Below, in pieces: positions 1 to 64,000 of a stretch of DNA of 64,000 nt. The DNA is from Lichenifustis flavocetrariae (GTDB taxonomy: Bacteria; Pseudomonadota; Alphaproteobacteria; Rhizobiales; Beijerinckiaceae). Made by a program: the position numbers and the translations under genes. The stretch is from NCBI RefSeq assembly GCF_026130545.1, contig NZ_JAMOIM010000007.1, positions 62,001 through 126,000 of the forward strand, written 5' to 3'. The notes beneath the pieces are model-generated. The model searched no databases. It saw nothing but the letters and a program-made list of their open reading frames with translations, and was not told the DNA's origin. Position 1 is the stretch's first letter. The number at the start of each line of letters is the position of its first letter.

Positions 1-1
1 C

Positions 2-1402
2 TGGATCTCGACGTCCTATCTCATCGGCGAGATCGTGGTGATCCCGCTCACCGACTACCTCAGCCGCGTCTTCTCGTTCCGGCGCTACCTGCTCGTCAAC
101 GCGGTCCTGTTCCCGCTGTTCTCCATCGGCTGCGCCTTCACGCATGACCTCGGCTCGATGATCGTCATGCGCGGCCTGCAGGGTTTCGCGGGCGGCATCC
201 TGATCCCCATGGCTTTCACCATGGTGCTGACCAAGCTGCCGAAGTTCCAGCAGCCCGTTGGCCTCGCCATTTTTGCCCTCTCGGTCACCTTCGCGCCCGC
301 CATCGGGCCGACGATCGGCGGCTATCTCACCGAGAACTACGGCTGGCAGACGATCTTCTACATCAACGCCGTGCCGAGCGCCGTGATGGTGCTGGCTCTC
401 GCGCTCACCCTCGACGCCGCCCCGATGCAGCTCGGCCTCCTGAAGCAGGGCGACTGGTTCGGCATCGGCACCATGGCGATCGGCCTCGCGGCGTTCCAGA
501 CGGTTTTGGAGGAGGGCAACAAGGACGATTGGTTCGCCTCACCCTTCATCCTGCGCCTCGCCATCGTGGCGGCGGTGTTCCTGACCGCCTTCGTCGTGAT
601 TGAGCTCACGGTCGAGAAGCCGCTCGTCAATCTGCGGCTGCTGGCCCGCCGCAATTTCGGCATCGGCGTGCTGGTCAACGTGCTGGTCGGCTTCGCGCTG
701 TTCGGCACGGTGTACCTGTTGCCGCAGTATCTCGGGCAGGTGCAGCGCTACAACGCCGAGCAGATCGGCAACGTGCTGGCTTGGACCGGCCTGCCGCAGC
801 TGATCCTGATCCCCTTCGTGCCGAAGCTGATGAAGCGTTTCGACGCCCGCTACATCGGCGGTCTCGGCATCGCGATCTTCGCGGCGAGCTGCTTCATGAA
901 CACGACGCTGTCGCTCGACAATTCCGGCGACCAGTTCTGGCTGCCCAACATCGTCCGGGCCATCGGGCAGGCGCTGATCATCACGCCGATCAGCGCCATC
1001 ACCACCGCAGGCATCGCCCCGAGCGAAGCGGGCGCGGCCTCGGGCCTCTCCAACATGATGCGCAATCTCGGCGGCGCCATCGGCACCGCGACGCTCGCCA
1101 CCGTGCTGACCAAACGCGAGCAGTTCAGCTCGAACATCATCGGCCAGTCGGTGACGCTGTCGCGCGAGATCGTGCGCCAGCGGATCGACACGATGACGAG
1201 CTACTTCATGGCCCATGGCGTCTCCGACCGCGCCGAGGCGACCCGGCAGGCTGTCGTCGCGCTGGGACAGACGGTCAAGCGCCAGGCCTTGATCATGGGC
1301 TTCAGCGACACATTCGGGGTGATCGGCGTGCTGCTGGCCATCGCCGTCGTCGCCCTTCTGTTCGCCAAGAAGGCGCAGAGCGGCGGGGCAGGAGCACACT
1401 GA
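2..1402 (+). CDS. DHA2-family MFS drug exporter (5' partial)
   Basis: This inner-membrane transporter of the EmrB/QacA (14-TM, DHA2) type would expel drugs or other toxic compounds using the proton gradient. The frame is open from base 2 with no start codon, so the N-terminus lies outside the window; 466 codons remain. Visible signs are the opening WISTSYLIGEIVVIPL segment, the motif-C-like run AIGPTIGGYLTENYGWQTIFYINAVP, and repeated hydrophobic helices. The C-terminus ends in a short Lys/Gly-rich tail, as in EmrB. An EmrA/HlyD-type partner would be expected upstream but cannot be seen. The substrate cannot be inferred. Confidence 0.9.
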   Translation, partial: WISTSYLIGEIVVIPLTDYLSRVFSFRRYLLVNAVLFPLFSIGCAFTHDLGSMIVMRGLQGFAGGILIPMAFTMVLTKLPKFQQPVGLAIFALSVTFAPAIGPTIGGYLTENYGWQTIFYINAVPSAVMVLALALTLDAAPMQLGLLKQGDWFGIGTMAIGLAAFQTVLEEGNKDDWFASPFILRLAIVAAVFLTAFVVIELTVEKPLVNLRLLARRNFGIGVLVNVLVGFALFGTVYLLPQYLGQVQRYNAEQIGNVLAWTGLPQLILIPFVPKLMKRFDARYIGGLGIAIFAASCFMNTTLSLDNSGDQFWLPNIVRAIGQALIITPISAITTAGIAPSEAGAASGLSNMMRNLGGAIGTATLATVLTKREQFSSNIIGQSVTLSREIVRQRIDTMTSYFMAHGVSDRAEATRQAVVALGQTVKRQALIMGFSDTFGVIGVLLAIAVVALLFAKKAQSGGAGAH

Positions 1403-1726
1403 CGAGAAGGCGACAATGCCGGCCGGGCCGAGTCCGTCCCGCTTCACCGGCGACGAGATGCCCGGCCGAGACGAAATGGAACGGCGTTCCGCGAAGGCAT
1501 TCTGGTGTTCGAGGGGCCTTGGCATGAGATGTCCGCAATGCCTCGCGCCACGATCTGTAACTCCTGATTATCGAAATGACTCTGTTCCCGACCGGCGATC
1601 CCGACAAGGCGCGGCCGCCATCTTGAACAAGATCATGCAACGCTATAGCGTCTTGCACTGCACCATCTTTGTGCCGCGCGGGGCGCTCTCGTGCGTCAGC
1701 CGTATCAGGGTTTCGAGGCTGCCTTC
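1403..1726. other. Intergenic region upstream of gltA
   Basis: This 324-base stretch lies between the MFS stop codon and the chosen citrate synthase start. The open frames in it are GC-rich shadows without family resemblance. It probably holds the gltA promoter: TTGAAC at 1623-1628 and TATAGC at 1644-1649 look like -35 and -10 boxes, but the 15-base spacer is short, so this is only a weak candidate. No hairpin terminator was found after the MFS gene. Confidence 0.4.
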
Positions 1727-3016
1727 ATGACTGCGAATTCCGGCACGATTATCGTCGACAACAAATCGATCGAACTTCCGGTAAAGACCGGAACCATCGG
1801 TCCTCAGGTTGTCGACATCAGCAAGCTCTACGGACAAACGGGCGTCTTCACCTACGATCCCGGCTTCACCTCGACCGCGAGCTGCGAATCCTCGATCACC
1901 TATATCGACGGCGACGAGGGCGTTCTGCTCTATCGGGGGTATCCGATCGAGCAACTGGCCGAGCATGGCGACTTCCTCGAAACCTGTTATCTGCTTCTCT
2001 ACGGGGAACTGCCCAACAAGGCACAGAAAGCCGATTTCGATTATCGTGTGAGCCGCCACACGATGGTCCACGAGCAGATGGCCCGCTTCTTCCAAGGTTT
2101 TCGCCGTGACGCGCATCCGATGGCCGTGATGACCGGCTGCGTCGGCGCCCTGTCGGCCTTCTACCATGACTCGACCGACATTTCGGACCCGACCCAGCGG
2201 ATGATCGCCTCGATGCGTCTGGTTGCCAAGATGCCGACGCTGGCCGCCATGGCGTACAAATACAATATCGGCCAACCCTTTGTTTATCCGAAGAATGAAC
2301 TCGACTATACCGCTAACTTTCTGCACATGTGCTATGCGGTTCCTTGCGAGGAATACAAGGTCAACCCGGTCCTGGCGCGCGCGCTCGACAAGATCTTCAT
2401 TCTTCATGCCGATCACGAGCAGAATGCCTCGACCTCGACCGTGCGCCTCGCCGGATCGTCTGGCGCCAATCCCTTCGCGTGTATCGCGGCCGGTATCGCC
2501 TGCCTGTGGGGGCCGGCACATGGGGGCGCCAACGAGGCGGCACTCAAGATGCTGTCCGAGATCGGAACGCCCGACCGCATCCCGCAATATATTGCCAAGG
2601 CCAAGGACAAGAACGACCCGTTCCGCCTGATGGGCTTCGGTCATCGCGTCTACAAGAACTACGATCCGCGCGCCAAGATCATGCAGAAGACCTGCCATGA
2701 AGTGTTGCGCGAGCTCGGCATCAAGGACGATCCGCTGCTTGAGACGGCGGTGGAACTTGAGCGCATCGCACTTCACGACGACTATTTCATCGAGAAGAAG
2801 CTCTATCCGAACATCGACTTCTATTCAGGCATCACCCTCAAGGCGATGGGCTTTCCGGTCTCGATGTTTACCGTGCTGTTCGCCCTCGCCCGCACGGTCG
2901 GCTGGATCGCGCAGTGGAAGGAGATGATCGAGGATCCGGGGCAGCGCATCGGTCGTCCGCGCCAGCTCTATATCGGCGCCGAGCGTCGGGATTTCGTGCC
3001 GATCACCGAACGCTGA
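1727..3016 (+). CDS. gltA: Citrate synthase
   Basis: Condenses acetyl-CoA with oxaloacetate to citrate, the entry step of the TCA cycle. The protein is 429 residues, normal for the proteobacterial hexameric type. Family signatures include [15 protein letters not shown] near the N-terminus, [16 protein letters not shown] with a catalytic histidine, [11 protein letters not shown] with another, and [14 protein letters not shown]. The C-terminus [19 protein letters not shown] is also typical. The frame stays open 12 codons further up to an ATG at 1691, but the peptide [19 protein letters not shown] matches the usual N-terminus, so 1727 is preferred. A strong hairpin terminator follows at 3045. 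Confidence 0.97.
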
Positions 3017-3044
3017 ACCCACCACGCCGCTCGCGTGCCTCGTC

Positions 3045-3074
3045 GAAGCCGCCTTTGGGCGGCTTCTGCTTTTG
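3045..3074 (+). terminator. Rho-independent terminator after gltA
   Basis: A perfect 9-bp stem (GAAGCCGCC at 3045-3053 with GGCGGCTTC at 3058-3066) closes a 4-base TTTG loop and is followed by a T-rich run. It sits 28 bases after the gltA stop and before the HIT gene. Confidence 0.8.
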
Positions 3075-3128
3075 GCGCTGCGCCCAGGTTCCGCTAAAAG
3101 CGGCTGGGATTCGAGAGGTGGATGCGCC

Positions 3129-3557
3129 ATGACCGACAGCTACGACCCTTCCAACATCTTCGCCAAGATCCTGCGGCGCGAGATTCCTTGCCACAAGGTC
3201 TTCGAGGACGAGGTCGCTCTGGCTTTTATGGACATCATGCCGCGCTGCGATGGGCACTGCCTGGTCATTCCCAAAGCCCCTGCGCGAACACTCCTCGACA
3301 TCGCGCCGGATGCTCTTTCGCAACTGATCACGCGGGTGCAGCGCGTCGCGAAGGCAGCCGTCGCGGCGACCGAGGCGGACGGTCTGACGTTGCAGCAATT
3401 CAGTGAAGCCGCCGGCGGCCAGGAGGTCTTCCACCTGCATTTCCACATCCTGCCGCGTCGGCACGGGGTGGCGCTTCGCCCTCCGGCGGGTCCCGTGGCC
3501 GATCACGCTACTTTGGCCCGACAGGCCGAAGCCATCCGGGCAATGCTGGTGGCCTGA
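3129..3557 (+). CDS. HIT family nucleotide-binding protein
   Basis: A histidine-triad protein of 142 residues that would hydrolyse nucleotide phosphoramidates or similar adenylylated small molecules in the cytoplasm. The N-terminal IFAKILRREIPCHKVFED block and the catalytic triad HLHFHILPR near residues 104-112 are clear. The frame is open further upstream, but the ATG at 3129 gives the standard short N-terminus and avoids overlapping the gltA terminator. It is probably a single-gene unit. The physiological substrate cannot be read from sequence. Confidence 0.92.
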   Translation: MTDSYDPSNIFAKILRREIPCHKVFEDEVALAFMDIMPRCDGHCLVIPKAPARTLLDIAPDALSQLITRVQRVAKAAVAATEADGLTLQQFSEAAGGQEVFHLHFHILPRRHGVALRPPAGPVADHATLARQAEAIRAMLVA

Positions 3558-3604
3558 AAGCCCCTGCGACGAACGTCTTTCGAACATCCACGGAGCGGAG
3601 CTTG

Positions 3605-4435
3605 ATGAGGGTCGTCGTGAAAAGTGCCGGGGTCCGTTCCGCCGTGCTGGCGGTTCTGATCGTGACAATGCCAGGCCCGACCCGCGCCAAGACCCTCTGC
3701 ACGATCGTGTCCGATGGCGTCGATGGAAAGGTCCTGCTGGAACGGGGAGATTGCCGGACGCGTGTGACACCAGCCTCGACATTCAAAATCCCGCTCGCCG
3801 TCATGGGTTTCGACAGCGGTTTCCTGAAGGATGCGCATTCGCCGGTCTTTCCCTTCAAGGAAGGCTATCCGGACTGGGGAGGCGAAAACTGGAAGCAACC
3901 GACCGATCCCACCCGGTGGCTGAAATATTCCGTCGTCTGGTATTCCCAGCTTGTGACGCATCAGCTTGGCGAGCCGAAACTGACCGCCTATGCGTCCGCG
4001 TTTGGCTTTGGGAACGCCGATTTCTCCGGTGATCCGGGCAAGACCAACGGTCTCGATCGGGCATGGATCATGTCGTCCCTGAAAGTCTCGCCGCTCGAAC
4101 AGGTGACCTTCTTGCGCAAGCTGGTCGACCGGCAGCTTCCGGTCTCGCCCGGCGCGATGGATGAAACCCTGAGCATCGTCGAAACGTCACCGGCCGACGG
4201 AGGCTGGAACGCACATGGCAAGACGGGGGCGGCCTTCCCGCGCAATCCGGATGGCACCTTCGATGAAGCGCGCGGTTACGGATGGTATGTGGGCTGGATG
4301 AAAAAAGGGGATCGCACGCTTCTGTTTGCCCGCCTCGATCAGGATGAGCGGAAGGAGAGGGATGCGCCCGGCATTCGCGCCCGTGCCGCCTTCATCAAGG
4401 AATGGCCCGCCCTTGCGGCGACGCTGCTCCCTTAG
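3605..4435 (+). CDS. Class D (OXA-type) beta-lactamase-like protein
   Basis: A predicted periplasmic serine hydrolase of 276 residues. A hydrophobic N-terminus (VRSAVLAVLIVTMPGPTRA) looks like a Sec signal peptide. All class D active-site motifs are present in order: STFK with nucleophile Ser58 and the lysine normally carbamylated, SVV at 109-111, FGN in GFGNADF (the YGN/FGN motif), and KTG at 206-208. The FEGN-like and KTGAAF context favours a true penicillin-interacting enzyme over a BlaR sensor, as no transmembrane sensor domain is attached. An in-frame TTG precedes the ATG; the ATG at 3605 has GGAG just upstream. Whether it confers resistance is unknown. Confidence 0.88.
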   Translation: MRVVVKSAGVRSAVLAVLIVTMPGPTRAKTLCTIVSDGVDGKVLLERGDCRTRVTPASTFKIPLAVMGFDSGFLKDAHSPVFPFKEGYPDWGGENWKQPTDPTRWLKYSVVWYSQLVTHQLGEPKLTAYASAFGFGNADFSGDPGKTNGLDRAWIMSSLKVSPLEQVTFLRKLVDRQLPVSPGAMDETLSIVETSPADGGWNAHGKTGAAFPRNPDGTFDEARGYGWYVGWMKKGDRTLLFARLDQDERKERDAPGIRARAAFIKEWPALAATLLP

Positions 4436-4621
4436 GACACCCTCGACGAGTCTTGGAAGGCGGCCCACGAGGTCCGCCGCCAGTGGCGCGAGTGGAAGCT
4501 GAGGCAGACGAGACACGCCCGGGTGGACCGACGCGGTTTTGCCTTGCTCCTGCCGCCTGGACACGGCGCCGTGGCTGCCCCTAGCATTATCGCAGTCTCG
4601 CATCGTCGGCGGCAATCACTG

Positions 4622-5266
4622 TCACGCCGTCAGCCGCGCCACCTCGGCGCGGAGCTCCGGCAGAAGATCGGCGGCGAACCAGGGGTTGCGGTTCAGCCAA
4701 GCGGTGTTGCGCCAGGAAGGATGCGGCAGGGGAATGAGGCGGGGCGTCGTCGTCGCGAAATCGCGCCACCCGGCCACGATCTCGGCCATGCCGGCGTTGC
4801 GGGCGAGCGGGATGCCGAACCGGGCGAGATGATAGCGGATCGCATGGAGGCCGATCATAAGGATGAGCTCCGCTTGCGGCATGGCTGCGAAGATCCTGTC
4901 ATGCCAGGCGTCGCGGCATTCCGGTCGCGGCGGCAGATCACCCTTGTTCCGGTCGTGCCCTGGAAAACAGAAACCCATGGGCACGATGGCGACCCTCTCC
5001 CGATCGTAGAAGCGGTCCGGCGAAAGCCCCATCCAGGCCCTGAGACGAACCCCGGAGGGATCGTCGAACGGCACGCCGCTGACATGGGCCCGATGGCCCG
5101 GCGCCTGGCTGGCGATCACCACGCGGGCCTGGCCCGACAGGCGAAAGATGGGACGCGGCTCGTGCGGCAACGGCAATCCGTCGGGTCGCTCCCGGCAAAT
5201 GCGACATCCGGCAGCGGCCTCCGCCAGACAGAGGAGTGTACCGACGGCCGGGGGCGATTGGTGCAT
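4622..5266 (-). CDS. Uracil-DNA glycosylase family protein
   Basis: A protein of about 214 residues from the uracil-DNA glycosylase superfamily, which removes uracil from DNA by base excision. Supporting motifs are VVIASQAPGHRAHVSGVPFDD, where family 4/5-like proteins have their glycine-rich active-site loop, and PLPHPSWRNTAWLNRNPWF near the C-terminus, equivalent to the H-P-S leucine-loop motif. Cysteines near the N-terminus (CRICRERPDGLP) resemble part of an Fe-S site but a full four-Cys set is not evident. The start is uncertain: ATG at 5266 or GTG at 5275. The gene diverges from the histidine kinase at 5423. Confidence 0.8.
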   Translation of the reverse strand: MHQSPPAVGTLLCLAEAAAGCRICRERPDGLPLPHEPRPIFRLSGQARVVIASQAPGHRAHVSGVPFDDPSGVRLRAWMGLSPDRFYDRERVAIVPMGFCFPGHDRNKGDLPPRPECRDAWHDRIFAAMPQAELILMIGLHAIRYHLARFGIPLARNAGMAEIVAGWRDFATTTPRLIPLPHPSWRNTAWLNRNPWFAADLLPELRAEVARLTA

Positions 5267-5422
5267 CACGGCCACACCCTCGGTCTGGCCGCACGCGATA
5301 TCGCAGACACCGGGAGCATGTTCTCGATCGGCCTGGGTTTTATCGGTTCCGTGAGCCCCACGTTAAGAGTTTTTTGCAATTGTCCCCTGGCCCGCGGCTG
5401 CGTTGCGTCGAGCGTCTTGTCG

Positions 5423-6973
5423 ATGAGTCAAATCACGGCCGAAATGATTGAGGAAGGCCGGAGCGGGTCGCTCGCTGCGAGCGCACAGCGAAAGCGCAAT
5501 GCGCAGAAGATGCGCGCCGCGCGTGAACGGCTGACCTCGTCGGGCACCGGCCAGCGGACGTTCGACCTCGAATTGCTGCGCCTCTTTGGCCAGAACCAGC
5601 GCACCGTCATTGTCATTCAGGCCGTGATGGTCTGCGCTTCGGCCTTCGTCCTGTCGTGCTGGCTCTCCTGGATCCTGGTGGTTCCCTGGCTCGCCGGCGC
5701 CCTGACGGGGCTGGGTTGCGCGCTGTTGCTGGTGCGCCGGTTCGAACAAGCCGACCTTCCCACAATCGTCATCGAGCGATGGCGAAACCGGTTTGTCCTC
5801 TCGCAATTCGCGCAATCGACCGTCTGGGCACTCTTTGCCGGCCTTTTCGCGCGAAGCGCGATCCCCGTAGTCGACGTGGGCATTCCCCTCCTGTTGCTGA
5901 GCGTCTCCGCGACCGTGGCGCTGCTGTGCGCGAGCCTGCCCTGGGCCTTCTACGCCGGCGCTCTCCCCACATCCTGCGCGCTTCTCGGACTGATCCTGTA
6001 CGATTTCAAAGCGAATGGGACATACGAGGCCGTGATCGCGATCGCAGCACAGGTCTTCTGCTTCATCGTGGCGCGGCGGCTCTACACGGTCGAATTGGCG
6101 GTTCTTGCCGTCAAGGCCGAGCGGGACACGAGCATTGTCGAACTGGAGCAGGCCCGACTGAATTCCGACGAGGCACGACGACGCGCCGAGGAGGCCAATC
6201 TCGCCAAGTCGCGCTTTCTGGCCACCATGAGCCATGAGCTGAGAACGCCACTGAACGCGATCCTGGGCTTTTCGGAAGTCATGAAAGGGGAATTGTTCGG
6301 CCCACATTCGGTACCGGTCTACAAGGAATACTCGAACGACGTTCATTCCAGTGGCCAGCATTTGCTGATGTTGATCAACGAGATCCTCGATCTGTCGAGG
6401 GTCGAGGCGGGCCGCTACGATCTGCACGAGGAACCTGTCAGTCTGGGCGGCATCGTCGAGGAGTGCCGCCACCTGATGACGCTGCGGGCGAACAAGCGGG
6501 AGATCCGGCTGCAGGAGGCGGTGGAGCGCAACCTGCCCCGCATCTGGGCGGACGAACGCGCGATCCGGCAAGTGGTGCTCAACCTTCTGTCGAATGCCAT
6601 CAAATTCACCCCACAGGGTGGAAGTGTCACGATCAAGGTCGGCTGGACCGTGGATCGGGGCCAATATGTTTCGATCAAGGATACAGGCCCCGGCATTCCA
6701 GAAGCCGAGATTCCGATCGTCATGTCCTCCTTCGGCCGCGGCACCCTGGCGCAGAAGAATGCCGACGAAGGCTCGGGCCTCGGTCTGCCGATCGTCAAGG
6801 GCCTCGTCGAGATGCACGGGGGAAGCTTCACGCTCAAGTCCAAGGTTCGGGAGGGCACGGAGGTGATCGTGGTCCTGCCGCCCGAGCGTGTCATCGACGC
6901 GATGCCGCAAATGGATGCCGGGGCGCAGAGTGGCGGCTCGCGTCGCCGACACCCCTTCTCGTCAGCGGCCTGA
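5423..6973 (+). CDS. Membrane sensor histidine kinase, DivJ/PleC/PdhS-like
   Basis: A 516-residue two-component kinase. About six hydrophobic segments occupy residues 60-220, followed by a short coiled coil (ERDTSIVELEQARLNSDEAR). The HisKA H-box ATMSHELRTPLNAILGFSEVM has the phospho-accepting His271. The ATPase has an N-box (NLLSNAIKFTP), a G1 box (DTGPGIP) and a G2 box (GSGLGLPIVKGLVEMHGG). The FGRG-x4-KNADEGSGLGL region is typical of the alphaproteobacterial DivJ/PleC/PdhS group, which signals to DivK or PleD in cell-cycle control. The frame runs 300 codons further upstream, but that part is antisense to the glycosylase gene, so ATG 5423 is used. No cognate regulator is adjacent. The last 12 bases overlap convergent cobT. 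Confidence 0.88.
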   Translation: MSQITAEMIEEGRSGSLAASAQRKRNAQKMRAARERLTSSGTGQRTFDLELLRLFGQNQRTVIVIQAVMVCASAFVLSCWLSWILVVPWLAGALTGLGCALLLVRRFEQADLPTIVIERWRNRFVLSQFAQSTVWALFAGLFARSAIPVVDVGIPLLLLSVSATVALLCASLPWAFYAGALPTSCALLGLILYDFKANGTYEAVIAIAAQVFCFIVARRLYTVELAVLAVKAERDTSIVELEQARLNSDEARRRAEEANLAKSRFLATMSHELRTPLNAILGFSEVMKGELFGPHSVPVYKEYSNDVHSSGQHLLMLINEILDLSRVEAGRYDLHEEPVSLGGIVEECRHLMTLRANKREIRLQEAVERNLPRIWADERAIRQVVLNLLSNAIKFTPQGGSVTIKVGWTVDRGQYVSIKDTGPGIPEAEIPIVMSSFGRGTLAQKNADEGSGLGLPIVKGLVEMHGGSFTLKSKVREGTEVIVVLPPERVIDAMPQMDAGAQSGGSRRRHPFSSAA

Positions 6974-7993
6974 GTCGTCCGCCCTGTCGGCCACGCCCGC
7001 CTCTGAAAAGGTGGACATGCCATTGAAGGTCGCCAGCGCCGCCTTGACGATTCCGGCAGCCAGCGCGGCGCCGGTGCCCTCCCCCAGCCTGAGCCCGAGG
7101 TCGAGAAGCGGCTCCTTGCCAAGTCGTGCCAGAACAGCCGAATGGGCGCCTTCGGCCGAGCGATGGCCGGCGATGCAATGATCGAGAAGACGCGCATCGA
7201 GGGCGTGAAGCACGGCGGCGGCGGCACAGACCACATAGCCGTCGAGGATCACAGGCACGCGCTCGATCCGGGCCGCCAGGATCGCCCCGACCATGGCGGC
7301 GATCTCGCGCCCCCCTAGGCGCCGCAACACTTCAAGCGGATCGCCAAGATGAGCGGCGTGCAGAGCGACGGCGCGCTCGACCGCATCGATCTTGCGTGCG
7401 AGACCGGCATCATCGACCCCCGTGCCACGCCCGACCCAGTCGGCCGCGGCGCCGCCGTAGAGCCCGTGATAGATCGCGGCCGCGACCGTGGTGTTGCCGA
7501 TCCCCATTTCGCCGAGGCACAGCAGGTCGGTGCCGTTGGCGACAGCCTCCATGCCGTAGGCCATGGTGGCCGCGCAGGCCGCCTCTTCGAGAGCAGGCCC
7601 GACCGTGATATCGGCGGTCGGAATTTCGAGCGCCAGTTCGAAGACTTTCAGCCCCAACCCGAAGGTGCCGCAGATCTGGTTGATGGCGGCACCGCCGGCC
7701 CCAAAATTCGCCACCATGCTCTGTGTCACCGAGGCCGGATAGGGCGAGACCCCCTGGGCCACCACGCCGTGATTTCCCGCGAAAACCGTAACGACAGGCC
7801 GGTCGATCACCGGTCGCTCGCGCCCCTGAACCGCGCCGAGCCAGGCCACGAGGGATTCGAGACGTCCCAGCGAGCCCGGCGGTTTGGTCAATGTCGCGTC
7901 ACGCGCCGCGATCGCCGCGACGGCCCCCGTATCGAGCGGCGGCAGATCCGACAGAAGCGTGCGAATATCGTCGAAGGGAAGGCCGGTGGGCAT
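6962..7993 (-). CDS. cobT: Nicotinate-nucleotide--dimethylbenzimidazole phosphoribosyltransferase
   Basis: Forms alpha-ribazole phosphate from nicotinate mononucleotide and dimethylbenzimidazole for the lower ligand of cobalamin. The protein is 343 residues, normal for CobT. Signatures are TKPPGSLGRLE near the N-terminus, VFAGNHGVVAQGVSPYP, CLGEMGIGNTT and the catalytic-glutamate motif LGEGTGA near the C-terminus. The ATG at 7993 (MPTGLPFDD) fits the family N-terminus; the frame extends 24 codons further up without homology. It diverges from cobS, so the two nucleotide-loop genes share a 185-base promoter region. Confidence 0.96.
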   Translation of the reverse strand: MPTGLPFDDIRTLLSDLPPLDTGAVAAIAARDATLTKPPGSLGRLESLVAWLGAVQGRERPVIDRPVVTVFAGNHGVVAQGVSPYPASVTQSMVANFGAGGAAINQICGTFGLGLKVFELALEIPTADITVGPALEEAACAATMAYGMEAVANGTDLLCLGEMGIGNTTVAAAIYHGLYGGAAADWVGRGTGVDDAGLARKIDAVERAVALHAAHLGDPLEVLRRLGGREIAAMVGAILAARIERVPVILDGYVVCAAAAVLHALDARLLDHCIAGHRSAEGAHSAVLARLGKEPLLDLGLRLGEGTGAALAAGIVKAALATFNGMSTFSEAGVADRADDSGR

Positions 7994-8178
7994 CGACTTG
8001 CCTTGGCTGGAGGAAACGGGTCTCGGGCGCCGGGATGGTCCGGGCGGCTCGGGTTCGAGCGTCAACTAGGCTCCTAACTGGCGCGACGCAACCCGGGTCG
8101 GATGCGCCATCAAAGCCCGCGCGCGGCGGCATTGCTTTCGCTACAGTGACGCTTTGCGACCGCGCTCTGGGGGCCGTC

Positions 8179-8976
8179 ATGTCTATGCAGTGGCTGCGCG
8201 ACCAGGCCGGGCAGGCTTTGGATGCGACGCGGTTTCTCTCGCGTCTGCCCGTGCCGGCAACAACTGCGATTCCCCCCTCGCTCGCGACGACACTCCGCTC
8301 GGCCCCGCTTGCCGGCGTCCTGATCGCAGCGGGGCCGGCCCTCCTGCTGGTCCTCGCGATACGGGCCGGGCTGCCGAGCCTCGTCGCCGCTACTCTGGCC
8401 ATTGGATCTCTTCTGCTCGCGACCGGGGCCCTTCACGAGGACGGCCTCGCCGACACGGCCGATGGGTTCGGCGGCGGCCGGAACCTCGGCCGCAAACTCG
8501 ACATCATGCGGGACAGCCGGATCGGGACGTTCGGGGCGTTGGCGCTCGGCACGAGCCTGCTGCTTCGCGTGGCCTGCCTGCAGACCCTCGTCGAACGGTG
8601 CGGTCCCTGGAATGCGGCCCTGGCGCTGCTCGCCGCCGCGGTCCTCTCCCGTGCCATGATGCTCGTTCCGCTCACCCTGCTGCCACCCGCACGGGCCGAT
8701 GGCCTCGCGCGCGCGGCCGCCCCGGACAGCACGGCGCCGCTCGCATCGGCGCTTGCGGTCGGTCTCCCACTGTCGTCGCTCCTGGCTTTCCGGGCCGTGC
8801 CGGACGGGCTACAGATCGTCGCCGCGCTGCTGTTCAGCGCCGCCGCGGCGCTCGGCATCAGCCGCTTGGCGCGCCATCACATCAAAGGCGTGACGGGCGA
8901 CGTGGTCGGCACCGCGCAACAGGCGGCCGAACTGGCGTTTCTGCTGACGCTCTGCGCCTATGCGGCCCGCTCCTGA
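8179..8976 (+). CDS. cobS: Adenosylcobinamide-GDP ribazoletransferase (cobalamin synthase)
   Basis: An integral membrane enzyme of 265 residues that joins adenosylcobinamide-GDP with alpha-ribazole (phosphate) in the last assembly stage of cobalamin. The family motif HEDGLADTADGFGGG is intact, followed by KLDIMRDSRIGTFGALAL and a late GVTGDVVGTAQQAAELAFLL; several hydrophobic helices are visible. The ATG at 8179 begins MSMQWLRDQ; a second ATG follows two codons later. Divergent cobT supports the call. No cobalamin riboswitch box was recognised in the shared upstream region. Confidence 0.95.
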   Translation: MSMQWLRDQAGQALDATRFLSRLPVPATTAIPPSLATTLRSAPLAGVLIAAGPALLLVLAIRAGLPSLVAATLAIGSLLLATGALHEDGLADTADGFGGGRNLGRKLDIMRDSRIGTFGALALGTSLLLRVACLQTLVERCGPWNAALALLAAAVLSRAMMLVPLTLLPPARADGLARAAAPDSTAPLASALAVGLPLSSLLAFRAVPDGLQIVAALLFSAAAALGISRLARHHIKGVTGDVVGTAQQAAELAFLLTLCAYAARS

Positions 8977-9011
8977 ACAAGTGGTTCTGCGACTTCACGA
9001 TCAAGGATCTC

Positions 9012-9245
9012 ATGTCAGCCGGTTCGACTCCCTGCATCAAACTCTGCCTGATGGATGCGCCGTCCGGCCTCTGCCAGGGCTGCGGCCGAACGCTCGATGA
9101 GATCGGCGGCTGGGGATCGCTCGACGAGCCGGCCAGGCTGGCGATCATGCGACTGTTGCCGGGCCGCCTCGCCGCCGCACGATTTGAAACACCGACGAAG
9201 ACCGGCCGGCACGATCGCCGCCGCGCCCTTGCGGAATCGTCGTGA
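9012..9245 (+). CDS. DUF1289 small cysteine protein
   Basis: A 77-residue protein with the DUF1289 pattern: TPCIKLCLMDAPSGLCQGCGRTLDEIGGW. The four cysteines (C-x3-C, C-x2-C) suggest metal binding, but the family has no established function. The frame runs on far upstream antisense and inside cobS, so ATG 9012, 35 bases after the cobS stop, is the natural start. The basic, low-complexity C-terminal tail is common in the family. It is probably co-transcribed with cobS and the next gene. Confidence 0.85.
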   Translation: MSAGSTPCIKLCLMDAPSGLCQGCGRTLDEIGGWGSLDEPARLAIMRLLPGRLAAARFETPTKTGRHDRRRALAESS

Positions 9246-9279
9246 CACGGGCTGACGTCCGCGTCGCCCGGATCGATCC

Positions 9280-9903
9280 ATGAACTTCGGCGAACTGACG
9301 CGCGAGGACTGGGCGAGTATCCTAGTCTACGGCAGTATCGGGCTGTTCCTCGCCCAGGCGGTGCCCGGACTGTTCCGGGGACGTCTCCTGGCAGGAGTGC
9401 TGTCGCTGTTCGCCTGGAGCGCCGTCTTCGTGGTCGCGCTCGTCGGCTACGCGTATCGGTTCGAACTGCATGGTATCGGCGAACGCGTTCTCGCCGTCGT
9501 GTTTCCCGGCACCGTGGTCGAAACCGGCACGCGCGAGGTGACCGTGTTCCGGCAGCGGGACGGACAATTCTCGATTACGGCCAGCATCGGCAAGACGCGG
9601 CTGCCCTTCGTGCTCGATACAGGCGCTTCAACCGTCGTGCTACGCGCCGAGGATGCCCAGCGGGTCGGGCTGCCGCTCCGGCGCCTGGAATACAATATTC
9701 CGGTCGCCACCGCGAACGGCCACGCCTTGACGGCCGCCATCGTCCTGCCGAGCCTGCAGGTCGGGTCCATTCTAGAAGCGGATGTCGAGGCCCTGGTGGC
9801 CCGGCCGGGCGCGCTGCACGAGAACCTGCTCGGCATGAGCTTCCTCAATCGGCTCGCGAGCTTCACCTTCATGAACGACAAGCTGGTTCTACGCGGCCAT
9901 TGA
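9280..9903 (+). CDS. TIGR02281-type retropepsin-like aspartic protease, membrane-anchored
   Basis: A 207-residue protein with two hydrophobic N-terminal segments (residues about 10-60) and one retropepsin domain. The active-site motif LPFVLDTGASTVVL carries the single catalytic Asp-Thr-Gly; a second conserved block is LLGMSFLNRLASFTF. Such clan AA proteins act as homodimers, probably facing the periplasm. Substrates are unknown. The last 15 bases overlap the end of convergent dusA. Confidence 0.85.
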   Translation: MNFGELTREDWASILVYGSIGLFLAQAVPGLFRGRLLAGVLSLFAWSAVFVVALVGYAYRFELHGIGERVLAVVFPGTVVETGTREVTVFRQRDGQFSITASIGKTRLPFVLDTGASTVVLRAEDAQRVGLPLRRLEYNIPVATANGHALTAAIVLPSLQVGSILEADVEALVARPGALHENLLGMSFLNRLASFTFMNDKLVLRGH

Positions 9904-10902
9904 GGTTGCCGGACGCTGCACATGGGCGAGCGCTGCCCGGACGACGTCGAGTCCAGCACCCGGCTTCGGCGCCTCGGTCGCAAGTTGCCGTCGCCACATC
10001 CGCGCGCCCGGCAGGCCGGGGAAGAGGCCGAGAAGATGTCGGGTCATGTCATGGAGGCGGACACCCTCGGCCAACCGCGCGCCCATATAGGGCATGAAGG
10101 CCTCGACGGCCGCGAACCCATCGGCCAGGGGGGCGGGCGCACCGAAGAGCACGGGATCGACCGACAGCAGCATCTCGGGGTCCTGATAGGCGGCCCGTCC
10201 CACCATGACGCCATCGACCAGCCCAAGTTGCGCCTCGCATTGCGCCACCGTCTTGAAGCCGCCGTTGACGCCGATCACCGCGCCTGGCCGGGCGGCCTTG
10301 AGCCGGGCCACGAGCGCATAATCGAGCGGCGGCACGTCGCGGTTCTGCTTGGGGGAAAGACCCTGCAGCCAGGCCTTGCGGGCATGGACGATCAGGGCCG
10401 CGGCGCCGGCCGACAGAACGGCCTCCGCCATCGCGGGGAGCGCCTCCTCCGGGTTCTGGTCGTCGACGCCGAGGCGGCATTTGACCGTGATTGGAAGGGC
10501 CACGGCCGCCGCCATCACAGCCACGCATTCGGCAACCAACACCGGCTCGCGCATCAGGCATGCCCCGAAGCTGCCGTTCTTCACCCGGTCCGAAGGGCAG
10601 CCGACGTTGAGGTTGATCTCGTCATAGCCGTAATCGGCGCAGATCCGGGCGGCCGTCGCGAGGTCGGCGGGAGTGCTGCCGCCCAGTTGCACCGCCACCG
10701 GGTGCTCCACGGCGTCGAAGCCGAGCAGCCGGTCGCGCGGCCCGTGAATCACGGCGCCGGCCGTCACCATCTCGGTGTAGAGCCGTGCTCGACGTGACAG
10801 AAGGCGATGGAAGACCCGGCAATGTCGGTCCGTCCAGTCCATCATCGGGGCGACGGAAAAGCGCCAAGCTCGCAATCGTTCGGGGTTCTGCCCTGCTGAC
10901 AC
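9889..10902 (-). CDS. dusA: tRNA-dihydrouridine synthase A
   Basis: A flavin enzyme that reduces specific uridines in the D-loop of tRNA. The N-terminal FSVAPMMDWTDRHCRVFHRLLS block, EINLNVGCPSDRVKNGSFGACLM with the catalytic Cys, VKCRLGVDD, LIVHARKAWLQGLSPKQNRD and GVNGGFKT identify the DusA subfamily. No ATG fits: the frame extends to 11148 with a non-homologous, arginine-rich extension. A GTG at 10902, preceded by AGGTGAG, gives 337 residues, the usual size. The true start could be a few codons away. Confidence 0.92.
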   Translation of the reverse strand: MSAGQNPERLRAWRFSVAPMMDWTDRHCRVFHRLLSRRARLYTEMVTAGAVIHGPRDRLLGFDAVEHPVAVQLGGSTPADLATAARICADYGYDEINLNVGCPSDRVKNGSFGACLMREPVLVAECVAVMAAAVALPITVKCRLGVDDQNPEEALPAMAEAVLSAGAAALIVHARKAWLQGLSPKQNRDVPPLDYALVARLKAARPGAVIGVNGGFKTVAQCEAQLGLVDGVMVGRAAYQDPEMLLSVDPVLFGAPAPLADGFAAVEAFMPYMGARLAEGVRLHDMTRHLLGLFPGLPGARMWRRQLATEAPKPGAGLDVVRAALAHVQRPATSMAA

Positions 10903-11038
10903 TCTCTCACCTGCATGTCGCTTGCTGAAGGCCCAATTTACGGAACGACCTCCTGCTCGATCCAAGCCCTTTTGTCTCGAACTCCCGAAACTACACGCAG
11001 GCTGTCCGTGGCGCCACCCTATCGACGGCCGACCGGCC

Positions 11039-13282
11039 TTACCGGATGAGCGTGTCGAGCGTGATCGGCGTCTTGCGCGCCCGATGGCCGGTGGCGTGCC
11101 ACACCGCATTGGCGATCGCGCCGGCCGTGCCCGTGACACCGATCTCACCTACGCCCTTGATGCCGAGCGCGTTCACGTGGGGATCATGCTCGTCCACCAG
11201 GATCGCTTCGACCGATGGCACGTCGGCGTTCACCGGCACATGATATTCGGCAAGGTTGGCATTGGTAATGCGGCCGGATCGCGCGTCCGTGATGGCCTGC
11301 TCGTGCAACGCAAAGGAGATGCCCCAGATCATCCCCCCGTAATATTGGCTCTCCACCATGCGTGGATTAATCACTCGTCCGGCCGCAAACGCGCCGACGA
11401 GACGCGTGACGCGGATCTGCCCGAGTGTCGGGTCGACCTTGACCTCGGCGAACACGGCGCCATGGGCGTGCATGGCGTAGCTCTGCTGCGTGCCGGGGTT
11501 GGGCGCGGCTTGGCCCTTTCCCTCCACCGAGTGACGACCGGCCCGGTTGAGAATGTCGGAATAGCTTTCGCCCCGGCTCTCATCGTCGCGCCGCATCAGC
11601 CGGCCATCGCGCGCCAAGACACCCGTGTTGCCGGCCCCGAACAAGGGCGAGCGCTCATCATTCGTGGCAAGGGCCGCCAGCGCCGCGATGACGGAGGCCC
11701 CGGCATTGTGGATCGCACTGCCGGCCGTCGCGGTATGGGCCGAGCCTCCGGCAATTCCGGCATTCGGCAGATCCGACGTTCCCATATTGAAGGTGATCCT
11801 ATCGAGCGGCAGGCCGACGCCATCCGCGGCGATCTGGGCCAGCGCCGTCCAGGCCCCCTGACCCATGTCATGGGCTCCGATGTCGACCGTTCCGGTCCCG
11901 TCCGCCCGCAACTCCGCGCGGGCTTCGGCCTGGAACATCAGGGCCGGAAACGTCGCCGTGCCCATGCCCCAACCAACCAGCAGGCCTGCCGGGTCGCGCA
12001 TCGATCGCGGCGCGAGCGGGCGCGACGCCCAGCCGAAGCGCTTTGCGCCCTGCACGTAGCAATCGCGCAGCGCCTTGGAGGAGAACGGCTTGCCGGTCAG
12101 CGGCTCCACCTCGGCATAATTCTTCAGGCGAAACTCCAGCGGGTCGAGACCGCAGGACTCGGCCATTTCGTCGATCGCTCCTTCCAGAGCGACACTGCCC
12201 GAGGCTTCGCCGGGTGCCCGCATGAACAACGGCGTTCCCATGTCGAGCCGTACTGCCTCATAGGTGGTCGACAGGGCCGGTGTCGCATAGAGCGTGTGAC
12301 TGACGCCGCCGCTCGGCTCGAAGAAATCGTCGAAGCTGGAGGAGGCCGTCACCGTGTGATGATCGAGGGCCGTCAACGTACCGTCGGCCTTGGCGCCGAT
12401 CCGGAAGCTCTGACGTGTCGCGGCACGATGGCCGACAGGCCCATACATCTGCTCCCGGCGCAGCACGAGCTTGACGGGTCGGTTCACGAGGCGGGCCGCC
12501 ATGATGCCGAGCACCTGTGGGCCGGAGATCAACCCCTTCGAGCCAAACCCGCCGCCCAGGAACGGGCTGCGGATATGGATGTCGGCCTGATCGATTCCAA
12601 ACAGGCCCGCGATGCGGCTTTGCGCCATGGCCATACCCTGGCTGGGCGTGTCGATGACGAGCCGATCGCCATCCCATTGCGCCACGATGGCATGGGGTTC
12701 CATGGCATTGTGATATTGCGCGGCCGTCTCGTAGGTCGCATCGACCCGCTTCTCGGCGCCCGTCAGCCCGGATTCGACATCGCCACGGCTGGCTTTCGGC
12801 TGATCGCCGACACCGACCGACGGTGGTACGAATGGGGTCGCTGAGGCGAAGACGACATGTGCCGGCTCGGTCTCGTAGGTCGGCCGTAGGAGAAGGGCGC
12901 CTTCGGTCGCGGCCTCCAATGTCTCAGCGATCACCACCGCAATCGCCTGGTTTGCGTAGCGGACGCGGTCGTTCTGCAGCAGGTCGAGCCGGAACGTGAA
13001 GGGATTGGCCTTCTCGTCCGGGTCCTGTGCGAGTTTCGGAGCGTTGGCGGGCGTCATCACCTCTGCCACGCCGGGATGGGACTTGGCGGCGGTGACATCG
13101 AGCGACGCGACACGTCCGCGCGCAATGCTGCTGGCGGCGACAACGGCATAAAGCATGCCGGGCGGATGATTGTCGGCCGCATAGCGGGCGCGACCCGTGA
13201 CTTTCAACAGCGCTTCGCGCCGCGTCAGCGGCTGACCGATGCTGGAGCCTTGCCGGATGTGAACGGGTGCGGTCTCAGGCAT
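11039..13282 (-). CDS. paoC: Aldehyde oxidoreductase, molybdopterin-binding large subunit (PaoC/YagR-like)
   Basis: The catalytic subunit (747 residues) of a xanthine dehydrogenase-family molybdenum hydroxylase. It carries the aldehyde oxidase a/b hammerhead domain (LTRREALLKVTGRARYAADN) and the cofactor domains (FLGGGFGSKG, MRAPGEASG, QGAWTALAQIAADGVG). The conserved catalytic glutamate is in KGVGEIGVTGTAGAIANAV near the C-terminus. Its ATG at 13282 overlaps the end of the FAD-subunit gene by 8 bases, so the three genes form one operon (small, medium, large). By analogy with E. coli PaoABC it would oxidise aromatic or other aldehydes; the real substrate is unknown. Confidence 0.92.
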   Translation of the reverse strand: MPETAPVHIRQGSSIGQPLTRREALLKVTGRARYAADNHPPGMLYAVVAASSIARGRVASLDVTAAKSHPGVAEVMTPANAPKLAQDPDEKANPFTFRLDLLQNDRVRYANQAIAVVIAETLEAATEGALLLRPTYETEPAHVVFASATPFVPPSVGVGDQPKASRGDVESGLTGAEKRVDATYETAAQYHNAMEPHAIVAQWDGDRLVIDTPSQGMAMAQSRIAGLFGIDQADIHIRSPFLGGGFGSKGLISGPQVLGIMAARLVNRPVKLVLRREQMYGPVGHRAATRQSFRIGAKADGTLTALDHHTVTASSSFDDFFEPSGGVSHTLYATPALSTTYEAVRLDMGTPLFMRAPGEASGSVALEGAIDEMAESCGLDPLEFRLKNYAEVEPLTGKPFSSKALRDCYVQGAKRFGWASRPLAPRSMRDPAGLLVGWGMGTATFPALMFQAEARAELRADGTGTVDIGAHDMGQGAWTALAQIAADGVGLPLDRITFNMGTSDLPNAGIAGGSAHTATAGSAIHNAGASVIAALAALATNDERSPLFGAGNTGVLARDGRLMRRDDESRGESYSDILNRAGRHSVEGKGQAAPNPGTQQSYAMHAHGAVFAEVKVDPTLGQIRVTRLVGAFAAGRVINPRMVESQYYGGMIWGISFALHEQAITDARSGRITNANLAEYHVPVNADVPSVEAILVDEHDPHVNALGIKGVGEIGVTGTAGAIANAVWHATGHRARKTPITLDTLIR

Positions 13283-14333
13283 GGAGGGCAAGTCCTTCCG
13301 GCTGGGCGAAAACGGATCCAGGCAGGGCCGGCATACGATCGGGCGTGCCCGCCGCAGCAAGTCCGAGCGCCCGCACGAGGATGCGGCGCGCCAGCTCGAT
13401 CTTGAAGGCATTGTCGCCCGAGGGCTTTGCGTCGGCGAGCGCAACCTCTGCCGCCTCGGCAAAGGCCGCCTCATCGCAGGCACGTCCAGCCAAAACCTGT
13501 TCGGCCGCGCGGGCCCTCCAGGGCTTCAAGGCTACACCGCCGAGCGCAAGCCGGGCCTCGCTGACCACGCCTCCTTCGAGGCGCAAGCTCGCCGCGGCGG
13601 AGACCACCGCGAAAGCGTAGGACGTGCGTTCTCGGACTTTCAGATAGCGGGAATGCGCCGCGTAGCCCGCCGCGGACGCCGGCAGATGCAAGGCAACGAC
13701 AAGCTCGCCCGGACTAAGAACCGTTTCGAGCTGGGGTTCGCTGCCGGGTAGACGATGGAAGCTGTCGAGCGGGACCACGCGCGACCCAGTAGGCCCCTCG
13801 ATCTCGACGCTCGCATCGAGCGCCACGAGCGGCACGCAGAAGTCCGACGGATGGGTGGCGATGCACTCGGGGCTCCAGCCCAACACGGCATGAAGATGGT
13901 TCTCGCCGTCGCGCGCGTCACAACCCGCGCCGGGCTCACGCTTGTTGCAGGCGCTCGCGGTATCGTAGAAATAGGCACAGCGGGTGCGCTGAAGCAGATT
14001 GCCGGCCACCGTCGCGGCATTGCGCAATTGCGCGGAGGCGCCCGACAGTAGCGCTTCGGCCACGGCGGGATGGCGCTTGGAGAAAACGGGATGGTAGGCG
14101 AGGTCGCTGTTGCGAACGAGTGCGCCGACCCGCATGCCGCCGTTAGGCAACACCTCGATCCCATCGAGGCCCGGCAGGCGGGTAATGTCGATCAGAAGCG
14201 CCGGACGCGCGACGCCACCTTTCATCAGGTCGAGCAGGTTGGTGCCTGCCGCCAGGTAGGCGGAACCGGGTTTCCGGCCCGCACTGATCGCCTCGGCGAC
14301 CGAGGCCGGGCGCAGATAGTCGAACCTGTTCAT
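13275..14333 (-). CDS. paoB: Aldehyde oxidoreductase, FAD-binding medium subunit (PaoB/YagS-like)
   Basis: A 352-residue FAD subunit that passes electrons from the Fe-S subunit to an acceptor. The FAD-binding opening AAGTNLLDLMKGG and the block AQLRNAATVAGNLLQRTRC are typical. An insert holds Cys119, Cys129, Cys138 and Cys157 (RCAYFYD, ACNKREPGAGC, SPEC), the arrangement that binds an extra [4Fe-4S] cluster in PaoB and in 4-hydroxybenzoyl-CoA reductase. This separates it from plain xanthine dehydrogenase FAD subunits. It overlaps the small-subunit gene by 4 bases (ATGA). Confidence 0.92.
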   Translation of the reverse strand: MNRFDYLRPASVAEAISAGRKPGSAYLAAGTNLLDLMKGGVARPALLIDITRLPGLDGIEVLPNGGMRVGALVRNSDLAYHPVFSKRHPAVAEALLSGASAQLRNAATVAGNLLQRTRCAYFYDTASACNKREPGAGCDARDGENHLHAVLGWSPECIATHPSDFCVPLVALDASVEIEGPTGSRVVPLDSFHRLPGSEPQLETVLSPGELVVALHLPASAAGYAAHSRYLKVRERTSYAFAVVSAAASLRLEGGVVSEARLALGGVALKPWRARAAEQVLAGRACDEAAFAEAAEVALADAKPSGDNAFKIELARRILVRALGLAAAGTPDRMPALPGSVFAQPEGLALHA

Positions 14334-14827
14334 GCCGCCTCTCCCTGGGTTTGCCGATGCAGCTGCGCCTGTGCCTCAAGAACCGCCGCCGTGATGCCGG
14401 CATAGGCCCCGCAGCGGCAGAGATTGCCACTCATGCCCTCCCGCACGCGCTCGGGGTCGTCGCCCGCTTGCCCCTCTTGGATCAGCCCCACGGCGCTCAT
14501 GATCTGGCCCGGCGTGCAGAAACCACACTGGAAGCCGTCATGCTCGATGAAGGCGGCCTGGACGGGATGAAGGTGATCGCCTTCCGAAAGTCCCTCGATG
14601 GTCAGCACCTCCGCATCGTCGCAGCTGAGTGCCAGAGTCAGGCAGGCGTTCACGCGCCGTCCGTTCAACAGCACCGTGCAGGCTCCGCACTGGCCGCGGT
14701 CGCATCCCTTCTTCGTGCCCGTCAGGTCGAGCCGCTCCCGGAGAAGGTCGAGCAGTGTGATCCGCGGGTCATCGATCGCGACCTCGCGGCGCATCCCGTT
14801 CAAAGTGAAAGACAGGGTCGAGTTCAT
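14330..14827 (-). CDS. paoA: Aldehyde oxidoreductase, [2Fe-2S] small subunit (PaoA/YagT-like)
   Basis: A 165-residue two-cluster ferredoxin subunit, first gene of the operon. The N-terminal plant-type cluster motif is KKGCDRGQCGACTVLLNGRRVNAC; the C-terminal helical domain has QCGFCTPGQIM and GNLCRCGAYAGI. Unlike E. coli PaoA there is no twin-arginine signal: the protein begins MNSTLSFTLNGMRREV, so this enzyme should be cytoplasmic. No maturation chaperone (XdhC/PaoD type) follows in the window. Confidence 0.93.
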   Translation of the reverse strand: MNSTLSFTLNGMRREVAIDDPRITLLDLLRERLDLTGTKKGCDRGQCGACTVLLNGRRVNACLTLALSCDDAEVLTIEGLSEGDHLHPVQAAFIEHDGFQCGFCTPGQIMSAVGLIQEGQAGDDPERVREGMSGNLCRCGAYAGITAAVLEAQAQLHRQTQGEAA

Positions 14828-15135
14828 CGTCCATTCCCGTGATGGCAGACGGCGAAAGGCCGGCTCTTGCTGAAAAAATGCGGTGAGAAACCGAGCTTCC
14901 GGCGGTTGCCGATGGCGAGGCGGAAATGCCCGAAATCTTCTCGATCAGGCAATTTCGTTAGACGAAGTTCAAAGCTCAATCGTGAACCCGCGAAAACAAG
15001 TCTCATGGAGGAATGTATGGCGCCACCGGTCAGAACCAAGTGGGCGTGACTTTCGAAACGCCTTTGATCTTCTGGATCGTGAGAGCCGCTATTCTGTAGT
15101 CGAAGCGGCCCGCGGCAAAATATGCCTGCGGGTTC
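14828..15135. other. Intergenic region between rarA end and aldehyde oxidoreductase operon
   Basis: This 308-base, comparatively AT-rich stretch lies upstream of the minus-strand aldehyde oxidoreductase operon and downstream of minus-strand rarA. It should hold the operon promoter. Near 15109-15132 an imperfect hairpin (CCCGCGGCA with TGCCTGCGGG) could end rarA transcription, but no T-run follows on the minus strand. The short open frames here resemble nothing known. Confidence 0.4.
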
Positions 15136-16446
15136 CTACGGTTCGCCCCTTTCCCGTCGTGTCTTGGCCCACCATTCCATGCGTTTCGCGATGTCGCGTT
15201 CGAAGCCGCGTTCGACCGGATGGTAGATGGATTGCCGCCCCAACTTCTCGGGCCAGTAGTTTTGCCCCGAGAACGCGTCCGGCTCGTCATGATCGTAGCG
15301 GTAGGTGCCGCCGTACCCCTGCTCCCGCATCAGATGGGTCGGGGCGTTGAGAATGACCTTCGGGGGCATCAGCGAGCCGCCGTCCTTGGCGAGCCTTTGC
15401 GCGGCCTTGAAGGCATTATAGGCCGCGTTGGATTTGGGCGCGGTGGCGACGTAGATCACCGCATTGGCCAGCGCCAATTCGCCTTCGGGCGAGCCGAGAA
15501 AATCATAGGCGTCCTTGGCGGCCGTCGTGACCACGAGAGCCTGCGGGTCGGCGAGGCCGATATCCTCGACCGCCATGCGGACGAGGCGGCGGGCGATGAA
15601 CAGCCGGTCCTCGCCACCGTCGAGCATGCGGGCGAAATAATAGAGCGCGGCATCCGGATCGGAGCCGCGCACCGCCTTGTGCAGCGCGGAAATCAGATTG
15701 TAGTGGCCGTCCTGGCTCTTGTCATAGAGCGGCGCGCGGCGCTGCACGATCTCGGACAGCGTGGCTGTGTCGAACACTTCGCCGGGCCGCGCCGCCCGCC
15801 AGATCTCCTCGGTCAGCGTCAGAAGAGCCCGGCCATCGCCATCCGCCATGCGGACGAGGGCGGCACGCGCCTCAGGATCGAGCGGCATCGGCCTGGCTTC
15901 GAGCTGTTCGGCGCGCGCCAGCAGGCGGTCGAGCGCCGCCGCGTCGAGCGCCTGAAAGGTCAGCACCCTGGCGCGCGACAGAAGCGCGGCATTCAGCTCG
16001 AAGGAGGGATTCTCGGTGGTGGCGCCGATCAACGTGATCGTGCCGTCTTCCATGACGGGGAGGAAACTGTCCTGCTGGGCACGGTTGAAGCGGTGGATCT
16101 CGTCCACGAACAACAGGGTCCCCTGCCCCGTGCGGCGGCGACCACGCGCCTCGTCGAACAGCTTCTTGAGCTCGGCCACGCCGGAGAAGATGGCCGAGAC
16201 CTGCACGAAAGCGAGCTTGGTGGTCCGCGCAAGAAGACGCGCCACGGTGGTCTTGCCCGTGCCGGGCGGCCCCCAGAAGATCAGCGAGCCGAAGCTGCCC
16301 CCGGCCGCGAGCCGTGTGAGCGCCCCTTCCGGACCGATCAGGTGATCCTGGCCAGCCACATCGTCGAGGCGCTCCGGTCGCAAGCGGTCGGCGAGCGGTC
16401 TGGCCACATCATTGTGCAAGCCTGCGGCCGAGAAGAGGTCGCTCAC
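15136..16446 (-). CDS. rarA: Replication-associated recombination protein A (AAA+ ATPase)
   Basis: RarA/MgsA acts at stalled replication forks, related to clamp-loader subunits and eukaryotic WRNIP1. The 436-residue protein has RPERLDDVAGQDHLIG at the N-terminus, Walker A GPPGTGKTT, Walker B LLFVDEIHRFN, sensor I IGATTENPSFELNAALLSR, and the C-terminal tetramerisation region ending in NYWPEKLGRQSIYHPVERG. The GTG at 16446 is preceded by a strong Shine-Dalgarno (GGGAGG) with 5-base spacing; the 20 codons above it lie in degP. The degP-rarA order after rplQ is common in Rhizobiales. Confidence 0.95.
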   Translation of the reverse strand: MSDLFSAAGLHNDVARPLADRLRPERLDDVAGQDHLIGPEGALTRLAAGGSFGSLIFWGPPGTGKTTVARLLARTTKLAFVQVSAIFSGVAELKKLFDEARGRRRTGQGTLLFVDEIHRFNRAQQDSFLPVMEDGTITLIGATTENPSFELNAALLSRARVLTFQALDAAALDRLLARAEQLEARPMPLDPEARAALVRMADGDGRALLTLTEEIWRAARPGEVFDTATLSEIVQRRAPLYDKSQDGHYNLISALHKAVRGSDPDAALYYFARMLDGGEDRLFIARRLVRMAVEDIGLADPQALVVTTAAKDAYDFLGSPEGELALANAVIYVATAPKSNAAYNAFKAAQRLAKDGGSLMPPKVILNAPTHLMREQGYGGTYRYDHDEPDAFSGQNYWPEKLGRQSIYHPVERGFERDIAKRMEWWAKTRRERGEP

Positions 16447-16462
16447 CGAACCTCCCTGATCC

Positions 16463-17881
16463 TCAGCCACCGACTTCCGTCTGCACGACCTGGCCCCCGC
16501 GGACAAGCGTCAGACGCCAATAATCCGTGTCGCGAGCGGCTGTGGCCCGCGAGAACATCTTCGTGTCGGTCATGCGCGCATCGTTGATCGAAAGGATGAC
16601 GTCGCCCTTCTGAAAGCCCGTGGTGGCGGCGGCCGACCCATCTTCGATCTCCGTCACGACCACGCCGTTGCGGGCTCGCTGCAGCGAGAACTGCTCGGCC
16701 ACGGCAGGCGAAAGGTTGACGACCGTCGCGCCCGAGAAGGGCGACTGGTTGTGGATAGTCACCGGATCCCGGGCAGGCACTTCCGGTGCGCTGACGAGTT
16801 TGAGGCTGAGATCCAATGGCTTGCCGTTCCGCCGCACCACCAGCGGCACCGTGCCGCCGAGCGGGCGCGTGCTGAGGCGGTAACCGAAGGCATCCGGCGT
16901 ATCGACATCCTGCCCGTCTAGACTGGTGATGACATCGCCCTGCTTCACACCCGCATCGGCGGCCGGGCCCGTGTCCAGGACCTCGGATACGAGGACGCCT
17001 GCCGGTCGGTCAAGGCCCAGCCCCTCGGCGATGTCATGCGTGACACCTTGCAACGACGCGCCCAGCCAGGGACGCTTCACCTCATGGCTGCCGCGCTTGG
17101 CGGCCGCCACGATGATCTTCACGAGATTGACCGGGATCGCGAAGCCGATCCCGATGCTGCTTCCCGTCTGTGAATAGATGGCGGAATTGATGCCGACCAG
17201 CCGCGCATTCATATCGACGAGCGCCCCGCCCGAATTACCCGGATTGATGGCTGCGTCGGTCTGGATGAAGGATTGATAGTCGCTCCCGCCGAGCGTCGTG
17301 CGGGCGAGCGCCGAGACGATGCCCTGCGTCACCGTCTGGCCGACACCGAACGGATTGCCGATCGCGAGCACGATATCGCCGACCTGCGCCAGATCCGAGT
17401 CGCCCAGTTCCATAGCCGGATAGCTTTCCTTGCCCTTGATCTGCAGCACCGCCAGATCGGTGCGCGGGTCGTCGACCAGGACCGTGGCCTCGAACTCCCG
17501 CTTGTCGGCCAGCGCGACCTTCATCTCGTTCATGCCATCGATCACGTGATGGTTGGTCACCACGAGGCCGGTCGGGTCGACGATCACGCCGGAGCCAAGG
17601 GATTGCGCGCTCGGGCCGCCAGCGCGCGGCTGGCCGCCGTCGCCGAAAAACTGCCGGAAAATGGGGTCGTCGAACAACGGGTTGCGTCGCCGCTTTTCCA
17701 CCCGGGACGCATAGACGTTGACGACCGAGGGCTGCGCCCGCTTGGCGACCGGTGCAAAGGACAACAGCACATCGGCACGCGTCTGCGGCACCTGCCGGGG
17801 TTCGTCGCCGGCGGCACGGGCCAGGGTCGTGAGGCCGCACGTCACCAGAAGTACGGCGGCGAAGCGCGCAAGGAGAGTCAC
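16463..17881 (-). CDS. degP: Do/DegP-like periplasmic serine protease
   Basis: An HtrA-family quality-control protease or chaperone of 472 residues, exported by a Sec signal (LARFAAVLLVTCGLTTLARAA). The catalytic triad is visible: His in VVTNHHVIDG, Asp in DPRTDLAVLQI, Ser in NPGNSGGALVD. Two PDZ domains follow (GVTHDIAEGLGLDRPAGVLV and a C-terminal one with ATTGFQKGDVILSIND). The start codon is GTG at 17881. It lies 103 bases... beyond the rplQ terminator on the same strand and just before rarA, so it is probably transcribed separately from the ribosomal operon and together with rarA. Confidence 0.93.
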   Translation of the reverse strand: MTLLARFAAVLLVTCGLTTLARAAGDEPRQVPQTRADVLLSFAPVAKRAQPSVVNVYASRVEKRRRNPLFDDPIFRQFFGDGGQPRAGGPSAQSLGSGVIVDPTGLVVTNHHVIDGMNEMKVALADKREFEATVLVDDPRTDLAVLQIKGKESYPAMELGDSDLAQVGDIVLAIGNPFGVGQTVTQGIVSALARTTLGGSDYQSFIQTDAAINPGNSGGALVDMNARLVGINSAIYSQTGSSIGIGFAIPVNLVKIIVAAAKRGSHEVKRPWLGASLQGVTHDIAEGLGLDRPAGVLVSEVLDTGPAADAGVKQGDVITSLDGQDVDTPDAFGYRLSTRPLGGTVPLVVRRNGKPLDLSLKLVSAPEVPARDPVTIHNQSPFSGATVVNLSPAVAEQFSLQRARNGVVVTEIEDGSAAATTGFQKGDVILSINDARMTDTKMFSRATAARDTDYWRLTLVRGGQVVQTEVGG

Positions 17882-17981
17882 GGGATGTCAGGCTCCGATA
17901 TGCAAGGCGACGAAGATCGAATCATCTCAAACTCTGAGTCGATACGCCTTTCGGGGTTCGCCGCAAGCGGCGTCGATCAAC

Positions 17982-18008
17982 AAAAAAGCCGGGACGAGCC
18001 CGGCTTTT
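17982..18008 (-). terminator. Rho-independent terminator after rplQ
   Basis: A perfect 10-bp stem (AAAAGCCGGG at 17984-17993 with CCCGGCTTTT at 17999-18008) has a 5-base loop. Read on the minus strand it is followed by a run of Ts, 21 bases after the rplQ stop. It ends the rpsM-rplQ transcription unit and separates it from degP. Confidence 0.88.
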
Positions 18009-18029
18009 GCAATGCTGATGTGAAGGAAA

Positions 18030-18440
18030 TCAGGCGGCTTCGGCCTCTTCGGTGGGGCCAAAGGGTTTGCCCTTGGCATCCACATCGCGATCGACGAATT
18101 CGATCACGGCGAGGGCGGCATTGTCCCCATAGCGGAACCCGGCCTTCAACACCCGCGTGTAGCCTCCCTGACGCTCCTTGTAGCGCGGGCCGAGCGTGTC
18201 GAAGAGCTTGCGAACGAGAACCACGTCATGCAGCTGCGCAATGGCCTGACGGCGGGCATGCAGATCACCGCGCTTGCCGAGCGTGACGAGCTTCTCGACG
18301 ACGGGGCGAAGGTCTTTGGCCTTCTCCAACGTGGTGACGATCTGCTCGTGATGGATGAGCGCCTGACTCATGTTCATGAACATCGCCTTGCGATGCTCGG
18401 CCGTGCGATTAAAGCGGCGCTTCTTGCGACCGTGATACAT
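18030..18440 (-). CDS. rplQ: 50S ribosomal protein L17
   Basis: Large-subunit ribosomal protein near the exit tunnel, 136 residues. The N-terminus [21 protein letters not shown] is characteristic, and the C-terminal alphaproteobacterial extension ends in acidic residues. The frame is open 12 codons above, but the ATG at 18440 has AGGAG upstream and matches the family start. It is the last gene of the alpha operon. Confidence 0.98.
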
Positions 18441-18551
18441 GGCTTTCTCCTGTTTGTTGTGCGGCCGCCGTGCCAAGGGCCGGCCGCTCTCTTAATGTCG
18501 TGCCGTTGATCGGCCCGACGCCTTCTTCCGTCATGCTCCTCGCATGGACGC

Positions 18552-19568
18552 TCAGTAGTGTTCCTCGAACCGCTTGGCGAGCTCGTCGATGTTCTCCGGC
18601 GGCCAACCATTGATTTCCATGCCGAGGTGAAGACCCATCTGGGCCAACACTTCCTTGATTTCGTTTAAGGATTTGCGGCCAAAGTTCGGTGTCCGGAGCA
18701 TCTCGGCCTCGGACTTCTGGATGAGGTCACCGATGTAGACGATGTTGTCGTTCTTCAGGCAGTTGGCCGACCGGACCGACAGTTCAAGCTCGTCCACTTT
18801 CTTGAGCAGCGCCGGGTTGAAGGCGAGCTCCGGAATGGCGGCGGTGACTTCCTCGCGCTTCGGCTCCTCGAAGTTCACGAAGACGTTCAGCTGGTCCTGC
18901 AGGATGCGAGCCGAATAGGCGACCGCGTCCTCGGGCGAAATGCTGCCATCGGTTTCGACCGACATGATCAGCTTGTCGTAATCGAGCACCTGACCCGAAC
19001 GGGTGTTCTCGACGCGGTAGCTGACCCGGCGCACCGGCGAATAGAGGCTGTCGACCGGGATGAGGCCGATCGGTGCATCCTCGGCGCGATTGCGGTCAGC
19101 CGGCACATAGCCTTTGCCCGTGGCCACCACGAATTCGATGCGGATCTCCGCGCCCTCGTCGAGCGAGCAGAGTACGAGATCGGGGTTCAGCACTTGGACG
19201 TCGCCGACCGTGCCGATGTCGCCTGCCAGCACCTGGCCCGGGCCCTGCTTCTTCAGCACCATCCGCTTCGGGCCGTCGCCCTGCATCTTGATGGCGATGT
19301 CCTTCACGTTCAGGACCAGGTCCGTCACGTCTTCCCGCACGCCGGGGATCGATGAGAATTCATGCAGCACGCCGTCGATCTGCATGGCCGTGACGGCCGC
19401 ACCCTGCAGCGAGGAAAGGAGGACGCGGCGCAACGCGTTACCGAGCGTGAGCCCGAAGCCGCGCTCGAGCGGCTCGGCGACGACGGTGGCGGTGCGCTTG
19501 GCATCGTCACCCGCCGTGATTTCGAGCTTGTTGGGCTTGATCAGATCTTGCCAGTTCTTGTGGATCAC
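18552..19568 (-). CDS. rpoA: DNA-directed RNA polymerase subunit alpha
   Basis: Scaffolds RNA polymerase assembly and contacts UP elements and activators. The 338-residue protein has the N-terminal domain ([23 protein letters not shown]) and the C-terminal domain ([29 protein letters not shown]). The usual alphaproteobacterial start reads M-I[14 protein letters not shown]; here that corresponds to a GTG at 19568 ([16 protein letters not shown]) with AAGGTG upstream, rather than to the earlier open codons. Confidence 0.98.
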
Positions 19569-19665
19569 GGAACACACCTTCTGAAATGCGAATTCGGCCG
19601 GGGAGCCTCACGCTCAACCCGCGCCGAACACGACGAAGCGCCGCCCGAGGGGCGACGCGAGTTGG

Positions 19666-20055
19666 TTAGACGCGGCGGCGCTTGCGCGGCCGGCAGCCGT
19701 TGTGCGGGATGGGCGTGACGTCACGGATGGATGTGACGGTGAAGCCCGCCGCCTGCAAGGCCCGGAGAGCCGATTCGCGACCCGAGCCAGGTCCCGACAC
19801 TTCGACTTCCAATGTCCGCATGCCATGTTCGGCCGCCTTGCGGGCAGCGTCTTCGGCAGCCATCTGGGCCGCATAAGGCGTCGATTTCCGCGAGCCCTTG
19901 AACCCCATCGTCCCGGCCGAGGACCACGAAATGGTGTTGCCCTGCGCGTCCGTGATGGTGATCATCGTGTTGTTGAACGAGGAATTCACGTGGGCGACGC
20001 CCGACGCGATATTCTTGCGTTCGCGTCGCTTCACGCGACCTGCTTCTTTTGCCAT
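19666..20055 (-). CDS. rpsK: 30S ribosomal protein S11
   Basis: Platform protein of the small subunit, 129 residues. [19 protein letters not shown] near the N-terminus and the C-terminal [18 protein letters not shown] are diagnostic. Lies 53 bases after rpsM in the alpha operon. Confidence 0.98.
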
Positions 20056-20108
20056 GTCTCTCTTGGTCCTTCAGGCGCGCCCGTAATGCCAGGCGCTGGG
20101 GAGTCGGA

Positions 20109-20477
20109 TTACTTCTTCTTGCCGGCGATCGGCTTCGCCTTACCCTTGCGGGTGCGGGCATTGGTGTGGGTCCGCTGACCACGAACCGGAAGCTGACGGC
20201 GATGACGAAGGCCGCGGTAGCAACCAAGGTCCATCAATCGCTTGATGTTCATCGAGGTTTCGCGACGAAGATCGCCTTCCACGAGATAGTCGCGGTCGAT
20301 CGTCTCACGGATCTGCAAAACCTCGGCGTCGGTCAACTGGGCGACGCGACGCTCCGCGGGGATCTGCACCTTCTCGCAGATTTCCTCGGCCTTCTTGCCG
20401 CCGATGCCGTGAATATATTGAAGCGCGACAATAACGCGCTTGTTGGTCGGGATATTGACGCCTGCGATACGGGCCAC
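20109..20477 (-). CDS. rpsM: 30S ribosomal protein S13
   Basis: Head protein of the small subunit that contacts tRNA and L5; 122 residues. The N-terminus [26 protein letters not shown] and the basic C-terminus [23 protein letters not shown] are diagnostic. It is first in its transcription unit here: an extra gene with its own terminator separates it from adk, and a promoter is visible upstream. Confidence 0.98.
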
Positions 20478-20554
20478 GTGTTCACTCCATCCGGCGATCG
20501 CTGCTCAGGCGATTCCGTCACCATCATCGAAACGAGGGGTTTTCAAGCGAAAAC

Positions 20555-20583
20555 AACCGGGGTCTCCGTAGAGAACCCCGGTT
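20555..20583 (-). other. Hairpin in the rpsM leader (attenuator-like)
   Basis: An 8-bp perfect stem (AACCGGGG at 20555-20562 with CCCCGGTT at 20576-20583) lies between the predicted rpsM promoter and the gene. On the minus strand it is followed by GTTTTC. It could be an attenuator or a site for autogenous control by a ribosomal protein; a role is inferred from position only. Confidence 0.5.
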
Positions 20584-20613
20584 CGGTCAAGCGCATCCGT
20601 TTCAGCTCGCTTG

Positions 20614-20642
20614 CCTATAGAGTCTTAAAACCGGCGCGTCAA
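20614..20642 (-). promoter_or_regulatory. Predicted sigma-70-type promoter for rpsM-rplQ
   Basis: On the minus strand a -35 box TTGACG (20642-20637) and a -10 box TATAGG (20619-20614) are separated by exactly 17 bases. It lies 137 bases upstream of the rpsM start and after the terminator of the preceding gene, where a new promoter is required. Confidence 0.7.
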
Positions 20643-20684
20643 CATGACCTGAGGGTCGATCGCAGAACAGCTCGAACGTCCCAG

Positions 20685-20714
20685 AAAAAACGCCCGCAGC
20701 AGATGCCGCGGGCG
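20685..20714 (-). terminator. Rho-independent terminator after the VPLPA-CTERM gene
   Basis: Stem CGCCCGC (20691-20697) with GCGGGCG (20708-20714), followed on the minus strand by six Ts. It lies 21 bases after the stop of the exported-protein gene and upstream of the rpsM promoter, so it would insulate the two units. Confidence 0.82.
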
Positions 20715-20735
20715 CGCAAGCCACAGCTTGATCCA

Positions 20736-21500
20736 TCAGGCCGTCGTGACAGCTTCCTTTTTCCGCCTCAGGCCGTAACCGACCACCCCAAGCGCCACAA
20801 AGGCAGCGCCAAACATGGGAGCAGCGCCGGGAAGGGGAACCGCGGACACGGAACTTGTCACTCCCGATACCGTAAGAGCCGTAAATGTCCCAGAGTTGTC
20901 GCTGTAGCAACCTGGCGAGCCGTGATACCCGCAGGCATCCGAAATGCCGAGCACCAGTCGTGTAGCGCCGGTTGGAACGTAGAAAGTTTGCACAGCACCG
21001 GTTCCATCACCCGTCAAGCCATCGCCAATGAAAAAGGCTTGCTGCAGCTCCGGCGCAAGGGAGGTGAAGTTCGTGGATGTGAACGTCAAGGCTGACGGCG
21101 TTGTCGATGAGATCGTCGAACCGAGAAACACGCCAGCTAGGAAGCCGTCGTTCGGGGCCGTGAGACCCGCAATATGGTTGGCCCCCGAGTTGTAGGAATC
21201 CGAGTCCGCCGAGCCCACGCCGTCGGCGTCGTTGTAGTTGCCACCGCTGTTGAGCGCGACGGTGATGGAGCTGGGAATCGAAAAGCTCACGGACGCGAGG
21301 CCTGTCACGTCAAGGATGGTCGGAGCGACACCGCCTGATCCATCTGCCCCGCCAGCCTGGTAGATGTCACTTTGAGCGTTGATCGCGGTTAAACTAATCA
21401 CGGCCGCTCCCGCGCTGGGCATTCCAAGTAGAAGCGAGGCCGTTAGTCCGACCGCCGAAGCCAGCGAAAAGTGACCAAGAAAGCTAAGTTTTAGGTTCAT
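20736..21500 (-). CDS. VPLPA-CTERM sorting-domain exported protein
   Basis: A 254-residue protein of unknown function destined for the cell surface. It has an N-terminal signal sequence (LASAVGLTASLLLGMPSAGAA), a Ser/Thr/Gly/Asn-rich body without charged catalytic motifs, one Cys pair (DACGYHGSPGCYSD), and a C-terminal tail VPLPGAAPMFGAAFVALGVVGYGLRRKK. That tail is the VPLPA/PEP-CTERM pattern: motif, hydrophobic helix, basic end, processed by an exosortase. The frame is open 36 codons above, but ATG 21500 gives the natural signal peptide. It sits between adk and rpsM, where those genes normally adjoin, and has its own terminator. No exosortase is in the window. Confidence 0.8.
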   Translation of the reverse strand: MNLKLSFLGHFSLASAVGLTASLLLGMPSAGAAVISLTAINAQSDIYQAGGADGSGGVAPTILDVTGLASVSFSIPSSITVALNSGGNYNDADGVGSADSDSYNSGANHIAGLTAPNDGFLAGVFLGSTISSTTPSALTFTSTNFTSLAPELQQAFFIGDGLTGDGTGAVQTFYVPTGATRLVLGISDACGYHGSPGCYSDNSGTFTALTVSGVTSSVSAVPLPGAAPMFGAAFVALGVVGYGLRRKKEAVTTA

Positions 21501-21513
21501 TTGCCGATCCAAG

Positions 21514-21534
21514 ATGCATCCTCGTGGGATGCAT
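21514..21534. repeat. Inverted repeat just upstream of the VPLPA-CTERM gene
   Basis: ATGCATCC (21514-21521) and GGATGCAT (21527-21534) form a perfect 8-bp inverted repeat with a 5-base loop, 14 bases before the start codon of the exported-protein gene. It could be an operator or an RNA hairpin near the ribosome binding site. Confidence 0.5.
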
Positions 21535-21772
21535 AAGATTGTTAGCTTGCGGCAAAGCTCTACAGGATGCGGTCGCGGCACGAATGGTGCATATGCACCA
21601 AGGCACAAAAGACTTCGGCCTTTGGATCACTCGTTGCTCAATGTGTGCGCAGTCATATCGCGCGCATCACAAGGCGGAGGAAAGCACACACGCATGCCGG
21701 CGTTAGCCACGTGCGTCTGTGTTTGTTCAGCCCCTAGCCGACTCGCCACGACGACGAGCGGTTTCCGATGTC

Positions 21773-22384
21773 TCAGGCCTGTTTACGCATCGGCTCAGAG
21801 GAAGGTGCCGAGAGCAAGCGGTCGATCTGCTGGCTTACATCCGCAATCGGCGCCATCCCGTCCACCACCTGAAGCCTGCACGTCTGCCGGTAGTAATCGG
21901 ACACTGGCGCTGTCAGTTCGCGATAGGCCGCAAGGCGGGTTTTAAAGGCATCCGCGTTGTCGTCGGGCCGAACAGTTCCGCCAGAAGCAATCGTTTCCGC
22001 GACGCGCTTGGCAATGCGCGCGCCCAAGATGGCTTCGTCGACACCGAGTTCGATCACCGCATCGAGCGGCTTATCCTTGCTCTTCAGCATCGCATCGAGC
22101 GCCTCCGCTTGAGCGACCGTGCGCGGAAATCCGTCAAGAATGAAACCCCGATTGGCGTCTTCTTCCTCGATGCGGTCGGCCACGATGCCGATCACGATCT
22201 CGTCGGACACGAGCCCGCCGGCCGCCATCACGTCCTTGGCCTTCAGACCGGTGGGCGTCCCAGCCGCCACCGCGGCGCGCAGCATATCACCCGTCGAAAG
22301 CTGAGGAATGCCATGGGTGGCGATCAGCCGGGTCGCCTGTGTGCCCTTCCCTGCGCCGGGTGGCCCCAGGAGAATGATCCTCAT
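21773..22384 (-). CDS. adk: Adenylate kinase
   Basis: Converts ATP and AMP to two ADP. The 203-residue protein has the P-loop [12 protein letters not shown], the AMP-binding [10 protein letters not shown] and [17 protein letters not shown], and a short LID ([18 protein letters not shown]) without zinc cysteines, the short form common in Rhizobiales. Its ATG overlaps the secY stop by 4 bases, so it is coupled to secY. Confidence 0.97.
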
Positions 22385-23715
22385 CGTTTCTTCCCTCTCA
22401 GGCGCGATTTCTTGATCAGCCCCTCATACTGGTGTGCCTGGAGGTGGCCGTGAATCTGCGCAACAGTGTCCATCGTAACGCTGACAACGATCAGCAGGGA
22501 AGTCCCCCCGAAGTAGAAAGGCATGGCGGCGTAGGAAATAAGGAGTTCCGGCAGCACGCAGATGATCGCCAGATAACCGGCACCAAGCACCGTAATGCGC
22601 GTCAAGACCTTGTCGATGAAAGCGGCCGTGCGCTCGCCGGGCCTGATACCGGGGAGAAAGCCGCCATGTTTCCGCAGGTTGTCAGCCGTCTCGACCGGGT
22701 TGAAGACGACGGCGGTGTAGAAAAAGGCGAAGAAGACGATCATCCCCACATACATGACGATGTAGAGCGGGCGGCCGTGGCCCAACAGGCTTGTGATCGT
22801 GCCCAACACGCCACCGGTTCCGGCATTGGCTGAAAAATTCGCAATCGTGGTCGGCAGCAAGAGCAGCGAAGAGGCGAAGATCGGCGGAATGACGCCGGAC
22901 GTGTTGAGCTTCAGCGGCAGGAACGACGTCTGCCCCTCATAGACCCGATTGCCCACCTGGCGCTTCGGATAGGTGATCACGAGCCGGCGCTGCGCCCGTT
23001 CCATGAACACGATGAAGGCGATGACCGCGATCGCCATCACGACCACGAGCAAGATCAGCGGGGTTGAGATGGCACCCTGGCGCCCGAGCTCCAACGTGTT
23101 GGCGATCGCGGCCGGGAAGGCCGCCACGATACCGGCGAAAATGATGAGCGAGGAGCCGTTGCCGATGCCGCGCGAGGTGATCTGCTCCCCCAGCCACATC
23201 AGGAACATCGTGCCGCCCACGAGCGTGATGACGGTCGAGATGACGAAGAATGGTCCGGGCTCTGTGACGACACCCTGTTGCGACGAAAGTCCGACCGCGA
23301 TGCCATAGGCCTGAAAGGAGGCCAGAATGACGGTCAGGTAGCGGGTGTATTGGTTGATGACTTTGCGGCCGGACTCGCCTTCCTTTTTCAAGGTTTCGAG
23401 CGACGGGATGACGGAGGTCATCAGCTGAATGATGATCGACGCCGAGATATACGGCATGATGTTCAGGGCGAAGATCGCCATGCGCTGGACGGCGCCGCCC
23501 GAGAACATGTTGAAGAGTTCCAACACGCCCTGCTTGTGGCCGGTGAAGCTCGCCTCGAACGCGGCGGGGTCGATCCCGGGCAGCGGAATGTAGGTGCCGA
23601 GCCGATAGATCACCAGAGCGCCCAGCGTAAACCAGATGCGCTTCTTGAGATCCTCGGCCTTGCTGAACGCCGAGAAATTGATGTTCGCCGCGAGCTGTTC
23701 CGCTGCCGATGCCAT
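22381..23715 (-). CDS. secY: Preprotein translocase subunit SecY
   Basis: Channel subunit of the Sec translocon; 444 residues with ten hydrophobic helices. Landmarks are [11 protein letters not shown] near the first helix, the plug-proximal [27 protein letters not shown], and the cytosolic loop [27 protein letters not shown] hairpin resembling a terminator separates it from rplO. Confidence 0.98.
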
Positions 23716-23764
23716 GAGGCGCTCCAGGAGGCGGGTGCCCGCCCCATCCCGTTCCGGGTGTCAA

Positions 23765-23806
23765 ACAAAAAAGGCGGATCGATGGGAAGACCCTTCGCCC
23801 CGCCTT
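23765..23806 (-). terminator. Terminator-like hairpin between rplO and secY
   Basis: AAGGCGG (23771-23777) pairs with CCGCCTT (23800-23806) around a loop that holds an inner GGG/CCC hairpin; on the minus strand six Ts follow. It lies in the unusually long 254-base rplO-secY gap. It may reduce or end read-through, which would require a promoter for secY-adk between here and 23716. Confidence 0.6.
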
Positions 23807-23969
23807 GGATTTATCGTGAGGGCCGAGAAAGCACCACGCCTAAGTTCATGACGGTCGGCCGACTGTGAGCGGACAACCGCCACATTTAGCGGCCAGGCCA
23901 TGGCCCGAGCACGGAAGCCGGGTCAATCCGCTTGGTCACGAGCCGGAGCACGACCGTGACCCGCGAATG

Positions 23970-24449
23970 TCAGCCCGCTACGGCTTTCGCAGCCTTCGCC
24001 ACGAGCAGTTTCACCGAACCACCGGCCTTTTCGATCGCGGCCAGGGCCGATTTTGAGGCACCGGCGACTTCGAACTGCAGAGCCGCCGTCAGTTCGCCCA
24101 TGCCGAGGATCCGCACGCCGTCGCGCGCCTTGGCCACAACGCCCGCCTCGATCAACGAGGCGACCGTGACGGCACCGGACAGCTTGCCGGCATCGACCGC
24201 GGCCTGGATACGACCGAGGTTGACCTCATTGTAATCGAGCGTCGAGACATTGGTGAAGCCGCGCTTCGGCAAACGCCGATGCAACGGCATCTGGCCGCCC
24301 TCGAAGCCCTTGATGCGCACGCCGGTGCGGGCCTTCTGGCCCTTGACTCCGCGTCCGCCGGTCTTGCCCTTGCCCGAGCCGATGCCCCGGCCGACGCGCA
24401 TCCGATCTTTGGAAGAGCCGGTGTTGTCGACGATATCGTTCAGTCTCAT
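23970..24449 (-). CDS. rplO: 50S ribosomal protein L15
   Basis: Large-subunit protein of 159 residues. The glycine/arginine-rich N-terminal [24 protein letters not shown] and the block [17 protein letters not shown] are diagnostic. Member of the spc-type operon, 13 bases after rpmD. Confidence 0.98.
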
Positions 24450-24462
24450 GATCAGCCCTCCC

Positions 24463-24654
24463 TTACTTCGCGTCGATGACGCGGATCATGTGCGCCACTT
24501 TGGCGATCATACCCCGGACGGACGGCGTGTCTTCGAGCGTCGAACGGCGCCCGATCTTGTTCAGGCCGAGGCCCTTGAGTGTGGCACGCTGCTCGGCCGG
24601 ACGGCCGATCGGGCTGCGGGTCTGCTCAATCGTGACGGTGTCTTGAGAAGCCAT
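24463..24654 (-). CDS. rpmD: 50S ribosomal protein L30
   Basis: A 63-residue large-subunit protein; [31 protein letters not shown] is the full family core. Normal position between rpsE and rplO. Confidence 0.97.
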
Positions 24655-24672
24655 GGTCCATGTCCTCCCTGA

Positions 24673-25233
24673 TCACGCGTCGACCGCATCTGCATCGACG
24701 CCCTGACGGCGTCCCTGCAGAACGGAGACTTTCATGTTGCGGCGAGCCGCAACGGCGCGGGGGGAATCTTCCTGCTTCAAAGCATCGAAGGTCGCGCGCA
24801 CCATGTTGTAGGGGTTCGACGAGCCCTGGCTCTTCGCCACGACATCGTGCATGCCGAGCGTTTCGAAGACGGCGCGCATCGGGCCACCCGCGATGATCCC
24901 CGTGCCGGCCGGAGCCGAACGCAGAATCACCTTGCCGGCGCCATGGCGACCGTGGACATCATGATGAAGGGTACGGCCTTCGCGGAGCGGCACGCGGATC
25001 AGACCGCGCTTGGCAGCGTCGGTCGCCTTGCGGATCGCTTCCGGCACTTCGCGCGCCTTACCGTGTCCGAAACCGACACGACCCTTCTGGTCGCCGACGA
25101 CGACGAGGGCCGCAAAGCCGAACCGGCGGCCGCCCTTCACGACTTTGGCGACCCGGTTGATGTGGACGAGCTTGTCCACGAATTCATTGTCGCGCTCTTC
25201 ACGGTCGCGACCGTGTTCTCTTTCACGTGCCAT
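24673..25233 (-). CDS. rpsE: 30S ribosomal protein S5
   Basis: Small-subunit accuracy protein, 186 residues. The N-terminal [27 protein letters not shown] and the central [29 protein letters not shown] are diagnostic. rplR should precede it but is absent; the upstream 165 bases hold no ribosomal gene, so the spc operon is broken here and rpsE must be read from a local promoter. A CATAAT on the minus strand (25312-25307) could be a -10 box but no good -35 accompanies it. Confidence 0.98.
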
Positions 25234-25398
25234 TTTGGTCCGTCACTTGCGCGGGTGCATGCAGATGCAAGCCGCTCGCTGGGATTGGAGGAGCGGTGTC
25301 TGGCACATTATGGCGAAGGGATCAAGGCGGTCGTCGTTCGGCTTGCCGCGCCGATTTGTGCGATCGCCCAGATGCGAGCGCGGCGGAACAGTCCCGGC

Positions 25399-25635
25399 TC
25401 AGCCGTGGACCTTCTTGTAGGCACGTGTGCATTTGGCACTGATCATGGCTTTCTTTTCATCCATGCAGGCCCTGATTTTACCCTCGTCCGGTATCGCGTC
25501 TTTGCACAGCCTCTGGACATCCGGAAAGCAGGCGGCTCTGAGCACATCGTCCTCGGTCGGTTGCCTGACCTTGGCAGTAGCCACAATGGTGCTGGCGAAA
25601 AGAGCGACGATAGTGAACATAAAGCCGGACTTCAT
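25399..25635 (-). CDS. Small exported Cys-rich-repeat protein
   Basis: A 78-residue protein with a signal peptide ([15 protein letters not shown]) and a mature part with four cysteines: Cys36, Cys44, Cys57 and Cys69 in [18 protein letters not shown] and [14 protein letters not shown]. This spacing matches the short Cys-rich (GLG1-like) repeat seen in many small exported proteins of Rhizobiales, whose function is not established. Two disulfides in the periplasm are likely. It stands alone between rpsE and zntB. Confidence 0.72.
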
Positions 25636-25763
25636 CAGTGTTCCTCCGTTGTAGGTACGGAGGAATATGCCTGAGATTGCCGCATGTTCCGATCGACCGT
25701 GGCTTCGCTTGTCGATTGGGGTTCACGCGCTGTTGGTCGTGCGGCCTTTTCGTCAATCCCGCT

Positions 25764-26750
25764 TCACAGCATCCGGCCTCGCCTCAGGAGAACGAGTGTG
25801 CCGACGCCCGTGATCAGCATCAGTCCGATCCCGTACCAGAAGCCCAACGGATCCTGTTGCGCCGGCAGGCCGCCGAGGTTCATGCCGAACAAGCCCGTGA
25901 TCAGGCTCATGGGCAGGAAGATCGTCGTGACGATCGAGAGAATGTAAAGGTTGCGGTTCGTGGCCTCCATCAGACGTGCCGAGGCCTGCTCCTGCAGCAG
26001 CCGCGCGCGCTCCTGAACAAGGTCGAGGTCGTGGCCGAGCGCGCCGAGCCGCTCGATCGCAGTGCGGAGCTTCGCCGCGTCCTGCTCTTCGATCCAATGT
26101 GGCAGTCGCGACAAAAGACCGAGCAGGGCGTGCTGCTGCGGCACCATGTGGCGCCGCAGGCGCGCGGCCATACGCCGGAGCCGCCCCAGTTCTTCCCCGG
26201 GGCGCCCGCCCCGCTCTTCAAGCACGTCCTCTTCGACGGTGTCGACGTTCTCTGTGAGTTCGAGAATGAGGTCGCCGAGCGTGTCGGTCACATGATGCAG
26301 GAATTGCGTGACAAGCGCGATCGGCCGGTCGACCTTGAGGCCTTCCCCGAGCGCCTCGCGGAGCTTTTCCACCCCTGCCAGGGGCTTTCTCCGCACACTG
26401 ATCAGGCAGCGGTTGTCGAGATAGAGCCGCAGGACGTCGAGCTGGTCGGATTTTTGGGAGAATTCGTGGTGCAGGTCGCCAACGACGCCCGCGAGGCCCG
26501 AACCCGCGGCCTCAATCCGCATATGGGCATCGGCGCCGAGAAGAACGGCTTTGGCGGCCGCCGGAACATGCGAGCAGGCGCTGATCCAATCTCGCGCCCG
26601 TGCATCGGCCTGATCGAAATGCAGCCAGACGAGACTATCGTCGGCCGCCAGCGCCGCATCCATGTCGCTCCATTCGACCTCACTCATGTCCCCCGACGCA
26701 TCGACCCGGTAACCGCAGACGAGACCGTGTGAGTCGACGAGGTCAAGCAT
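25764..26750 (-). CDS. zntB: CorA/ZntB-family divalent metal transporter
   Basis: A 328-residue CorA-superfamily channel, best fitting ZntB (zinc efflux). A soluble N-terminal domain and long helices (LRRHMVPQQHALLGLLSRLP, ALGHDLDLVQERARLLQEQ) lead to two C-terminal helices. The first ends in the family GMN motif (GLFGMNLGGLPAQQDP), and the cytoplasmic tail is short and basic. ZntB and CorA cannot be separated with certainty by eye. It lies 24 bases after the patatin gene on the same strand and may be its second cistron. Confidence 0.88.
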   Translation of the reverse strand: MLDLVDSHGLVCGYRVDASGDMSEVEWSDMDAALAADDSLVWLHFDQADARARDWISACSHVPAAAKAVLLGADAHMRIEAAGSGLAGVVGDLHHEFSQKSDQLDVLRLYLDNRCLISVRRKPLAGVEKLREALGEGLKVDRPIALVTQFLHHVTDTLGDLILELTENVDTVEEDVLEERGGRPGEELGRLRRMAARLRRHMVPQQHALLGLLSRLPHWIEEQDAAKLRTAIERLGALGHDLDLVQERARLLQEQASARLMEATNRNLYILSIVTTIFLPMSLITGLFGMNLGGLPAQQDPLGFWYGIGLMLITGVGTLVLLRRGRML

Positions 26751-26774
26751 GGCGCGTCACTCTCCAGGCAGCGA

Positions 26775-27938
26775 TCAGGCGTCGAAGTCGCGATGAACGT
26801 CGTGAGTCAAGATACCGGTGCCCGAAGGCGGGATCGCCAGCCAATCCTCGCGCTGGAGCGTCCGTTTGGTGTCTTCATGGCCGCTCTGCCAATGATCCTT
26901 CATGGACGTGCCGGAGAACTCATAATCCTTGGCGTCGCCCTCATAGGATTTCTGCTGGTAGATCAGTTGCAGGATCGTCATTTCCGGCGAGCTCGCCAGC
27001 TTATCCCGCATGGCTCGCTCGTCCTCGGTCAGCAACTCCTCCGGAACCTTGAGCAAGGCCTGATAGGTTCGCTTCTTCCAGCGCTGCAATCGGCTGAACA
27101 TATCGGTCGTGTTGCGGGTCCGGGACGAATACATGATGTCTTTCTGCCGGGCCGCCACATCCTGGATCGTGCGTGGAAGTTGACCGCGCGCACTGAACAG
27201 GTCGACCTGGAAGACCAGCGAGTTCATGCTGTCGTCCTGGGCGAGCAGATGCTGCAGCGGCGTGTTCGAAACCAGGCCGCCGTCCCAGAAATAATCCGTG
27301 CCGATCCGCACGGTGGGAAAGGCCGGCGGCAGAGCGCCGCTCGCCATGACGTGTTCGGGCTCGATCCGGATCTTCGCATTGTCGAAATAGACAAAGTTGC
27401 CCGTAAGAGCATTGACGGCCCCGACCGAGAAGCGACGTGACGTCGAGTTGATCAGATCGAAATCCACGAAGTCGAGCAGCGTTTTTCGAAGCGGCGCCGT
27501 GTCGTAGTAGCTGGTGGCGTCCTGGGCGCCGGCGGGACTCAACCAGGGATTGACCTTGCGGGGTTCGAAAAAGCCGGGTTGGCCGAACATCATCGTGAAC
27601 ATCGAACTGGCGGCATTGCGGGCCTGGCGAAACACGTCGCCGTCCGGCGTATAATGCCACACCTTGCGCGCGGTGATCCGGTCCCAGAAGGCATGCAGGC
27701 GCTCGAGCCGGCGCTCCGGCGGGTTTCCGGCAATGAGCGCGGCATTGATCGCGCCGATCGAGACGCCCGAAATCCAGTCGGGCTCCACGCCCGCCTCGTG
27801 CAGCGCCTGATAGACGCCGGCCTGGTAAGCGCCGAGCGCGCCTCCGCCCTGAAGAACGAGCGCGATGCGGTCGCAACGGTCGGGCCGCCAATTCGTGGTG
27901 TGTGTACCGGGGGCAGCCGAAAGCAGCGGTGCGTTCAT
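26775..27938 (-). CDS. Patatin-like phospholipase (with DUF3734-type C-terminus)
   Basis: A 387-residue serine lipase of the patatin fold. The oxyanion motif LVLQGGGALGAYQAGV, nucleophile motif GVSIG and catalytic DGG (FWDGGLVSNTPL) are all intact, so it should be active. The extended C-terminal part (FQVDLFSARGQLPRTIQDV and LIYQQKSYEGDAKDYEFSGT) is the DUF3734-type region. It diverges from 3-hydroxybutyrate dehydrogenase, an association that suggests mobilisation of polyhydroxybutyrate or lipid stores; that role is inference. No signal peptide is seen, so it is probably cytoplasmic. Confidence 0.9.
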   Translation of the reverse strand: MNAPLLSAAPGTHTTNWRPDRCDRIALVLQGGGALGAYQAGVYQALHEAGVEPDWISGVSIGAINAALIAGNPPERRLERLHAFWDRITARKVWHYTPDGDVFRQARNAASSMFTMMFGQPGFFEPRKVNPWLSPAGAQDATSYYDTAPLRKTLLDFVDFDLINSTSRRFSVGAVNALTGNFVYFDNAKIRIEPEHVMASGALPPAFPTVRIGTDYFWDGGLVSNTPLQHLLAQDDSMNSLVFQVDLFSARGQLPRTIQDVAARQKDIMYSSRTRNTTDMFSRLQRWKKRTYQALLKVPEELLTEDERAMRDKLASSPEMTILQLIYQQKSYEGDAKDYEFSGTSMKDHWQSGHEDTKRTLQREDWLAIPPSGTGILTHDVHRDFDA

Positions 27939-28177
27939 ATGGTGGATGCGCTTCGAGGTCGGCGTTTACAGGCGAGTGGTCAACGTGGACATCGACCGAC
28001 TGCCCACGAGAGCGCGCAAGTCTAGGATGCGGACCACTACAACCAAATGACGGCTCCTGACCCCGTATCGTCACGGCGCTGTCAGGAAAGGTTCTTCATC
28101 CGGTCAGATCCGTGCGCCAGGAGGGTGCTCCAAGGTGCGGTCGTGGACCATCGGGGCCGCTGCTCCAGAGGAGAATC

Positions 28178-28963
28178 ATGATGTTGCAAGGCAAATCCGC
28201 GATCGTCACGGGCTCGACGAGCGGCATCGGTCTGGCCATCGCGCGCGCCTACGCCAAGGAAGGCGCGAACGTCATGATCAACGGTTTCGGCGATGCCGAT
28301 GCGATCGAGCGCGAGCGCGCCGGCATCGAGGCCGAGTTCAAGGTGAAGGCGCTCTATTCGGGTGCCGACATGTCCCGCGGATCGGCCATCGAGGCCATGG
28401 TGGTTGAGGCCGAGCACGCGTTCGGCGCCATCGACATCCTGGTCAACAACGCGGGCATTCAGTTCGTGTCACCTGTCGAAGACTTCCCGGTCGAAAAGTG
28501 GGACCAGATCATCGCGATCAACATGTCGGCCGCTTTCCATGCGATCCGGGCGACGCTGCCGGGCATGAAGGCCCGCAAATGGGGCCGGATCATCAACACG
28601 GCCTCGGCCCATGCGCTTGTCGCCTCGCCCTTCAAATCCGCCTATGTCACGGCCAAGCACGGGATCGCGGGACTGACCAAGACGGTGGCGCTCGAGGCGG
28701 CCACGTTCGGCGTGACCGCCAACGCGATCTGCCCCGGTTACGTCTGGACCCCCCTGGTCGAGAAACAGATCCCCGAGACGATGCAGGCCCGCAACCTGAC
28801 CCGTGAGCAGGTCATCAACGACGTGCTTCTGCACGCCCAGCCAACCAAGCAATTCGTCACCGTCGAGGAAGTCGCGGGCCTTGCGGTTTTCCTGTGCTCC
28901 GATGCGGCCCGGTCGATCACCGGCGCCATCATCCCCATCGACGGTGGATGGACGGCCGAATAA
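28178..28963 (+). CDS. bdhA: 3-hydroxybutyrate dehydrogenase
   Basis: A short-chain dehydrogenase of 261 residues that oxidises (R)-3-hydroxybutyrate to acetoacetate with NAD. Features are the Rossmann motif TGSTSGIGLAIA at residue 11, NNAGIQFVSPVEDFP, a catalytic Ser/Tyr/Lys set in TASAHALVASPFKSAYVTAKHG, and ICPGYVWTPLVEKQIPE, all as in the 3-HB dehydrogenase subfamily. GAGGAGA precedes the ATG at 28178; a second ATG follows directly. The next gene is acetoacetate decarboxylase, 22 bases away, which supports the substrate. Confidence 0.92.
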   Translation: MMLQGKSAIVTGSTSGIGLAIARAYAKEGANVMINGFGDADAIERERAGIEAEFKVKALYSGADMSRGSAIEAMVVEAEHAFGAIDILVNNAGIQFVSPVEDFPVEKWDQIIAINMSAAFHAIRATLPGMKARKWGRIINTASAHALVASPFKSAYVTAKHGIAGLTKTVALEAATFGVTANAICPGYVWTPLVEKQIPETMQARNLTREQVINDVLLHAQPTKQFVTVEEVAGLAVFLCSDAARSITGAIIPIDGGWTAE

Positions 28964-28985
28964 TCGCGCCACGAGGGAAACACCG

Positions 28986-29735
28986 ATGAAAGCCGAAGAT
29001 ATCCTGCGACTCCGGTCGACACCGCTGTCGAGCCCGAGCTATCCCGCCGGCCCCTACCGGTTCGTCGACCGCGAATACATGACGATCACTTACGAGACCG
29101 ACCCGGCGCTGATCCGCGAGCATCTTCCGGAGCCGATCGAGCCCAATGCCGAAAACATCGTGGTCTACGAGTGGATCAAGATGCCGGATTCGTCAGGCTT
29201 CGGCGACTACACGGAATCCGGGCTCGTCATCCCGGCGACCTTCAAGGGAGAGGACGTGAGCTACGTCTCCCAGATGTACCTCGACGATCAGGCACCGATC
29301 GCCGCCGGCCGCGAGATCTGGGGCTTCCCCAAGAAATACGCGCATCCCAAATTGCAGCTCGTTAAGGACACGCTCACCGGGACCTTGGAATATGCCGGCC
29401 AGCAGGTCGCGATGGGCACGATGGCCTACAAGCATGTCTCCATGGAGGGCAGCCGCGAGCGCACTCACACGTCCTTGGCAAAGACGCAGATCAACCTGAA
29501 GGTCATTCCCGGCATCGACGGGGACGCCGAGATCTGCCAACTCGTCGCCCTCAATATCGAGGACATCACGATCAAGGGATCCTGGAGCGGGCCGGCGCGG
29601 CTGCATCTCATTCCACACGTCAATGCTCCCGTCGCCGACCTGCCGGTGCGCCGCATCATCGGGGCGACCCATTTCATCGCCGATCTCACGCTTCCCTATG
29701 GCCGCGTGGTTCACGATTACAGGGCGTCGCGCTAA
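28986..29735 (+). CDS. adc: Acetoacetate decarboxylase
   Basis: Converts acetoacetate to acetone and CO2 through a Schiff base. The 249-residue protein has the catalytic lysine pair in GREIWGFPKKYAHPKL and the conserved YVSQMYLDDQAPIAAGRE just before it. The frame extends upstream inside bdhA, but ATG 28986 gives the family N-terminus (MKAEDILRLRSTPLSSP). With bdhA it forms a two-gene unit that would turn 3-hydroxybutyrate into acetone. Confidence 0.93.
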   Translation: MKAEDILRLRSTPLSSPSYPAGPYRFVDREYMTITYETDPALIREHLPEPIEPNAENIVVYEWIKMPDSSGFGDYTESGLVIPATFKGEDVSYVSQMYLDDQAPIAAGREIWGFPKKYAHPKLQLVKDTLTGTLEYAGQQVAMGTMAYKHVSMEGSRERTHTSLAKTQINLKVIPGIDGDAEICQLVALNIEDITIKGSWSGPARLHLIPHVNAPVADLPVRRIIGATHFIADLTLPYGRVVHDYRASR

Positions 29736-30104
29736 ACCATGTGGGTGTAGGCGGCTCTGGCCAGCGAACGGCGAGAAGACGCTGGTTGAATCGCCGCAAC
29801 AATCGAACCAGCCGGAAAGCTCGTCTCTTTGGACGATGTACCGCAATGTGCGGCACGCACATGGGCTCATGGCGGTCGTCACTATAATGGCGCCCACATC
29901 TGTCGCGAAGTCTTGCTGCGCATGCTTCGCTTGAGAAGCCCGTGGAAGATCGCTGGACTCGCTACAGAGTCACTTTCAGCTCCGATGACCCACGAACATT
30001 GGGACGTTTCCAGAGCCGAAGTCGGAGAAAGGTTACACTTTCGTCATCTCGCTGAGACATGCCTATGATCAGACGCACGGGTCTGTCCTTTCTGAGGAAT
30101 TGCT
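29736..30104. other. Intergenic region before the phosphoesterase gene
   Basis: A 369-base gap. Short open frames cover it but none has a recognisable motif. It must hold the phosphoesterase promoter. The only clear signal is TGAGGAA at about 30092, the ribosome binding site of the next gene. Confidence 0.4.
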
Positions 30105-32204
30105 GTGCTCAAAACTTTCTTGACCCGCTGTTCTGCCTTGGTGACGGTCGCTTCCCTGCTTCAGCCGGCCTTTCTAACCTTGGCTTTCGCGGAAACGGCG
30201 GCCTCCGTCACGGCGCAACCGACCGCTTCGGACCCGCTTGTTACGCAGAATTTCATCGACCCCGCGTCGAACCCCCAGCTCACGAACGCCCAGATGGCGC
30301 AGTTGCTGCGGCAGAAGATCAAATACGTCTTCGTGATCTTTAACGAGAACGAGTCGTTCGATCACGAATACGGCACGTTCCCCGGCGTCAACGGCATCTA
30401 CTCGACCGGCCAGGCGCCGCGCTCGGCTGCCGCCACTCCGGGCTTCAACCAGACCTATTTCGACGCCTTCAACAACACGGCCAACACCGTGCATCCGTTC
30501 CTGCTCGGGCCGAGCCAGAACAGCACATACATGGACTCGGTCGATCACAGTCACACCGGCTTGGCCAAGAAGCTCGACGTGGTGAACGGCACGCCCAAGA
30601 TGGACGGCTTCGCCCAGGACGAATTCACCGGCAAGGCCGGATCGGCTCCCGCAAGCCAGGCCGCTGAGGCGAAAGGGCGCCAATTCGCCAACCTCGTGAT
30701 GTCGCATATCGATTGCGACACCATCCCGTTCTTCTGGCGCTATGCCAGCCGCTTCACGATCTTCGACAACATCTTCGCCACCGAGGACACGCCGTCGACC
30801 CCGAACGCGATCGCCATGATCGCCGGCCAGTCGGGCGAGACGCAATGGGTGAAGCATGGACCGGCCGGCACCACGGGCCCCGTCTCGGGAACCATCAACG
30901 GCATCAGCTATTCCGGCACGGCGACGACGGCCGGCTTGCCGATCGTCAACGATCCGAACCCTTATTGGGGCTCCGAGTTCGATACGACGACGGTCAACCG
31001 TCAGCCGACGTCTCCCAAGGAAAACTACACGCCGTCCAATGTCGCGCCAAACCTCACCTTCGCAACGGTACCGCTGACCGCGATGGGCACGGGCATCAAG
31101 TCGACGCTGTCCGGCGACCAGAATGCGGCCAGCAACGAGGCCGACATTCAGAAGGACATCCCGGCGATCGCCGCGTCCGGTGCCAAGCCGGTCGAGTGGC
31201 GCTGGTATCAAAGCGGCTACGACCACGAAGTGAACGACCCGACGAGCGTGGCGACGCACCAGAACTACGTCGCGCATCACCAGGGCCCGCAGTATTTCGG
31301 CTACCTGGCCAACAACAACAACACCATTCCGAACCTTCGCGGCGAAACGGATTTCTTTGACGATATCGCCGGCAACAAGCTCCCGGCGAACGGCGGCATC
31401 ATCTACATCCGGGGTGGCTACAACAACCAGAAGGGCTTCGTGCCCCCGATCCAGAACCCCAATTATCCGGCCGCTCTGACCAGCACCGACATCACCACGA
31501 TCGATGTCTCCAAGAACGGCGATGATGATCATCCGGGCTATTCGGACCGGCAGATCACCGAAGCCAATGATGCGCGGATCATCAACGCGATCGCGGCGAA
31601 CCCGACCTTGTGGTCGCAAAGCGCGATCATCATGACCTACGACGAATCCGACGGGTTCTACGACCACGTGCCGCCGCGCATCCTGTCCTACGGCCCTGAC
31701 AGCCTGCCGCTGTCACGCGGTGTCCGGGTGCCGCTCCTCGTGATCTCGCCCTATGCTCGCGCCCATACGGTGTCGCATGCGGAAGGCGACCACAATGCGG
31801 TGATCGAGACCATCAACGCCATCTTCAACCTGCCGGCCCTGTCGAGCCTGCCGGACGAAGCCGATGCGCTGGCGGCCGGCAACTCAGCGGCCTTCAATCA
31901 ATTCGGTCCGGCTGGTTTCCAGCAGAAGTACCTTGGCCCGCGTGATACGAACTCGCCGATCACCGACAGCCTCCTGTCGGCCTTCGACCCGAAGCGCCTG
32001 CGCGGCCTCGCGCCGATCCTGCCGGGCTCCTACGCCATGATCCCGGACAATGTCGTGAACACGCTGCCGCACTATAACGGCAACGGCTGCTCGGCCATCG
32101 GCATCACGACGGAAGACCGCCGCCAGGGCATCACGGCAAACCCGCCGACCAACTTCAACACGATGGCGTCGACGCTGCCACAGTACAACATCCCGTCGCC
32201 CTGA
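30105..32204 (+). CDS. Secreted phosphoesterase (phospholipase C/acid phosphatase family)
   Basis: A 699-residue exported hydrolase of the PF04185 phosphoesterase family, which includes bacterial non-hemolytic phospholipase C and AcpA. A signal peptide is visible (TVASLLQPAFLTLAFA, cut before ET). Family motifs are VFVIFNENESFDHEYGTFPG (metal/nucleophile region), MDGFAQDEF, ATEDTPSTPNAIAMIAGQ and the late IMTYDESDGFYDHVPP with metal ligands. The start is GTG at 30105 with GAGGAA upstream. A clean terminator follows. Because the type II secretion operon lies 1.1 kb downstream it is a candidate substrate, by inference only. Confidence 0.88.
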   Translation: MLKTFLTRCSALVTVASLLQPAFLTLAFAETAASVTAQPTASDPLVTQNFIDPASNPQLTNAQMAQLLRQKIKYVFVIFNENESFDHEYGTFPGVNGIYSTGQAPRSAAATPGFNQTYFDAFNNTANTVHPFLLGPSQNSTYMDSVDHSHTGLAKKLDVVNGTPKMDGFAQDEFTGKAGSAPASQAAEAKGRQFANLVMSHIDCDTIPFFWRYASRFTIFDNIFATEDTPSTPNAIAMIAGQSGETQWVKHGPAGTTGPVSGTINGISYSGTATTAGLPIVNDPNPYWGSEFDTTTVNRQPTSPKENYTPSNVAPNLTFATVPLTAMGTGIKSTLSGDQNAASNEADIQKDIPAIAASGAKPVEWRWYQSGYDHEVNDPTSVATHQNYVAHHQGPQYFGYLANNNNTIPNLRGETDFFDDIAGNKLPANGGIIYIRGGYNNQKGFVPPIQNPNYPAALTSTDITTIDVSKNGDDDHPGYSDRQITEANDARIINAIAANPTLWSQSAIIMTYDESDGFYDHVPPRILSYGPDSLPLSRGVRVPLLVISPYARAHTVSHAEGDHNAVIETINAIFNLPALSSLPDEADALAAGNSAAFNQFGPAGFQQKYLGPRDTNSPITDSLLSAFDPKRLRGLAPILPGSYAMIPDNVVNTLPHYNGNGCSAIGITTEDRRQGITANPPTNFNTMASTLPQYNIPSP

Positions 32205-32243
32205 TCACGGCACGAACCTGAACACCCGAAGCTAGGACCAACG

Positions 32244-32276
32244 AAGACCCGCGCGCCAACTGCCCGCGGGTCTTTT
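32244..32276 (+). terminator. Rho-independent terminator after the phosphoesterase
   Basis: A perfect 10-bp stem (AAGACCCGCG at 32244-32253 with CGCGGGTCTT at 32265-32274) ends in TTTT, 39 bases after the stop codon. Confidence 0.85.
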
Positions 32277-32326
32277 CGTGATCAAGCTGGTTCCGAGCCC
32301 GAACGGCTCACAGAGGAGAGTGCGCG

Positions 32327-33316
32327 TTGCGCCAACATCACCGTTTTCTCGCCACCGCCGCATGCGGCGGCCTGTTTGCCTTCTGCCAGCCCGCCGCGGC
32401 GCAGAGCACGCTCGATGCCGTCAAGGCCCAAGGTTTCGTGCAGTGCGGCAGCGTCGAGCGCCCGGGGCTCGCCAAGGCCGACGACAAAGGACAATGGTCC
32501 GGTCTCGAAGTCGAAATGTGCCGAGCGATCGCGGTCGCGGTGTTCGGGCCGACCGGACGCTTCGCCTACCACGAATATGGATCCGACAAGGATTTCGACG
32601 CGGCCCGGCAGGGCACCGATCAGGTCTCCTTCGTGACCTTCTCCGAAATGGCCGCGCAGTCGTTGACCGATAAACTGCTGCCGGGCCCGACGGTCTTCCT
32701 CGAAAGCCACGATCTTCTCGTCGCCGCTGACTCTCCGGCCCGTGGTCCCGCCGATCTCTCCGGCAAAGGGATCTGCTTCATGAACGAGAGTCCCGCCAAC
32801 GAGAGCGTGGACGCCTGGTTCGAGGACCGCCATATCCCGATCATCCGGCACGGCTACCAGGAAGACGGCGAGATGTACGACGGCTATGCGGTGCAGAACT
32901 GCCAGGCTGTCGCAGGTGAGTCGACCACCCTGGCCGAGGCTGCCCTCGATGGCGGCATCAATCATTTGAGGAGCCGCCTGCTGCCCGAGCATCTCTCCAT
33001 CTTCCCGATCGTCGCCGCGACTCCGATCAAGAGCGATTCCCAGTGGGCCGCCATCGTGGCCTGGACCATCGATACGTTGAAGAACGCCGACGCCAAGGAG
33101 TCGCGCTATCACGCGAACGGCCTCCGGGCGATGCCGGTCGACGGAGCGGGCCTCGGTCTCGCTCCGGACTGGCAGATGCAGGTCGTCAAGACCGTGGGCA
33201 GCTATTCCTTGGCGTTCCAGCGGTCGCTGGGCGATCGATCGCCGTTCGACCTGCCCACGGGCTTGAATGCGGCACCGGCCGAAGGCGGCTCCCTCTTCGT
33301 GGCGCATAAAGACTGA
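32327..33316 (+). CDS. Amino-acid ABC transporter substrate-binding protein (AapJ-like)
   Basis: A 329-residue periplasmic binding protein of the general L-amino-acid (AapJ/BztA) type. A signal peptide (FLATAACGGLFAFCQPAAAQS) is followed by LDAVKAQGFVQCGSVERPGLAKADDKGQWSG, the usual AapJ opening, then GLEVEMCRAIAVAVFG and an IDTLKNADAKE helix. The start is TTG at 32327 with AGAGGAG eight bases upstream. No permease or ATPase gene is adjacent, so it is an orphan whose partners lie elsewhere or which has a sensing role. Confidence 0.82.
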   Translation: MRQHHRFLATAACGGLFAFCQPAAAQSTLDAVKAQGFVQCGSVERPGLAKADDKGQWSGLEVEMCRAIAVAVFGPTGRFAYHEYGSDKDFDAARQGTDQVSFVTFSEMAAQSLTDKLLPGPTVFLESHDLLVAADSPARGPADLSGKGICFMNESPANESVDAWFEDRHIPIIRHGYQEDGEMYDGYAVQNCQAVAGESTTLAEAALDGGINHLRSRLLPEHLSIFPIVAATPIKSDSQWAAIVAWTIDTLKNADAKESRYHANGLRAMPVDGAGLGLAPDWQMQVVKTVGSYSLAFQRSLGDRSPFDLPTGLNAAPAEGGSLFVAHKD

Positions 33317-33324
33317 CACGTCGA

Positions 33325-33349
33325 CCGCCGCCCAGGCTCACGGCGGCGG
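33325..33349. terminator. Hairpin between convergent genes
   Basis: CCGCCGCC (33325-33332) and GGCGGCGG (33342-33349) form a perfect 8-bp stem between the binding-protein gene and the end of the secretion operon. It lacks a T-run, so termination in either direction is only plausible. Confidence 0.4.
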
Positions 33350-33811
33350 ATCGCCCGGCGGTTTCGCCGCATGGGCGAAAAGTGCGAAGTCGGCGTTGCG
33401 CTGATCGTTCCGCAGGCGAAGGCCGGTCGGCAACACGGTCACGGTCCAGGCGCCGATCCGGTCACCCGTGCTCACAACGGAGGTTTTGCCCCCGGTCTCC
33501 AAGCGGATGATCGCCAGATTCTGCGCGCCGTTGATGATCCCAACCAAGTGGATCGGCGGCGGCGGTTCTTGTGGGGGCGGTGGCGCGGAGGCCGGGGCGA
33601 CCGGCTCCGGCACGGCAGCCGGTGCAGGCGGTTCGGCTCGCGCCGGATTGAACAAAGGCCGTTGCCGGAACCCGGAGAGATGGTCCTTGGAGATCGCCCT
33701 CATCGGGTTGGCCGATCCGTTCAGATCCCCCTCGGCCCGCGCCGGTGGGACGACATCGCGGAACACCAGGACCAGAACGACAGCCGCAGCGATCCGACGT
33801 CCGGCACTCAT
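33338..33811 (-). CDS. Type II secretion GspC-like inner-membrane protein
   Basis: A 157-residue last gene of the secretion operon. It has an N-terminal hydrophobic anchor (RRIAAAVVLVLVFRDVVPPARA), a proline-rich linker (PAPAAVPEPVAPASAPPPPQ), and a small beta domain HLVGIINGAQNLAIIRLETGGKTSVVSTGD. The latter resembles the GspC HR domain that bridges inner-membrane platform and secretin. No PDZ domain follows, so it is a minimal GspC, or a GspN/GspP relative. It overlaps gspM by 4 bases. Confidence 0.68.
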   Translation of the reverse strand: MSAGRRIAAAVVLVLVFRDVVPPARAEGDLNGSANPMRAISKDHLSGFRQRPLFNPARAEPPAPAAVPEPVAPASAPPPPQEPPPPIHLVGIINGAQNLAIIRLETGGKTSVVSTGDRIGAWTVTVLPTGLRLRNDQRNADFALFAHAAKPPGDPPP

Positions 33812-34386
33812 GGCGCCAAGGCCTTCCAGGCGCCTTGCACCGTCATGGTTACGCGCAGAAGACCGCTCCCGTCCGCCTTGCTTTCGGGATCGGCTTCGGC
33901 GCGTGCATTGAGATCCGGGACCGTCAGCAGCGGCACGCTGGTCTCGATGGCATAGAGGAGATCGAGCAGGCCCGGATTGGAAATGTCGAGCGTCAACTGC
34001 ACCGAGATGCGACCCGCCGCAGTCTGCTCCGTCGCCTCAACGGACTGCGTTTCGATCAGGTGGGCCCCGGCGGTCTCGACAAGCTTCGCCGTCATGGCCT
34101 GCAGTTCAGCGCGGGCGAGGCTGACGTTCGGGCTCGCGAGATAGATCGACGAGAGGTCCGAGGCGTTTTCCGGGCCCGTCCGGGCGCGTTCCACTTGGCG
34201 CACGATCGTCCGCGCCGTGGCCTCGGCCCTGTCCGCCGACTCGGACGCATCGGAGGCGGCCGCAAGGTTCAAGCCCGCGACGACGGCGAGCAGCAGTGGC
34301 AATCCGAGGAAGAGCCCGATCGCCGCCAACCGCCATCCCTGGCCGGCCGATCTTGATGGTCTTGCGGCCGCGATGATCGTCATCAT
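33808..34386 (-). CDS. gspM: Type II secretion protein GspM-like
   Basis: A 192-residue bitopic inner-membrane protein: a basic N-terminus, one helix (LAAIGLFLGLPLLLAVVAGL), then a periplasmic ferredoxin-like domain, as in T2SS GspM of the subtype-b family. It pairs with GspL, whose gene overlaps it by 4 bases. Two ATG codons in a row (34386, 34383) are possible starts. Confidence 0.75.
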   Translation of the reverse strand: MMTIIAAARPSRSAGQGWRLAAIGLFLGLPLLLAVVAGLNLAAASDASESADRAEATARTIVRQVERARTGPENASDLSSIYLASPNVSLARAELQAMTAKLVETAGAHLIETQSVEATEQTAAGRISVQLTLDISNPGLLDLLYAIETSVPLLTVPDLNARAEADPESKADGSGLLRVTMTVQGAWKALAP

Positions 34387-35522
34387 TGCGCCTCGGGGTT
34401 GACGGCCACGCGGTCGGCCGTGATCTCGAATCCATCCATCCGGTCGTTGTCACGCGTCACCGGCGCCGTGAAACGAACGTTGAAGAAGCCGGCGCCTTCC
34501 AGGAGCGGGATCAGGGCGGCGGCATCGCTCGATGTGCCGAGAAGCCGCACTTCGGTGGGGGAAATAGCCATTTCATGGAGAAAGCTGTTCGCCGGGATGA
34601 CGGTCGCGAGCTTGTCGATCAGCACCACCATCGCTTTGTCCGGCTGTTTCTCGGCAATCAGCACCTGCTCGCGGCTGCTGCCATCCTGGCCGGCCACTTC
34701 GCGGATGAGGCGCCGTGCCTTGACGAGGTGGCGGTCGGCGTCGGCGCGACGGTTTTCCGCCGCCGAAGACCAGAGGAGCGCGACGACGGCGAGCCCCGCG
34801 AGCGCGGTGGTGGCGGCAAGCCACAGGCGGCCGAGGGTGCGGTGCAAGGCAGGCCGCAAGGGTTCGACAGAACCGCGCTGCAGATCGATCCGCAGCGGCT
34901 CCGCGGGGGAATCGGCTTGGCCGCCGATCGCCGTTGGCGCGAGGCCCCGCTCGCGCAGCACCGCGAGCGGGGCCGCGATGAGATCTGCCGACGTCAGGAG
35001 CAGAGCCACTTCGATCGAACCCGCGCTCTCAGTGGCCCCGATGACGCGGAATCCATGCAGCACCTTGTCTCGATGCCAAGGTGTCAGGCGATCGAGCCGG
35101 TGTTCGATGATCGGAGCAAGATAGTCACGGCTGGCCGCCGGCAGCGTCAGGTTACGTTGGAGCAGTTGGTCGGCCCGCAAGCGCAGTTCAACGGTGCGCC
35201 ACAACGTCCGATCTTTGGCATTCGCGAGGGACGCCGGGTCAGGGATCGATTGCGCGGTTCCGCGAACCGCCGCGTAGAAGTCGAGCCCGCCTCCCTGATT
35301 GATGACCGCGACGAGCCGCCGATCGGGCGTGATCCGTTGCACCAACGGGTCGATCAATCCGCATGCCTCGTCGAGCAGCCGGGACCAGACCGAAAGGACG
35401 GCGCGCAGTTGCGGCTGGCGCCGGCCCCAGGCACCGAAACTGGATGCTGCCTTGTCGAACCACGTGACTGCCAGTCCGACCAGCCGCGACAACCATTGGG
35501 TGAAAAGCGCGCGGCGTGCCAT
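34383..35522 (-). CDS. gspL: Type II secretion protein GspL-like (PilN domain)
   Basis: A platform protein of 379 residues. The N-terminal cytoplasmic part should contact the ATPase; one transmembrane helix (LWLAATTALAGLAVVALLWSSA) and a C-terminal PilN-like periplasmic domain (LIDKLATVIPANSFLHEMAISPTEVRLLG) follow. ATG 35522 is preferred over TTG 35525. It is preceded by a 255-base gap, the only real interruption in the operon, and a 63-codon open frame in that gap ends in TGATG overlapping this start. Confidence 0.8.
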   Translation of the reverse strand: MARRALFTQWLSRLVGLAVTWFDKAASSFGAWGRRQPQLRAVLSVWSRLLDEACGLIDPLVQRITPDRRLVAVINQGGGLDFYAAVRGTAQSIPDPASLANAKDRTLWRTVELRLRADQLLQRNLTLPAASRDYLAPIIEHRLDRLTPWHRDKVLHGFRVIGATESAGSIEVALLLTSADLIAAPLAVLRERGLAPTAIGGQADSPAEPLRIDLQRGSVEPLRPALHRTLGRLWLAATTALAGLAVVALLWSSAAENRRADADRHLVKARRLIREVAGQDGSSREQVLIAEKQPDKAMVVLIDKLATVIPANSFLHEMAISPTEVRLLGTSSDAAALIPLLEGAGFFNVRFTAPVTRDNDRMDGFEITADRVAVNPEAQ

Positions 35523-35777
35523 CAACTCACCCCCCGCTGCACTTCGCCGACGGAGGTCGGCCCTGCCGCCAGTTTGGCGAGCCCGTCTTCACAGGTGGCA
35601 GCCGTGAGAGACGCGCCGAAAAGGTCGTCATAAGTGGTCTGACCATACGCGGAGCAGCCATGCATCTTGTGAAAGTTTACACGGAGGGAAGGCTGGCTTT
35701 CATGCCGGCTCATGCAAACGCTCCGTCACGTGCGGCGCGGGGCTCTTCCCCTTGAAGCGAGATGTGGCGGACACGAC
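35523..35777 (-). other. Gap inside the secretion operon with a doubtful 63-codon frame
   Basis: The genes on both sides overlap or abut, but gspK and gspL are 255 bases apart. A minus-strand ATG frame runs from 35713 to 35522 and its TGA overlaps the gspL ATG, which could couple translation. The peptide (MSRHESQPSLRVNFHKMHG...) has no hydrophobic helix and no recognised motif, so a gene is not claimed. The gap may instead carry an internal promoter or a decayed gene. Confidence 0.3.
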
Positions 35778-36671
35778 TCACTCCCATTGCAGAATGTAGA
35801 AGGGTTCGTCAGGCGTTTTCGCAGCCGCGATCACGGCGCCGGCCGAAGCCATATGTCCCGATGCGCTCCGAGCGTCGAGTTTGACGCTGTAGCAGGGGCC
35901 AGGCTCGAACTTGATAAAGTCCAACTGCCGGTCGAGCGTGCCTTTCAGGCGTCCCGCATCGTCGGAGGTCGAAGCGCCGCGATCGGCGATAAGGCTGTCG
36001 GCCAAGGCATCGGACATATCCGGCAACGCCATGAGGATATGCCGACTGGCCGTCAGCACATCGACTTTGCCATCCGGGTTCGCGACGGTCAGCATCCCGT
36101 TCAAAGCGGCAGCCTCCTCATGATCGACGCCCGTGAAGGCGATGAAATCCGCCACGGAGCGGAAGCCCGTCCGGCGCGGGCCGCTGGGTGACGGAGGCGT
36201 GCCGGACCCAGTGGCTGGTGCTGGCGACACGGCGTCGGGGGGTGCAAAGCCCGCGTTGTCCGCTGGGGCCGAACCCCGCAGTGCCGTGATCCGCGCCGCG
36301 AGTTCCGCCGCGCGGCTTGCCTCCACTCCGGCTTCGCGGAAGGCGCCAGCCAGCACAGCCGACGCGGAAGCGTTGACGTCGATCTTGCCGCCTTCGTCGG
36401 TCAGCCGAGGCACGACCGATCCCTCGCCAAACCGAAGGGGTCGTCCCGTTACGAGGGCAGCCGGCAGCTTGAGGGTAAAGAGTTGGTAGGCCGTCATCTC
36501 GAGGCCGCCGCGCAGAAGACCGTCAAGCGACGTCCGATCCGCGTCGACGCGTGCGCTGCGCAGGGCCGATTGCGCCACCAGAGACGAGGATGCGATCAGC
36601 CCCGCGAGAACCAGCAGGACGCTCAGAACGGCGACCAGGACATAGCCGTCGCTGGTGGCCCGCCGTTTCAC
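35778..36671 (-). CDS. gspK: Type II secretion minor pseudopilin GspK
   Basis: The large minor pseudopilin expected at the pseudopilus tip, 297 residues. A prepilin-like N-terminus (ATSDGYVLVAVLSVLLVLAG) has a non-Glu residue at +5, normal for GspK. The globular body includes LTDEGGKIDVNAS and the helical FRSVADFIAFTGVDHEEAAALN. The GTG start at 36671 overlaps the gspJ stop (GTGA); the longer open frame above it lies within gspJ. Confidence 0.82.
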   Translation of the reverse strand: MKRRATSDGYVLVAVLSVLLVLAGLIASSSLVAQSALRSARVDADRTSLDGLLRGGLEMTAYQLFTLKLPAALVTGRPLRFGEGSVVPRLTDEGGKIDVNASASAVLAGAFREAGVEASRAAELAARITALRGSAPADNAGFAPPDAVSPAPATGSGTPPSPSGPRRTGFRSVADFIAFTGVDHEEAAALNGMLTVANPDGKVDVLTASRHILMALPDMSDALADSLIADRGASTSDDAGRLKGTLDRQLDFIKFEPGPCYSVKLDARSASGHMASAGAVIAAAKTPDEPFYILQWE

Positions 36672-37387
36672 AATTGCCTCGCGATCGGCGCGGCAGCGGC
36701 CGGCCCTGGAGAGGCAGGGGATTTTGAGGGCATGTCGGAACGACCGCAGAAGCCGCCATTGAGACAACCGACCTCGGCATTGGCAACGAGCGACACCTGT
36801 ACACTGGCCACGACATGGTTCGTGGCCGGGTCGACGGCCTCAATGGACACGGAGCCGGGCATCTGCGGTCCGACGGGCCAGACCGAGGAGCGCACCGCCG
36901 GCGCGGCGCCGACTCGTGGACCCGCATAGCCGAACCGGAAGCGGATCGGACCCGCGTAAGTCAGATGCGGCGTGCTGAAATGCAGGTCTGCGAGCGCCGT
37001 TGCGCTGGCCGGCAGCGGGGCATCGGCGCGAAGCAATCGTCCATCGGCTTCGCTCCGCAGCGTGACCACACGGGTGATCTGCGGATGGCCGGGCGTCGTA
37101 TCCGGGAGAGCAAACGTGAGCCGATGGCTGTCGCCATTGAACACAAAGGATTGCGGCTCGACCCCGGCGAAGCGCGCGCGCGCCGCAGATCGGATCGACT
37201 GAGCCAAAGTGATGAGGTTGCGGCCGAGATCGTCCGTCGCCGCGACGCGGGCGACACTTCGGTCGGCGGTGCGGAGCAGCACCGCGCCGATCGCCGTCAA
37301 GCCGATGAGCACGAAAGCGCTGATCGTGAAGGTTGCCAGCATGTCGGCCAGGAGAAATCCGGCCTCTCCTCGGCGTGGCATCCTCAT
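36668..37387 (-). CDS. gspJ: Type II secretion minor pseudopilin GspJ-like
   Basis: A 239-residue prepilin-type protein. The cleavage region is RRGEAG|FLLADMLATFTISAFVLIGL: the +5 residue is Asp where almost all pseudopilins except GspK have Glu. The long globular domain and position between I and K identify GspJ. It overlaps gspI by 4 bases. Confidence 0.78.
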   Translation of the reverse strand: MRMPRRGEAGFLLADMLATFTISAFVLIGLTAIGAVLLRTADRSVARVAATDDLGRNLITLAQSIRSAARARFAGVEPQSFVFNGDSHRLTFALPDTTPGHPQITRVVTLRSEADGRLLRADAPLPASATALADLHFSTPHLTYAGPIRFRFGYAGPRVGAAPAVRSSVWPVGPQMPGSVSIEAVDPATNHVVASVQVSLVANAEVGCLNGGFCGRSDMPSKSPASPGPAAAAPIARQL

Positions 37388-37815
37388 GGGGACGCGACCA
37401 ATCTGAGGGTCTCGACCGTGAGAGGATGGCTCCGCGCCTCGACAATCACGGTGACGCGCTGGGGCCGCCAGACCGGTGCCGTCGGCGCTGTTGCTGTGTC
37501 GGGGCCGGGGGCAGGATTCTTCGGCAATTGGCTCGCGAGGTCGACGGACGACGCCGTCACGGTCCAGGAACGCCCATCCCGCGTACCGCGATAGGTCCCG
37601 TCGTGCAGGCGACGATCCGCCAGCGTCTCGTCGAGAAGGGTCGTGGCCACGAGGGTGGCGGCCGTCCGATCGTCGAACCAGGCGGCATTCGCCCGCAGAT
37701 CGACGGCCCCGTGCAGCAGCACCGCAGACAGCATCGCCAGGACCGTCATGGCGATCAGCACTTCGATCAGGGTGAACCCATCCTGGCGATCGCCATCTCG
37801 GTCACGGCAGCGCAA
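37384..37815 (-). CDS. gspI: Type II secretion minor pseudopilin GspI
   Basis: A 143-residue pseudopilin with a standard class III leader: RQDG|FTLIEVLIAMTVLAMLSAV, Glu at +5. It nucleates the tip complex with J and K. Starts inside the end of gspH (14-base overlap). Confidence 0.85.
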   Translation of the reverse strand: MRCRDRDGDRQDGFTLIEVLIAMTVLAMLSAVLLHGAVDLRANAAWFDDRTAATLVATTLLDETLADRRLHDGTYRGTRDGRSWTVTASSVDLASQLPKNPAPGPDTATAPTAPVWRPQRVTVIVEARSHPLTVETLRLVASP

Positions 37816-38323
37816 GGCGGATCGCTCCCGTGTCGGCGTTGATCGCGATCACAACCCGCGAGACCGGACCCTGCAACAAGATGTTGCCTCCCGACGAGGT
37901 CCCGTTTGGCGCGAAGTCGATGATCTGGTTCGATCGATCGAGCAATGCGACCGAGACCCCGGCCGGCACCTCGACCTGCGTCCCCAGTACCGGCGACTGC
38001 ACGCGGTTGCTCGCAGGCTCGATCGACGCACGCGTCGGCCGCCCGGAGCCGATCGCCGCGGTGCGCGTGTTGCGCAGCAGGGCCGAAACCTCGTTTGCCG
38101 CAGTCCGGAGGGCGGCCGGCCCGGTGGGCCGCTGCGGACCCGGTAGGACGAGGGCGGCGATCAGCGCCATCAGCAGTAGCCCGAGCAGGACTTCGAAGAG
38201 CGTGAAGCCCGCGTTTTTCCCATCGTGGTCGTGTCGGGAACCACCCGCATTCAGTCTCGGCTCAAGCACGGGCATGAGCGCTTTCGCACAACGCCATGAG
38301 AGCGCTAGGTGCAGGACCTCCAT
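37802..38323 (-). CDS. gspH: Type II secretion minor pseudopilin GspH
   Basis: A pseudopilin of up to 173 residues. The class III site is KNAG|FTLFEVLLGLLLMALIAALVLPG with Glu at +5; the body ends in a beta-rich region (GGNILLQGPVSRVVIAINADTGAIRLALP) typical of GspH. The start is uncertain: ATG 38323 lies 7 bases after gspG and gives a 38-residue leader, ATG 38275 a shorter one; neither has a strong ribosome site. Confidence 0.8.
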   Translation of the reverse strand: MEVLHLALSWRCAKALMPVLEPRLNAGGSRHDHDGKNAGFTLFEVLLGLLLMALIAALVLPGPQRPTGPAALRTAANEVSALLRNTRTAAIGSGRPTRASIEPASNRVQSPVLGTQVEVPAGVSVALLDRSNQIIDFAPNGTSSGGNILLQGPVSRVVIAINADTGAIRLALP

Positions 38324-38329
38324 GACGGT

Positions 38330-38791
38330 CTAGGGGCTCCGGCTGTCGGCTTGGTCGGTCGTGGCGCCGCCCTTGCCGTCCGGCCCCAGCGAGACGATCG
38401 CATAGGGGGTGGATTTACCGGGCACGTGATACGTGTAGGGGTTTCCCCACGGATCCTCGGGGACTTTGGGTTGCTTCAGATAGGGTCCGGCCCAGCGGCC
38501 CGCGGCGCCGGCCGGCGGCTTGATCAGCGCGTCGAGCCCCTCCGCATTGGTCGGGTAGCGGCCCATGTCGAGATAATAGAGGTCGAGCGCGGAGGCGAAG
38601 GATTCGACCTGCAGCCGCATGGTTCGCTCGCGCGAGCTCGACAGGTAGCCGAGCACGCGCGGCCCCACGAGGCCCATGACGAGGCCGAGGATGACCAACA
38701 CGACAAGCAATTCGACGAGCGTGAAGCCGCCCTCGGTGGCGCGGCTGCTTTGGGCCGAGCGGCGTGATCGTGCAATGTCGCGGAGCGTCAT
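38330..38791 (-). CDS. gspG: Type II secretion major pseudopilin GspG
   Basis: The main pseudopilus subunit, 153 residues. The leader TEGG|FTLVELLVVLVILGLVMGLVGPRVLGYL is textbook, followed by the conserved LDLYYLDMGRYPTNAEGLDALI and DPWGNPYTYHVPGK calcium-site region. It comes 9 bases after gspF. Confidence 0.95.
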   Translation of the reverse strand: MTLRDIARSRRSAQSSRATEGGFTLVELLVVLVILGLVMGLVGPRVLGYLSSSRERTMRLQVESFASALDLYYLDMGRYPTNAEGLDALIKPPAGAAGRWAGPYLKQPKVPEDPWGNPYTYHVPGKSTPYAIVSLGPDGKGGATTDQADSRSP

Positions 38792-38800
38792 GGCAAAGTC

Positions 38801-40030
38801 CTATTTCAGCAGGTCGTTGACGCTCATCAGCGCCGTCATGACCGAAATGATGAGCCAGGCGATAAGCATGCTGACGAGCATCATGGTGGCGGGCCCTATC
38901 ACGGCGATCAGCCGGGAATAGGCTGTGTCGAGCCTGGCTTCGTAGAAGACCGACACGCGGCTCGCGCTATCGGCGAGTCGCCCGCTCTCTTCCCCGACCC
39001 GCAGCATCTGGGTGACGTGCTTCGGAAGGAACGGATGACTCTCGAGCGCCTCGCTCAGCCGGCGGCCTTTCCGCACGTCCGCGATGACGCCATCGATCGC
39101 CCGCGCGGCTGCCGGCACCCGGATGATCGTGCGTAGCAGCCGCAGCGCGCTGGAGATGTCGACATCGTTGGCGAGCAGAACCGACAGGGTGCGGCAAAAT
39201 TTGAGGGTCGTGTCGTGAGTGAGAACGGTCTTGACGACCGGCAGACGCCCGGCAAGCCCCACCCAGAGGCAACGGCCCTCGGCGAGTTTACTCACCAGAA
39301 ATAAGCCGACAACCGCCGCGCCGAGCGTCATACCGATCGTGTGCAGATGGCTGCGCAGGAAAGCCGAGGCGTTGAAGACCATCAGAGCTGTTGGGTCGAC
39401 CTTGTCGCGGAAGCCTTCCAGCGCGTTCTCGAATTGCGGGATGATGTAGAGGAAGATGAAGACGGTGGCGCTGAGGGCCGACACGATCAGGAAAGCCGGA
39501 TAGGAGATCGCGCCGATCAGCCGCTTGCGTAGACGCTCGACGCGCTGCCGCTCTTCGGCGAGGCTCGTCAGCGCGTCTTCGAGCCGCCCCGTCGCTTCGG
39601 CCACCTCGACCATCTTGAGATACATGGGCGGGAACAGGCGGGGATGTTCGGCGAGTGCCCGAGAGAACGGCTTGCCGACCGAGAGGGCGAGCCGCAGGTC
39701 GTCGAGCACGTGGGTGCGCCAGCGGCTGCCTCCCATCTGGGTCAACAGCGTCAAGGCCTCGCTCAGCGTCACGCCTCCCTTCAGCAGCATGACGATGTCG
39801 AGCGTCATGGCCGTGATGTCTTCGGCTTTGGGTTCCGGCGTGAGGATCTGACGCCAGGTCCGTGTCTTGCGCGGCTTGGCTTCGACGGCCCGGATCGGCA
39901 GGAGCCCCGCGCGGTCGAGTTCGCTCAACACGGCCGCGTGCGTGTCGCCGTCCATCGTGCCCGTCAGGCGACGCCCGGCGCCATCGAGGGCCTCGTAGTT
40001 GAAGCTCGGCACCGCCCTACCCCGGCCCAT
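38801..40030 (-). CDS. gspF: Type II secretion inner-membrane platform protein GspF
   Basis: A 409-residue polytopic protein with two GspF domains. Each repeat has the pattern seen in MTLDIVMLLKGGVTLSEALTLL and LKFCRTLSVLLANDVDISSALRLL; three membrane helices are visible. It normally couples the cytoplasmic ATPase to pseudopilus growth, yet no ATPase gene is present here. The ATG at 40030 overlaps gspO by 14 bases; a GTG at 40012 is an alternative. Confidence 0.93.
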   Translation of the reverse strand: MGRGRAVPSFNYEALDGAGRRLTGTMDGDTHAAVLSELDRAGLLPIRAVEAKPRKTRTWRQILTPEPKAEDITAMTLDIVMLLKGGVTLSEALTLLTQMGGSRWRTHVLDDLRLALSVGKPFSRALAEHPRLFPPMYLKMVEVAEATGRLEDALTSLAEERQRVERLRKRLIGAISYPAFLIVSALSATVFIFLYIIPQFENALEGFRDKVDPTALMVFNASAFLRSHLHTIGMTLGAAVVGLFLVSKLAEGRCLWVGLAGRLPVVKTVLTHDTTLKFCRTLSVLLANDVDISSALRLLRTIIRVPAAARAIDGVIADVRKGRRLSEALESHPFLPKHVTQMLRVGEESGRLADSASRVSVFYEARLDTAYSRLIAVIGPATMMLVSMLIAWLIISVMTALMSVNDLLK

Positions 40031-40589
40031 ACGGCAGGAGGCTGGACGCCTGCTGCCACGCCCAAACCAGCCCGAGCGCCGGCGCTAGCACTGCCCCGAA
40101 GGCTATTCGGTCGACCGGCTCGCAGCCTCGCTTAAGGCCCACGAACAGGAGCCCCGCCGCGCTCGCGCCAAAAAGCGCATCGGCGAAACCAAGCAGCCCC
40201 ACAAGCGCCCCACCCGCGAAGGCGAGTTTCACGTCACCGAGCCCGATCCCGTCAAAACCCTTGCGGCGGAAATAGAGCTCCCTGAACAACCATAGACAGA
40301 GACCCGGCAGCGCCGCATCGACGGCGACCGACAAGACAGTCTCGCCCAGAAGGCCCGTCTCGGCAGACGCCAAACGGCTCGTGACTGCGAGAGTCAGAAG
40401 GGAGGCGCTCGCCGCATCGGGGATCGTGAAACGTTCCACGTCGCGCCAGACGATCCAGGCCACGATCACCATGAGCGCGACCGCGATGGCGGACGGGGTG
40501 CCTGTGAGCCCGATCAACCCCGCCACGAAGACGGCCGCGAGGCCGCCACGCCAACGGGTCCGGAACGGCGATCCGACAAGAGCCGTCAT
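40017..40589 (-). CDS. gspO: Prepilin peptidase, A24 family (GspO-like, peptidase domain only)
   Basis: A 190-residue aspartic membrane protease that removes prepilin leaders. Two catalytic Asp motifs are present: WRDVERFTIPDAAS and GLGDVKLAFAGGALVG. The N-terminal methyltransferase domain with its zinc cysteines, found in full-length GspO/PilD, is missing, so it resembles the short CpaA/TadV form. It overlaps gspD by 4 bases. Confidence 0.85.
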   Translation of the reverse strand: MTALVGSPFRTRWRGGLAAVFVAGLIGLTGTPSAIAVALMVIVAWIVWRDVERFTIPDAASASLLTLAVTSRLASAETGLLGETVLSVAVDAALPGLCLWLFRELYFRRKGFDGIGLGDVKLAFAGGALVGLLGFADALFGASAAGLLFVGLKRGCEPVDRIAFGAVLAPALGLVWAWQQASSLLPYGPG

Positions 40590-42877
40590 GGCTTGTACAC
40601 CGGCGGCGGCCGGACCCGGACGGCCTTAAGATGGCTCTTGAAATCCTCCGCGACGGCTTCGGCGCCGCTGCTGTTGCGGATCACCACCGGGCGGATGAAA
40701 ACGACGAGTTCGGTGCGCGCCGCCTGATCGTCCTTGGTGTCGAACAACGGACCGACCAGAGGCGTCTGGCTGAGGAACGGAACGGCGCCTTTCTGTTTCT
40801 GCAACCGGTCGCTGATCAGTCCGGCGAGCAGGACGGTCTGGCCGCTCAGGACCGAGATGTCGCTGGCGATCCGCCGTTTCGAAATGGTCGGCGTCAGCGT
40901 GCTCGAACCGTTCGAGACGGACGAGATTTCCTGGTCGATCTCCATGGCGACCGATCCGTCCTGCCCGACCCGGGGCTGGATCTTCAGGATGATGCCCGTA
41001 TCCTTGTAGTCGACGGAATTGACCGTCGGCGCATCGGCCGTGAGGTTGCTTTGCGCCGTCCGCGTGGTCACCGGCACTTGGTCGCCGACCTGCAGGGTCG
41101 CGGGCTTGTTCTCCATGACGACGATCGAGGGCGACGACAAAATCTCCACATGGGACACGCTGTCGAGGGCGGAAATCACAAGATCCGGGGCCAGCCTCTT
41201 ACCCAACAGGAAGTTGAAACCCTGGAGCGCCGAGGAGAGATAGGACGGCGCATCGGCCGTGCTGGTGGGCGAGCCGCTCAATCCCGCGGTCTTGTTGTTA
41301 TGGGTGAGGAAGAACTGCACGCCATACTTCAACTCATCGTTGAGCTGCACCTCGGCGATCACGACATTCACGGCGACCTGCAGCGGCGGCACGTCGAGCT
41401 GGCGCATCACGCTCAACACTTTCGCGTAGGTGGTCCCGTCGGTGTAGGCCACGATGCTGTTGTTGGCGGCATCGGCGGTCAGCGACAGCTTGTTGCCGCC
41501 GCCTGCCCCCGGCTGCTGCCCGGCATCGATGGGCTCCGTGGTCGTGCCGCCGGCTGAAGTGGCCGCTCGCGCGGGACCTCCCGTCAAGCTGCCGAACGAC
41601 GATGGTGCCGCTGTGCCCGCGCCAGGCTGGTTGGTGGTTTGTGACGTGCCGGCCACGGTGGAGGCCGCCATCTCGCCCGATTGCGGAGCGGCGCTCAAGC
41701 CCGGCTGCGCGAGCGTGTCCTGCGCCGCGTCCTGTGTCCCATCGCCGTCGCTTCCGCCACCGAAAAGACCCTTCACGAGCTTCACGAGTTCGCGGGCGTC
41801 GCGATATTTCGGCCGGAACACATAGACGTTGTGCGAGACCTTCTCGTCCGCGCTGTCGAGACGGCGGATCCAGAGGGCCGCGCGGCGGATCAGGGCGGGA
41901 TTTTGCGACGTCACGATCACCGCACGCAGGCGCGGCACGGGTTTGATATCGACCAATCCGGTATTGGCGCCGTTGTTTTCGGTGTCGAAAATATGCGCAA
42001 GCTCCGCCGCGACCTCTTCGGGTTTCGCCCGTCGCAATTCGAAGACGCTGGTCGACTGCCGGTGCATCCAGTCGATGTCGAAGCTCTTGATGGCGAGAAC
42101 GATGTCGGCCCGCCGCGGGGCGGGGCCGCGCACCACCATGGCATTGAGCGCAGTGTCGACCCGGACGCTGTCGGTCTCGGTGACGAGGCCGCCCAGAAGC
42201 TTCGACATCGTGGCGGCCGAGGTATAATGAAGCGGAACGACCGAAATGCCATAGCCGTGGCCCGGCTTCTCGCCATCGACGGCGCCACCACCGACACCCG
42301 CCGCCGTGATGTTGTAGGTCGATCCGGACCGGATCATGGAGAGGCCCTGCGTGGCCAAGGCGGTTTCGAGCGTGGAAAGAAGTTCGGACTTGTCCTGAGG
42401 GTTGGTGGACGCGATCGTGATCCGCCCCGTGGCATTGGGCGCCACCGTGTAGTTCAGCTTCAGCACCTTGCCGAGAACCGCCTGGAGCACGTCGCGGACG
42501 TCCGCATCCTCGAAATTCAGCCGGTAGGTGTTCTCCGGGTCGGGAGCAGCCGTTGGTGCATCCTGGCTGTTCGTGTCGAGCGCCACATAGGCGCCGGCAT
42601 TGGCTGGCAGGCGGCCGAACAACGCAAGATCGGTCGGTCGTGGCGGCACGAGACCGGACTGCGGCCCCATGTCGAACCGGCGGCCTGGCGCATCATCCTT
42701 GGGGTCGACCGGCACGGCCGGGTTCGCGGCCGGTCTCATCGCCTGTGGACGACGCGCGCTCGTGTCGACCCGCAGGTCCATCTGGGTCGACGGAAGCCTC
42801 TGAACCTGCGGTTCCGTGATCACACAACCCGATATGCCGACGCAGCTCATGAGCATTAGGATGAGCCCGCGCTTCAA
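40586..42877 (-). CDS. gspD: Type II secretion outer-membrane secretin GspD
   Basis: First gene of the operon, 763 residues. The N-terminus is a lipoprotein signal (LILMLMSCVGISGC, lipobox ISGC), so the secretin may insert without a pilotin. N0-N3 domains (LNFEDADVRDVLQAVLGKVLKLNY, PLHYTSAATMSKLLGGLVTETDSVRVD) are followed by a Ser/Gly/Thr-rich insert near residue 400 and the secretin core (SLTADAANNSIVAYTD, VLSGQTVLLAGLISDRLQKQKGAVPFLSQTPLVG). Confidence 0.94.
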   Translation of the reverse strand: MKRGLILMLMSCVGISGCVITEPQVQRLPSTQMDLRVDTSARRPQAMRPAANPAVPVDPKDDAPGRRFDMGPQSGLVPPRPTDLALFGRLPANAGAYVALDTNSQDAPTAAPDPENTYRLNFEDADVRDVLQAVLGKVLKLNYTVAPNATGRITIASTNPQDKSELLSTLETALATQGLSMIRSGSTYNITAAGVGGGAVDGEKPGHGYGISVVPLHYTSAATMSKLLGGLVTETDSVRVDTALNAMVVRGPAPRRADIVLAIKSFDIDWMHRQSTSVFELRRAKPEEVAAELAHIFDTENNGANTGLVDIKPVPRLRAVIVTSQNPALIRRAALWIRRLDSADEKVSHNVYVFRPKYRDARELVKLVKGLFGGGSDGDGTQDAAQDTLAQPGLSAAPQSGEMAASTVAGTSQTTNQPGAGTAAPSSFGSLTGGPARAATSAGGTTTEPIDAGQQPGAGGGNKLSLTADAANNSIVAYTDGTTYAKVLSVMRQLDVPPLQVAVNVVIAEVQLNDELKYGVQFFLTHNNKTAGLSGSPTSTADAPSYLSSALQGFNFLLGKRLAPDLVISALDSVSHVEILSSPSIVVMENKPATLQVGDQVPVTTRTAQSNLTADAPTVNSVDYKDTGIILKIQPRVGQDGSVAMEIDQEISSVSNGSSTLTPTISKRRIASDISVLSGQTVLLAGLISDRLQKQKGAVPFLSQTPLVGPLFDTKDDQAARTELVVFIRPVVIRNSSGAEAVAEDFKSHLKAVRVRPPPVYKP

Positions 42878-43183
42878 GGGCGGGCTCCGGCGCGCGACAC
42901 TGCCGCGAGCCCCTTGAAAAGGTAGGTCTTCAGATGTCCGAATGCTCCAAGGAGTGATGTGCGGTCGCGGTTCATAAGTCGTTTACGCAAGAGCGTGTGA
43001 ACCTCTGATGACGGCATCTATGTGCCTCGCATTCGAACCGCGAAGGGGTTCACGGTCGAAGGCCGCCAAAATTCCGTCATCCCTTTCGGAAGGGAGCCGA
43101 TCCGCGAAAAACGACGCTGTTATATGACCGTCACTCACAGATGATTAAAGATCATTAACCTGACGCTCATAGGGGAGTAGTTC
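42878..43183. other. Divergent intergenic region, gspD / VPLPA-CTERM gene
   Basis: A 306-base region that should hold promoters for the secretion operon (minus) and the exported protein (plus). A small inverted repeat ATGAT-N5-ATCAT is at 43141-43155, and GGGGAG before 43184 is a good ribosome site. No further gene is seen. Confidence 0.45.
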
Positions 43184-43873
43184 ATGCTTAAGCTGGCTGT
43201 TGTAAGTATTTTTCTCAGTGCTGCGGCGTTCGCAACAGAGGCAGACGCTACAACTATAGTGAATGTCAAATATTCTGGCAAAATAGATGCCGGAAATGGC
43301 TTCGACCAGGGTAATGACTTCACAACTGGAGCGATTACACCTGTTACTGGGACATCGCTTGCTGGGTCAGATGTCACGGTCAGCTACCTGTTTAACACGC
43401 CGGACACGACGGCGAGTTCATCTGGCTTTGTGAATTACTCAGGTGGGGGCATATTTGCTCCGCCTCAGTCTCCAGCAGTCAGTGCCACGGTCACGATCAA
43501 CGGGAAGAGTGTTTCCTTCAGTGGTGCTGACTATGGTGTGATTACCGAGAGCCGGGATGCAGTTTTGGGTTCTGGTTTTCAGGATCATGAAGCTGGACAA
43601 GCCGGTAGCGACTACGCCAATAGTACGTTGACGATTGCCGACGGAGCGCCACTCGACTCCGTTTTCGGCAACTTCACCTACAAATCGTCTTCGGCCGACA
43701 CGGGATTCACTCATTTCGAACTTGCCGATGGAACGTTCGGGAATTTCGTACCAAGCTCCATCTCGCAGACGGTCTCCACCGTGCCGCTGCCTTCTGGCCT
43801 GCCGATGTTCGGTGCGGCCCTGATCGGGCTTGGTTTTGCGGCATTTGCACGACGCGGCGCAAGGAACGCCTGA
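43184..43873 (+). CDS. VPLPA-CTERM sorting-domain exported protein
   Basis: A 229-residue exported protein of unknown function. Signal sequence: LKLAVVSIFLSAAAFATEADA. The body is rich in Ser, Thr, Gly and Asp (TVSYLFNTPDTTASSSGFVNYSGGG) and the tail STVPLPSGLPMFGAALIGLGFAAFARRGARN has the VPLPA/PEP-CTERM layout of motif, helix and basic end. It is the second such protein in the window; the two share little beyond the tail. Codon use is less GC-rich than in neighbouring genes, a hint of different origin or relaxed constraint. Confidence 0.8.
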   Translation: MLKLAVVSIFLSAAAFATEADATTIVNVKYSGKIDAGNGFDQGNDFTTGAITPVTGTSLAGSDVTVSYLFNTPDTTASSSGFVNYSGGGIFAPPQSPAVSATVTINGKSVSFSGADYGVITESRDAVLGSGFQDHEAGQAGSDYANSTLTIADGAPLDSVFGNFTYKSSSADTGFTHFELADGTFGNFVPSSISQTVSTVPLPSGLPMFGAALIGLGFAAFARRGARNA

Positions 43874-43923
43874 CACCTGGGCCACATCATCCAGCAATGT
43901 CGGTTCGCCGCCCATTTGCCCCG

Positions 43924-43966
43924 ACCAGGAGACTGCGTGAGACTTTACGTCACGCAGTCTCCTGGT
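43924..43966 (+). terminator. 17-bp perfect inverted repeat after the VPLPA-CTERM gene
   Basis: Left arm 43924-43940 (ACCAGGAGACTGCGTGA) and right arm 43950-43966 are exact reverse complements around a 9-base loop. It lies 51 bases after the stop codon. The T-run is weak, so it may act as an RNA-stabilising 3' hairpin as much as a terminator. Confidence 0.6.
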
Positions 43967-44101
43967 GCGTTTCGGTCGAAAGATTTGGCGCGCCGGGACG
44001 CCGACATGTCAGCCATGACCTCATCAAACGGCGACCGGCCGGCGGTTGTCATAAAAAAACGAGCAGGTTAGGCTGGATTGTCGCAGCCTGGTGAGGACAT
44101 G

Positions 44102-44341
44102 ATGGCCGAATTCACTCATCCGCTCGCCCGTGAGGCGAAGGTCTGGCCATTGGCGGGGCTTCAAGGAGCACCGCACGACATTCTCGTCGTCATCACGACC
44201 TTGGATCTTGAAAGGACCAGCAAGCGCTTCAAGGCCGACAAGGTGCAAAAGCTCACCGCCGCGGCTCGAGCCTGGATCGATGAGACGAAGGTGGCCAGCG
44301 ACGTCTTGTTGATCAATCGGCCAAGGGACTGGAGTTACTGA
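44102..44341 (+). CDS. Small conserved-looking hypothetical protein
   Basis: A 79-residue soluble protein starting MAEFTHPLAREAKVWPL, with GTGAGGA just upstream and high-GC codon use like its neighbours. It contains a beta-strand-like HDILVVITTLDLE and an amphipathic KADKVQKLTAAARAWIDETK helix. I do not recognise a family. An alternative ATG is one codon earlier (44099). A GC-rich hairpin follows at 44359-44389. Confidence 0.5.
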   Translation: MAEFTHPLAREAKVWPLAGLQGAPHDILVVITTLDLERTSKRFKADKVQKLTAAARAWIDETKVASDVLLINRPRDWSY

Positions 44342-44358
44342 GGCTGGTAACCCACGCT

Positions 44359-44389
44359 GGGCGCTTTCGCCGGGCGGCGCAAGGCGCCC
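44359..44389 (+). terminator. GC-rich hairpin after the small hypothetical gene
   Basis: GGGCGC (44359-44364) pairs with GCGCCC (44384-44389), with an inner CGCC/GGCG stem. No T-run follows; possible terminator. Confidence 0.35.
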
Positions 44390-44503
44390 CTCTGGATTCT
44401 CATCAGGCCTGGGTGGCCGTATTCTTCTCAACATGGAGCCGACGTCACGAGCATGTCGCCTTCATTTGTGAAGGCTGGCTGATGCCGATCAGCGAGGCTT
44501 CCG

Positions 44504-45190
44504 ATGCCGCACGTCGTGGTGGTCACAGCTGAGGGACCGGCGGCACACGACCTGACGGGTTTGTTGCAGACCCAGGAATTCACGACCGATATCATCGGCG
44601 GGAGCAAAGACGTAGAGGCTCGGTTGGTCCTGGCCTGCCCCGATCTCATCATCTTGGATCTTCCTCCGCCGAGAGAGCTGGGACTTTTGCTTTGCAAAAA
44701 CATCCGTGCACAAGAGAGCACCCGCACGGTTCCAATCATCATCGTCTCATCCCGCGATCACGAAGATGACCGCGTCAGAGGATTGGATGCAGGCGCCGAC
44801 GACTATATGGTCAGGCCACTTTCCGGCTTTGAATTCATTGCGCGCGTCCGGGCATGTCTGCGACGGGCGGAATTTCGCGGATCGTCCAGCGTCGTCTTGA
44901 AGGTCGGGGATATTTCGCTCGATCGCGACACAAAGCGTGTCTGGCGCGACGGGCACGAAATGAGGGTGGCGTCCACGGACGTTCTGATGCTTGAATGTTT
45001 GATGGAACGAGCTGGTCGGCCCGTCACGCGGGCACGATTGGCCGAATGTCTGGGATCTCCAGATGCGCATGCAACAGGCCGAGCGATTGATGTCCGCGTC
45101 GCCCGGCTGAGGAGCGCACTGCGTCACGAAGGAAGACCGGACCCGATCCGCACGATCCGCAACGAGGGCTATGCTTTCTTTGTCGAATGA
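44504..45190 (+). CDS. PhoB/OmpR-family response regulator with degenerate receiver
   Basis: A 228-residue DNA-binding regulator: receiver domain (1-120) plus winged helix (VLKVGDISLDRDTKRVWRDGHEMRVASTDVLMLECLMERAGRPVTR... GYAFFVE). The phospho-accepting Asp52 (DLIILDLPPP) is kept, but the Mg-binding acidic pair is replaced by Thr8-Ala9 (VVVTAEGP) and the invariant Lys is Arg104 (DDYMVRP); the switch Thr is Ser82. Such receivers usually work without phosphorylation. No histidine kinase gene is adjacent. Targets are unknown. Confidence 0.85.
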   Translation: MPHVVVVTAEGPAAHDLTGLLQTQEFTTDIIGGSKDVEARLVLACPDLIILDLPPPRELGLLLCKNIRAQESTRTVPIIIVSSRDHEDDRVRGLDAGADDYMVRPLSGFEFIARVRACLRRAEFRGSSSVVLKVGDISLDRDTKRVWRDGHEMRVASTDVLMLECLMERAGRPVTRARLAECLGSPDAHATGRAIDVRVARLRSALRHEGRPDPIRTIRNEGYAFFVE

Positions 45191-45351
45191 GCCGCAGGGG
45201 CGCTCGGTAGGTTTTCCACGTGCGTCTGCTTGGCTTGCTCGAGATGGTTCTTCATCCGAAAACGCGCGGCTAGCGCCTCGCAGAGAATTCGACGCCTCTT
45301 CATGACTCTGTCTATCTGGGACAATCTCCTTCCACCCTGCGCGACATCGGC

Positions 45352-46584
45352 TCATTTCGGTCGATCGCCGAGGAGGGTGTCGAGAAACTTCAGCCGAGCG
45401 ACATGTTGTCCGATCACGACTAGGCCCATCGTCAGGGGGATCGACAGGATCAACCCGATCGGTCCCCACAGCCACGACCAGACGATGGCCGCAACCACGA
45501 CCGAGAAGGGCGAGAGCCCCGTACTGTGGGCATAGATCAAGGGTTCGATGACCTGACCCGTCGCACTCTCGACCACGAGGTAGAGCAACGCGGTCCAGAG
45601 CACGAGAGACCATCCCGGGTCGACCGCCGCCCCGAGGGCCATCGGCAGCAGGGCGGCAACCAGCGACCCGATGTAAGGAACAAACCGCAGCAACGCCGAT
45701 AGGATCCCGAACAGAACGGGATTCGGCACGCCGATCACCAGCAAACCCGTTCCGACCACGAGTCCGAACGCCGTGTTCACGCTGAGCTGAGTGCGGAAAT
45801 ATTTGCTCAGCCGCCGTGTGACATCATCGATGATGAATGTTGTACGGCCAGGATCGTCGGCGCCGAACAGGCGGATCAGCCGGTCCCGCAGATCCTCTTG
45901 TTGCAGAAGGGCAAAGATAGCGACGACGAAAATGAGGCCGAGCGTCACGAGGGGTGACAGGACGGGCGAAATATAGCGCTGGGCGAGTTCCAGAAGAGCA
46001 GAACCGGTCGCGGGCGGCATCGAAGAAAATGGGGCAGGCAATGCACTTGCCGCGACCTCCGGCGCCGCTGCCGCGGCATCATGGCCAGCGATTTTGGCGC
46101 GTTGCGAACCGACCCGCGCCGCCATGTCCGACAGTCGGCCGACCGTAAAGGCGCGGACACCATCGACCTTGGTCTCGATGGTGTCGATATATTGAGGCAG
46201 GTTGTCCGAAAGCTGCGCCACCTGCGAGCCGATCACCGTGCCGATCGTCAGGATCACTGCGAGGGCAAGAACGAGGCCGAAAAAGACAGACGGCACATGG
46301 CCGAGGTGGAGCCGGCGCAGGAAGGCGACAAGCGGGGCCAGGATGAACGCCAGCAACAAGGCGAGCACGATCGGAACCAGCATCTCCCGTCCGAAATACA
46401 GGATCGCAACGATCATCACGAAGAGCGCCATCGCCTTGGCGGGATCCGTCACCCCGGCCCTGGGTTCACACGTCTCGGCGATACCCTGCGGCTGATCCGC
46501 CTTGGTCAAGACCGCGCGATCCGACGTCGGCCCGATGGCGTTCCGGTCATCGACATCGACCTGTGGGATCGTGATGTTCGTCAT
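45352..46584 (-). CDS. AI-2E family transporter (PerM-like)
   Basis: A 410-residue membrane protein of PF01594. N-terminal helices (MALFVMIVAILYFGREMLVPIVLALLLAFILAPLVAFLRR), a soluble middle region with an Ala-rich stretch near residue 190, and the conserved C-terminal part (SVNTAFGLVVGTGLLVIGVPNPVLFGILSALLRFVPYIGSLVAALLPM) are visible. The family includes exporters and Na/H antiporters; autoinducer-2 transport should not be assumed. ATG 46584 follows GGGAGGA; longer frames above are not homologous. Confidence 0.88.
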   Translation of the reverse strand: MTNITIPQVDVDDRNAIGPTSDRAVLTKADQPQGIAETCEPRAGVTDPAKAMALFVMIVAILYFGREMLVPIVLALLLAFILAPLVAFLRRLHLGHVPSVFFGLVLALAVILTIGTVIGSQVAQLSDNLPQYIDTIETKVDGVRAFTVGRLSDMAARVGSQRAKIAGHDAAAAAPEVAASALPAPFSSMPPATGSALLELAQRYISPVLSPLVTLGLIFVVAIFALLQQEDLRDRLIRLFGADDPGRTTFIIDDVTRRLSKYFRTQLSVNTAFGLVVGTGLLVIGVPNPVLFGILSALLRFVPYIGSLVAALLPMALGAAVDPGWSLVLWTALLYLVVESATGQVIEPLIYAHSTGLSPFSVVVAAIVWSWLWGPIGLILSIPLTMGLVVIGQHVARLKFLDTLLGDRPK

Positions 46585-46684
46585 CGGTCCTCCCAGCGGC
46601 CTCCGCGATCGCATCTCCATTCCTTCTCTCCCGCACCGATGGCGCGTCAGCCGATAGGTTGTCCCGGCACGAGCCGCTAGGCGC

Positions 46685-47224
46685 TTACGCCAGGGACACG
46701 TCGAGATGCACGGGATTGTGCAGGGTATTGGCGACCGGCGACCAGAGGCTCGCGTGAGCCACGAGCGCTTCAAGGAGCGCGCGGGGCGCATCGGCCTCGA
46801 TCCGCACCAGAACCTGGATGGTTTCGAATCCGATCGTCTTCGGGTTGAGATCACCTGCCCCCCACACCGCCGTGGTGTTGATGTCGGCCGCGAGCTCCAC
46901 CTCCAAGGTTTTGATCGGGATCCGCTGCGCGATCGCATTGGCGTGAATGCCGACCGCCAGGCAGGATCCGAAGGCCGCCAGCAAGGCCTCGGAGGCGTTC
47001 GGCGCCAGGGTCTCGCTCAGCAGGCTGCCGGTCTCGGATTCCATCACGGCTTGCGGCGGGAGGTCCCGGATGTAGTTGAGCTGACGGAACCGTCCCTCGG
47101 CAACCGTCCGACAGCGTAACGTGCGAACGGCCGTGGGATCCACCTTGCCCCTGGCGATCAACGCATCGATCGCGGTCTTGGCCGCTGGTGTCGTTCCGCT
47201 CGGCGGGAGGATCGGGGATACCAT
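46685..47224 (-). CDS. OsmC family protein
   Basis: A 179-residue protein of the OsmC/Ohr fold. The strand-helix core LAPNASEALLAAFGSCLAVGIHANAIAQRIPIKTLEVELAADIN has one conserved Cys (GSCLAVG); the second peroxidatic Cys of OsmC/Ohr is not visible in the usual late position (HASLWSPVANTLHNPV has Ser), so peroxidase activity is doubtful. ATG 47224 has GGAAGGT upstream. Confidence 0.8.
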   Translation of the reverse strand: MVSPILPPSGTTPAAKTAIDALIARGKVDPTAVRTLRCRTVAEGRFRQLNYIRDLPPQAVMESETGSLLSETLAPNASEALLAAFGSCLAVGIHANAIAQRIPIKTLEVELAADINTTAVWGAGDLNPKTIGFETIQVLVRIEADAPRALLEALVAHASLWSPVANTLHNPVHLDVSLA

Positions 47225-47668
47225 GGCGTGACCTTCCGGAGGTTCTTGGAGAGCACGAGGCAGGCTTGGCCTGCGTAAGACGGGACTGTGCGGAACTTCT
47301 GCCGAGGCTAAGCGCAGGGGCTCGGCCTCACGCGCTTCGACCACCGACTATAGGCGGTTCCTGGCCGCATGAACCAAGCAAAGCCGGTGACCGGGAACGC
47401 GTAAACGGTTGGGCGCCTACAGCGCGTTGTCCCTCACTCCGTGTGAGAAAAGCCTCCAGGATGGTGCGACGGACCTCGGGCGGAGTGCCCCGTTCCGGAC
47501 GGCGCGATGCAGCCGCAGCCGCTCGTCTTAGGTATAGCGAAGGGCGATTGCGGGGCGCGCAGCGCGAGAGACGTGCCTCCCACTGGTATTCAATCGAGGG
47601 CGCCAGACGAAGGGGCAGGAGCGTGATCCCTCCCGGATTGGCTACGGGCGCGAGGGCTTCGCAGCCAT
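47225..47668. other. 444-base region without a recognised gene
   Basis: It lies between the start of the OsmC-family gene and the end of the M24 peptidase gene, both on the minus strand. Open frames on both strands here are arginine-rich shadows with no motif. It presumably carries the OsmC-gene promoter and the 3' end of the peptidase unit. No tRNA, repeat or hairpin stood out. Confidence 0.45.
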
Positions 47669-48877
47669 TTAGAACGGCTCGTCCAGGGAGATCGCCGGCC
47701 GCGTGAACCAGGCCGGTCCCTGCACGGTCATATGGATATGATCCTCCAGACGTACACCGAATTCGCCGGGCAGGCACAGCATCGGCTCGATGCTGAGGCA
47801 CATGCCCTCGGCGAGCGGAGTCTCGTCGCCGCGAACGAAATAGGGCGGCTCGTGGATGGCGAGGCCCAGACCATGGCCGGTGCGATGCCCCAGGCCCGGC
47901 AATCTATAGCCCGGTCCATACCCCTCGGCCGCAAGGAAGCCGCGGACGGCTTCGTCGACGGCGGCGCAGGGCTGGCCGAGACGAGCGGCCTCGAACGCGA
48001 CGTCCTGGGCCGCCCGCTCGTGTTGCCACACCTCACGCTGGCGCGCCGTTGGCGCGCCGAACACATAGGTCCGCGTGAGGTCGGAATGATAACCGTGCAG
48101 GATGCATCCCGTGTCGATGAGCACCATGTCGCCCGGATCGAGCGGCTTCGGCACATCGACGCCGTGCGGAAAGGCCGTGTCGGGACCGAACAGGACGATG
48201 CAGAACGAGGAGCCGGACGTGACGCCACACGCCTGATGGGCTCTGTCCACGAAGGTTGAGACCTCGCGTGGCGTGATCCCGGGCCGCAGGATCGCCGCCG
48301 CGGCCCGGTGAACCTCGAGCGTGATGTCGAAGGCGCGCTGCATCAACGCGATCTCGGCCGGCGATTTCCGACCCCGCAAGGGTTCTATCAACGGCCCCGC
48401 CGACTCGATCGTCGAGCGGTCCGGCAGGGCGGCCCTCAGGCGCTCGGCCCGGAAGAAGGGAGTCTCGGGGTCAAGCGCGAGACGCATGTCACCCGTTCCG
48501 TGTCCGGCAAGCCAATCGACCAGGGCGCGCTCGGGCGCGTCGTGCTCCTCCCAGGTAAGGATCGGGGCCTCGGCTCCGGCAAGGCCGGTGAAGGTGCCCC
48601 GCTCGAAGGCCGGAACCACGAAAATATGCGCCCCGGAGGCAGTCAGAACGGCACCGCAAAGGCGCTCGCTGGGGGACCACTTCACCCCGGTGAAATAGGT
48701 CAGGTTATGGGTCGCATCGAGGTAGACCGTCGCGACCCCGGTACGTCGCATTGCTTCGACGAGGCCGGCCCGGCGCGCAAGGTACTCGGCCGGTCCGATC
48801 GGCAGGACGCCCGCCGTCCGATCGGCGAAACTCGCCAGTTCGTGATCGCTATCGGAGCCGCCGCACCACATGTTCAT
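47669..48877 (-). CDS. M24 family metallopeptidase (Xaa-Pro peptidase-like)
   Basis: A 402-residue pita-bread-fold enzyme. The N-terminal creatinase/prolidase domain (EYLARRAGLVEAMRRTGVATVYLDATHNLTYFTG) precedes a catalytic domain with all five metal ligands: Asp in LIDTGCI, Asp in HSDLTRTY, His in LGHRTGHGLG, Glu in SIEPML and Glu in VRLEDHIH. It follows the AraC-type gene by 25 bases and neighbours the hydroxyproline pathway, so hydrolysis of Xaa-Pro or Xaa-hydroxyproline peptides is a reasonable inference. No signal peptide, so cytoplasmic. Confidence 0.88.
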   Translation of the reverse strand: MNMWCGGSDSDHELASFADRTAGVLPIGPAEYLARRAGLVEAMRRTGVATVYLDATHNLTYFTGVKWSPSERLCGAVLTASGAHIFVVPAFERGTFTGLAGAEAPILTWEEHDAPERALVDWLAGHGTGDMRLALDPETPFFRAERLRAALPDRSTIESAGPLIEPLRGRKSPAEIALMQRAFDITLEVHRAAAAILRPGITPREVSTFVDRAHQACGVTSGSSFCIVLFGPDTAFPHGVDVPKPLDPGDMVLIDTGCILHGYHSDLTRTYVFGAPTARQREVWQHERAAQDVAFEAARLGQPCAAVDEAVRGFLAAEGYGPGYRLPGLGHRTGHGLGLAIHEPPYFVRGDETPLAEGMCLSIEPMLCLPGEFGVRLEDHIHMTVQGPAWFTRPAISLDEPF

Positions 48878-48902
48878 GCCAGACACTCGCTGTTTGATCG
48901 GA

Positions 48903-49649
48903 TTACTGTCTAAATGAATGCGCCTGCGACTTCCGATAGGCACCGGGCGATAATCCCACGAGCTTTGTGAACTGTCGCGTGAAGGCCGTCTGGTCGGCGT
49001 AACCGCAATCGAGGGCGATCTGGCTGATCGGCTCACGGCTTTGCCGCAAGAGCTCGCTCGCTTGATCGATCCGGAGGCGAGTCAGGTACTGCCCCGCAGA
49101 GAGCCCGAACATCGCCCGGATCCTCTGGTCCAACTGAAACGTGGAGAGGTTCGCCAGCTCGGCGAGGTCGCTCACCTTCAGGCTGGCGTCCGGACGACGT
49201 TGGGCGCTCTGCAAGGCGCGTGACAGGGCGGCGGTCTCGTCAGGCACCGCATTGGCGGGGCGCAGATCGCGCGAAAGGCCCACGAGACCGACGACCTTGC
49301 GGCGTTGATCGAAGAGCGGCTCCTTCCAGGTCAGGCACCAGCCTTCCTCGCCGCCCGGGTAGAGGTGCAACTCCAACTCTCCCTTGAGCGAGCGAGCGCT
49401 GTCGAGGATCGCACGATCTTGCGACGCGATGCGGCGGCCGAGGGCGCCGGGAAAGACCTGGTCCGCGGTCAGGCCGATCAAGGCCTCCTTCCGGCCGAAA
49501 CCGGTGCGCTCGGCCAGCACCTGGTTGGCCGCGACGTAGCGCCCGGCCGCATCCTTCACGAAGAAGATCGTGTCAGGCACTCCGTCGAAGAGGTCGCCGC
49601 ACACCAACGGCCGATCGAGCAGCGCGACGAGACCTTCAAGCGGCTCCAT
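48903..49649 (-). CDS. AraC-family regulator with N-terminal PAS domain
   Basis: A 248-residue regulator. A PAS domain (FDGVPDTIFFVKDAAGRYVAANQVLAERTGF) replaces the usual cupin; the C-terminal AraC domain has two helix-turn-helices (LKVSDLAELANLSTFQLDQRIRAMFG and ISQIALDCGYADQTAFTRQFTKLVGLSPGAYR). It is divergent from the hydroxyproline catabolic operon and upstream of the M24 gene, so it is the likely local regulator. ATG 49649 is chosen; the open frame above it crosses the divergent promoter region. Confidence 0.88.
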   Translation of the reverse strand: MEPLEGLVALLDRPLVCGDLFDGVPDTIFFVKDAAGRYVAANQVLAERTGFGRKEALIGLTADQVFPGALGRRIASQDRAILDSARSLKGELELHLYPGGEEGWCLTWKEPLFDQRRKVVGLVGLSRDLRPANAVPDETAALSRALQSAQRRPDASLKVSDLAELANLSTFQLDQRIRAMFGLSAGQYLTRLRIDQASELLRQSREPISQIALDCGYADQTAFTRQFTKLVGLSPGAYRKSQAHSFRQ

Positions 49650-49786
49650 CGATCGAGCCTCCGCACATCCTTGCCGAATCCGTGGTCCGTACTGGCTTTT
49701 CGGCCAAGACGATCGGGACCGCCGATGCGACCATGATGGTGAGACATGACATTCCCACACCCCCTTTGACGAGAAGCAAGGTGCCC

Positions 49787-50755
49787 ATGATCAACAATCC
49801 ATTCACCGGCACGATCCCGGCGCTGATGACTCCCTGCACGCCCGAGCGCAAGCCCGACTTCGACGCCCTCGTCCGCAAGGGCACCGAACTCGTCGGCCTC
49901 GGGATGTCGGCTGTCGTCTATTGTGGCTCGATGGGTGATTGGCCGCTGCTCGACGACGAGGAGCGCATGACGGGCGTGGAGAAGCTGGTCTCGGCCGGCG
50001 TGCCGGTCATCGTCGGCACGGGAGCTCAGAATACGCGCCGCGCGGCGGCGCTGGCGGCTCACGCCAAGCGCTGCGGCGCCGCGGGTCTGATGATCATCCC
50101 GCGGGTGTTGTCACGCGGCTCGTCGGCGGCGGCGCAGCGCGCCCATTTCGACGCCGTGCTCGAAGCGTCCGTCGACCTGCCGTCGGTCATCTACAACTCT
50201 CCCTACTACGGCTATGAGACGGGCGCGGAGCTGTTCTTCGACATCCGGTCGCGCCATCCTCACCTCGTGGGCTTCAAGGAATTCGGCGGGGCCGCCTCGC
50301 TCCGCTACGCGGCCGAATACATCACCGGCAAGGATCCGTCGCTGACCCTGATGGTCGGCGTCGACACCCAGGTGGTCAACGGCTTCGTCAATTGCGGCGC
50401 CACCGGCGCCATCACGGGCATCGGTAACGTGCTGCCCCGCGAGGTGCTGCATTTCGTCGACCTCTGCGCGCGGGCCTCCAAGGGCGATGTGGCGGCGCGG
50501 CGCCGGGCGGTCGAGCTGGAGCAGGCGCTCGGGACCCTGTCCTCCTTCGACGAGGGCACGGACCTCGTGCTCCACTACAAGTACCTGATGGTGCTGCGCG
50601 GCAACGCCGAATATACGCTGCACTTCAACGAAAGCGACGCACTCTCGACCGCCCAGGCGCAATACGCCAAGGCGCAACTCGAACTGTTCGAGACCTGGTA
50701 CGCCGAATGGTCGCAGGAAACCGCGGCACCCCGGGCGCTCGGCAAGGCGGCCTGA
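49787..50755 (+). CDS. lhpC: DapA-family lyase, probable 1-pyrroline-4-hydroxy-2-carboxylate deaminase
   Basis: A 322-residue class I aldolase-fold enzyme. TGTIPALMTPCTPERKPDFDALV opens the barrel; the Schiff-base Lys is in HLVGFKEFGG and the catalytic Tyr in VIYNSPYYGYE. Alone it could be any DHDPS-like lyase, but the operon (epimerase and D-amino-acid oxidase next) points to the hydroxyproline-pathway deaminase that makes 2-oxoglutarate semialdehyde. The ATG at 49787 (MINNPFTG) has AAGG upstream. It ends 6 bases before the epimerase. Confidence 0.83.
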   Translation: MINNPFTGTIPALMTPCTPERKPDFDALVRKGTELVGLGMSAVVYCGSMGDWPLLDDEERMTGVEKLVSAGVPVIVGTGAQNTRRAAALAAHAKRCGAAGLMIIPRVLSRGSSAAAQRAHFDAVLEASVDLPSVIYNSPYYGYETGAELFFDIRSRHPHLVGFKEFGGAASLRYAAEYITGKDPSLTLMVGVDTQVVNGFVNCGATGAITGIGNVLPREVLHFVDLCARASKGDVAARRRAVELEQALGTLSSFDEGTDLVLHYKYLMVLRGNAEYTLHFNESDALSTAQAQYAKAQLELFETWYAEWSQETAAPRALGKAA

Positions 50756-50761
50756 GGCTCC

Positions 50762-51697
50762 ATGCACATCATCGACTCCCATACCGAAGGCGAGCCGACC
50801 CGGCTCATCGTGGCGGGCGGCCCGGATCTCGGGTCGGGCCCGCTCTTCGAGCGGCGCCGGATCCTGGCCGAGCGGCACGACGGCTTGCGCACCTTTGCGC
50901 TCAACGAGCCGCGTGGCTTCGACGCGATGGTCGGTGCGCTGCTCTGCGCGCCTTCAGCACCCGATTGCGCGGCCGGGCTGATCTTCTTCAACAACGCCGG
51001 CTATCTCGGCATGTGCGGGCACGGCACGATCGGGGCCGCGGCCACGCTCGCCCATATGGGACGGCTCAGGCCGGGGACCCATCGGTTCGAGACCCCCGTC
51101 GGCATCGTGACCGTGGACCTGCTTGACCGCAACACAGTCACGGTCGCCAACGTGCCGAGCTTCCTCTATCGGGATCGTGTGAGCGTGGAGGTCGAGGGCT
51201 TCGGCGCCGTGACCGGCGACATCGCCTGGGGAGGAAATTGGTTCTTTCTCACGGAAGCCACCCCCTGTCCCATCGAAGCCGCCAACATTCCCGCGCTCAC
51301 GGAAGCGGCGCTCCGGATCAAGCAGGCGCTGGTTCGCGCGGGCATAACCGGCCGGGATGGCGGAGAGATCGACCATATCGAGCTTTTCGGCGCCTCGCCG
51401 ACAGGCGCGGATTCACGCAGTTTCGTGCTCTGCTCCGGGGGCGCCTACGACCGCTCGCCCTGTGGGACCGGAACCAGCGCCAAGCTCGCCTGCCTGGCCG
51501 CCCATGGCGCGCTCGCACCCGGCGCAACCTGGGTGCAGGAAAGTGTGATCGGCACGCGCTTTCTCGCTCGCTACGCTGCGGGTCCGGAGGGGACCGTGCT
51601 GCCCCAAGTCACCGGCCGCGCCTGGGTCACCATGGAGGCGACGCTTCACCGCGACCCGACCGATCCGTTCCCGCACGGCATCGGCGGCGCGCCATGA
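50762..51697 (+). CDS. lhpA: 4-hydroxyproline epimerase (proline racemase family)
   Basis: A 311-residue cofactor-independent epimerase that turns trans-4-hydroxy-L-proline into cis-4-hydroxy-D-proline. Both catalytic cysteines are present, in GYLGMCGHGTIG and DRSPCGTGTSAK; this separates it from trans-3-hydroxyproline dehydratases, which have Ser/Thr at one site. The N-terminus MHIIDSHTEGEPTRLIVAGGP is typical. Its TGA overlaps the next ATG. Confidence 0.93.
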   Translation: MHIIDSHTEGEPTRLIVAGGPDLGSGPLFERRRILAERHDGLRTFALNEPRGFDAMVGALLCAPSAPDCAAGLIFFNNAGYLGMCGHGTIGAAATLAHMGRLRPGTHRFETPVGIVTVDLLDRNTVTVANVPSFLYRDRVSVEVEGFGAVTGDIAWGGNWFFLTEATPCPIEAANIPALTEAALRIKQALVRAGITGRDGGEIDHIELFGASPTGADSRSFVLCSGGAYDRSPCGTGTSAKLACLAAHGALAPGATWVQESVIGTRFLARYAAGPEGTVLPQVTGRAWVTMEATLHRDPTDPFPHGIGGAP

Positions 51698-52914
51698 CGC
51701 TACCCTCGCCACGCGGCGCCCTCGTGATCGGCGGCGGCATCGTGGGCCTGAGCATTGGGCTCGCGTTGCAGGCGCGCGGGCTGGCGGTGACAATGGTCGA
51801 CGCGGCTGGTGAGCGGGCACCTGCATCGGCCGGCAACGCTGGCCAAATCGCGGTGGAGCAGCACGAGCCCCTCGCGTCACTGGCGATGATCCGCGCGCTA
51901 CCGCGTCGGCTGATGAGCATGGGGGGACCCGTGAGCTTTCCGCCGGGCGCGGTCGGCCAGTGGCTCCCGTTCGGCCTGCGCCTGATCCGCGCCGTGTCGC
52001 CGTCGCGTTTCGCGCAGGGCAAGCAGGCGCTCGGCGCCTTGCTGGTCGAGGCGCTGCCGGCTTGGCGCCGCCTCATGGGCGACATCGGCGCCTCCGATCT
52101 TCTCCGAAATCAGGGCAACATCGTCGCCTGGGAAAGCGTCGCTGGAGCCAGGCGTGCCCGCGCGGCGCTACAAGGCTACGCAAGCCCAGCCGCGCGCTGG
52201 CGCGACCTTACGGCCGCGGAGGCAGAAGCTTTGGGCGGCCAACTCCGGTCGGCCCCGGCCGATGCCGTCCGTTTCGAAGGGACCGCCAGCGTCGCCGATC
52301 CCGCCGCCGTACTTGATGCGTTGCGCGCGGCGTTCCTCGGACGCGGCGGGACGGTCGAGGTGCGAACCGCGACGCTCGCGGAGGCACGACGCTCGGGCGC
52401 GGATCTGGTCATCGTCGCGGCGGGCGTTCGCTCGGCCCGACTGATGCGCGAGATCGGCCATGAGGTGCCGCTCATCGCCGAACGCGGCTATCATATTCAG
52501 TCGGCGCAGAGCCGATGGCCCATGGACCTGACCTCGGTCTTGTTCGAGGAACGCGCCCTGGTGGCCACACGGTTCCGCTCGGGCCTGCGGGCGACGAGCT
52601 TCATCGAGTTCACCCACCCCGACGCCGAGCCGGACCCAAGGAAATGGGAGCGACTGAAAAACCACGCCCATGATCTCGGCCTGCCGTTCGACTCGCCGGT
52701 CGAGACTTGGTACGGCTCGCGCCCGACCCTGCCCGACTACCTGCCGGCGATCGGTCGCAGCAGCCGTGACCCGCGCGTGCTCTATGCGTTCGGTCACCAG
52801 CATCTCGGCCTCACGCTCGGCCCGATCACGGGAGATCTCGTCGCCTCGCTGGCCTTCGCCGAAGCGGGCAGCATGGAGCTTGGCCCATTCGCCGTGGAAC
52901 GGTTCGGCCGGTGA
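51694..52914 (+). CDS. FAD-dependent D-amino acid oxidoreductase, probable D-hydroxyproline dehydrogenase
   Basis: A 406-residue DAO-family flavoprotein with the dinucleotide-binding motif ALVIGGGIVGLSIGLALQARG at the N-terminus and GPITGDLVASL near the C-terminus (FGHQHLGLTLGPITG, FAD-binding). In context it oxidises cis-4-hydroxy-D-proline to 1-pyrroline-4-hydroxy-2-carboxylate. It is a single-chain type, not the three-subunit form. ATG 51694 overlaps the epimerase stop (ATGA). Confidence 0.85.
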   Translation: MTLPSPRGALVIGGGIVGLSIGLALQARGLAVTMVDAAGERAPASAGNAGQIAVEQHEPLASLAMIRALPRRLMSMGGPVSFPPGAVGQWLPFGLRLIRAVSPSRFAQGKQALGALLVEALPAWRRLMGDIGASDLLRNQGNIVAWESVAGARRARAALQGYASPAARWRDLTAAEAEALGGQLRSAPADAVRFEGTASVADPAAVLDALRAAFLGRGGTVEVRTATLAEARRSGADLVIVAAGVRSARLMREIGHEVPLIAERGYHIQSAQSRWPMDLTSVLFEERALVATRFRSGLRATSFIEFTHPDAEPDPRKWERLKNHAHDLGLPFDSPVETWYGSRPTLPDYLPAIGRSSRDPRVLYAFGHQHLGLTLGPITGDLVASLAFAEAGSMELGPFAVERFGR

Positions 52915-53074
52915 GCGTTGTCTCGTTACGGACAAGTTGGGAGCGTAGCCGTGTGACATGGGTGAAGGGCGGCCCGCGAGAGCGTTTCGCCGGGCGACGC
53001 TGAAGTTCGTCGGCCCAAGATCTGCATCAGAGTCTTGCCGAAGCAACCCGAGGTCGGCAAAGCTGGGCTTCCAA

Positions 53075-54067
53075 TCAGGGCGTGGCGGGCGACGGGAGGT
53101 TCTTTGGCACCGCCCGCGAGCGCTTCACCCCGGCGAGACCCAGCACCGCGATAACGACCACGCCTTGAACGATATCCTGCGTTCCGGGCGGCAAGCCCGC
53201 GATCTGCATGGTGGTCACGATCAGAACGAGGAGGATGCTGCCGAACAGCGTGCCGAGAGCCGTGGAGGCGCCGCCCATGATCAATGAGCCGCCGAGCACT
53301 ACAGCGCCGACGGATTGCAGCAGATAGGGCGTTCCCATGTCCGGAAAGGCGCCCCCCACATAGGCGCCCAGCGCCCAGCCATCCAAGGCCGCCAGCACGG
53401 CGCTGATCACGAAGGTACTCGCCACCACGCGTGTCACGTCGATGCCGGCAAGTGCTGCCGCGCGACGGTTCTGGCCGACGGCGGACAGGGTACGGCCGTA
53501 GACGAACCGGCCCAGGACAAGGGCCGCCGCCGCGACGGCAGCGATCGCCACAAGCGTCATGAACGGGATTCCGCCGAGGCGCGCCGCCGCCACGTATTTG
53601 AGCGCCGGCGCCACGGCGGCCGAGACGAGCCAGCGATTGGCGAGGAGCGTCGCCGTCGCAAGAACGTAGCCACTCGCAAGCGTCGCGATGATGGCGGGAA
53701 TCCGGAACAAGCACACCAGAACCGCATTGGCCGAGCCGATCAGCAGACCAATACCGAGCACTGTCGCGAAGCCGAGCAGCAACCGACCATTCTGCCCCTC
53801 GACCACGATCAGGCTCGCATAGGCCGACAGGGTCAGGACGTTGGGAATGGACAGGTCGATATTGCCGCGCCCACCCGTGATCACGAACATCTGCCCGAGC
53901 GCCGCGATCGCCAGAAATGAGGCCGTCGCCAGCACGCCGGACAGGCTCTGCAGGCTGACCCGGCTGGTGATGGCGGACAGCACCACCCACAGGAGTACGA
54001 CACCGAGGAAAGACGGAATCCAGCGTGCTCGTCCCAGCAGTTTGAGCAGGTTTCCGACGGAATTCAT
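53075..54067 (-). CDS. Ribose-type ABC transporter permease (RbsC-like)
   Basis: A 330-residue permease of the carbohydrate CUT2 family, the last gene of the importer operon. About ten helices are visible; FVITGGRGNIDLSIPNVLTLSAY matches the RbsC motif with Asp in the ISVGS region, and GGIPFMTLVAIAAVAAAALVLGRFVYGRTLSAVGQNRRAAALAGIDV is the cytosolic coupling region. It overlaps the fused ATPase-permease gene by 4 bases. The substrate is inferred to be D-apionate or D-apiose from the divergent catabolic genes. Confidence 0.88.
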   Translation of the reverse strand: MNSVGNLLKLLGRARWIPSFLGVVLLWVVLSAITSRVSLQSLSGVLATASFLAIAALGQMFVITGGRGNIDLSIPNVLTLSAYASLIVVEGQNGRLLLGFATVLGIGLLIGSANAVLVCLFRIPAIIATLASGYVLATATLLANRWLVSAAVAPALKYVAAARLGGIPFMTLVAIAAVAAAALVLGRFVYGRTLSAVGQNRRAAALAGIDVTRVVASTFVISAVLAALDGWALGAYVGGAFPDMGTPYLLQSVGAVVLGGSLIMGGASTALGTLFGSILLVLIVTTMQIAGLPPGTQDIVQGVVVIAVLGLAGVKRSRAVPKNLPSPATP

Positions 54068-56547
54068 TGGTCGGCCGTGCGCGTGGAAAGTCCCGAACGG
54101 AGGATGAGGACAAGCAACAGCAGGAGACCCTGCACCGCCGCATTATAGTCGGTGCTGACGCCCACCGTCGCAAGCACTGCCCCGATGAGTGACAGCGTCA
54201 GCGCCCCCGCCACGACGCCACCGGAGGCGACACGGCCGCCGATGAGGCTGCACCCGCCCATCACCACCGAGGCGATGCTAAGCAGGGTGAACGGACCACC
54301 CGCGTTGATGTCGCTCGCAGTGTTGATCGCCGTCAACGACAATCCTGCGATTGTGCCGAAGAGAGCCACAATCAGGTAGCGCACGATGGCATAGCGGGTT
54401 GGCGACCAGCCACCTCGGTTGAGCGCCGCCGCATTGTTTCCGAAGCCGCGCAGCACGACCCCAAGCGGCGAGCGGTCGAGCGCGAAGGCGACAAGGCCTG
54501 CCAGGAGGATCAGGACAGCCATGGTGGGTATGCCCGGAATCGACCAACCGAACAGGGCCGTCAGCCAGTCGGGACTGCTGCCGCCAGGGGTCGGTTGCAA
54601 TGTGTAGCCCACACCGGACCAAATGAAGGACGCGCCCAACGTCACGACGATGGCCGGGATCTTGCGCCACTGGATGAGCAGGCCGAGCCCCGCATAGGCC
54701 ATGAACGCGAGGGCGATGCCGGCAAGCCCGACGAGCGGACGCTCCACCAGCAGCGTGGCGCTCAGCACGTTGACGAAGCCGGCGAAAGCGCCGATGCCGA
54801 GGTCGATCTCGCTGCCGCTCACCGCGAACATCTGAGCGAGCGCGACCAGCACCAGAGCTACCGCCGGGCCGAGCAGCAGGTCGAGGCCGAATGGGGATGC
54901 CGCCGTCGGATTGACGAAGCTCAGCACGGCTAAAACCACGACCAGGCTAATGAAGGGTGCCGTCGCCAAAGCCGTCTCGGCCCAGCGGCGCCGAGTTGGG
55001 GTCGTGGCAGCCGCCGACGGCATTCCGTTTGTCGCGGTCGTCATCTCTGCAAAGGAGGCATCGACGATCGCCTGCTCGGACAGGTCGGCCCGGAACAATT
55101 CACGGATGATCCGGCCACGGCTGAAGACGAGAACGCGGTCGCATTCCAGGAACTCGGCGTCCTCTGTGGAGTGCCACATCATCAGACGGCCCACGCCCGC
55201 GGACCGGGCGAGCGCGGTGTAGAAATCCGCCTTGGCACCGACGTCGACCCCTCGCGTCGGATCGTCGAGTAGGATCGTTGCCGCGTCGGTGATCAGCGCG
55301 CGCCCGACCAGCGCCTTCTGCTGGTTGCCGCCGCTGAGGTCCAGGATGCCTGAGGCCAGGCGTTCGGCATCGAGCCTGAGCCGATGGGCGGCATCGCGCG
55401 TGGCGCCTTCATCCGAAGCGTCACGAAAGGGCCGAAGCGCGAAGCGCTGCGCCACCCGGGCGATGTCCATGTTGGCGAGCACGCTCCAGAAGGCAAAAAT
55501 GCCCTCGCGTTGCCGATCGCCCGACACGAAGCTCGCATTGCCGATGAGCCGAACACCCGCGTCTTTGCGACGGGCGGCCGCGAAAATGCGGTGGAGGAAC
55601 GCCTTCTGACCGCTCCCCTCGAGGCCGGCCAGACCCACGATCTCGCCCGTGAAGAATTCGAGGTTGCGCCCGAGTGGCGCCACGATGTCGCCGCTGACGC
55701 GCAGCACCATTGTTTTTCGGCTCGCCACGCGGGCGTGCTGGCTCCGGAGCACATTTTCGGCCGGACCACCCATGGCTTCGACGAGGGCGGCCGCTGAGAT
55801 GTCGGTGCTGCCCGACCACACGACGGCGCCATTGCGCAGCACCACGATGCCGGTCGAGATGTCCATGATCTCGTTAAGCTTGTGACTGATGAAGATGAAG
55901 GCCAGGCCCGCAGCCGCACGTTCCTTGATGAAGGTGCGAAGTTGACGGCTGCGCTCGATGTCGAGAGACGAGGTCGGCTCGTCGAGAACGAGCAGCATGA
56001 GTCCGGGAGCGCCTGCAGCCCGCGCGATCTCCACCATCTGCCTTTGGCCGAGCGGCAGGTCGTCGATCCGGCGGTCGACATCGATGCCGTTGCCGGGGAA
56101 CACGGCGTCGAGCGCCGCACGGGCCCGAGCCCGGTAGACGCGGCGCCAACCCGGGCGCGGGCGTGCGGCCTCCGGGGTTTCGAGAAAGAAGTTTTCGGCG
56201 ACCGTGAGGTTGCCGCAGAGCGAGAGTTCCTGATGGACGATGCGGATACCGCGTCGCTGGGCCTCACCCGCATCGTAGATGCGAAGGTCGACGGGCCGGC
56301 CGTCGATGGCGATCGATCCCGCATCGGGCGCTTCGACGCCGGACAGGGAGCGCATCAACGTGCTCTTTCCGGCGCCGTTACCCCCGACAAGGCCGACCAC
56401 GGCCCCGCGCGGCACAAGAAGATCGATGGCTCGATTGGCGAGCGTCGGGCCGTACGCCTTGGTGATGCCGCGCATCTCCACCATGCATGCCGCTGAAGAC
56501 ACCATAGCTTCGGAGCGCGGCCTGACGGAAACAGCGTTGGTCGCCAT
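54064..56547 (-). CDS. Fused ribose-type ABC ATPase and permease (RbsA-RbsC fusion)
   Basis: A single 827-residue protein with two parts. Residues about 1-500 are a CUT2 double ATPase: Walker A GLVGGNGAGKST, signature LPLGQRQMVEIARA, Walker B MLLVLDEPTSSLD, then a second half with the degenerate Walker A GLEGSGQ, signature LSGGNQQKALVGRA and ILLDDPTRGVDVGAK. In that last motif the usual catalytic Glu is Asp. Residues about 515-827 are an RbsC-type permease (FAVSGSEIDLGIGAFAGFVNVLSATLL, WSPTRYAIVRYLIVALFG). TTG 56550 and ATG 56547 both follow GAGGGAG. Confidence 0.9.
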   Translation of the reverse strand: MATNAVSVRPRSEAMVSSAACMVEMRGITKAYGPTLANRAIDLLVPRGAVVGLVGGNGAGKSTLMRSLSGVEAPDAGSIAIDGRPVDLRIYDAGEAQRRGIRIVHQELSLCGNLTVAENFFLETPEAARPRPGWRRVYRARARAALDAVFPGNGIDVDRRIDDLPLGQRQMVEIARAAGAPGLMLLVLDEPTSSLDIERSRQLRTFIKERAAAGLAFIFISHKLNEIMDISTGIVVLRNGAVVWSGSTDISAAALVEAMGGPAENVLRSQHARVASRKTMVLRVSGDIVAPLGRNLEFFTGEIVGLAGLEGSGQKAFLHRIFAAARRKDAGVRLIGNASFVSGDRQREGIFAFWSVLANMDIARVAQRFALRPFRDASDEGATRDAAHRLRLDAERLASGILDLSGGNQQKALVGRALITDAATILLDDPTRGVDVGAKADFYTALARSAGVGRLMMWHSTEDAEFLECDRVLVFSRGRIIRELFRADLSEQAIVDASFAEMTTATNGMPSAAATTPTRRRWAETALATAPFISLVVVLAVLSFVNPTAASPFGLDLLLGPAVALVLVALAQMFAVSGSEIDLGIGAFAGFVNVLSATLLVERPLVGLAGIALAFMAYAGLGLLIQWRKIPAIVVTLGASFIWSGVGYTLQPTPGGSSPDWLTALFGWSIPGIPTMAVLILLAGLVAFALDRSPLGVVLRGFGNNAAALNRGGWSPTRYAIVRYLIVALFGTIAGLSLTAINTASDINAGGPFTLLSIASVVMGGCSLIGGRVASGGVVAGALTLSLIGAVLATVGVSTDYNAAVQGLLLLLVLILRSGLSTRTADQ

Positions 56548-56613
56548 CAACTCCCTCGGCGCTGGAAAAGGGCGGATACCGTGCCGTCCTTGAGGACGGC
56601 AAAGCCGGAGAGG

Positions 56614-57636
56614 TTACTTCTGTGCGAGCAGGTTCTGCTTCACCCAATCTTCCGAATAGGATGGGCTGACAATCGTGTTGGGCGCGAGGTCCGCATAGTC
56701 CTTGAGGTTCGCCTGATCGACGGTCGCAACCGGCATGATCAGTGTCTTCGGAAGCGTCGCACCCTTCACGTAGGCAAGCGAGAGCCAGAACGCGGCGCCG
56801 CCGATGCCTGGCGTCGTATTCATGGAAATCGTGCTGTAATTGTGCGACTTGCTCTTGTCAGACCACCATTTGATGAAGTTCGAACTACCGCCACCCTCGA
56901 TCACTGGCGGGTGGTTCGCATAGGCGTCTCCAGCTTGGTCGAAGGCTTGCGCGACGCCAAAATCGTCGCCGCCCTGCCCGAGAACCGCGTCAACATGCGC
57001 GAGGCTCGGCAGAACATTGGCGACGGCCGCCTGAGCCACGGAGGCCGTACATTGCCCATAGACCGTGGCCACCACCTTGACGTTCGGATGCTCCTTCAGC
57101 ACGGCTTCCTGAGCGCTGTACATATCGGCGTCGGGGGCAGATCCCTTCACGCCGCGCACGAGGAGCAGGTTTCCCTTGTCGCCGATCATCTTGATGACGG
57201 CTTCGGCCTGCTGCTTCTTGTAGCCCTTGAAGTCGAAGTTCAGCTGCACGTTGCAGGGCGCTGAGGCGATGGAATCGAAGGAAATCACCTTGATGCCAGC
57301 CTTGCAGGCCTTCTCGATGATGCCGTTCTCGGCTGTCTCGGAGGCTGCGTCGATCGCAATGGCATCGACCTTCTTCAAGATCAGCTCGGCCATCTGGCTG
57401 TTCTGCTGATTGACGCTGCCGTCGCCGTTCAGCACGACGTAGTCGGCGATCTTGCCGTCGGCCTTGGCCTGCTTGGCAGCAGCCTCGAAGGCCTCAACCA
57501 TCTGGTGGCGCCAGATGTTGCCATAGAAGGCGTTCGACAGGGCGATGACGGGCTTGTCGGGCGAGGCCGCCGCCGGGTGCTGGCTTGCCGCCGCCAAACA
57601 GCTGGTCGCTGCAACGATAAGGGTCAGTTTGGTCAT
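56614..57636 (-). CDS. Sugar ABC transporter substrate-binding protein (RbsB-like)
   Basis: A 340-residue periplasmic type I binding protein, first gene of the importer operon. A signal peptide (LTLIVAATSCLAAASQHPAAA) is followed by PDKPVIALSNAFYGNIWRHQMVEAFEAAAKQAKADG, the CUT2 opening, and hinge elements such as IDAASETAENGIIEKACKAGIKVISFD. Two internal Cys (CNVQLNF, YGQC) could form a disulfide. GGAGGAG lies just upstream of the ATG. Divergent from the apionate genes. Confidence 0.9.
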   Translation of the reverse strand: MTKLTLIVAATSCLAAASQHPAAASPDKPVIALSNAFYGNIWRHQMVEAFEAAAKQAKADGKIADYVVLNGDGSVNQQNSQMAELILKKVDAIAIDAASETAENGIIEKACKAGIKVISFDSIASAPCNVQLNFDFKGYKKQQAEAVIKMIGDKGNLLLVRGVKGSAPDADMYSAQEAVLKEHPNVKVVATVYGQCTASVAQAAVANVLPSLAHVDAVLGQGGDDFGVAQAFDQAGDAYANHPPVIEGGGSSNFIKWWSDKSKSHNYSTISMNTTPGIGGAAFWLSLAYVKGATLPKTLIMPVATVDQANLKDYADLAPNTIVSPSYSEDWVKQNLLAQK

Positions 57637-57694
57637 GTTTGCTCCTCCGGGCGATCGGCCTTTTGGCAGGTCTTTTTATTTGTGTAGCCACTAC

Positions 57695-57711
57695 CTCATC
57701 ATACCAGATGG
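57695..57711. promoter_or_regulatory. Putative operator, copy 1 (CTCATCATACCAGATGG)
   Basis: First of two near-identical 17-base elements in the divergent promoter region; contains CATC-N6-GATG symmetry. Likely site for one of the FadR-type regulators encoded downstream (inference). Confidence 0.55.
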
Positions 57712-57774
57712 GACAAGGCCCACTTGAGCACTTCGTGACGTAGCTAACGGTAAGGTCTCGAAAAAATCGATAGA

Positions 57775-57791
57775 CTCATCATACCAGTTGG
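57775..57791. promoter_or_regulatory. Putative operator, copy 2 (CTCATCATACCAGTTGG)
   Basis: Differs from copy 1 at one base, starts exactly 80 bases later in the same orientation, and lies 40 bases before the oxidoisomerase start. Confidence 0.55.
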
Positions 57792-57831
57792 ATTATTTCA
57801 GGCAAAATCACATTGATCGGGGGAGGGTTGC

Positions 57832-58659
57832 TTGACCACCATTGCTTTGTTCGGGGCTGGCGGGAAGATGGGCTACCGCCTCGCCAGCAACCTCAAAGGC
57901 TCGCGCTTCGACGTGCGCCATGTCGAAGTCAGCGAGGCGGGCCGGAAACGCCTCAAGGACGACCTCGGCATCGACACGGTGGAGCAGACGCAAGCGCTCA
58001 AAGGTGCCGAGGTTGTGATCCTGGCGGTGCCGGACACGATCATCGGCAAGGTCGCGGCTGCGATCGGCCCACTGCTCGAAGCCGGCACCATGGTGGTGGC
58101 GCTCGACGCCGCGGCGCCCTTCGCGGGTCATCTGCCGGAGCGCCCCGACCTCACCTATTTCGTGACGCATCCCTGCCACCCGCCGATCTTCAACGACGAG
58201 GTCGAGATGCATGCCAAGACCGATTATTTCGGCGGCGTGGCGGCCAAGCAGCACATCGTCAGCTCGCTGATGCAGGGTCCCGAAAGCGCTTATGCGCTCG
58301 GCGAGGAAATCGCCAAGGTGATCTGGGCGCCAGTGATGCGTTCGCACCGCGTCACGGTCGAGCAGATGGCGCTGCTGGAGCCGGGTTTGTCCGAAACCGT
58401 CTGCGCCACGCTGCTGGTCGTCATGAAGGAAGCCATGGACGATGTGATCGCCCGCGGCGTGCCGCGCGAAGCCGCACGCGACTTCCTGCTCGGGCACATG
58501 AACGTGCTCGCCTCTGTCATCTTCGAGGAGCGCCCGGGCCTCTTTTCGGACGCCTGTAACAAGGCGATCGAATTCGGCAAGCCGGCCTTGATGCGCGACG
58601 ACTGGCGTCGGGTGTTCGAGCCTGACGAACTCGCGGCCAGCATACAGCGCATCACCTGA
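57832..58659 (+). CDS. apnO: Probable D-apionate oxidoisomerase (phosphogluconate dehydrogenase-like)
   Basis: A 275-residue NAD(P)-dependent enzyme. The Rossmann motif is IALFGAGGKMGYRLASNL; the helical C-terminal domain (VTVEQMALLEPGLSETVCATLLVVMKEAMDDVIARGVPREAARDFLLGHMNVLASVIF) is the phosphogluconate-dehydrogenase type seen in apionate oxidoisomerases. In the published D-apionate pathway this enzyme oxidises and rearranges D-apionate to 3-oxo-isoapionate. The start is TTG at 57832 after GGGAGGG. It is first in the operon with the RuBisCO-like and kinase genes, which is the main support for the specific function. Confidence 0.75.
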   Translation: MTTIALFGAGGKMGYRLASNLKGSRFDVRHVEVSEAGRKRLKDDLGIDTVEQTQALKGAEVVILAVPDTIIGKVAAAIGPLLEAGTMVVALDAAAPFAGHLPERPDLTYFVTHPCHPPIFNDEVEMHAKTDYFGGVAAKQHIVSSLMQGPESAYALGEEIAKVIWAPVMRSHRVTVEQMALLEPGLSETVCATLLVVMKEAMDDVIARGVPREAARDFLLGHMNVLASVIFEERPGLFSDACNKAIEFGKPALMRDDWRRVFEPDELAASIQRIT

Positions 58660-58681
58660 CGCACGGTTTGGGAGCACGGGC

Positions 58682-59974
58682 GTGGCCGAGGCTGAGAGCC
58701 GCCTGCCGGACGATGTGATCCGGCTGACCTATCACATCGAGACGGCGGGAGACCCAGAGCGGCTCGCGGCCAAGATCGCCAGCGACCAATCGACCGGCAC
58801 GTTCGTGGCGCTGCCGGGCGAGACCCCGGAGCTGAAGGCGCGGGTGGCGGCCCGGGTCGTCGGCTATCGCGAATTGCCGCCTGTGGGCGAGGCCGCCTGG
58901 CCTGACGGACGGGCCGCGGGCGCAACCTATCGCGCGGCGGAAGCCGACATCGATTTTCCGCTTGAAGCCATAGGCACCGATCTTGCGGCCCTGATGACCA
59001 TCGCGGTCGGGGGCGCCTCGGCCATCAAGGGCTTCTCGGGCTTCAGGGTGACGGGCCTGCGCCTGCCGCCCGCCTTTGCGGGCGCCTATCCTGGCCCGCA
59101 GTTTGGCGTCGCCGGGACCCGGAGACTCACGGGCGTTCACGGCCGGCCGGTGATCGGCTCCATCGTCAAGCCGGCGCTCGGTCTCCGCCCGCACGAGACG
59201 GCCGCTCTGGTACGTGAACTCGTCGAAGCGGACGTCGACTTCATCAAGGACGACGAGAAGCTGATGAGCCCGCGCTATTCGCCGCTCGCCGATCGTGTGG
59301 CGGCCATCATGCCGATTGTCCGCGATCACGAGCAGAAGACCGGCAAGAAAGTCATGTACGCCTTCAACATCTCGTCGGACGATCCCGACGAGATGGTCCG
59401 CAACCACGACATCGTCGCGGACGCCGGCGGCAACGCGGCCGTGATCTGCATCAATGCGGTCGGTTTCGGAGGCCTGAAATTCCTGCGCAAACGCGCCCGG
59501 CTCGCGCTTCACGCGCATCGGGCCGGCTGGGATGCCATGACGCGTCACCCGAGCCTCGGCCTCGACTTCTCGGTGTACCAGCAGTTCTGGCGCCTGCTCG
59601 GCATCGACCAGTTCCAGATCAACGGCATCCGCGTGAAATACTGGGAGCCGGACGACAGCTTCGTGCGCTCCTTCCAGGCCGTGACGACACCGCTGTTCTC
59701 CCCCGCCGATTGCCCCATGCCGGTGGTGGGCTCGGGCCAATGGGGCGGCCAGGCCCCGGACACCTATGCCCAAACGGGCCGCACCACCGACCTGCTCTAT
59801 CTGTGCGGCGGTGGCGTCGTCAGCCATCCGGGCGGCCCGGCCGCCGGCGTCAAGGCGGTGCGGCAGGCCTGGGACGCAACGGTCGCCGGCGTCCCGCTGG
59901 AGGCCTACGCGCGGGAGCACGAGGAACTGGCCCAGTCGCTGCAGACGTTCGGCGCCTCGGACGCGGCCGCCTGA
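58682..59974 (+). CDS. RuBisCO-like protein, probable 3-oxo-isoapionate-4-phosphate decarboxylase or transcarboxylase/hydrolase
   Basis: A 430-residue form IV RuBisCO homologue. Retained equivalents of RuBisCO residues: Lys163 (SIVKPALGL, as K175), the carbamylation site Lys189 with Asp191 and Glu192 (DFIKDDEKL, as K201-D203-E204), His277, His279 and Arg280 (LHAHRAG, as H292-H294-R295), and SGQWGGQAP and LCGGGVVSHPGG phosphate-site loops. Changed: the second Lys of KPKxGL is Ala, and the H327 position appears to be Asn (FQINGIRVKYWE). It therefore should enolise a carbamate-metal bound substrate but not fix CO2. Adjacent genes suggest OiaX- or OiaT-like activity. GTG start at 58682. Confidence 0.85.
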   Translation: MAEAESRLPDDVIRLTYHIETAGDPERLAAKIASDQSTGTFVALPGETPELKARVAARVVGYRELPPVGEAAWPDGRAAGATYRAAEADIDFPLEAIGTDLAALMTIAVGGASAIKGFSGFRVTGLRLPPAFAGAYPGPQFGVAGTRRLTGVHGRPVIGSIVKPALGLRPHETAALVRELVEADVDFIKDDEKLMSPRYSPLADRVAAIMPIVRDHEQKTGKKVMYAFNISSDDPDEMVRNHDIVADAGGNAAVICINAVGFGGLKFLRKRARLALHAHRAGWDAMTRHPSLGLDFSVYQQFWRLLGIDQFQINGIRVKYWEPDDSFVRSFQAVTTPLFSPADCPMPVVGSGQWGGQAPDTYAQTGRTTDLLYLCGGGVVSHPGGPAAGVKAVRQAWDATVAGVPLEAYAREHEELAQSLQTFGASDAAA

Positions 59975-61302
59975 TGTCCTCTCTCCTGCTCTCCTATTAC
60001 GGCGACGACCTCACCGGCTCGACCGACGTGATGGAAGCGCTGGCGTCGCACGGCGTGCCGACGGTGCTTTTCACAGATGTCCCCACGGCAGCGCAGCGCA
60101 GCCGGTTTCCCGAAGCGCGCGCCATCGGCATCGCTGGAACGAGCCGCAGCGAGACGCCGGCTTGGATGGACGCCCATCTGGCCCCGGCCTTCGCGGCGCT
60201 GCGCGGCCTCGGGGCGTCCGTCACCCACTACAAGGTCTGCTCGACCTTCGATTCGGCGCCGCAGGTCGGCAACATCGGCCGGGCCGCCGAACTCGGCGCG
60301 GCGGCCTTCGGCCAGGATGTGGTGCCGCTCGTCGTGGGGGCGCCGCAGCTCAAGCGCTACACCGCCTTCGGCAATCTCTTCGCTGCGTTTCGGGGCGAGA
60401 CGTATCGGATCGACCGTCATCCGGTGATGAGCCGCCATCCCGTGACGCCGATGCGGGAAGCCGACCTGCGCCTTCATCTGGCGGCCCAGACCGCGCGCCC
60501 GGTGACGCTGGCGGATCTTGTGGCTCTCGCCGGCCCCGATCCATCGGCAACGGTGGACCGCCTTCTCGCCACGCCCGACAGCCTTCTGCTGATCGACGTC
60601 GCCGATGCCGCCACCCAAGCCGAAGCCGGACGGCAGCTGTGGCGGCTCGCTCAAGCGGGCCGGCGCTTCACGGTGGGTTCCTCCGGAATCGAATACGCGC
60701 TTCTGGCCGAATGGGCGCGGCAAGGCCTTTTGCCCGGCACGGCCTCCTTCCCGGCCGTGGCTCCGGTCGAACGCCTCGCGGTCGTGTCCGGCAGTTGCTC
60801 GCCGACCACGGAGGCGCAGATCCGGACCGCGCTCAGCGACGGCTTCGAAGGCTTGGCGCTCGACCCACGCGATCTCATCGGCCCGAACCGAGAGGAAACC
60901 GTCGCGCGAGCGGTCGCCGACGGCACCGCGCGATTGCGCCAGGGGAAAAGCGTGCTGGCCTATACGGCACTCGGTCCCGCCACCGACCTCGGCGCCGCCA
61001 TGGAGGGCGCGCGCCACCTCGTCGGCCGCGGCCTCGGCCGCATCCTGGCCGGCCTTGTGGCAGCTGAGCGGCTGACCCGGGCCGTGGTGGCCGGCGGCGA
61101 CACATCGAGCCATGCATTGCGCGAAATCGAAACCATGGCGCTCACGACCCGCATGCCACTTGCGGCGTCACCCGGCTCGCCACTTTGCACCGCGCATAGC
61201 GAGAGCGCCATCTTCAGCGGCTTGGAGATCGCCTTCAAGGGCGGTCAGGTCGGCGACGACCACTATTTCTCCAGGATCCGCGACGGCTTTCCGGGGATCT
61301 GA
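59974..61302 (+). CDS. oiaK: DUF1537 four-carbon acid sugar kinase, probable 3-oxo-isoapionate kinase
   Basis: A 442-residue kinase. The substrate-binding N-terminal domain starts LLSYYGDDLTGSTDVMEALAS, followed by HYKVCSTFDSAPQVGNIGRA; the nucleotide-binding C-terminal domain has VVSGSCSPTTEAQI and VVAGGDTSSHALREI, both family signatures. The family phosphorylates threonate-like acids; with an apionate oxidoisomerase and a RuBisCO-like protein in the same operon the 3-oxo-isoapionate kinase role is favoured. Its ATG overlaps the preceding stop (TGATG); the longer open frame upstream lies in the RuBisCO-like gene. Confidence 0.82.
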   Translation: MSSLLLSYYGDDLTGSTDVMEALASHGVPTVLFTDVPTAAQRSRFPEARAIGIAGTSRSETPAWMDAHLAPAFAALRGLGASVTHYKVCSTFDSAPQVGNIGRAAELGAAAFGQDVVPLVVGAPQLKRYTAFGNLFAAFRGETYRIDRHPVMSRHPVTPMREADLRLHLAAQTARPVTLADLVALAGPDPSATVDRLLATPDSLLLIDVADAATQAEAGRQLWRLAQAGRRFTVGSSGIEYALLAEWARQGLLPGTASFPAVAPVERLAVVSGSCSPTTEAQIRTALSDGFEGLALDPRDLIGPNREETVARAVADGTARLRQGKSVLAYTALGPATDLGAAMEGARHLVGRGLGRILAGLVAAERLTRAVVAGGDTSSHALREIETMALTTRMPLAASPGSPLCTAHSESAIFSGLEIAFKGGQVGDDHYFSRIRDGFPGI

Positions 61303-61315
61303 GCAACACCCGCCA

Positions 61316-62158
61316 TCAAGACGCCGGATCTGGCGGGAGCGGCGCATTGGGGCGCGCAGTCCGGCGCGATGCCCGACCCCGCTTCGGTGTCGCCGGGGCT
61401 TCCGCCTCGATCCGGTGCGCGTAGAGCGCCGCCGAACGCGTGAGGTGAAGCACGATGGCGGCTTCGGCGCGGTCCGGGTCGCGGGCTGTGATGCGGTCGA
61501 GGATTTCCTCGTGCTCGGCCAGCGTCAAATTCTCCTTGCCGGTCCAGATCAGCATGTCGGTATGATATCGCTTGAGCCAGCCCAGCATGGCCTCGCTCAC
61601 CGCGGCGAAGATCGGGTTCCCCGAAATGCCTGCGATGACGGCGTGGAACTCCATGTCGGCCGCGATGAACCGATCGGCGTCGCCGAGAGACGCGCGTTGC
61701 ACGAGAATGAGATCCTTGAGCCGCCCGACATCGAAGGCCGTCGCCTTGAGGGCGGCATCGCGGACCATCCCGCGTTCGAAGAAGAGCCGGGCCTCCTTCA
61801 GGTGGCCGAGCGAGTCGGGCGACGTCGCCAGCATGATCTGCGCCGCCATGTCGACCTGCTGGGTCACGGCGCGCGCCGTCAGGGTTGTGACCCGGGCCCG
61901 TTCACCATGCGAAATCGTCAGGAGCCCCAGATTGCTCAGCGCCTGCATGGCCTCGCGGATCGCCGGCCGGCCCACGCCGAACCGCTCCATCAGCTGCCGC
62001 TCCGACGGCATGAGACCGCCCGGACCAACGTCGCCGCTGGTGATCATATGCTTCAGCCGATCGAAGACCTCATCGGACAATTTGCGGCGGGTGATGGGTT
62101 CGATGGCGGGAAGCACGCGGGGCCAAACCTCAGCCTGGATCGGAGATGATACCAGCAT
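61316..62158 (-). CDS. GntR/FadR-family transcriptional regulator
   Basis: A regulator of about 280 residues with an N-terminal winged helix (LSDEVFDRLKHMITSGDVGPGGLMPSERQLMERFGVGRPAIREAMQAL) and an all-helical FCD effector domain with metal-type His residues (MEFHAVIAGISGNPIF, LAEHEEILDRI), as in NanR/FadR-like proteins. It is convergent with the kinase gene, 13 bases away. ATG 62158 (MLVSSPI) or ATG 62167 may be the start. A palindrome containing ATACCAG, shared with the putative operators at 57695 and 57775, overlaps the start, suggesting autoregulation and control of the apionate genes. Confidence 0.88.
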   Translation of the reverse strand: MLVSSPIQAEVWPRVLPAIEPITRRKLSDEVFDRLKHMITSGDVGPGGLMPSERQLMERFGVGRPAIREAMQALSNLGLLTISHGERARVTTLTARAVTQQVDMAAQIMLATSPDSLGHLKEARLFFERGMVRDAALKATAFDVGRLKDLILVQRASLGDADRFIAADMEFHAVIAGISGNPIFAAVSEAMLGWLKRYHTDMLIWTGKENLTLAEHEEILDRITARDPDRAEAAIVLHLTRSAALYAHRIEAEAPATPKRGRASRRTARPNAPLPPDPAS

Positions 62159-62161
62159 CTC
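62143..62161. promoter_or_regulatory. Palindrome at the start of the first GntR gene
   Basis: GAGATGATACCAGCATCTC has perfect 6-bp arms (GAGATG/CATCTC). Its core ATACCAG also occurs in both repeats at 57695 and 57775. Candidate autoregulatory operator. Confidence 0.5.
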
Positions 62162-62262
62162 TCCCATACTCCCCCAAACGTGGTCTCGCGAAGCGATTTC
62201 ATCTTGGCGACCGACCTGCCCGGTGCTTCACGCTTCAAACCGACGCTCTCCGTCGTGGCGGG

Positions 62263-62958
62263 TCAGAGCTCGATGCCATAACGTCGCGCGGCCGCCCGGA
62301 TGTGGTTTCGCATGGAGGTTTCTGCGCCCAAGCTGTCCCGTGCGGCGATGCGGTCGCACACCTCTTCATGCTCGCGCAATGTGTCGCCCAAGCGGATGCG
62401 GAGCGTCATGGGCAGTCTCTGTGTCTCCACCATCATGTCACGCACTGGTCGATACATGCCGGCCAGGACGGGATTTGCCGCCAGGTCGAAGATACTATCG
62501 TGGAAGACGGCATCCGCAGCCGCCATGGCCGGGATGTCATCCGCCGCGAGCGCATTGCGCATGGCCTCTGTCGCGGCTTTAAGTCGTGCGGCTCCGGGCT
62601 CGTCACAACGCAGGGCGGCAAGGCGGGCCGCGTGGCTCTCGAGCCCCTCGCGCGCCTCGTAGACATCTCGTGGCGAGCAGCGTTCTGAGAACCGCCACAA
62701 AGGGGCGCGGTCCGTGACCTGGTTGACGTAGACGCCGCTGCCGATACGAACTTTGACCAGTCCCATCACTTCGAGAACGGAGATCGCCTCGCGGAGTGAC
62801 GGCCGACTCACACCGAGTTTTTCGGCGAGGTCGCGCTGGGAGGGCAGCTTGTCCCCGGGTCTCAGTCCGCCCCTCAGGATCAGGGCTTGCAGATGGTCGG
62901 ACACAGCGCGTGAGACGAGTGGCCGCTCGCCCTGAAACGGCTCAACCACGGGATCCAT
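62263..62958 (-). CDS. GntR/FadR-family transcriptional regulator
   Basis: A 231-residue second regulator: winged helix (SDHLQALILRGGLRPGDKLPSQRDLAEKLGVSRPSLREAISVLEVMGL) plus FCD domain (ADAVFHDSIFDLAANPVL, LREHEEVCDRIAARD). The ATG at 62958 has AAAGGG six bases upstream; the earlier ATG at 62991 has no ribosome site. Its promoter region is shared with the divergent amino-acid binding protein gene, where a FadR-type operator is visible, so it may regulate that transporter rather than the apionate genes. Confidence 0.88.
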   Translation of the reverse strand: MDPVVEPFQGERPLVSRAVSDHLQALILRGGLRPGDKLPSQRDLAEKLGVSRPSLREAISVLEVMGLVKVRIGSGVYVNQVTDRAPLWRFSERCSPRDVYEAREGLESHAARLAALRCDEPGAARLKAATEAMRNALAADDIPAMAAADAVFHDSIFDLAANPVLAGMYRPVRDMMVETQRLPMTLRIRLGDTLREHEEVCDRIAARDSLGAETSMRNHIRAAARRYGIEL

Positions 62959-63109
62959 CTTGAACCCTTTTGGGGGCAAATCGAAGGTCATTTGGGGAAG
63001 TTGCTTGGATGTTGAGCGTTGTGCACGCTTTTTCCGCCTCGCATCACAGTTGCGGTCAAGATCGCACCCGTTGCGCGCTTGCGCGATTCAGATCGATCCG
63101 TCACCTTAG

Positions 63110-63133
63110 ATTGGTCAAACCGGTCTGGCCAGA
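63110..63133. promoter_or_regulatory. FadR-type operator and adjacent palindrome
   Basis: ATTGGT-CAA-ACCGGT at 63110-63124 matches the GntR/FadR operator layout (TGGT-N3-ACC). It abuts a perfect palindrome TCTGGCCAGA at 63124-63133. Located 31 bases before the binding-protein gene. Confidence 0.5.
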
Positions 63134-63163
63134 TGTGAGACGGCCTTCAAGCAGGAGTGCTGC

Positions 63164-63976
63164 ATGTTCCGAGTGAATGTTTCAGAATGGTTGCGGCGGC
63201 GAGTTGTCGGAGTCGCCGCGCTGTCGCTCGGCCTTGGCGTTTCGGTCACTGCCCATGCGGCGGACATGAAGGTCGGGGCCAATATCGGAAACGTGCCGTG
63301 GGAGTTCCAGGACGCCAAGGGTGAAACGGTCGGTTTTGAGGTCGACCTCGTCAAGGAGATCGGCAAGCGTCTCGGAATGGACGTGACCTTCGTCAACATT
63401 CCCTTCACGGGCCTGTTCGCCGCCGTGCAGTCCGGCCAGATCGACGCTGCGGTATCGTCCATCACCATCACCAAGAAGCGGCTCGAGAGCGTCGCCTTCG
63501 CCCAGCCCTATTATGACAGCGACCAGTCGCTGACCGTGAAAGCCGACTCGGGGATCACGAGCCTCAAGGGCATGAGCGGCAAGGTCGCAGGCGTCGACAC
63601 CGGATCGACCGGTGACATGTGGGCCACCAAGCACATGGACGAGACGAAGATCAGCGACATCCGCAAATACGAGGGGCTTTCGCCCGCGATGCTCGACCTC
63701 GCGGCCGGCCGCATCGACGGCTACATCAGCGACATCCCGGCGCTGCAATATTACGTCAAGGACAAGCCGACCTACAAAGTGGTCGAGCGCATTCCAACAG
63801 GCGAGCAATATTCGATCATGATGGCGAAGGGCAGCCCGCTGCTGCCGAAGGTCAATGACGAGATCACCAAGCTCAAGGACGAAGGCTTCATCGCCAAGCT
63901 CCACGAGAAGTGGTTCGGCGCCAAGCCGGAAGCCACGACCTCGACGGTGATGAAGGCGGAGATGCCGAAGCTCTGA
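63164..63976 (+). CDS. Polar amino-acid ABC transporter substrate-binding protein
   Basis: A 270-residue periplasmic binding protein (SBP_bac_3 type). Signal peptide: VVGVAALSLGLGVSVTAHA. Typical motifs are GANIGNVPWEFQDAKGETVGFEVDLVKEIGKRLGM, NIPFTGLFAAVQSGQIDAAVSSITITKKRLESVAFAQPYY, and SGKVAGVDTGSTGDMW. AGGAG precedes the ATG. Permease and ATPase genes probably follow beyond the window edge. Confidence 0.92.
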   Translation: MFRVNVSEWLRRRVVGVAALSLGLGVSVTAHAADMKVGANIGNVPWEFQDAKGETVGFEVDLVKEIGKRLGMDVTFVNIPFTGLFAAVQSGQIDAAVSSITITKKRLESVAFAQPYYDSDQSLTVKADSGITSLKGMSGKVAGVDTGSTGDMWATKHMDETKISDIRKYEGLSPAMLDLAAGRIDGYISDIPALQYYVKDKPTYKVVERIPTGEQYSIMMAKGSPLLPKVNDEITKLKDEGFIAKLHEKWFGAKPEATTSTVMKAEMPKL

Positions 63977-64000
63977 GGCTTTGAGCCTCCCTTCTTCCAC

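Follow-up and report, generated by a model that had tools for sequence, protein, structure and literature searches.

A candidate D-apionate uptake and catabolic locus with a fused ABC importer in Lichenifustis flavocetrariae

A locus in the genome of Lichenifustis flavocetrariae is, on balance, probably a module for the uptake and catabolism of D-apionate, with D-apionate (or its lactone) as the cargo of the importer. The enzyme part taken alone, consisting of ApnO, OiaK and OiaX, can be assigned by orthology to D-apionate breakdown with high confidence. Apiose, a branched sugar, occurs in plant cell walls and in many plant glycosides; D-apionate is its oxidised form. The DNA analysed (the window) is 64,000 nucleotides long and corresponds to positions 62001-126000 of contig C158 in a genome of 7.52 Mb (180 contigs, completeness 99.72%, contamination 3.04). 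It is proposed that a binding protein and a fused ABC importer would bring in D-apionate or its lactone, which would open to D-apionate; ApnO would convert D-apionate to 3-oxo-isoapionate, OiaK would phosphorylate this and OiaX would decarboxylate the 3-oxo-isoapionate-4-phosphate to L-erythrulose-1-phosphate and CO2. Isomerases of the LerI and DerI types, with genes at another place in the genome, would then take L-erythrulose-1-phosphate to erythrose-4-phosphate. The reaction steps are taken from a D-apiose/D-apionate pathway with an OiaX decarboxylase, reportedly described by Carter et al. in 2018 (Nat Chem Biol); for the window they are predicted by orthology. The cargo of the importer is likewise a prediction; what was observed are the genes, their families and orthology, the genome content and the conservation of linkage and motif.

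The features of the locus are listed in the table. The original prediction had described a tight operon of a phosphogluconate-dehydrogenase-like gene, a gene for a RuBisCO-like protein (RLP) and a DUF1537 kinase gene, and the three were found as intact ORFs in that arrangement, with 22 bases separating the end of the ApnO-like gene (58659) from the RLP start (58682) and a TGATG at 59972-59976 common to the RLP stop and the kinase start. Equally borne out were a divergent ribose-type importer, whose permease, fused subunit and binding protein are supported by Pfam and point away from the operon, and the FadR-type regulators that follow, both of which carry FCD and GntR domains. The fused subunit has 828 aa when counted from the first TTG, and translation may in fact begin some codons further in. 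All genes of the locus are intact ORFs with a coding-like third-position composition. Elsewhere in the window there is a 4-hydroxyproline breakdown operon (49682-52914) encoding a DHDPS-family protein, a D-amino-acid dehydrogenase-like protein and a 4-hydroxyproline epimerase (NF052296 487 bits, cut-off 450), as well as genes coding for secretin and GspF components of a type II secretion-like system (38801-42877). A molybdenum hydroxylase set at 11039-14827, with a MoCoBD large subunit, an FAD subunit and a 165-aa ORF at the usual place of the iron-sulphur subunit, could oxidise an aldehyde.

Table. Genes and operator-like sites of the candidate D-apionate locus (positions in the window)
Feature	Position	Strand	Support
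CUT2-like ABC permease, second transmembrane subunit of importer	53075-54067	-	PF02653 102 bits
Fused importer subunit, ATPase-ATPase-permease, single polypeptide	54064-56550	-	PF00005 two stretches; PF02653 residues 560-815
Periplasmic sugar-type binding protein (wSBP) of importer	56614-57636	-	PF13407 (Peripla_BP_4) 157 bits
Operator-like site 1, CTACCTCATCATACCAGATG	57691-57710	+	PWM 15.2
Operator-like site 2, TAGACTCATCATACCAGTTG	57771-57790	+	PWM 27.8, top score in 64-kb window
ApnO-like (D-apionate oxidoisomerase-like), TTG start	57832-58659	+	PGDH_C PF16896 239 bits; PDB 5t57 435 bits
RLP, predicted OiaX (3-oxo-isoapionate-4-phosphate decarboxylase), GTG start	58682-59974	+	RuBisCO_large 257 bits; NF042437 754 bits
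Predicted 3-oxo-isoapionate kinase OiaK, DUF1537 family	59974-61302	+	SBD_N PF07005 176, NBD_C PF17042 103 bits
NanR-type GntR/FCD regulator	61316-62167	-	NF003011 329 bits, cut-off 260
Second GntR/FCD regulator	62263-62991	-	PF07729/PF00392

The identity of the RLP had been left between OiaX and OiaT, and both the NCBIfam score and phylogeny decided for OiaX. It scored 754.1 bits with the OiaX equivalog NF042437 (cut-off 700) and 221 with form III RuBisCO. A tree was built from 131 sequences, reduced to 121 when repeats were dropped, with the window's own copies removed and one in three of the OiaX-like rows kept (30 of 90); a gene of G005 was entered twice. Among its 61 rows the RLP fell in a 31-row clade with OiaX-position proteins (support 100/99), separate from the RuBisCO-type rows and from another RLP type, represented by Paraburkholderia sprentiae among others, that is presumed to be OiaT; the tree software gave a long-branch warning and the placement is to the clade, not to a position inside it. 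OiaT is thus ruled out, and by orthology the RLP is OiaX, with a predicted decarboxylase function. The same genome also encodes a RuBisCO large subunit (C114:323618-324541; NF003252 798 bits, cut-off 438) that lay among the RuBisCO-type rows of the tree, so a true RuBisCO and a RuBisCO-like enzyme coexist in the genome.

The kinase lies directly after OiaX on the same strand, the place expected of OiaK, and shares 61% identity with the OiaX-adjacent kinase of Rhizobium K102 and 60% with that of Shinella. It scored 480 bits with the OiaK equivalog NF042436, short of the cut-off (700). The OiaX-adjacent kinases of Rhizobium K102 (466) and Shinella (442) fall short as well and that of Paraburkholderia (822) passes, so that the miss seems to reflect the model rather than the locus. 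Scores with the models for 3-oxo-tetronate kinase (169 bits) and D-threonate kinase (38 bits) were far below the OiaK score and rule out these identities. The ApnO-like protein shares 79% identity with the ApnO-position protein of Rhizobium K102 and 81% with that of Shinella; no NCBIfam model for ApnO turned up in the family search and, judged from this identity, the PGDH_C protein is an orthologue of the ApnO-position protein of apiose loci. The assignment of the three genes to D-apionate breakdown has therefore withstood scrutiny, on the OiaX score and the orthology of the kinase and ApnO, and the RLP and kinase did not group with threonate or erythronate enzymes.

How typical this arrangement is could be judged from a reference set of named OiaX loci, limited to the 80 best among 516 confirmed ones and each taken with 10 kb on either side where the contig allowed. 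A kinase gene lay within 1.5 kb after the RLP gene on the same strand in 79/80. Across the set a NanR regulator (>50% identical) was found at 79 loci, the kinase at 79, ApsD at 73, ApnO at 68 and ApnL at 68, while an apiose-type binding protein and an apiose-type permease were each found at 65. The recurrence of kinase, NanR and ApnO at 79, 79 and 68 of these best 80 of 516 loci argues that the arrangement of the trio is not due to chance. The apiose-type permease was followed by ApsD within 150 bases in 58/65 loci; in the remaining seven the gap was 192-252 bases (four) or about 900 (two), or ApsD was on the other strand (one). In the Rhizobium K102 locus (L004, 18590-20430) the match to ApnL is split in two and the gene table, which is incomplete, has no entry at that place; the lactonase gene of that record may therefore be disrupted.

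The front end of the pathway looks different in the window genome. The original prediction had noted that dehydrogenase and lactonase genes are missing from the window, which is the case, and no orthologue was found in the rest of the genome either. ApnL had no match in the genome by protein search (6/9 genomes have one) or with NF049900, a model that in a survey of 16 genomes or records matched 15, 10 of them above the cut-off, with weak pieces only in G108. The best match to ApsD was a 47% paralogue, which falls outside ApsD and adjoins genes for PGK, GAPDH and a DeoR-type regulator; among the nine genomes, eight with some match, ApsD was 67-71% identical in G002-G005, G031 and G058, G002 being of the same genus group as the window genome, 47% in G050 and undetected in G001. 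A close apiose-type binding protein was likewise not found in the window genome, the best homologue of the Rhizobium K102 protein being 51% identical. The back end is retained: at C103 there is a DerI gene (NF051858 265 bits, cut-off 240) beside one for a LerI-like TIM protein, 51% identical to that of K102 and named by likeness and place, with no dedicated model. With ApsD and ApnL missing and the DerI and LerI-like genes kept, the genome looks complete for the steps between apionate and erythrose-4-phosphate and incomplete for the known conversion of apiose to apionate. The suggestion that apionate itself is imported is accordingly favoured by the want of any ApsD or ApnL orthologue genome-wide. 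Loss of ApnL alone is not diagnostic, since G004 of the same genus is without ApnL yet has ApsD and an apiose-type binding protein.

The importer was followed across genomes through its binding protein, for which the closest solved structure is 4pe6 (227 bits). Homologues with 61-76% identity were found in 25 other replicons, giving 26 copies with that of the window. Of the 25, 10 are genomes from a set of 34 genomes or records (binding protein >60% identical; G031 = G061), 12 are further genomes out of 397 of the order, and three are plasmids. A 49% match on a plasmid of Agrobacterium leguminum, among other genes, was left out of the set. The permease homologues at the other loci are 53-68% identical. 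A match in one frame ran across the ATPase-permease junction in 18/26 loci; seven of the other eight were covered only in part and that of R. jaguaris matched in two frames. A more distant importer also has a gene of fused size (2448 bases), so the fusion seems to be a property of the wider importer family. Many positions of the binding protein, e.g. K140 and K164, are fixed in the 26 copies and different in 16 paralogues; a binding-site reading of these positions, which would call for a ligand-bound structure, was set aside and is not counted as evidence.

Among the query proteins, the gene nearest to the importer was in 26/26 copies an apn/oia gene, a NanR regulator neighbouring such genes or a lactonase, and in 0/26 was it ApsD; genes outside the query set could lie between. 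ApnO was nearest in 13 copies (the window, Methylocapsa S129, eight Mesorhizobium, G162, G265 and G362), ApnL itself in one (G135), a divergent NanR-ApnL-ApsD-RLP-kinase-ApnO set in two (G262, G157) and OiaX, OiaK or NanR-OiaX in four (G005, G108, G144 and S. meliloti LMB1). An SMP-30/gluconolactonase gene adjoined the importer in the remaining 6/26 loci (L205, L206, L207, L208, L175, L174; found in G434, G363, G336, G340, R. jaguaris and P. sprentiae), followed by ApnL in three, and the cargo may for this reason be a lactone. The apn genes of R. jaguaris lie on the same plasmid as the importer, about 140 kb away. A search of 16 genomes or plasmids with the importer found ApnO in every one (55-100% identical); it was not found in G001, the sole importer-free genome in that search; the association is one-way, because ApnO is also common where there is no fused importer.

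A 20-base consensus, AATACTCATTATACCAGTTA, links the importer to the enzymes. The NanR-OiaX intergenic region was usable in 77/80 reference loci and in 73 of these it held a site with no more than six mismatches to the consensus; a matrix (PWM) was built from the 34 different sites. The two best sites of the window lie between the importer and apnO, one nearer each start, and site 1 repeats site 2 over 17 nt with one mismatch. In 20 base-shuffled windows the best scores had a mean of 8.9 and a maximum of 16.6, so the 27.8-bit site stands on its own score and the 15.2-bit site only by its place and the repeat. When two mismatches at most were allowed in the short pattern, 2 matches were found where 1.0 was expected, a count reached in 32/100 shuffles; both matches were exact. 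Genome-wide (7.5 Mb), exact CTCATNATACCAG occurs only twice, in sites 1 and 2.

Eleven one-mismatch sites were found elsewhere in the genome, as against 3 matches in total for a reversed control pattern, with PWM scores of 1.7 to 22.4. The best (22.4) is upstream of a KaiC gene. Of ten ORFs flanking six sites, Pfam left three unmatched and identified the others as KaiC, regulators of the MarR and AraC types, a luciferase-like protein, a chemotaxis receptor, an integrase and a phosphoesterase. For the other five sites the flanks are known as ORF positions or first residues; one of these five, at C106 (17.6), falls inside a predicted ORF. Further regulon members in the window genome were put aside.

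At the importer loci a motif scoring at least 14, a threshold set after the first scores were seen, was present upstream of the importer in 19/26 and in 0/16 control paralogues. Five of the seven loci below the threshold share the core TTATACCAG (L181, L202, L205-L207) and two (L174, L176) have nothing; the best control paralogue (L140, 10.9) scored above all seven. The copies are not independent, as 11/26 (eight Mesorhizobium, G162, G265, G362) share one layout. The importer appears to be switched on together with the enzymes. From family and position the NanR-type protein (61316-62167) is the probable regulator of the locus and putative binder of the motif, and would control importer and enzymes via the two sites in the divergent promoter region. 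The second regulator scored below the cut-off of every NCBIfam model among 25 of 28 families listed and was not a regular neighbour of OiaX in the surveyed loci, and its membership in the system is uncertain. It adjoins a gene for an amino-acid-type binding protein (SBP_bac_3, 63164-63976), which it may serve.

The claim that D-apionate is the cargo follows from the gene neighbours and the missing front end. Its main competitor, which is unlikely but deserves to be weighed, is that the importer carries D-apiose, with oxidation by an unrecognised dehydrogenase such as the 47% ApsD paralogue and opening of the lactone by an SMP-30-type enzyme or spontaneously. The apionate claim is weakened by G005, of the same genus, which pairs the fused importer with ApsD and ApnL and is without a close apiose-binding protein, a combination that would fit an apiose importer equally well. 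No close apiose-binding protein was found in G262, G157 and G135 either, with ApnL homologues at 373, 379 and 842 bits, and in the first two an ApsD homologue (46-50%) lies in the same gene set. The window genome itself keeps, besides the ApsD paralogue, SMP-30 homologues (best 63%) that could replace ApnL. SMP-30 was dropped as a specific marker of the pathway; it is not diagnostic, as it matches 22/23 genomes or records, importer-free ones included, with at least two copies in 18. Against D-apiose stand 12 genomes (eight Mesorhizobium, G162, G265, G362, Methylocapsa S129) that hold both importers in one locus, the apiose-type importer followed by ApsD and the fused importer next to ApnO. The place of the ApsD paralogue beside PGK and GAPDH genes also argues against it, as does the finding that an apiose-type gene was seen beside 0/11 one-mismatch sites, where the family search covered some of the flanking genes.

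That some other compound feeds the same enzymes, e.g. an apiose-containing glycoside or another branched or C4 aldonate, is improbable: the SMP-30 genes beside six of the importers leave room for another lactone, but the constant company of ApnO in the replicons searched speaks against it, and no glycosidase is named beside the importer in the one annotated apn/oia locus, other loci having been scanned with the query proteins only. The front-end genes not found would also suit a disused leftover of a once complete apiose pathway, a reading made very improbable by the intact genes with their coding-like composition, the two exact motif cores and the downstream isomerases that are kept.

The locus was compared with the closest known systems. 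The D-apiose/D-apionate pathway work of Carter et al. 2018 is cited in PMC6302742. That pathway shares with the window orthologues of ApnO, OiaK and OiaX and a NanR-type regulator, with LerI/DerI-type isomerases in the genome; the differences are that no ApsD or ApnL orthologue or close apiose-binding protein was found in the window genome and that the window has another, fused ABC importer divergent from the operon. An apiose cluster in Rhodobacteraceae strain LCG007, for which PMC11747546 reports growth on D-apiose, likewise has the oxidoisomerase, kinase and decarboxylase, but has a lactonase and a dehydrogenase too, neither of which was found in the window genome.

The apiose-type binding protein of Rhizobium K102 is near-identical to PDB 5ibq/4ry0. 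The ligand of 5ibq is reportedly D-apiose. Both this CUT2 importer and that of the window are ribose-type ABC importers whose loci have the same motif and regulator. The window binding protein scored only 27 bits against each of 5ibq and 4ry0 and is thus not close to that type; in the window importer the ATPase and one permease are fused and there is no DUF2291 gene beside it. The neighbours of the window-type importer are ApnO or lactonases and that of the 5ibq/4ry0 type is ApsD, in samples that differ, the apiose-importer loci having been chosen through OiaX and the fused-importer loci through the binding protein. The solved structure closest to the window binding protein, 4pe6, is titled 'Putative ABC transporter' and is named in PMC6429110; no ligand assignment for it was found. 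A literature search, from which subscription papers were mostly absent, found nothing to the point on an apionate importer or on fused CUT2 importers. The enzymes are already known; the assignment of the importer family, its tie through the motif and a genome retaining the apionate entry alone seem to be new.

More widely, there may be a second entry into apiose catabolism, in which a dedicated ABC importer of the ATPase-permease fusion type would take up D-apionate or apionolactone made outside the cell or in the periplasm and feed ApnO-OiaK-OiaX (or OiaT), skipping the cytoplasmic dehydrogenase, with the window genome using only that entry; we consider the case for this general reading evenly balanced. 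As to the natural source of apionate, one can only guess at an oxidation of apiose in the periplasm or outside the cell. If the importer does serve oxidised apiose, D-apionate would be a nutrient in itself for soil and plant-associated bacteria, and L. flavocetrariae would provide a naturally occurring genome in which the apionate branch stands apart from the apiose branch, together with a ready candidate for ligand screening.
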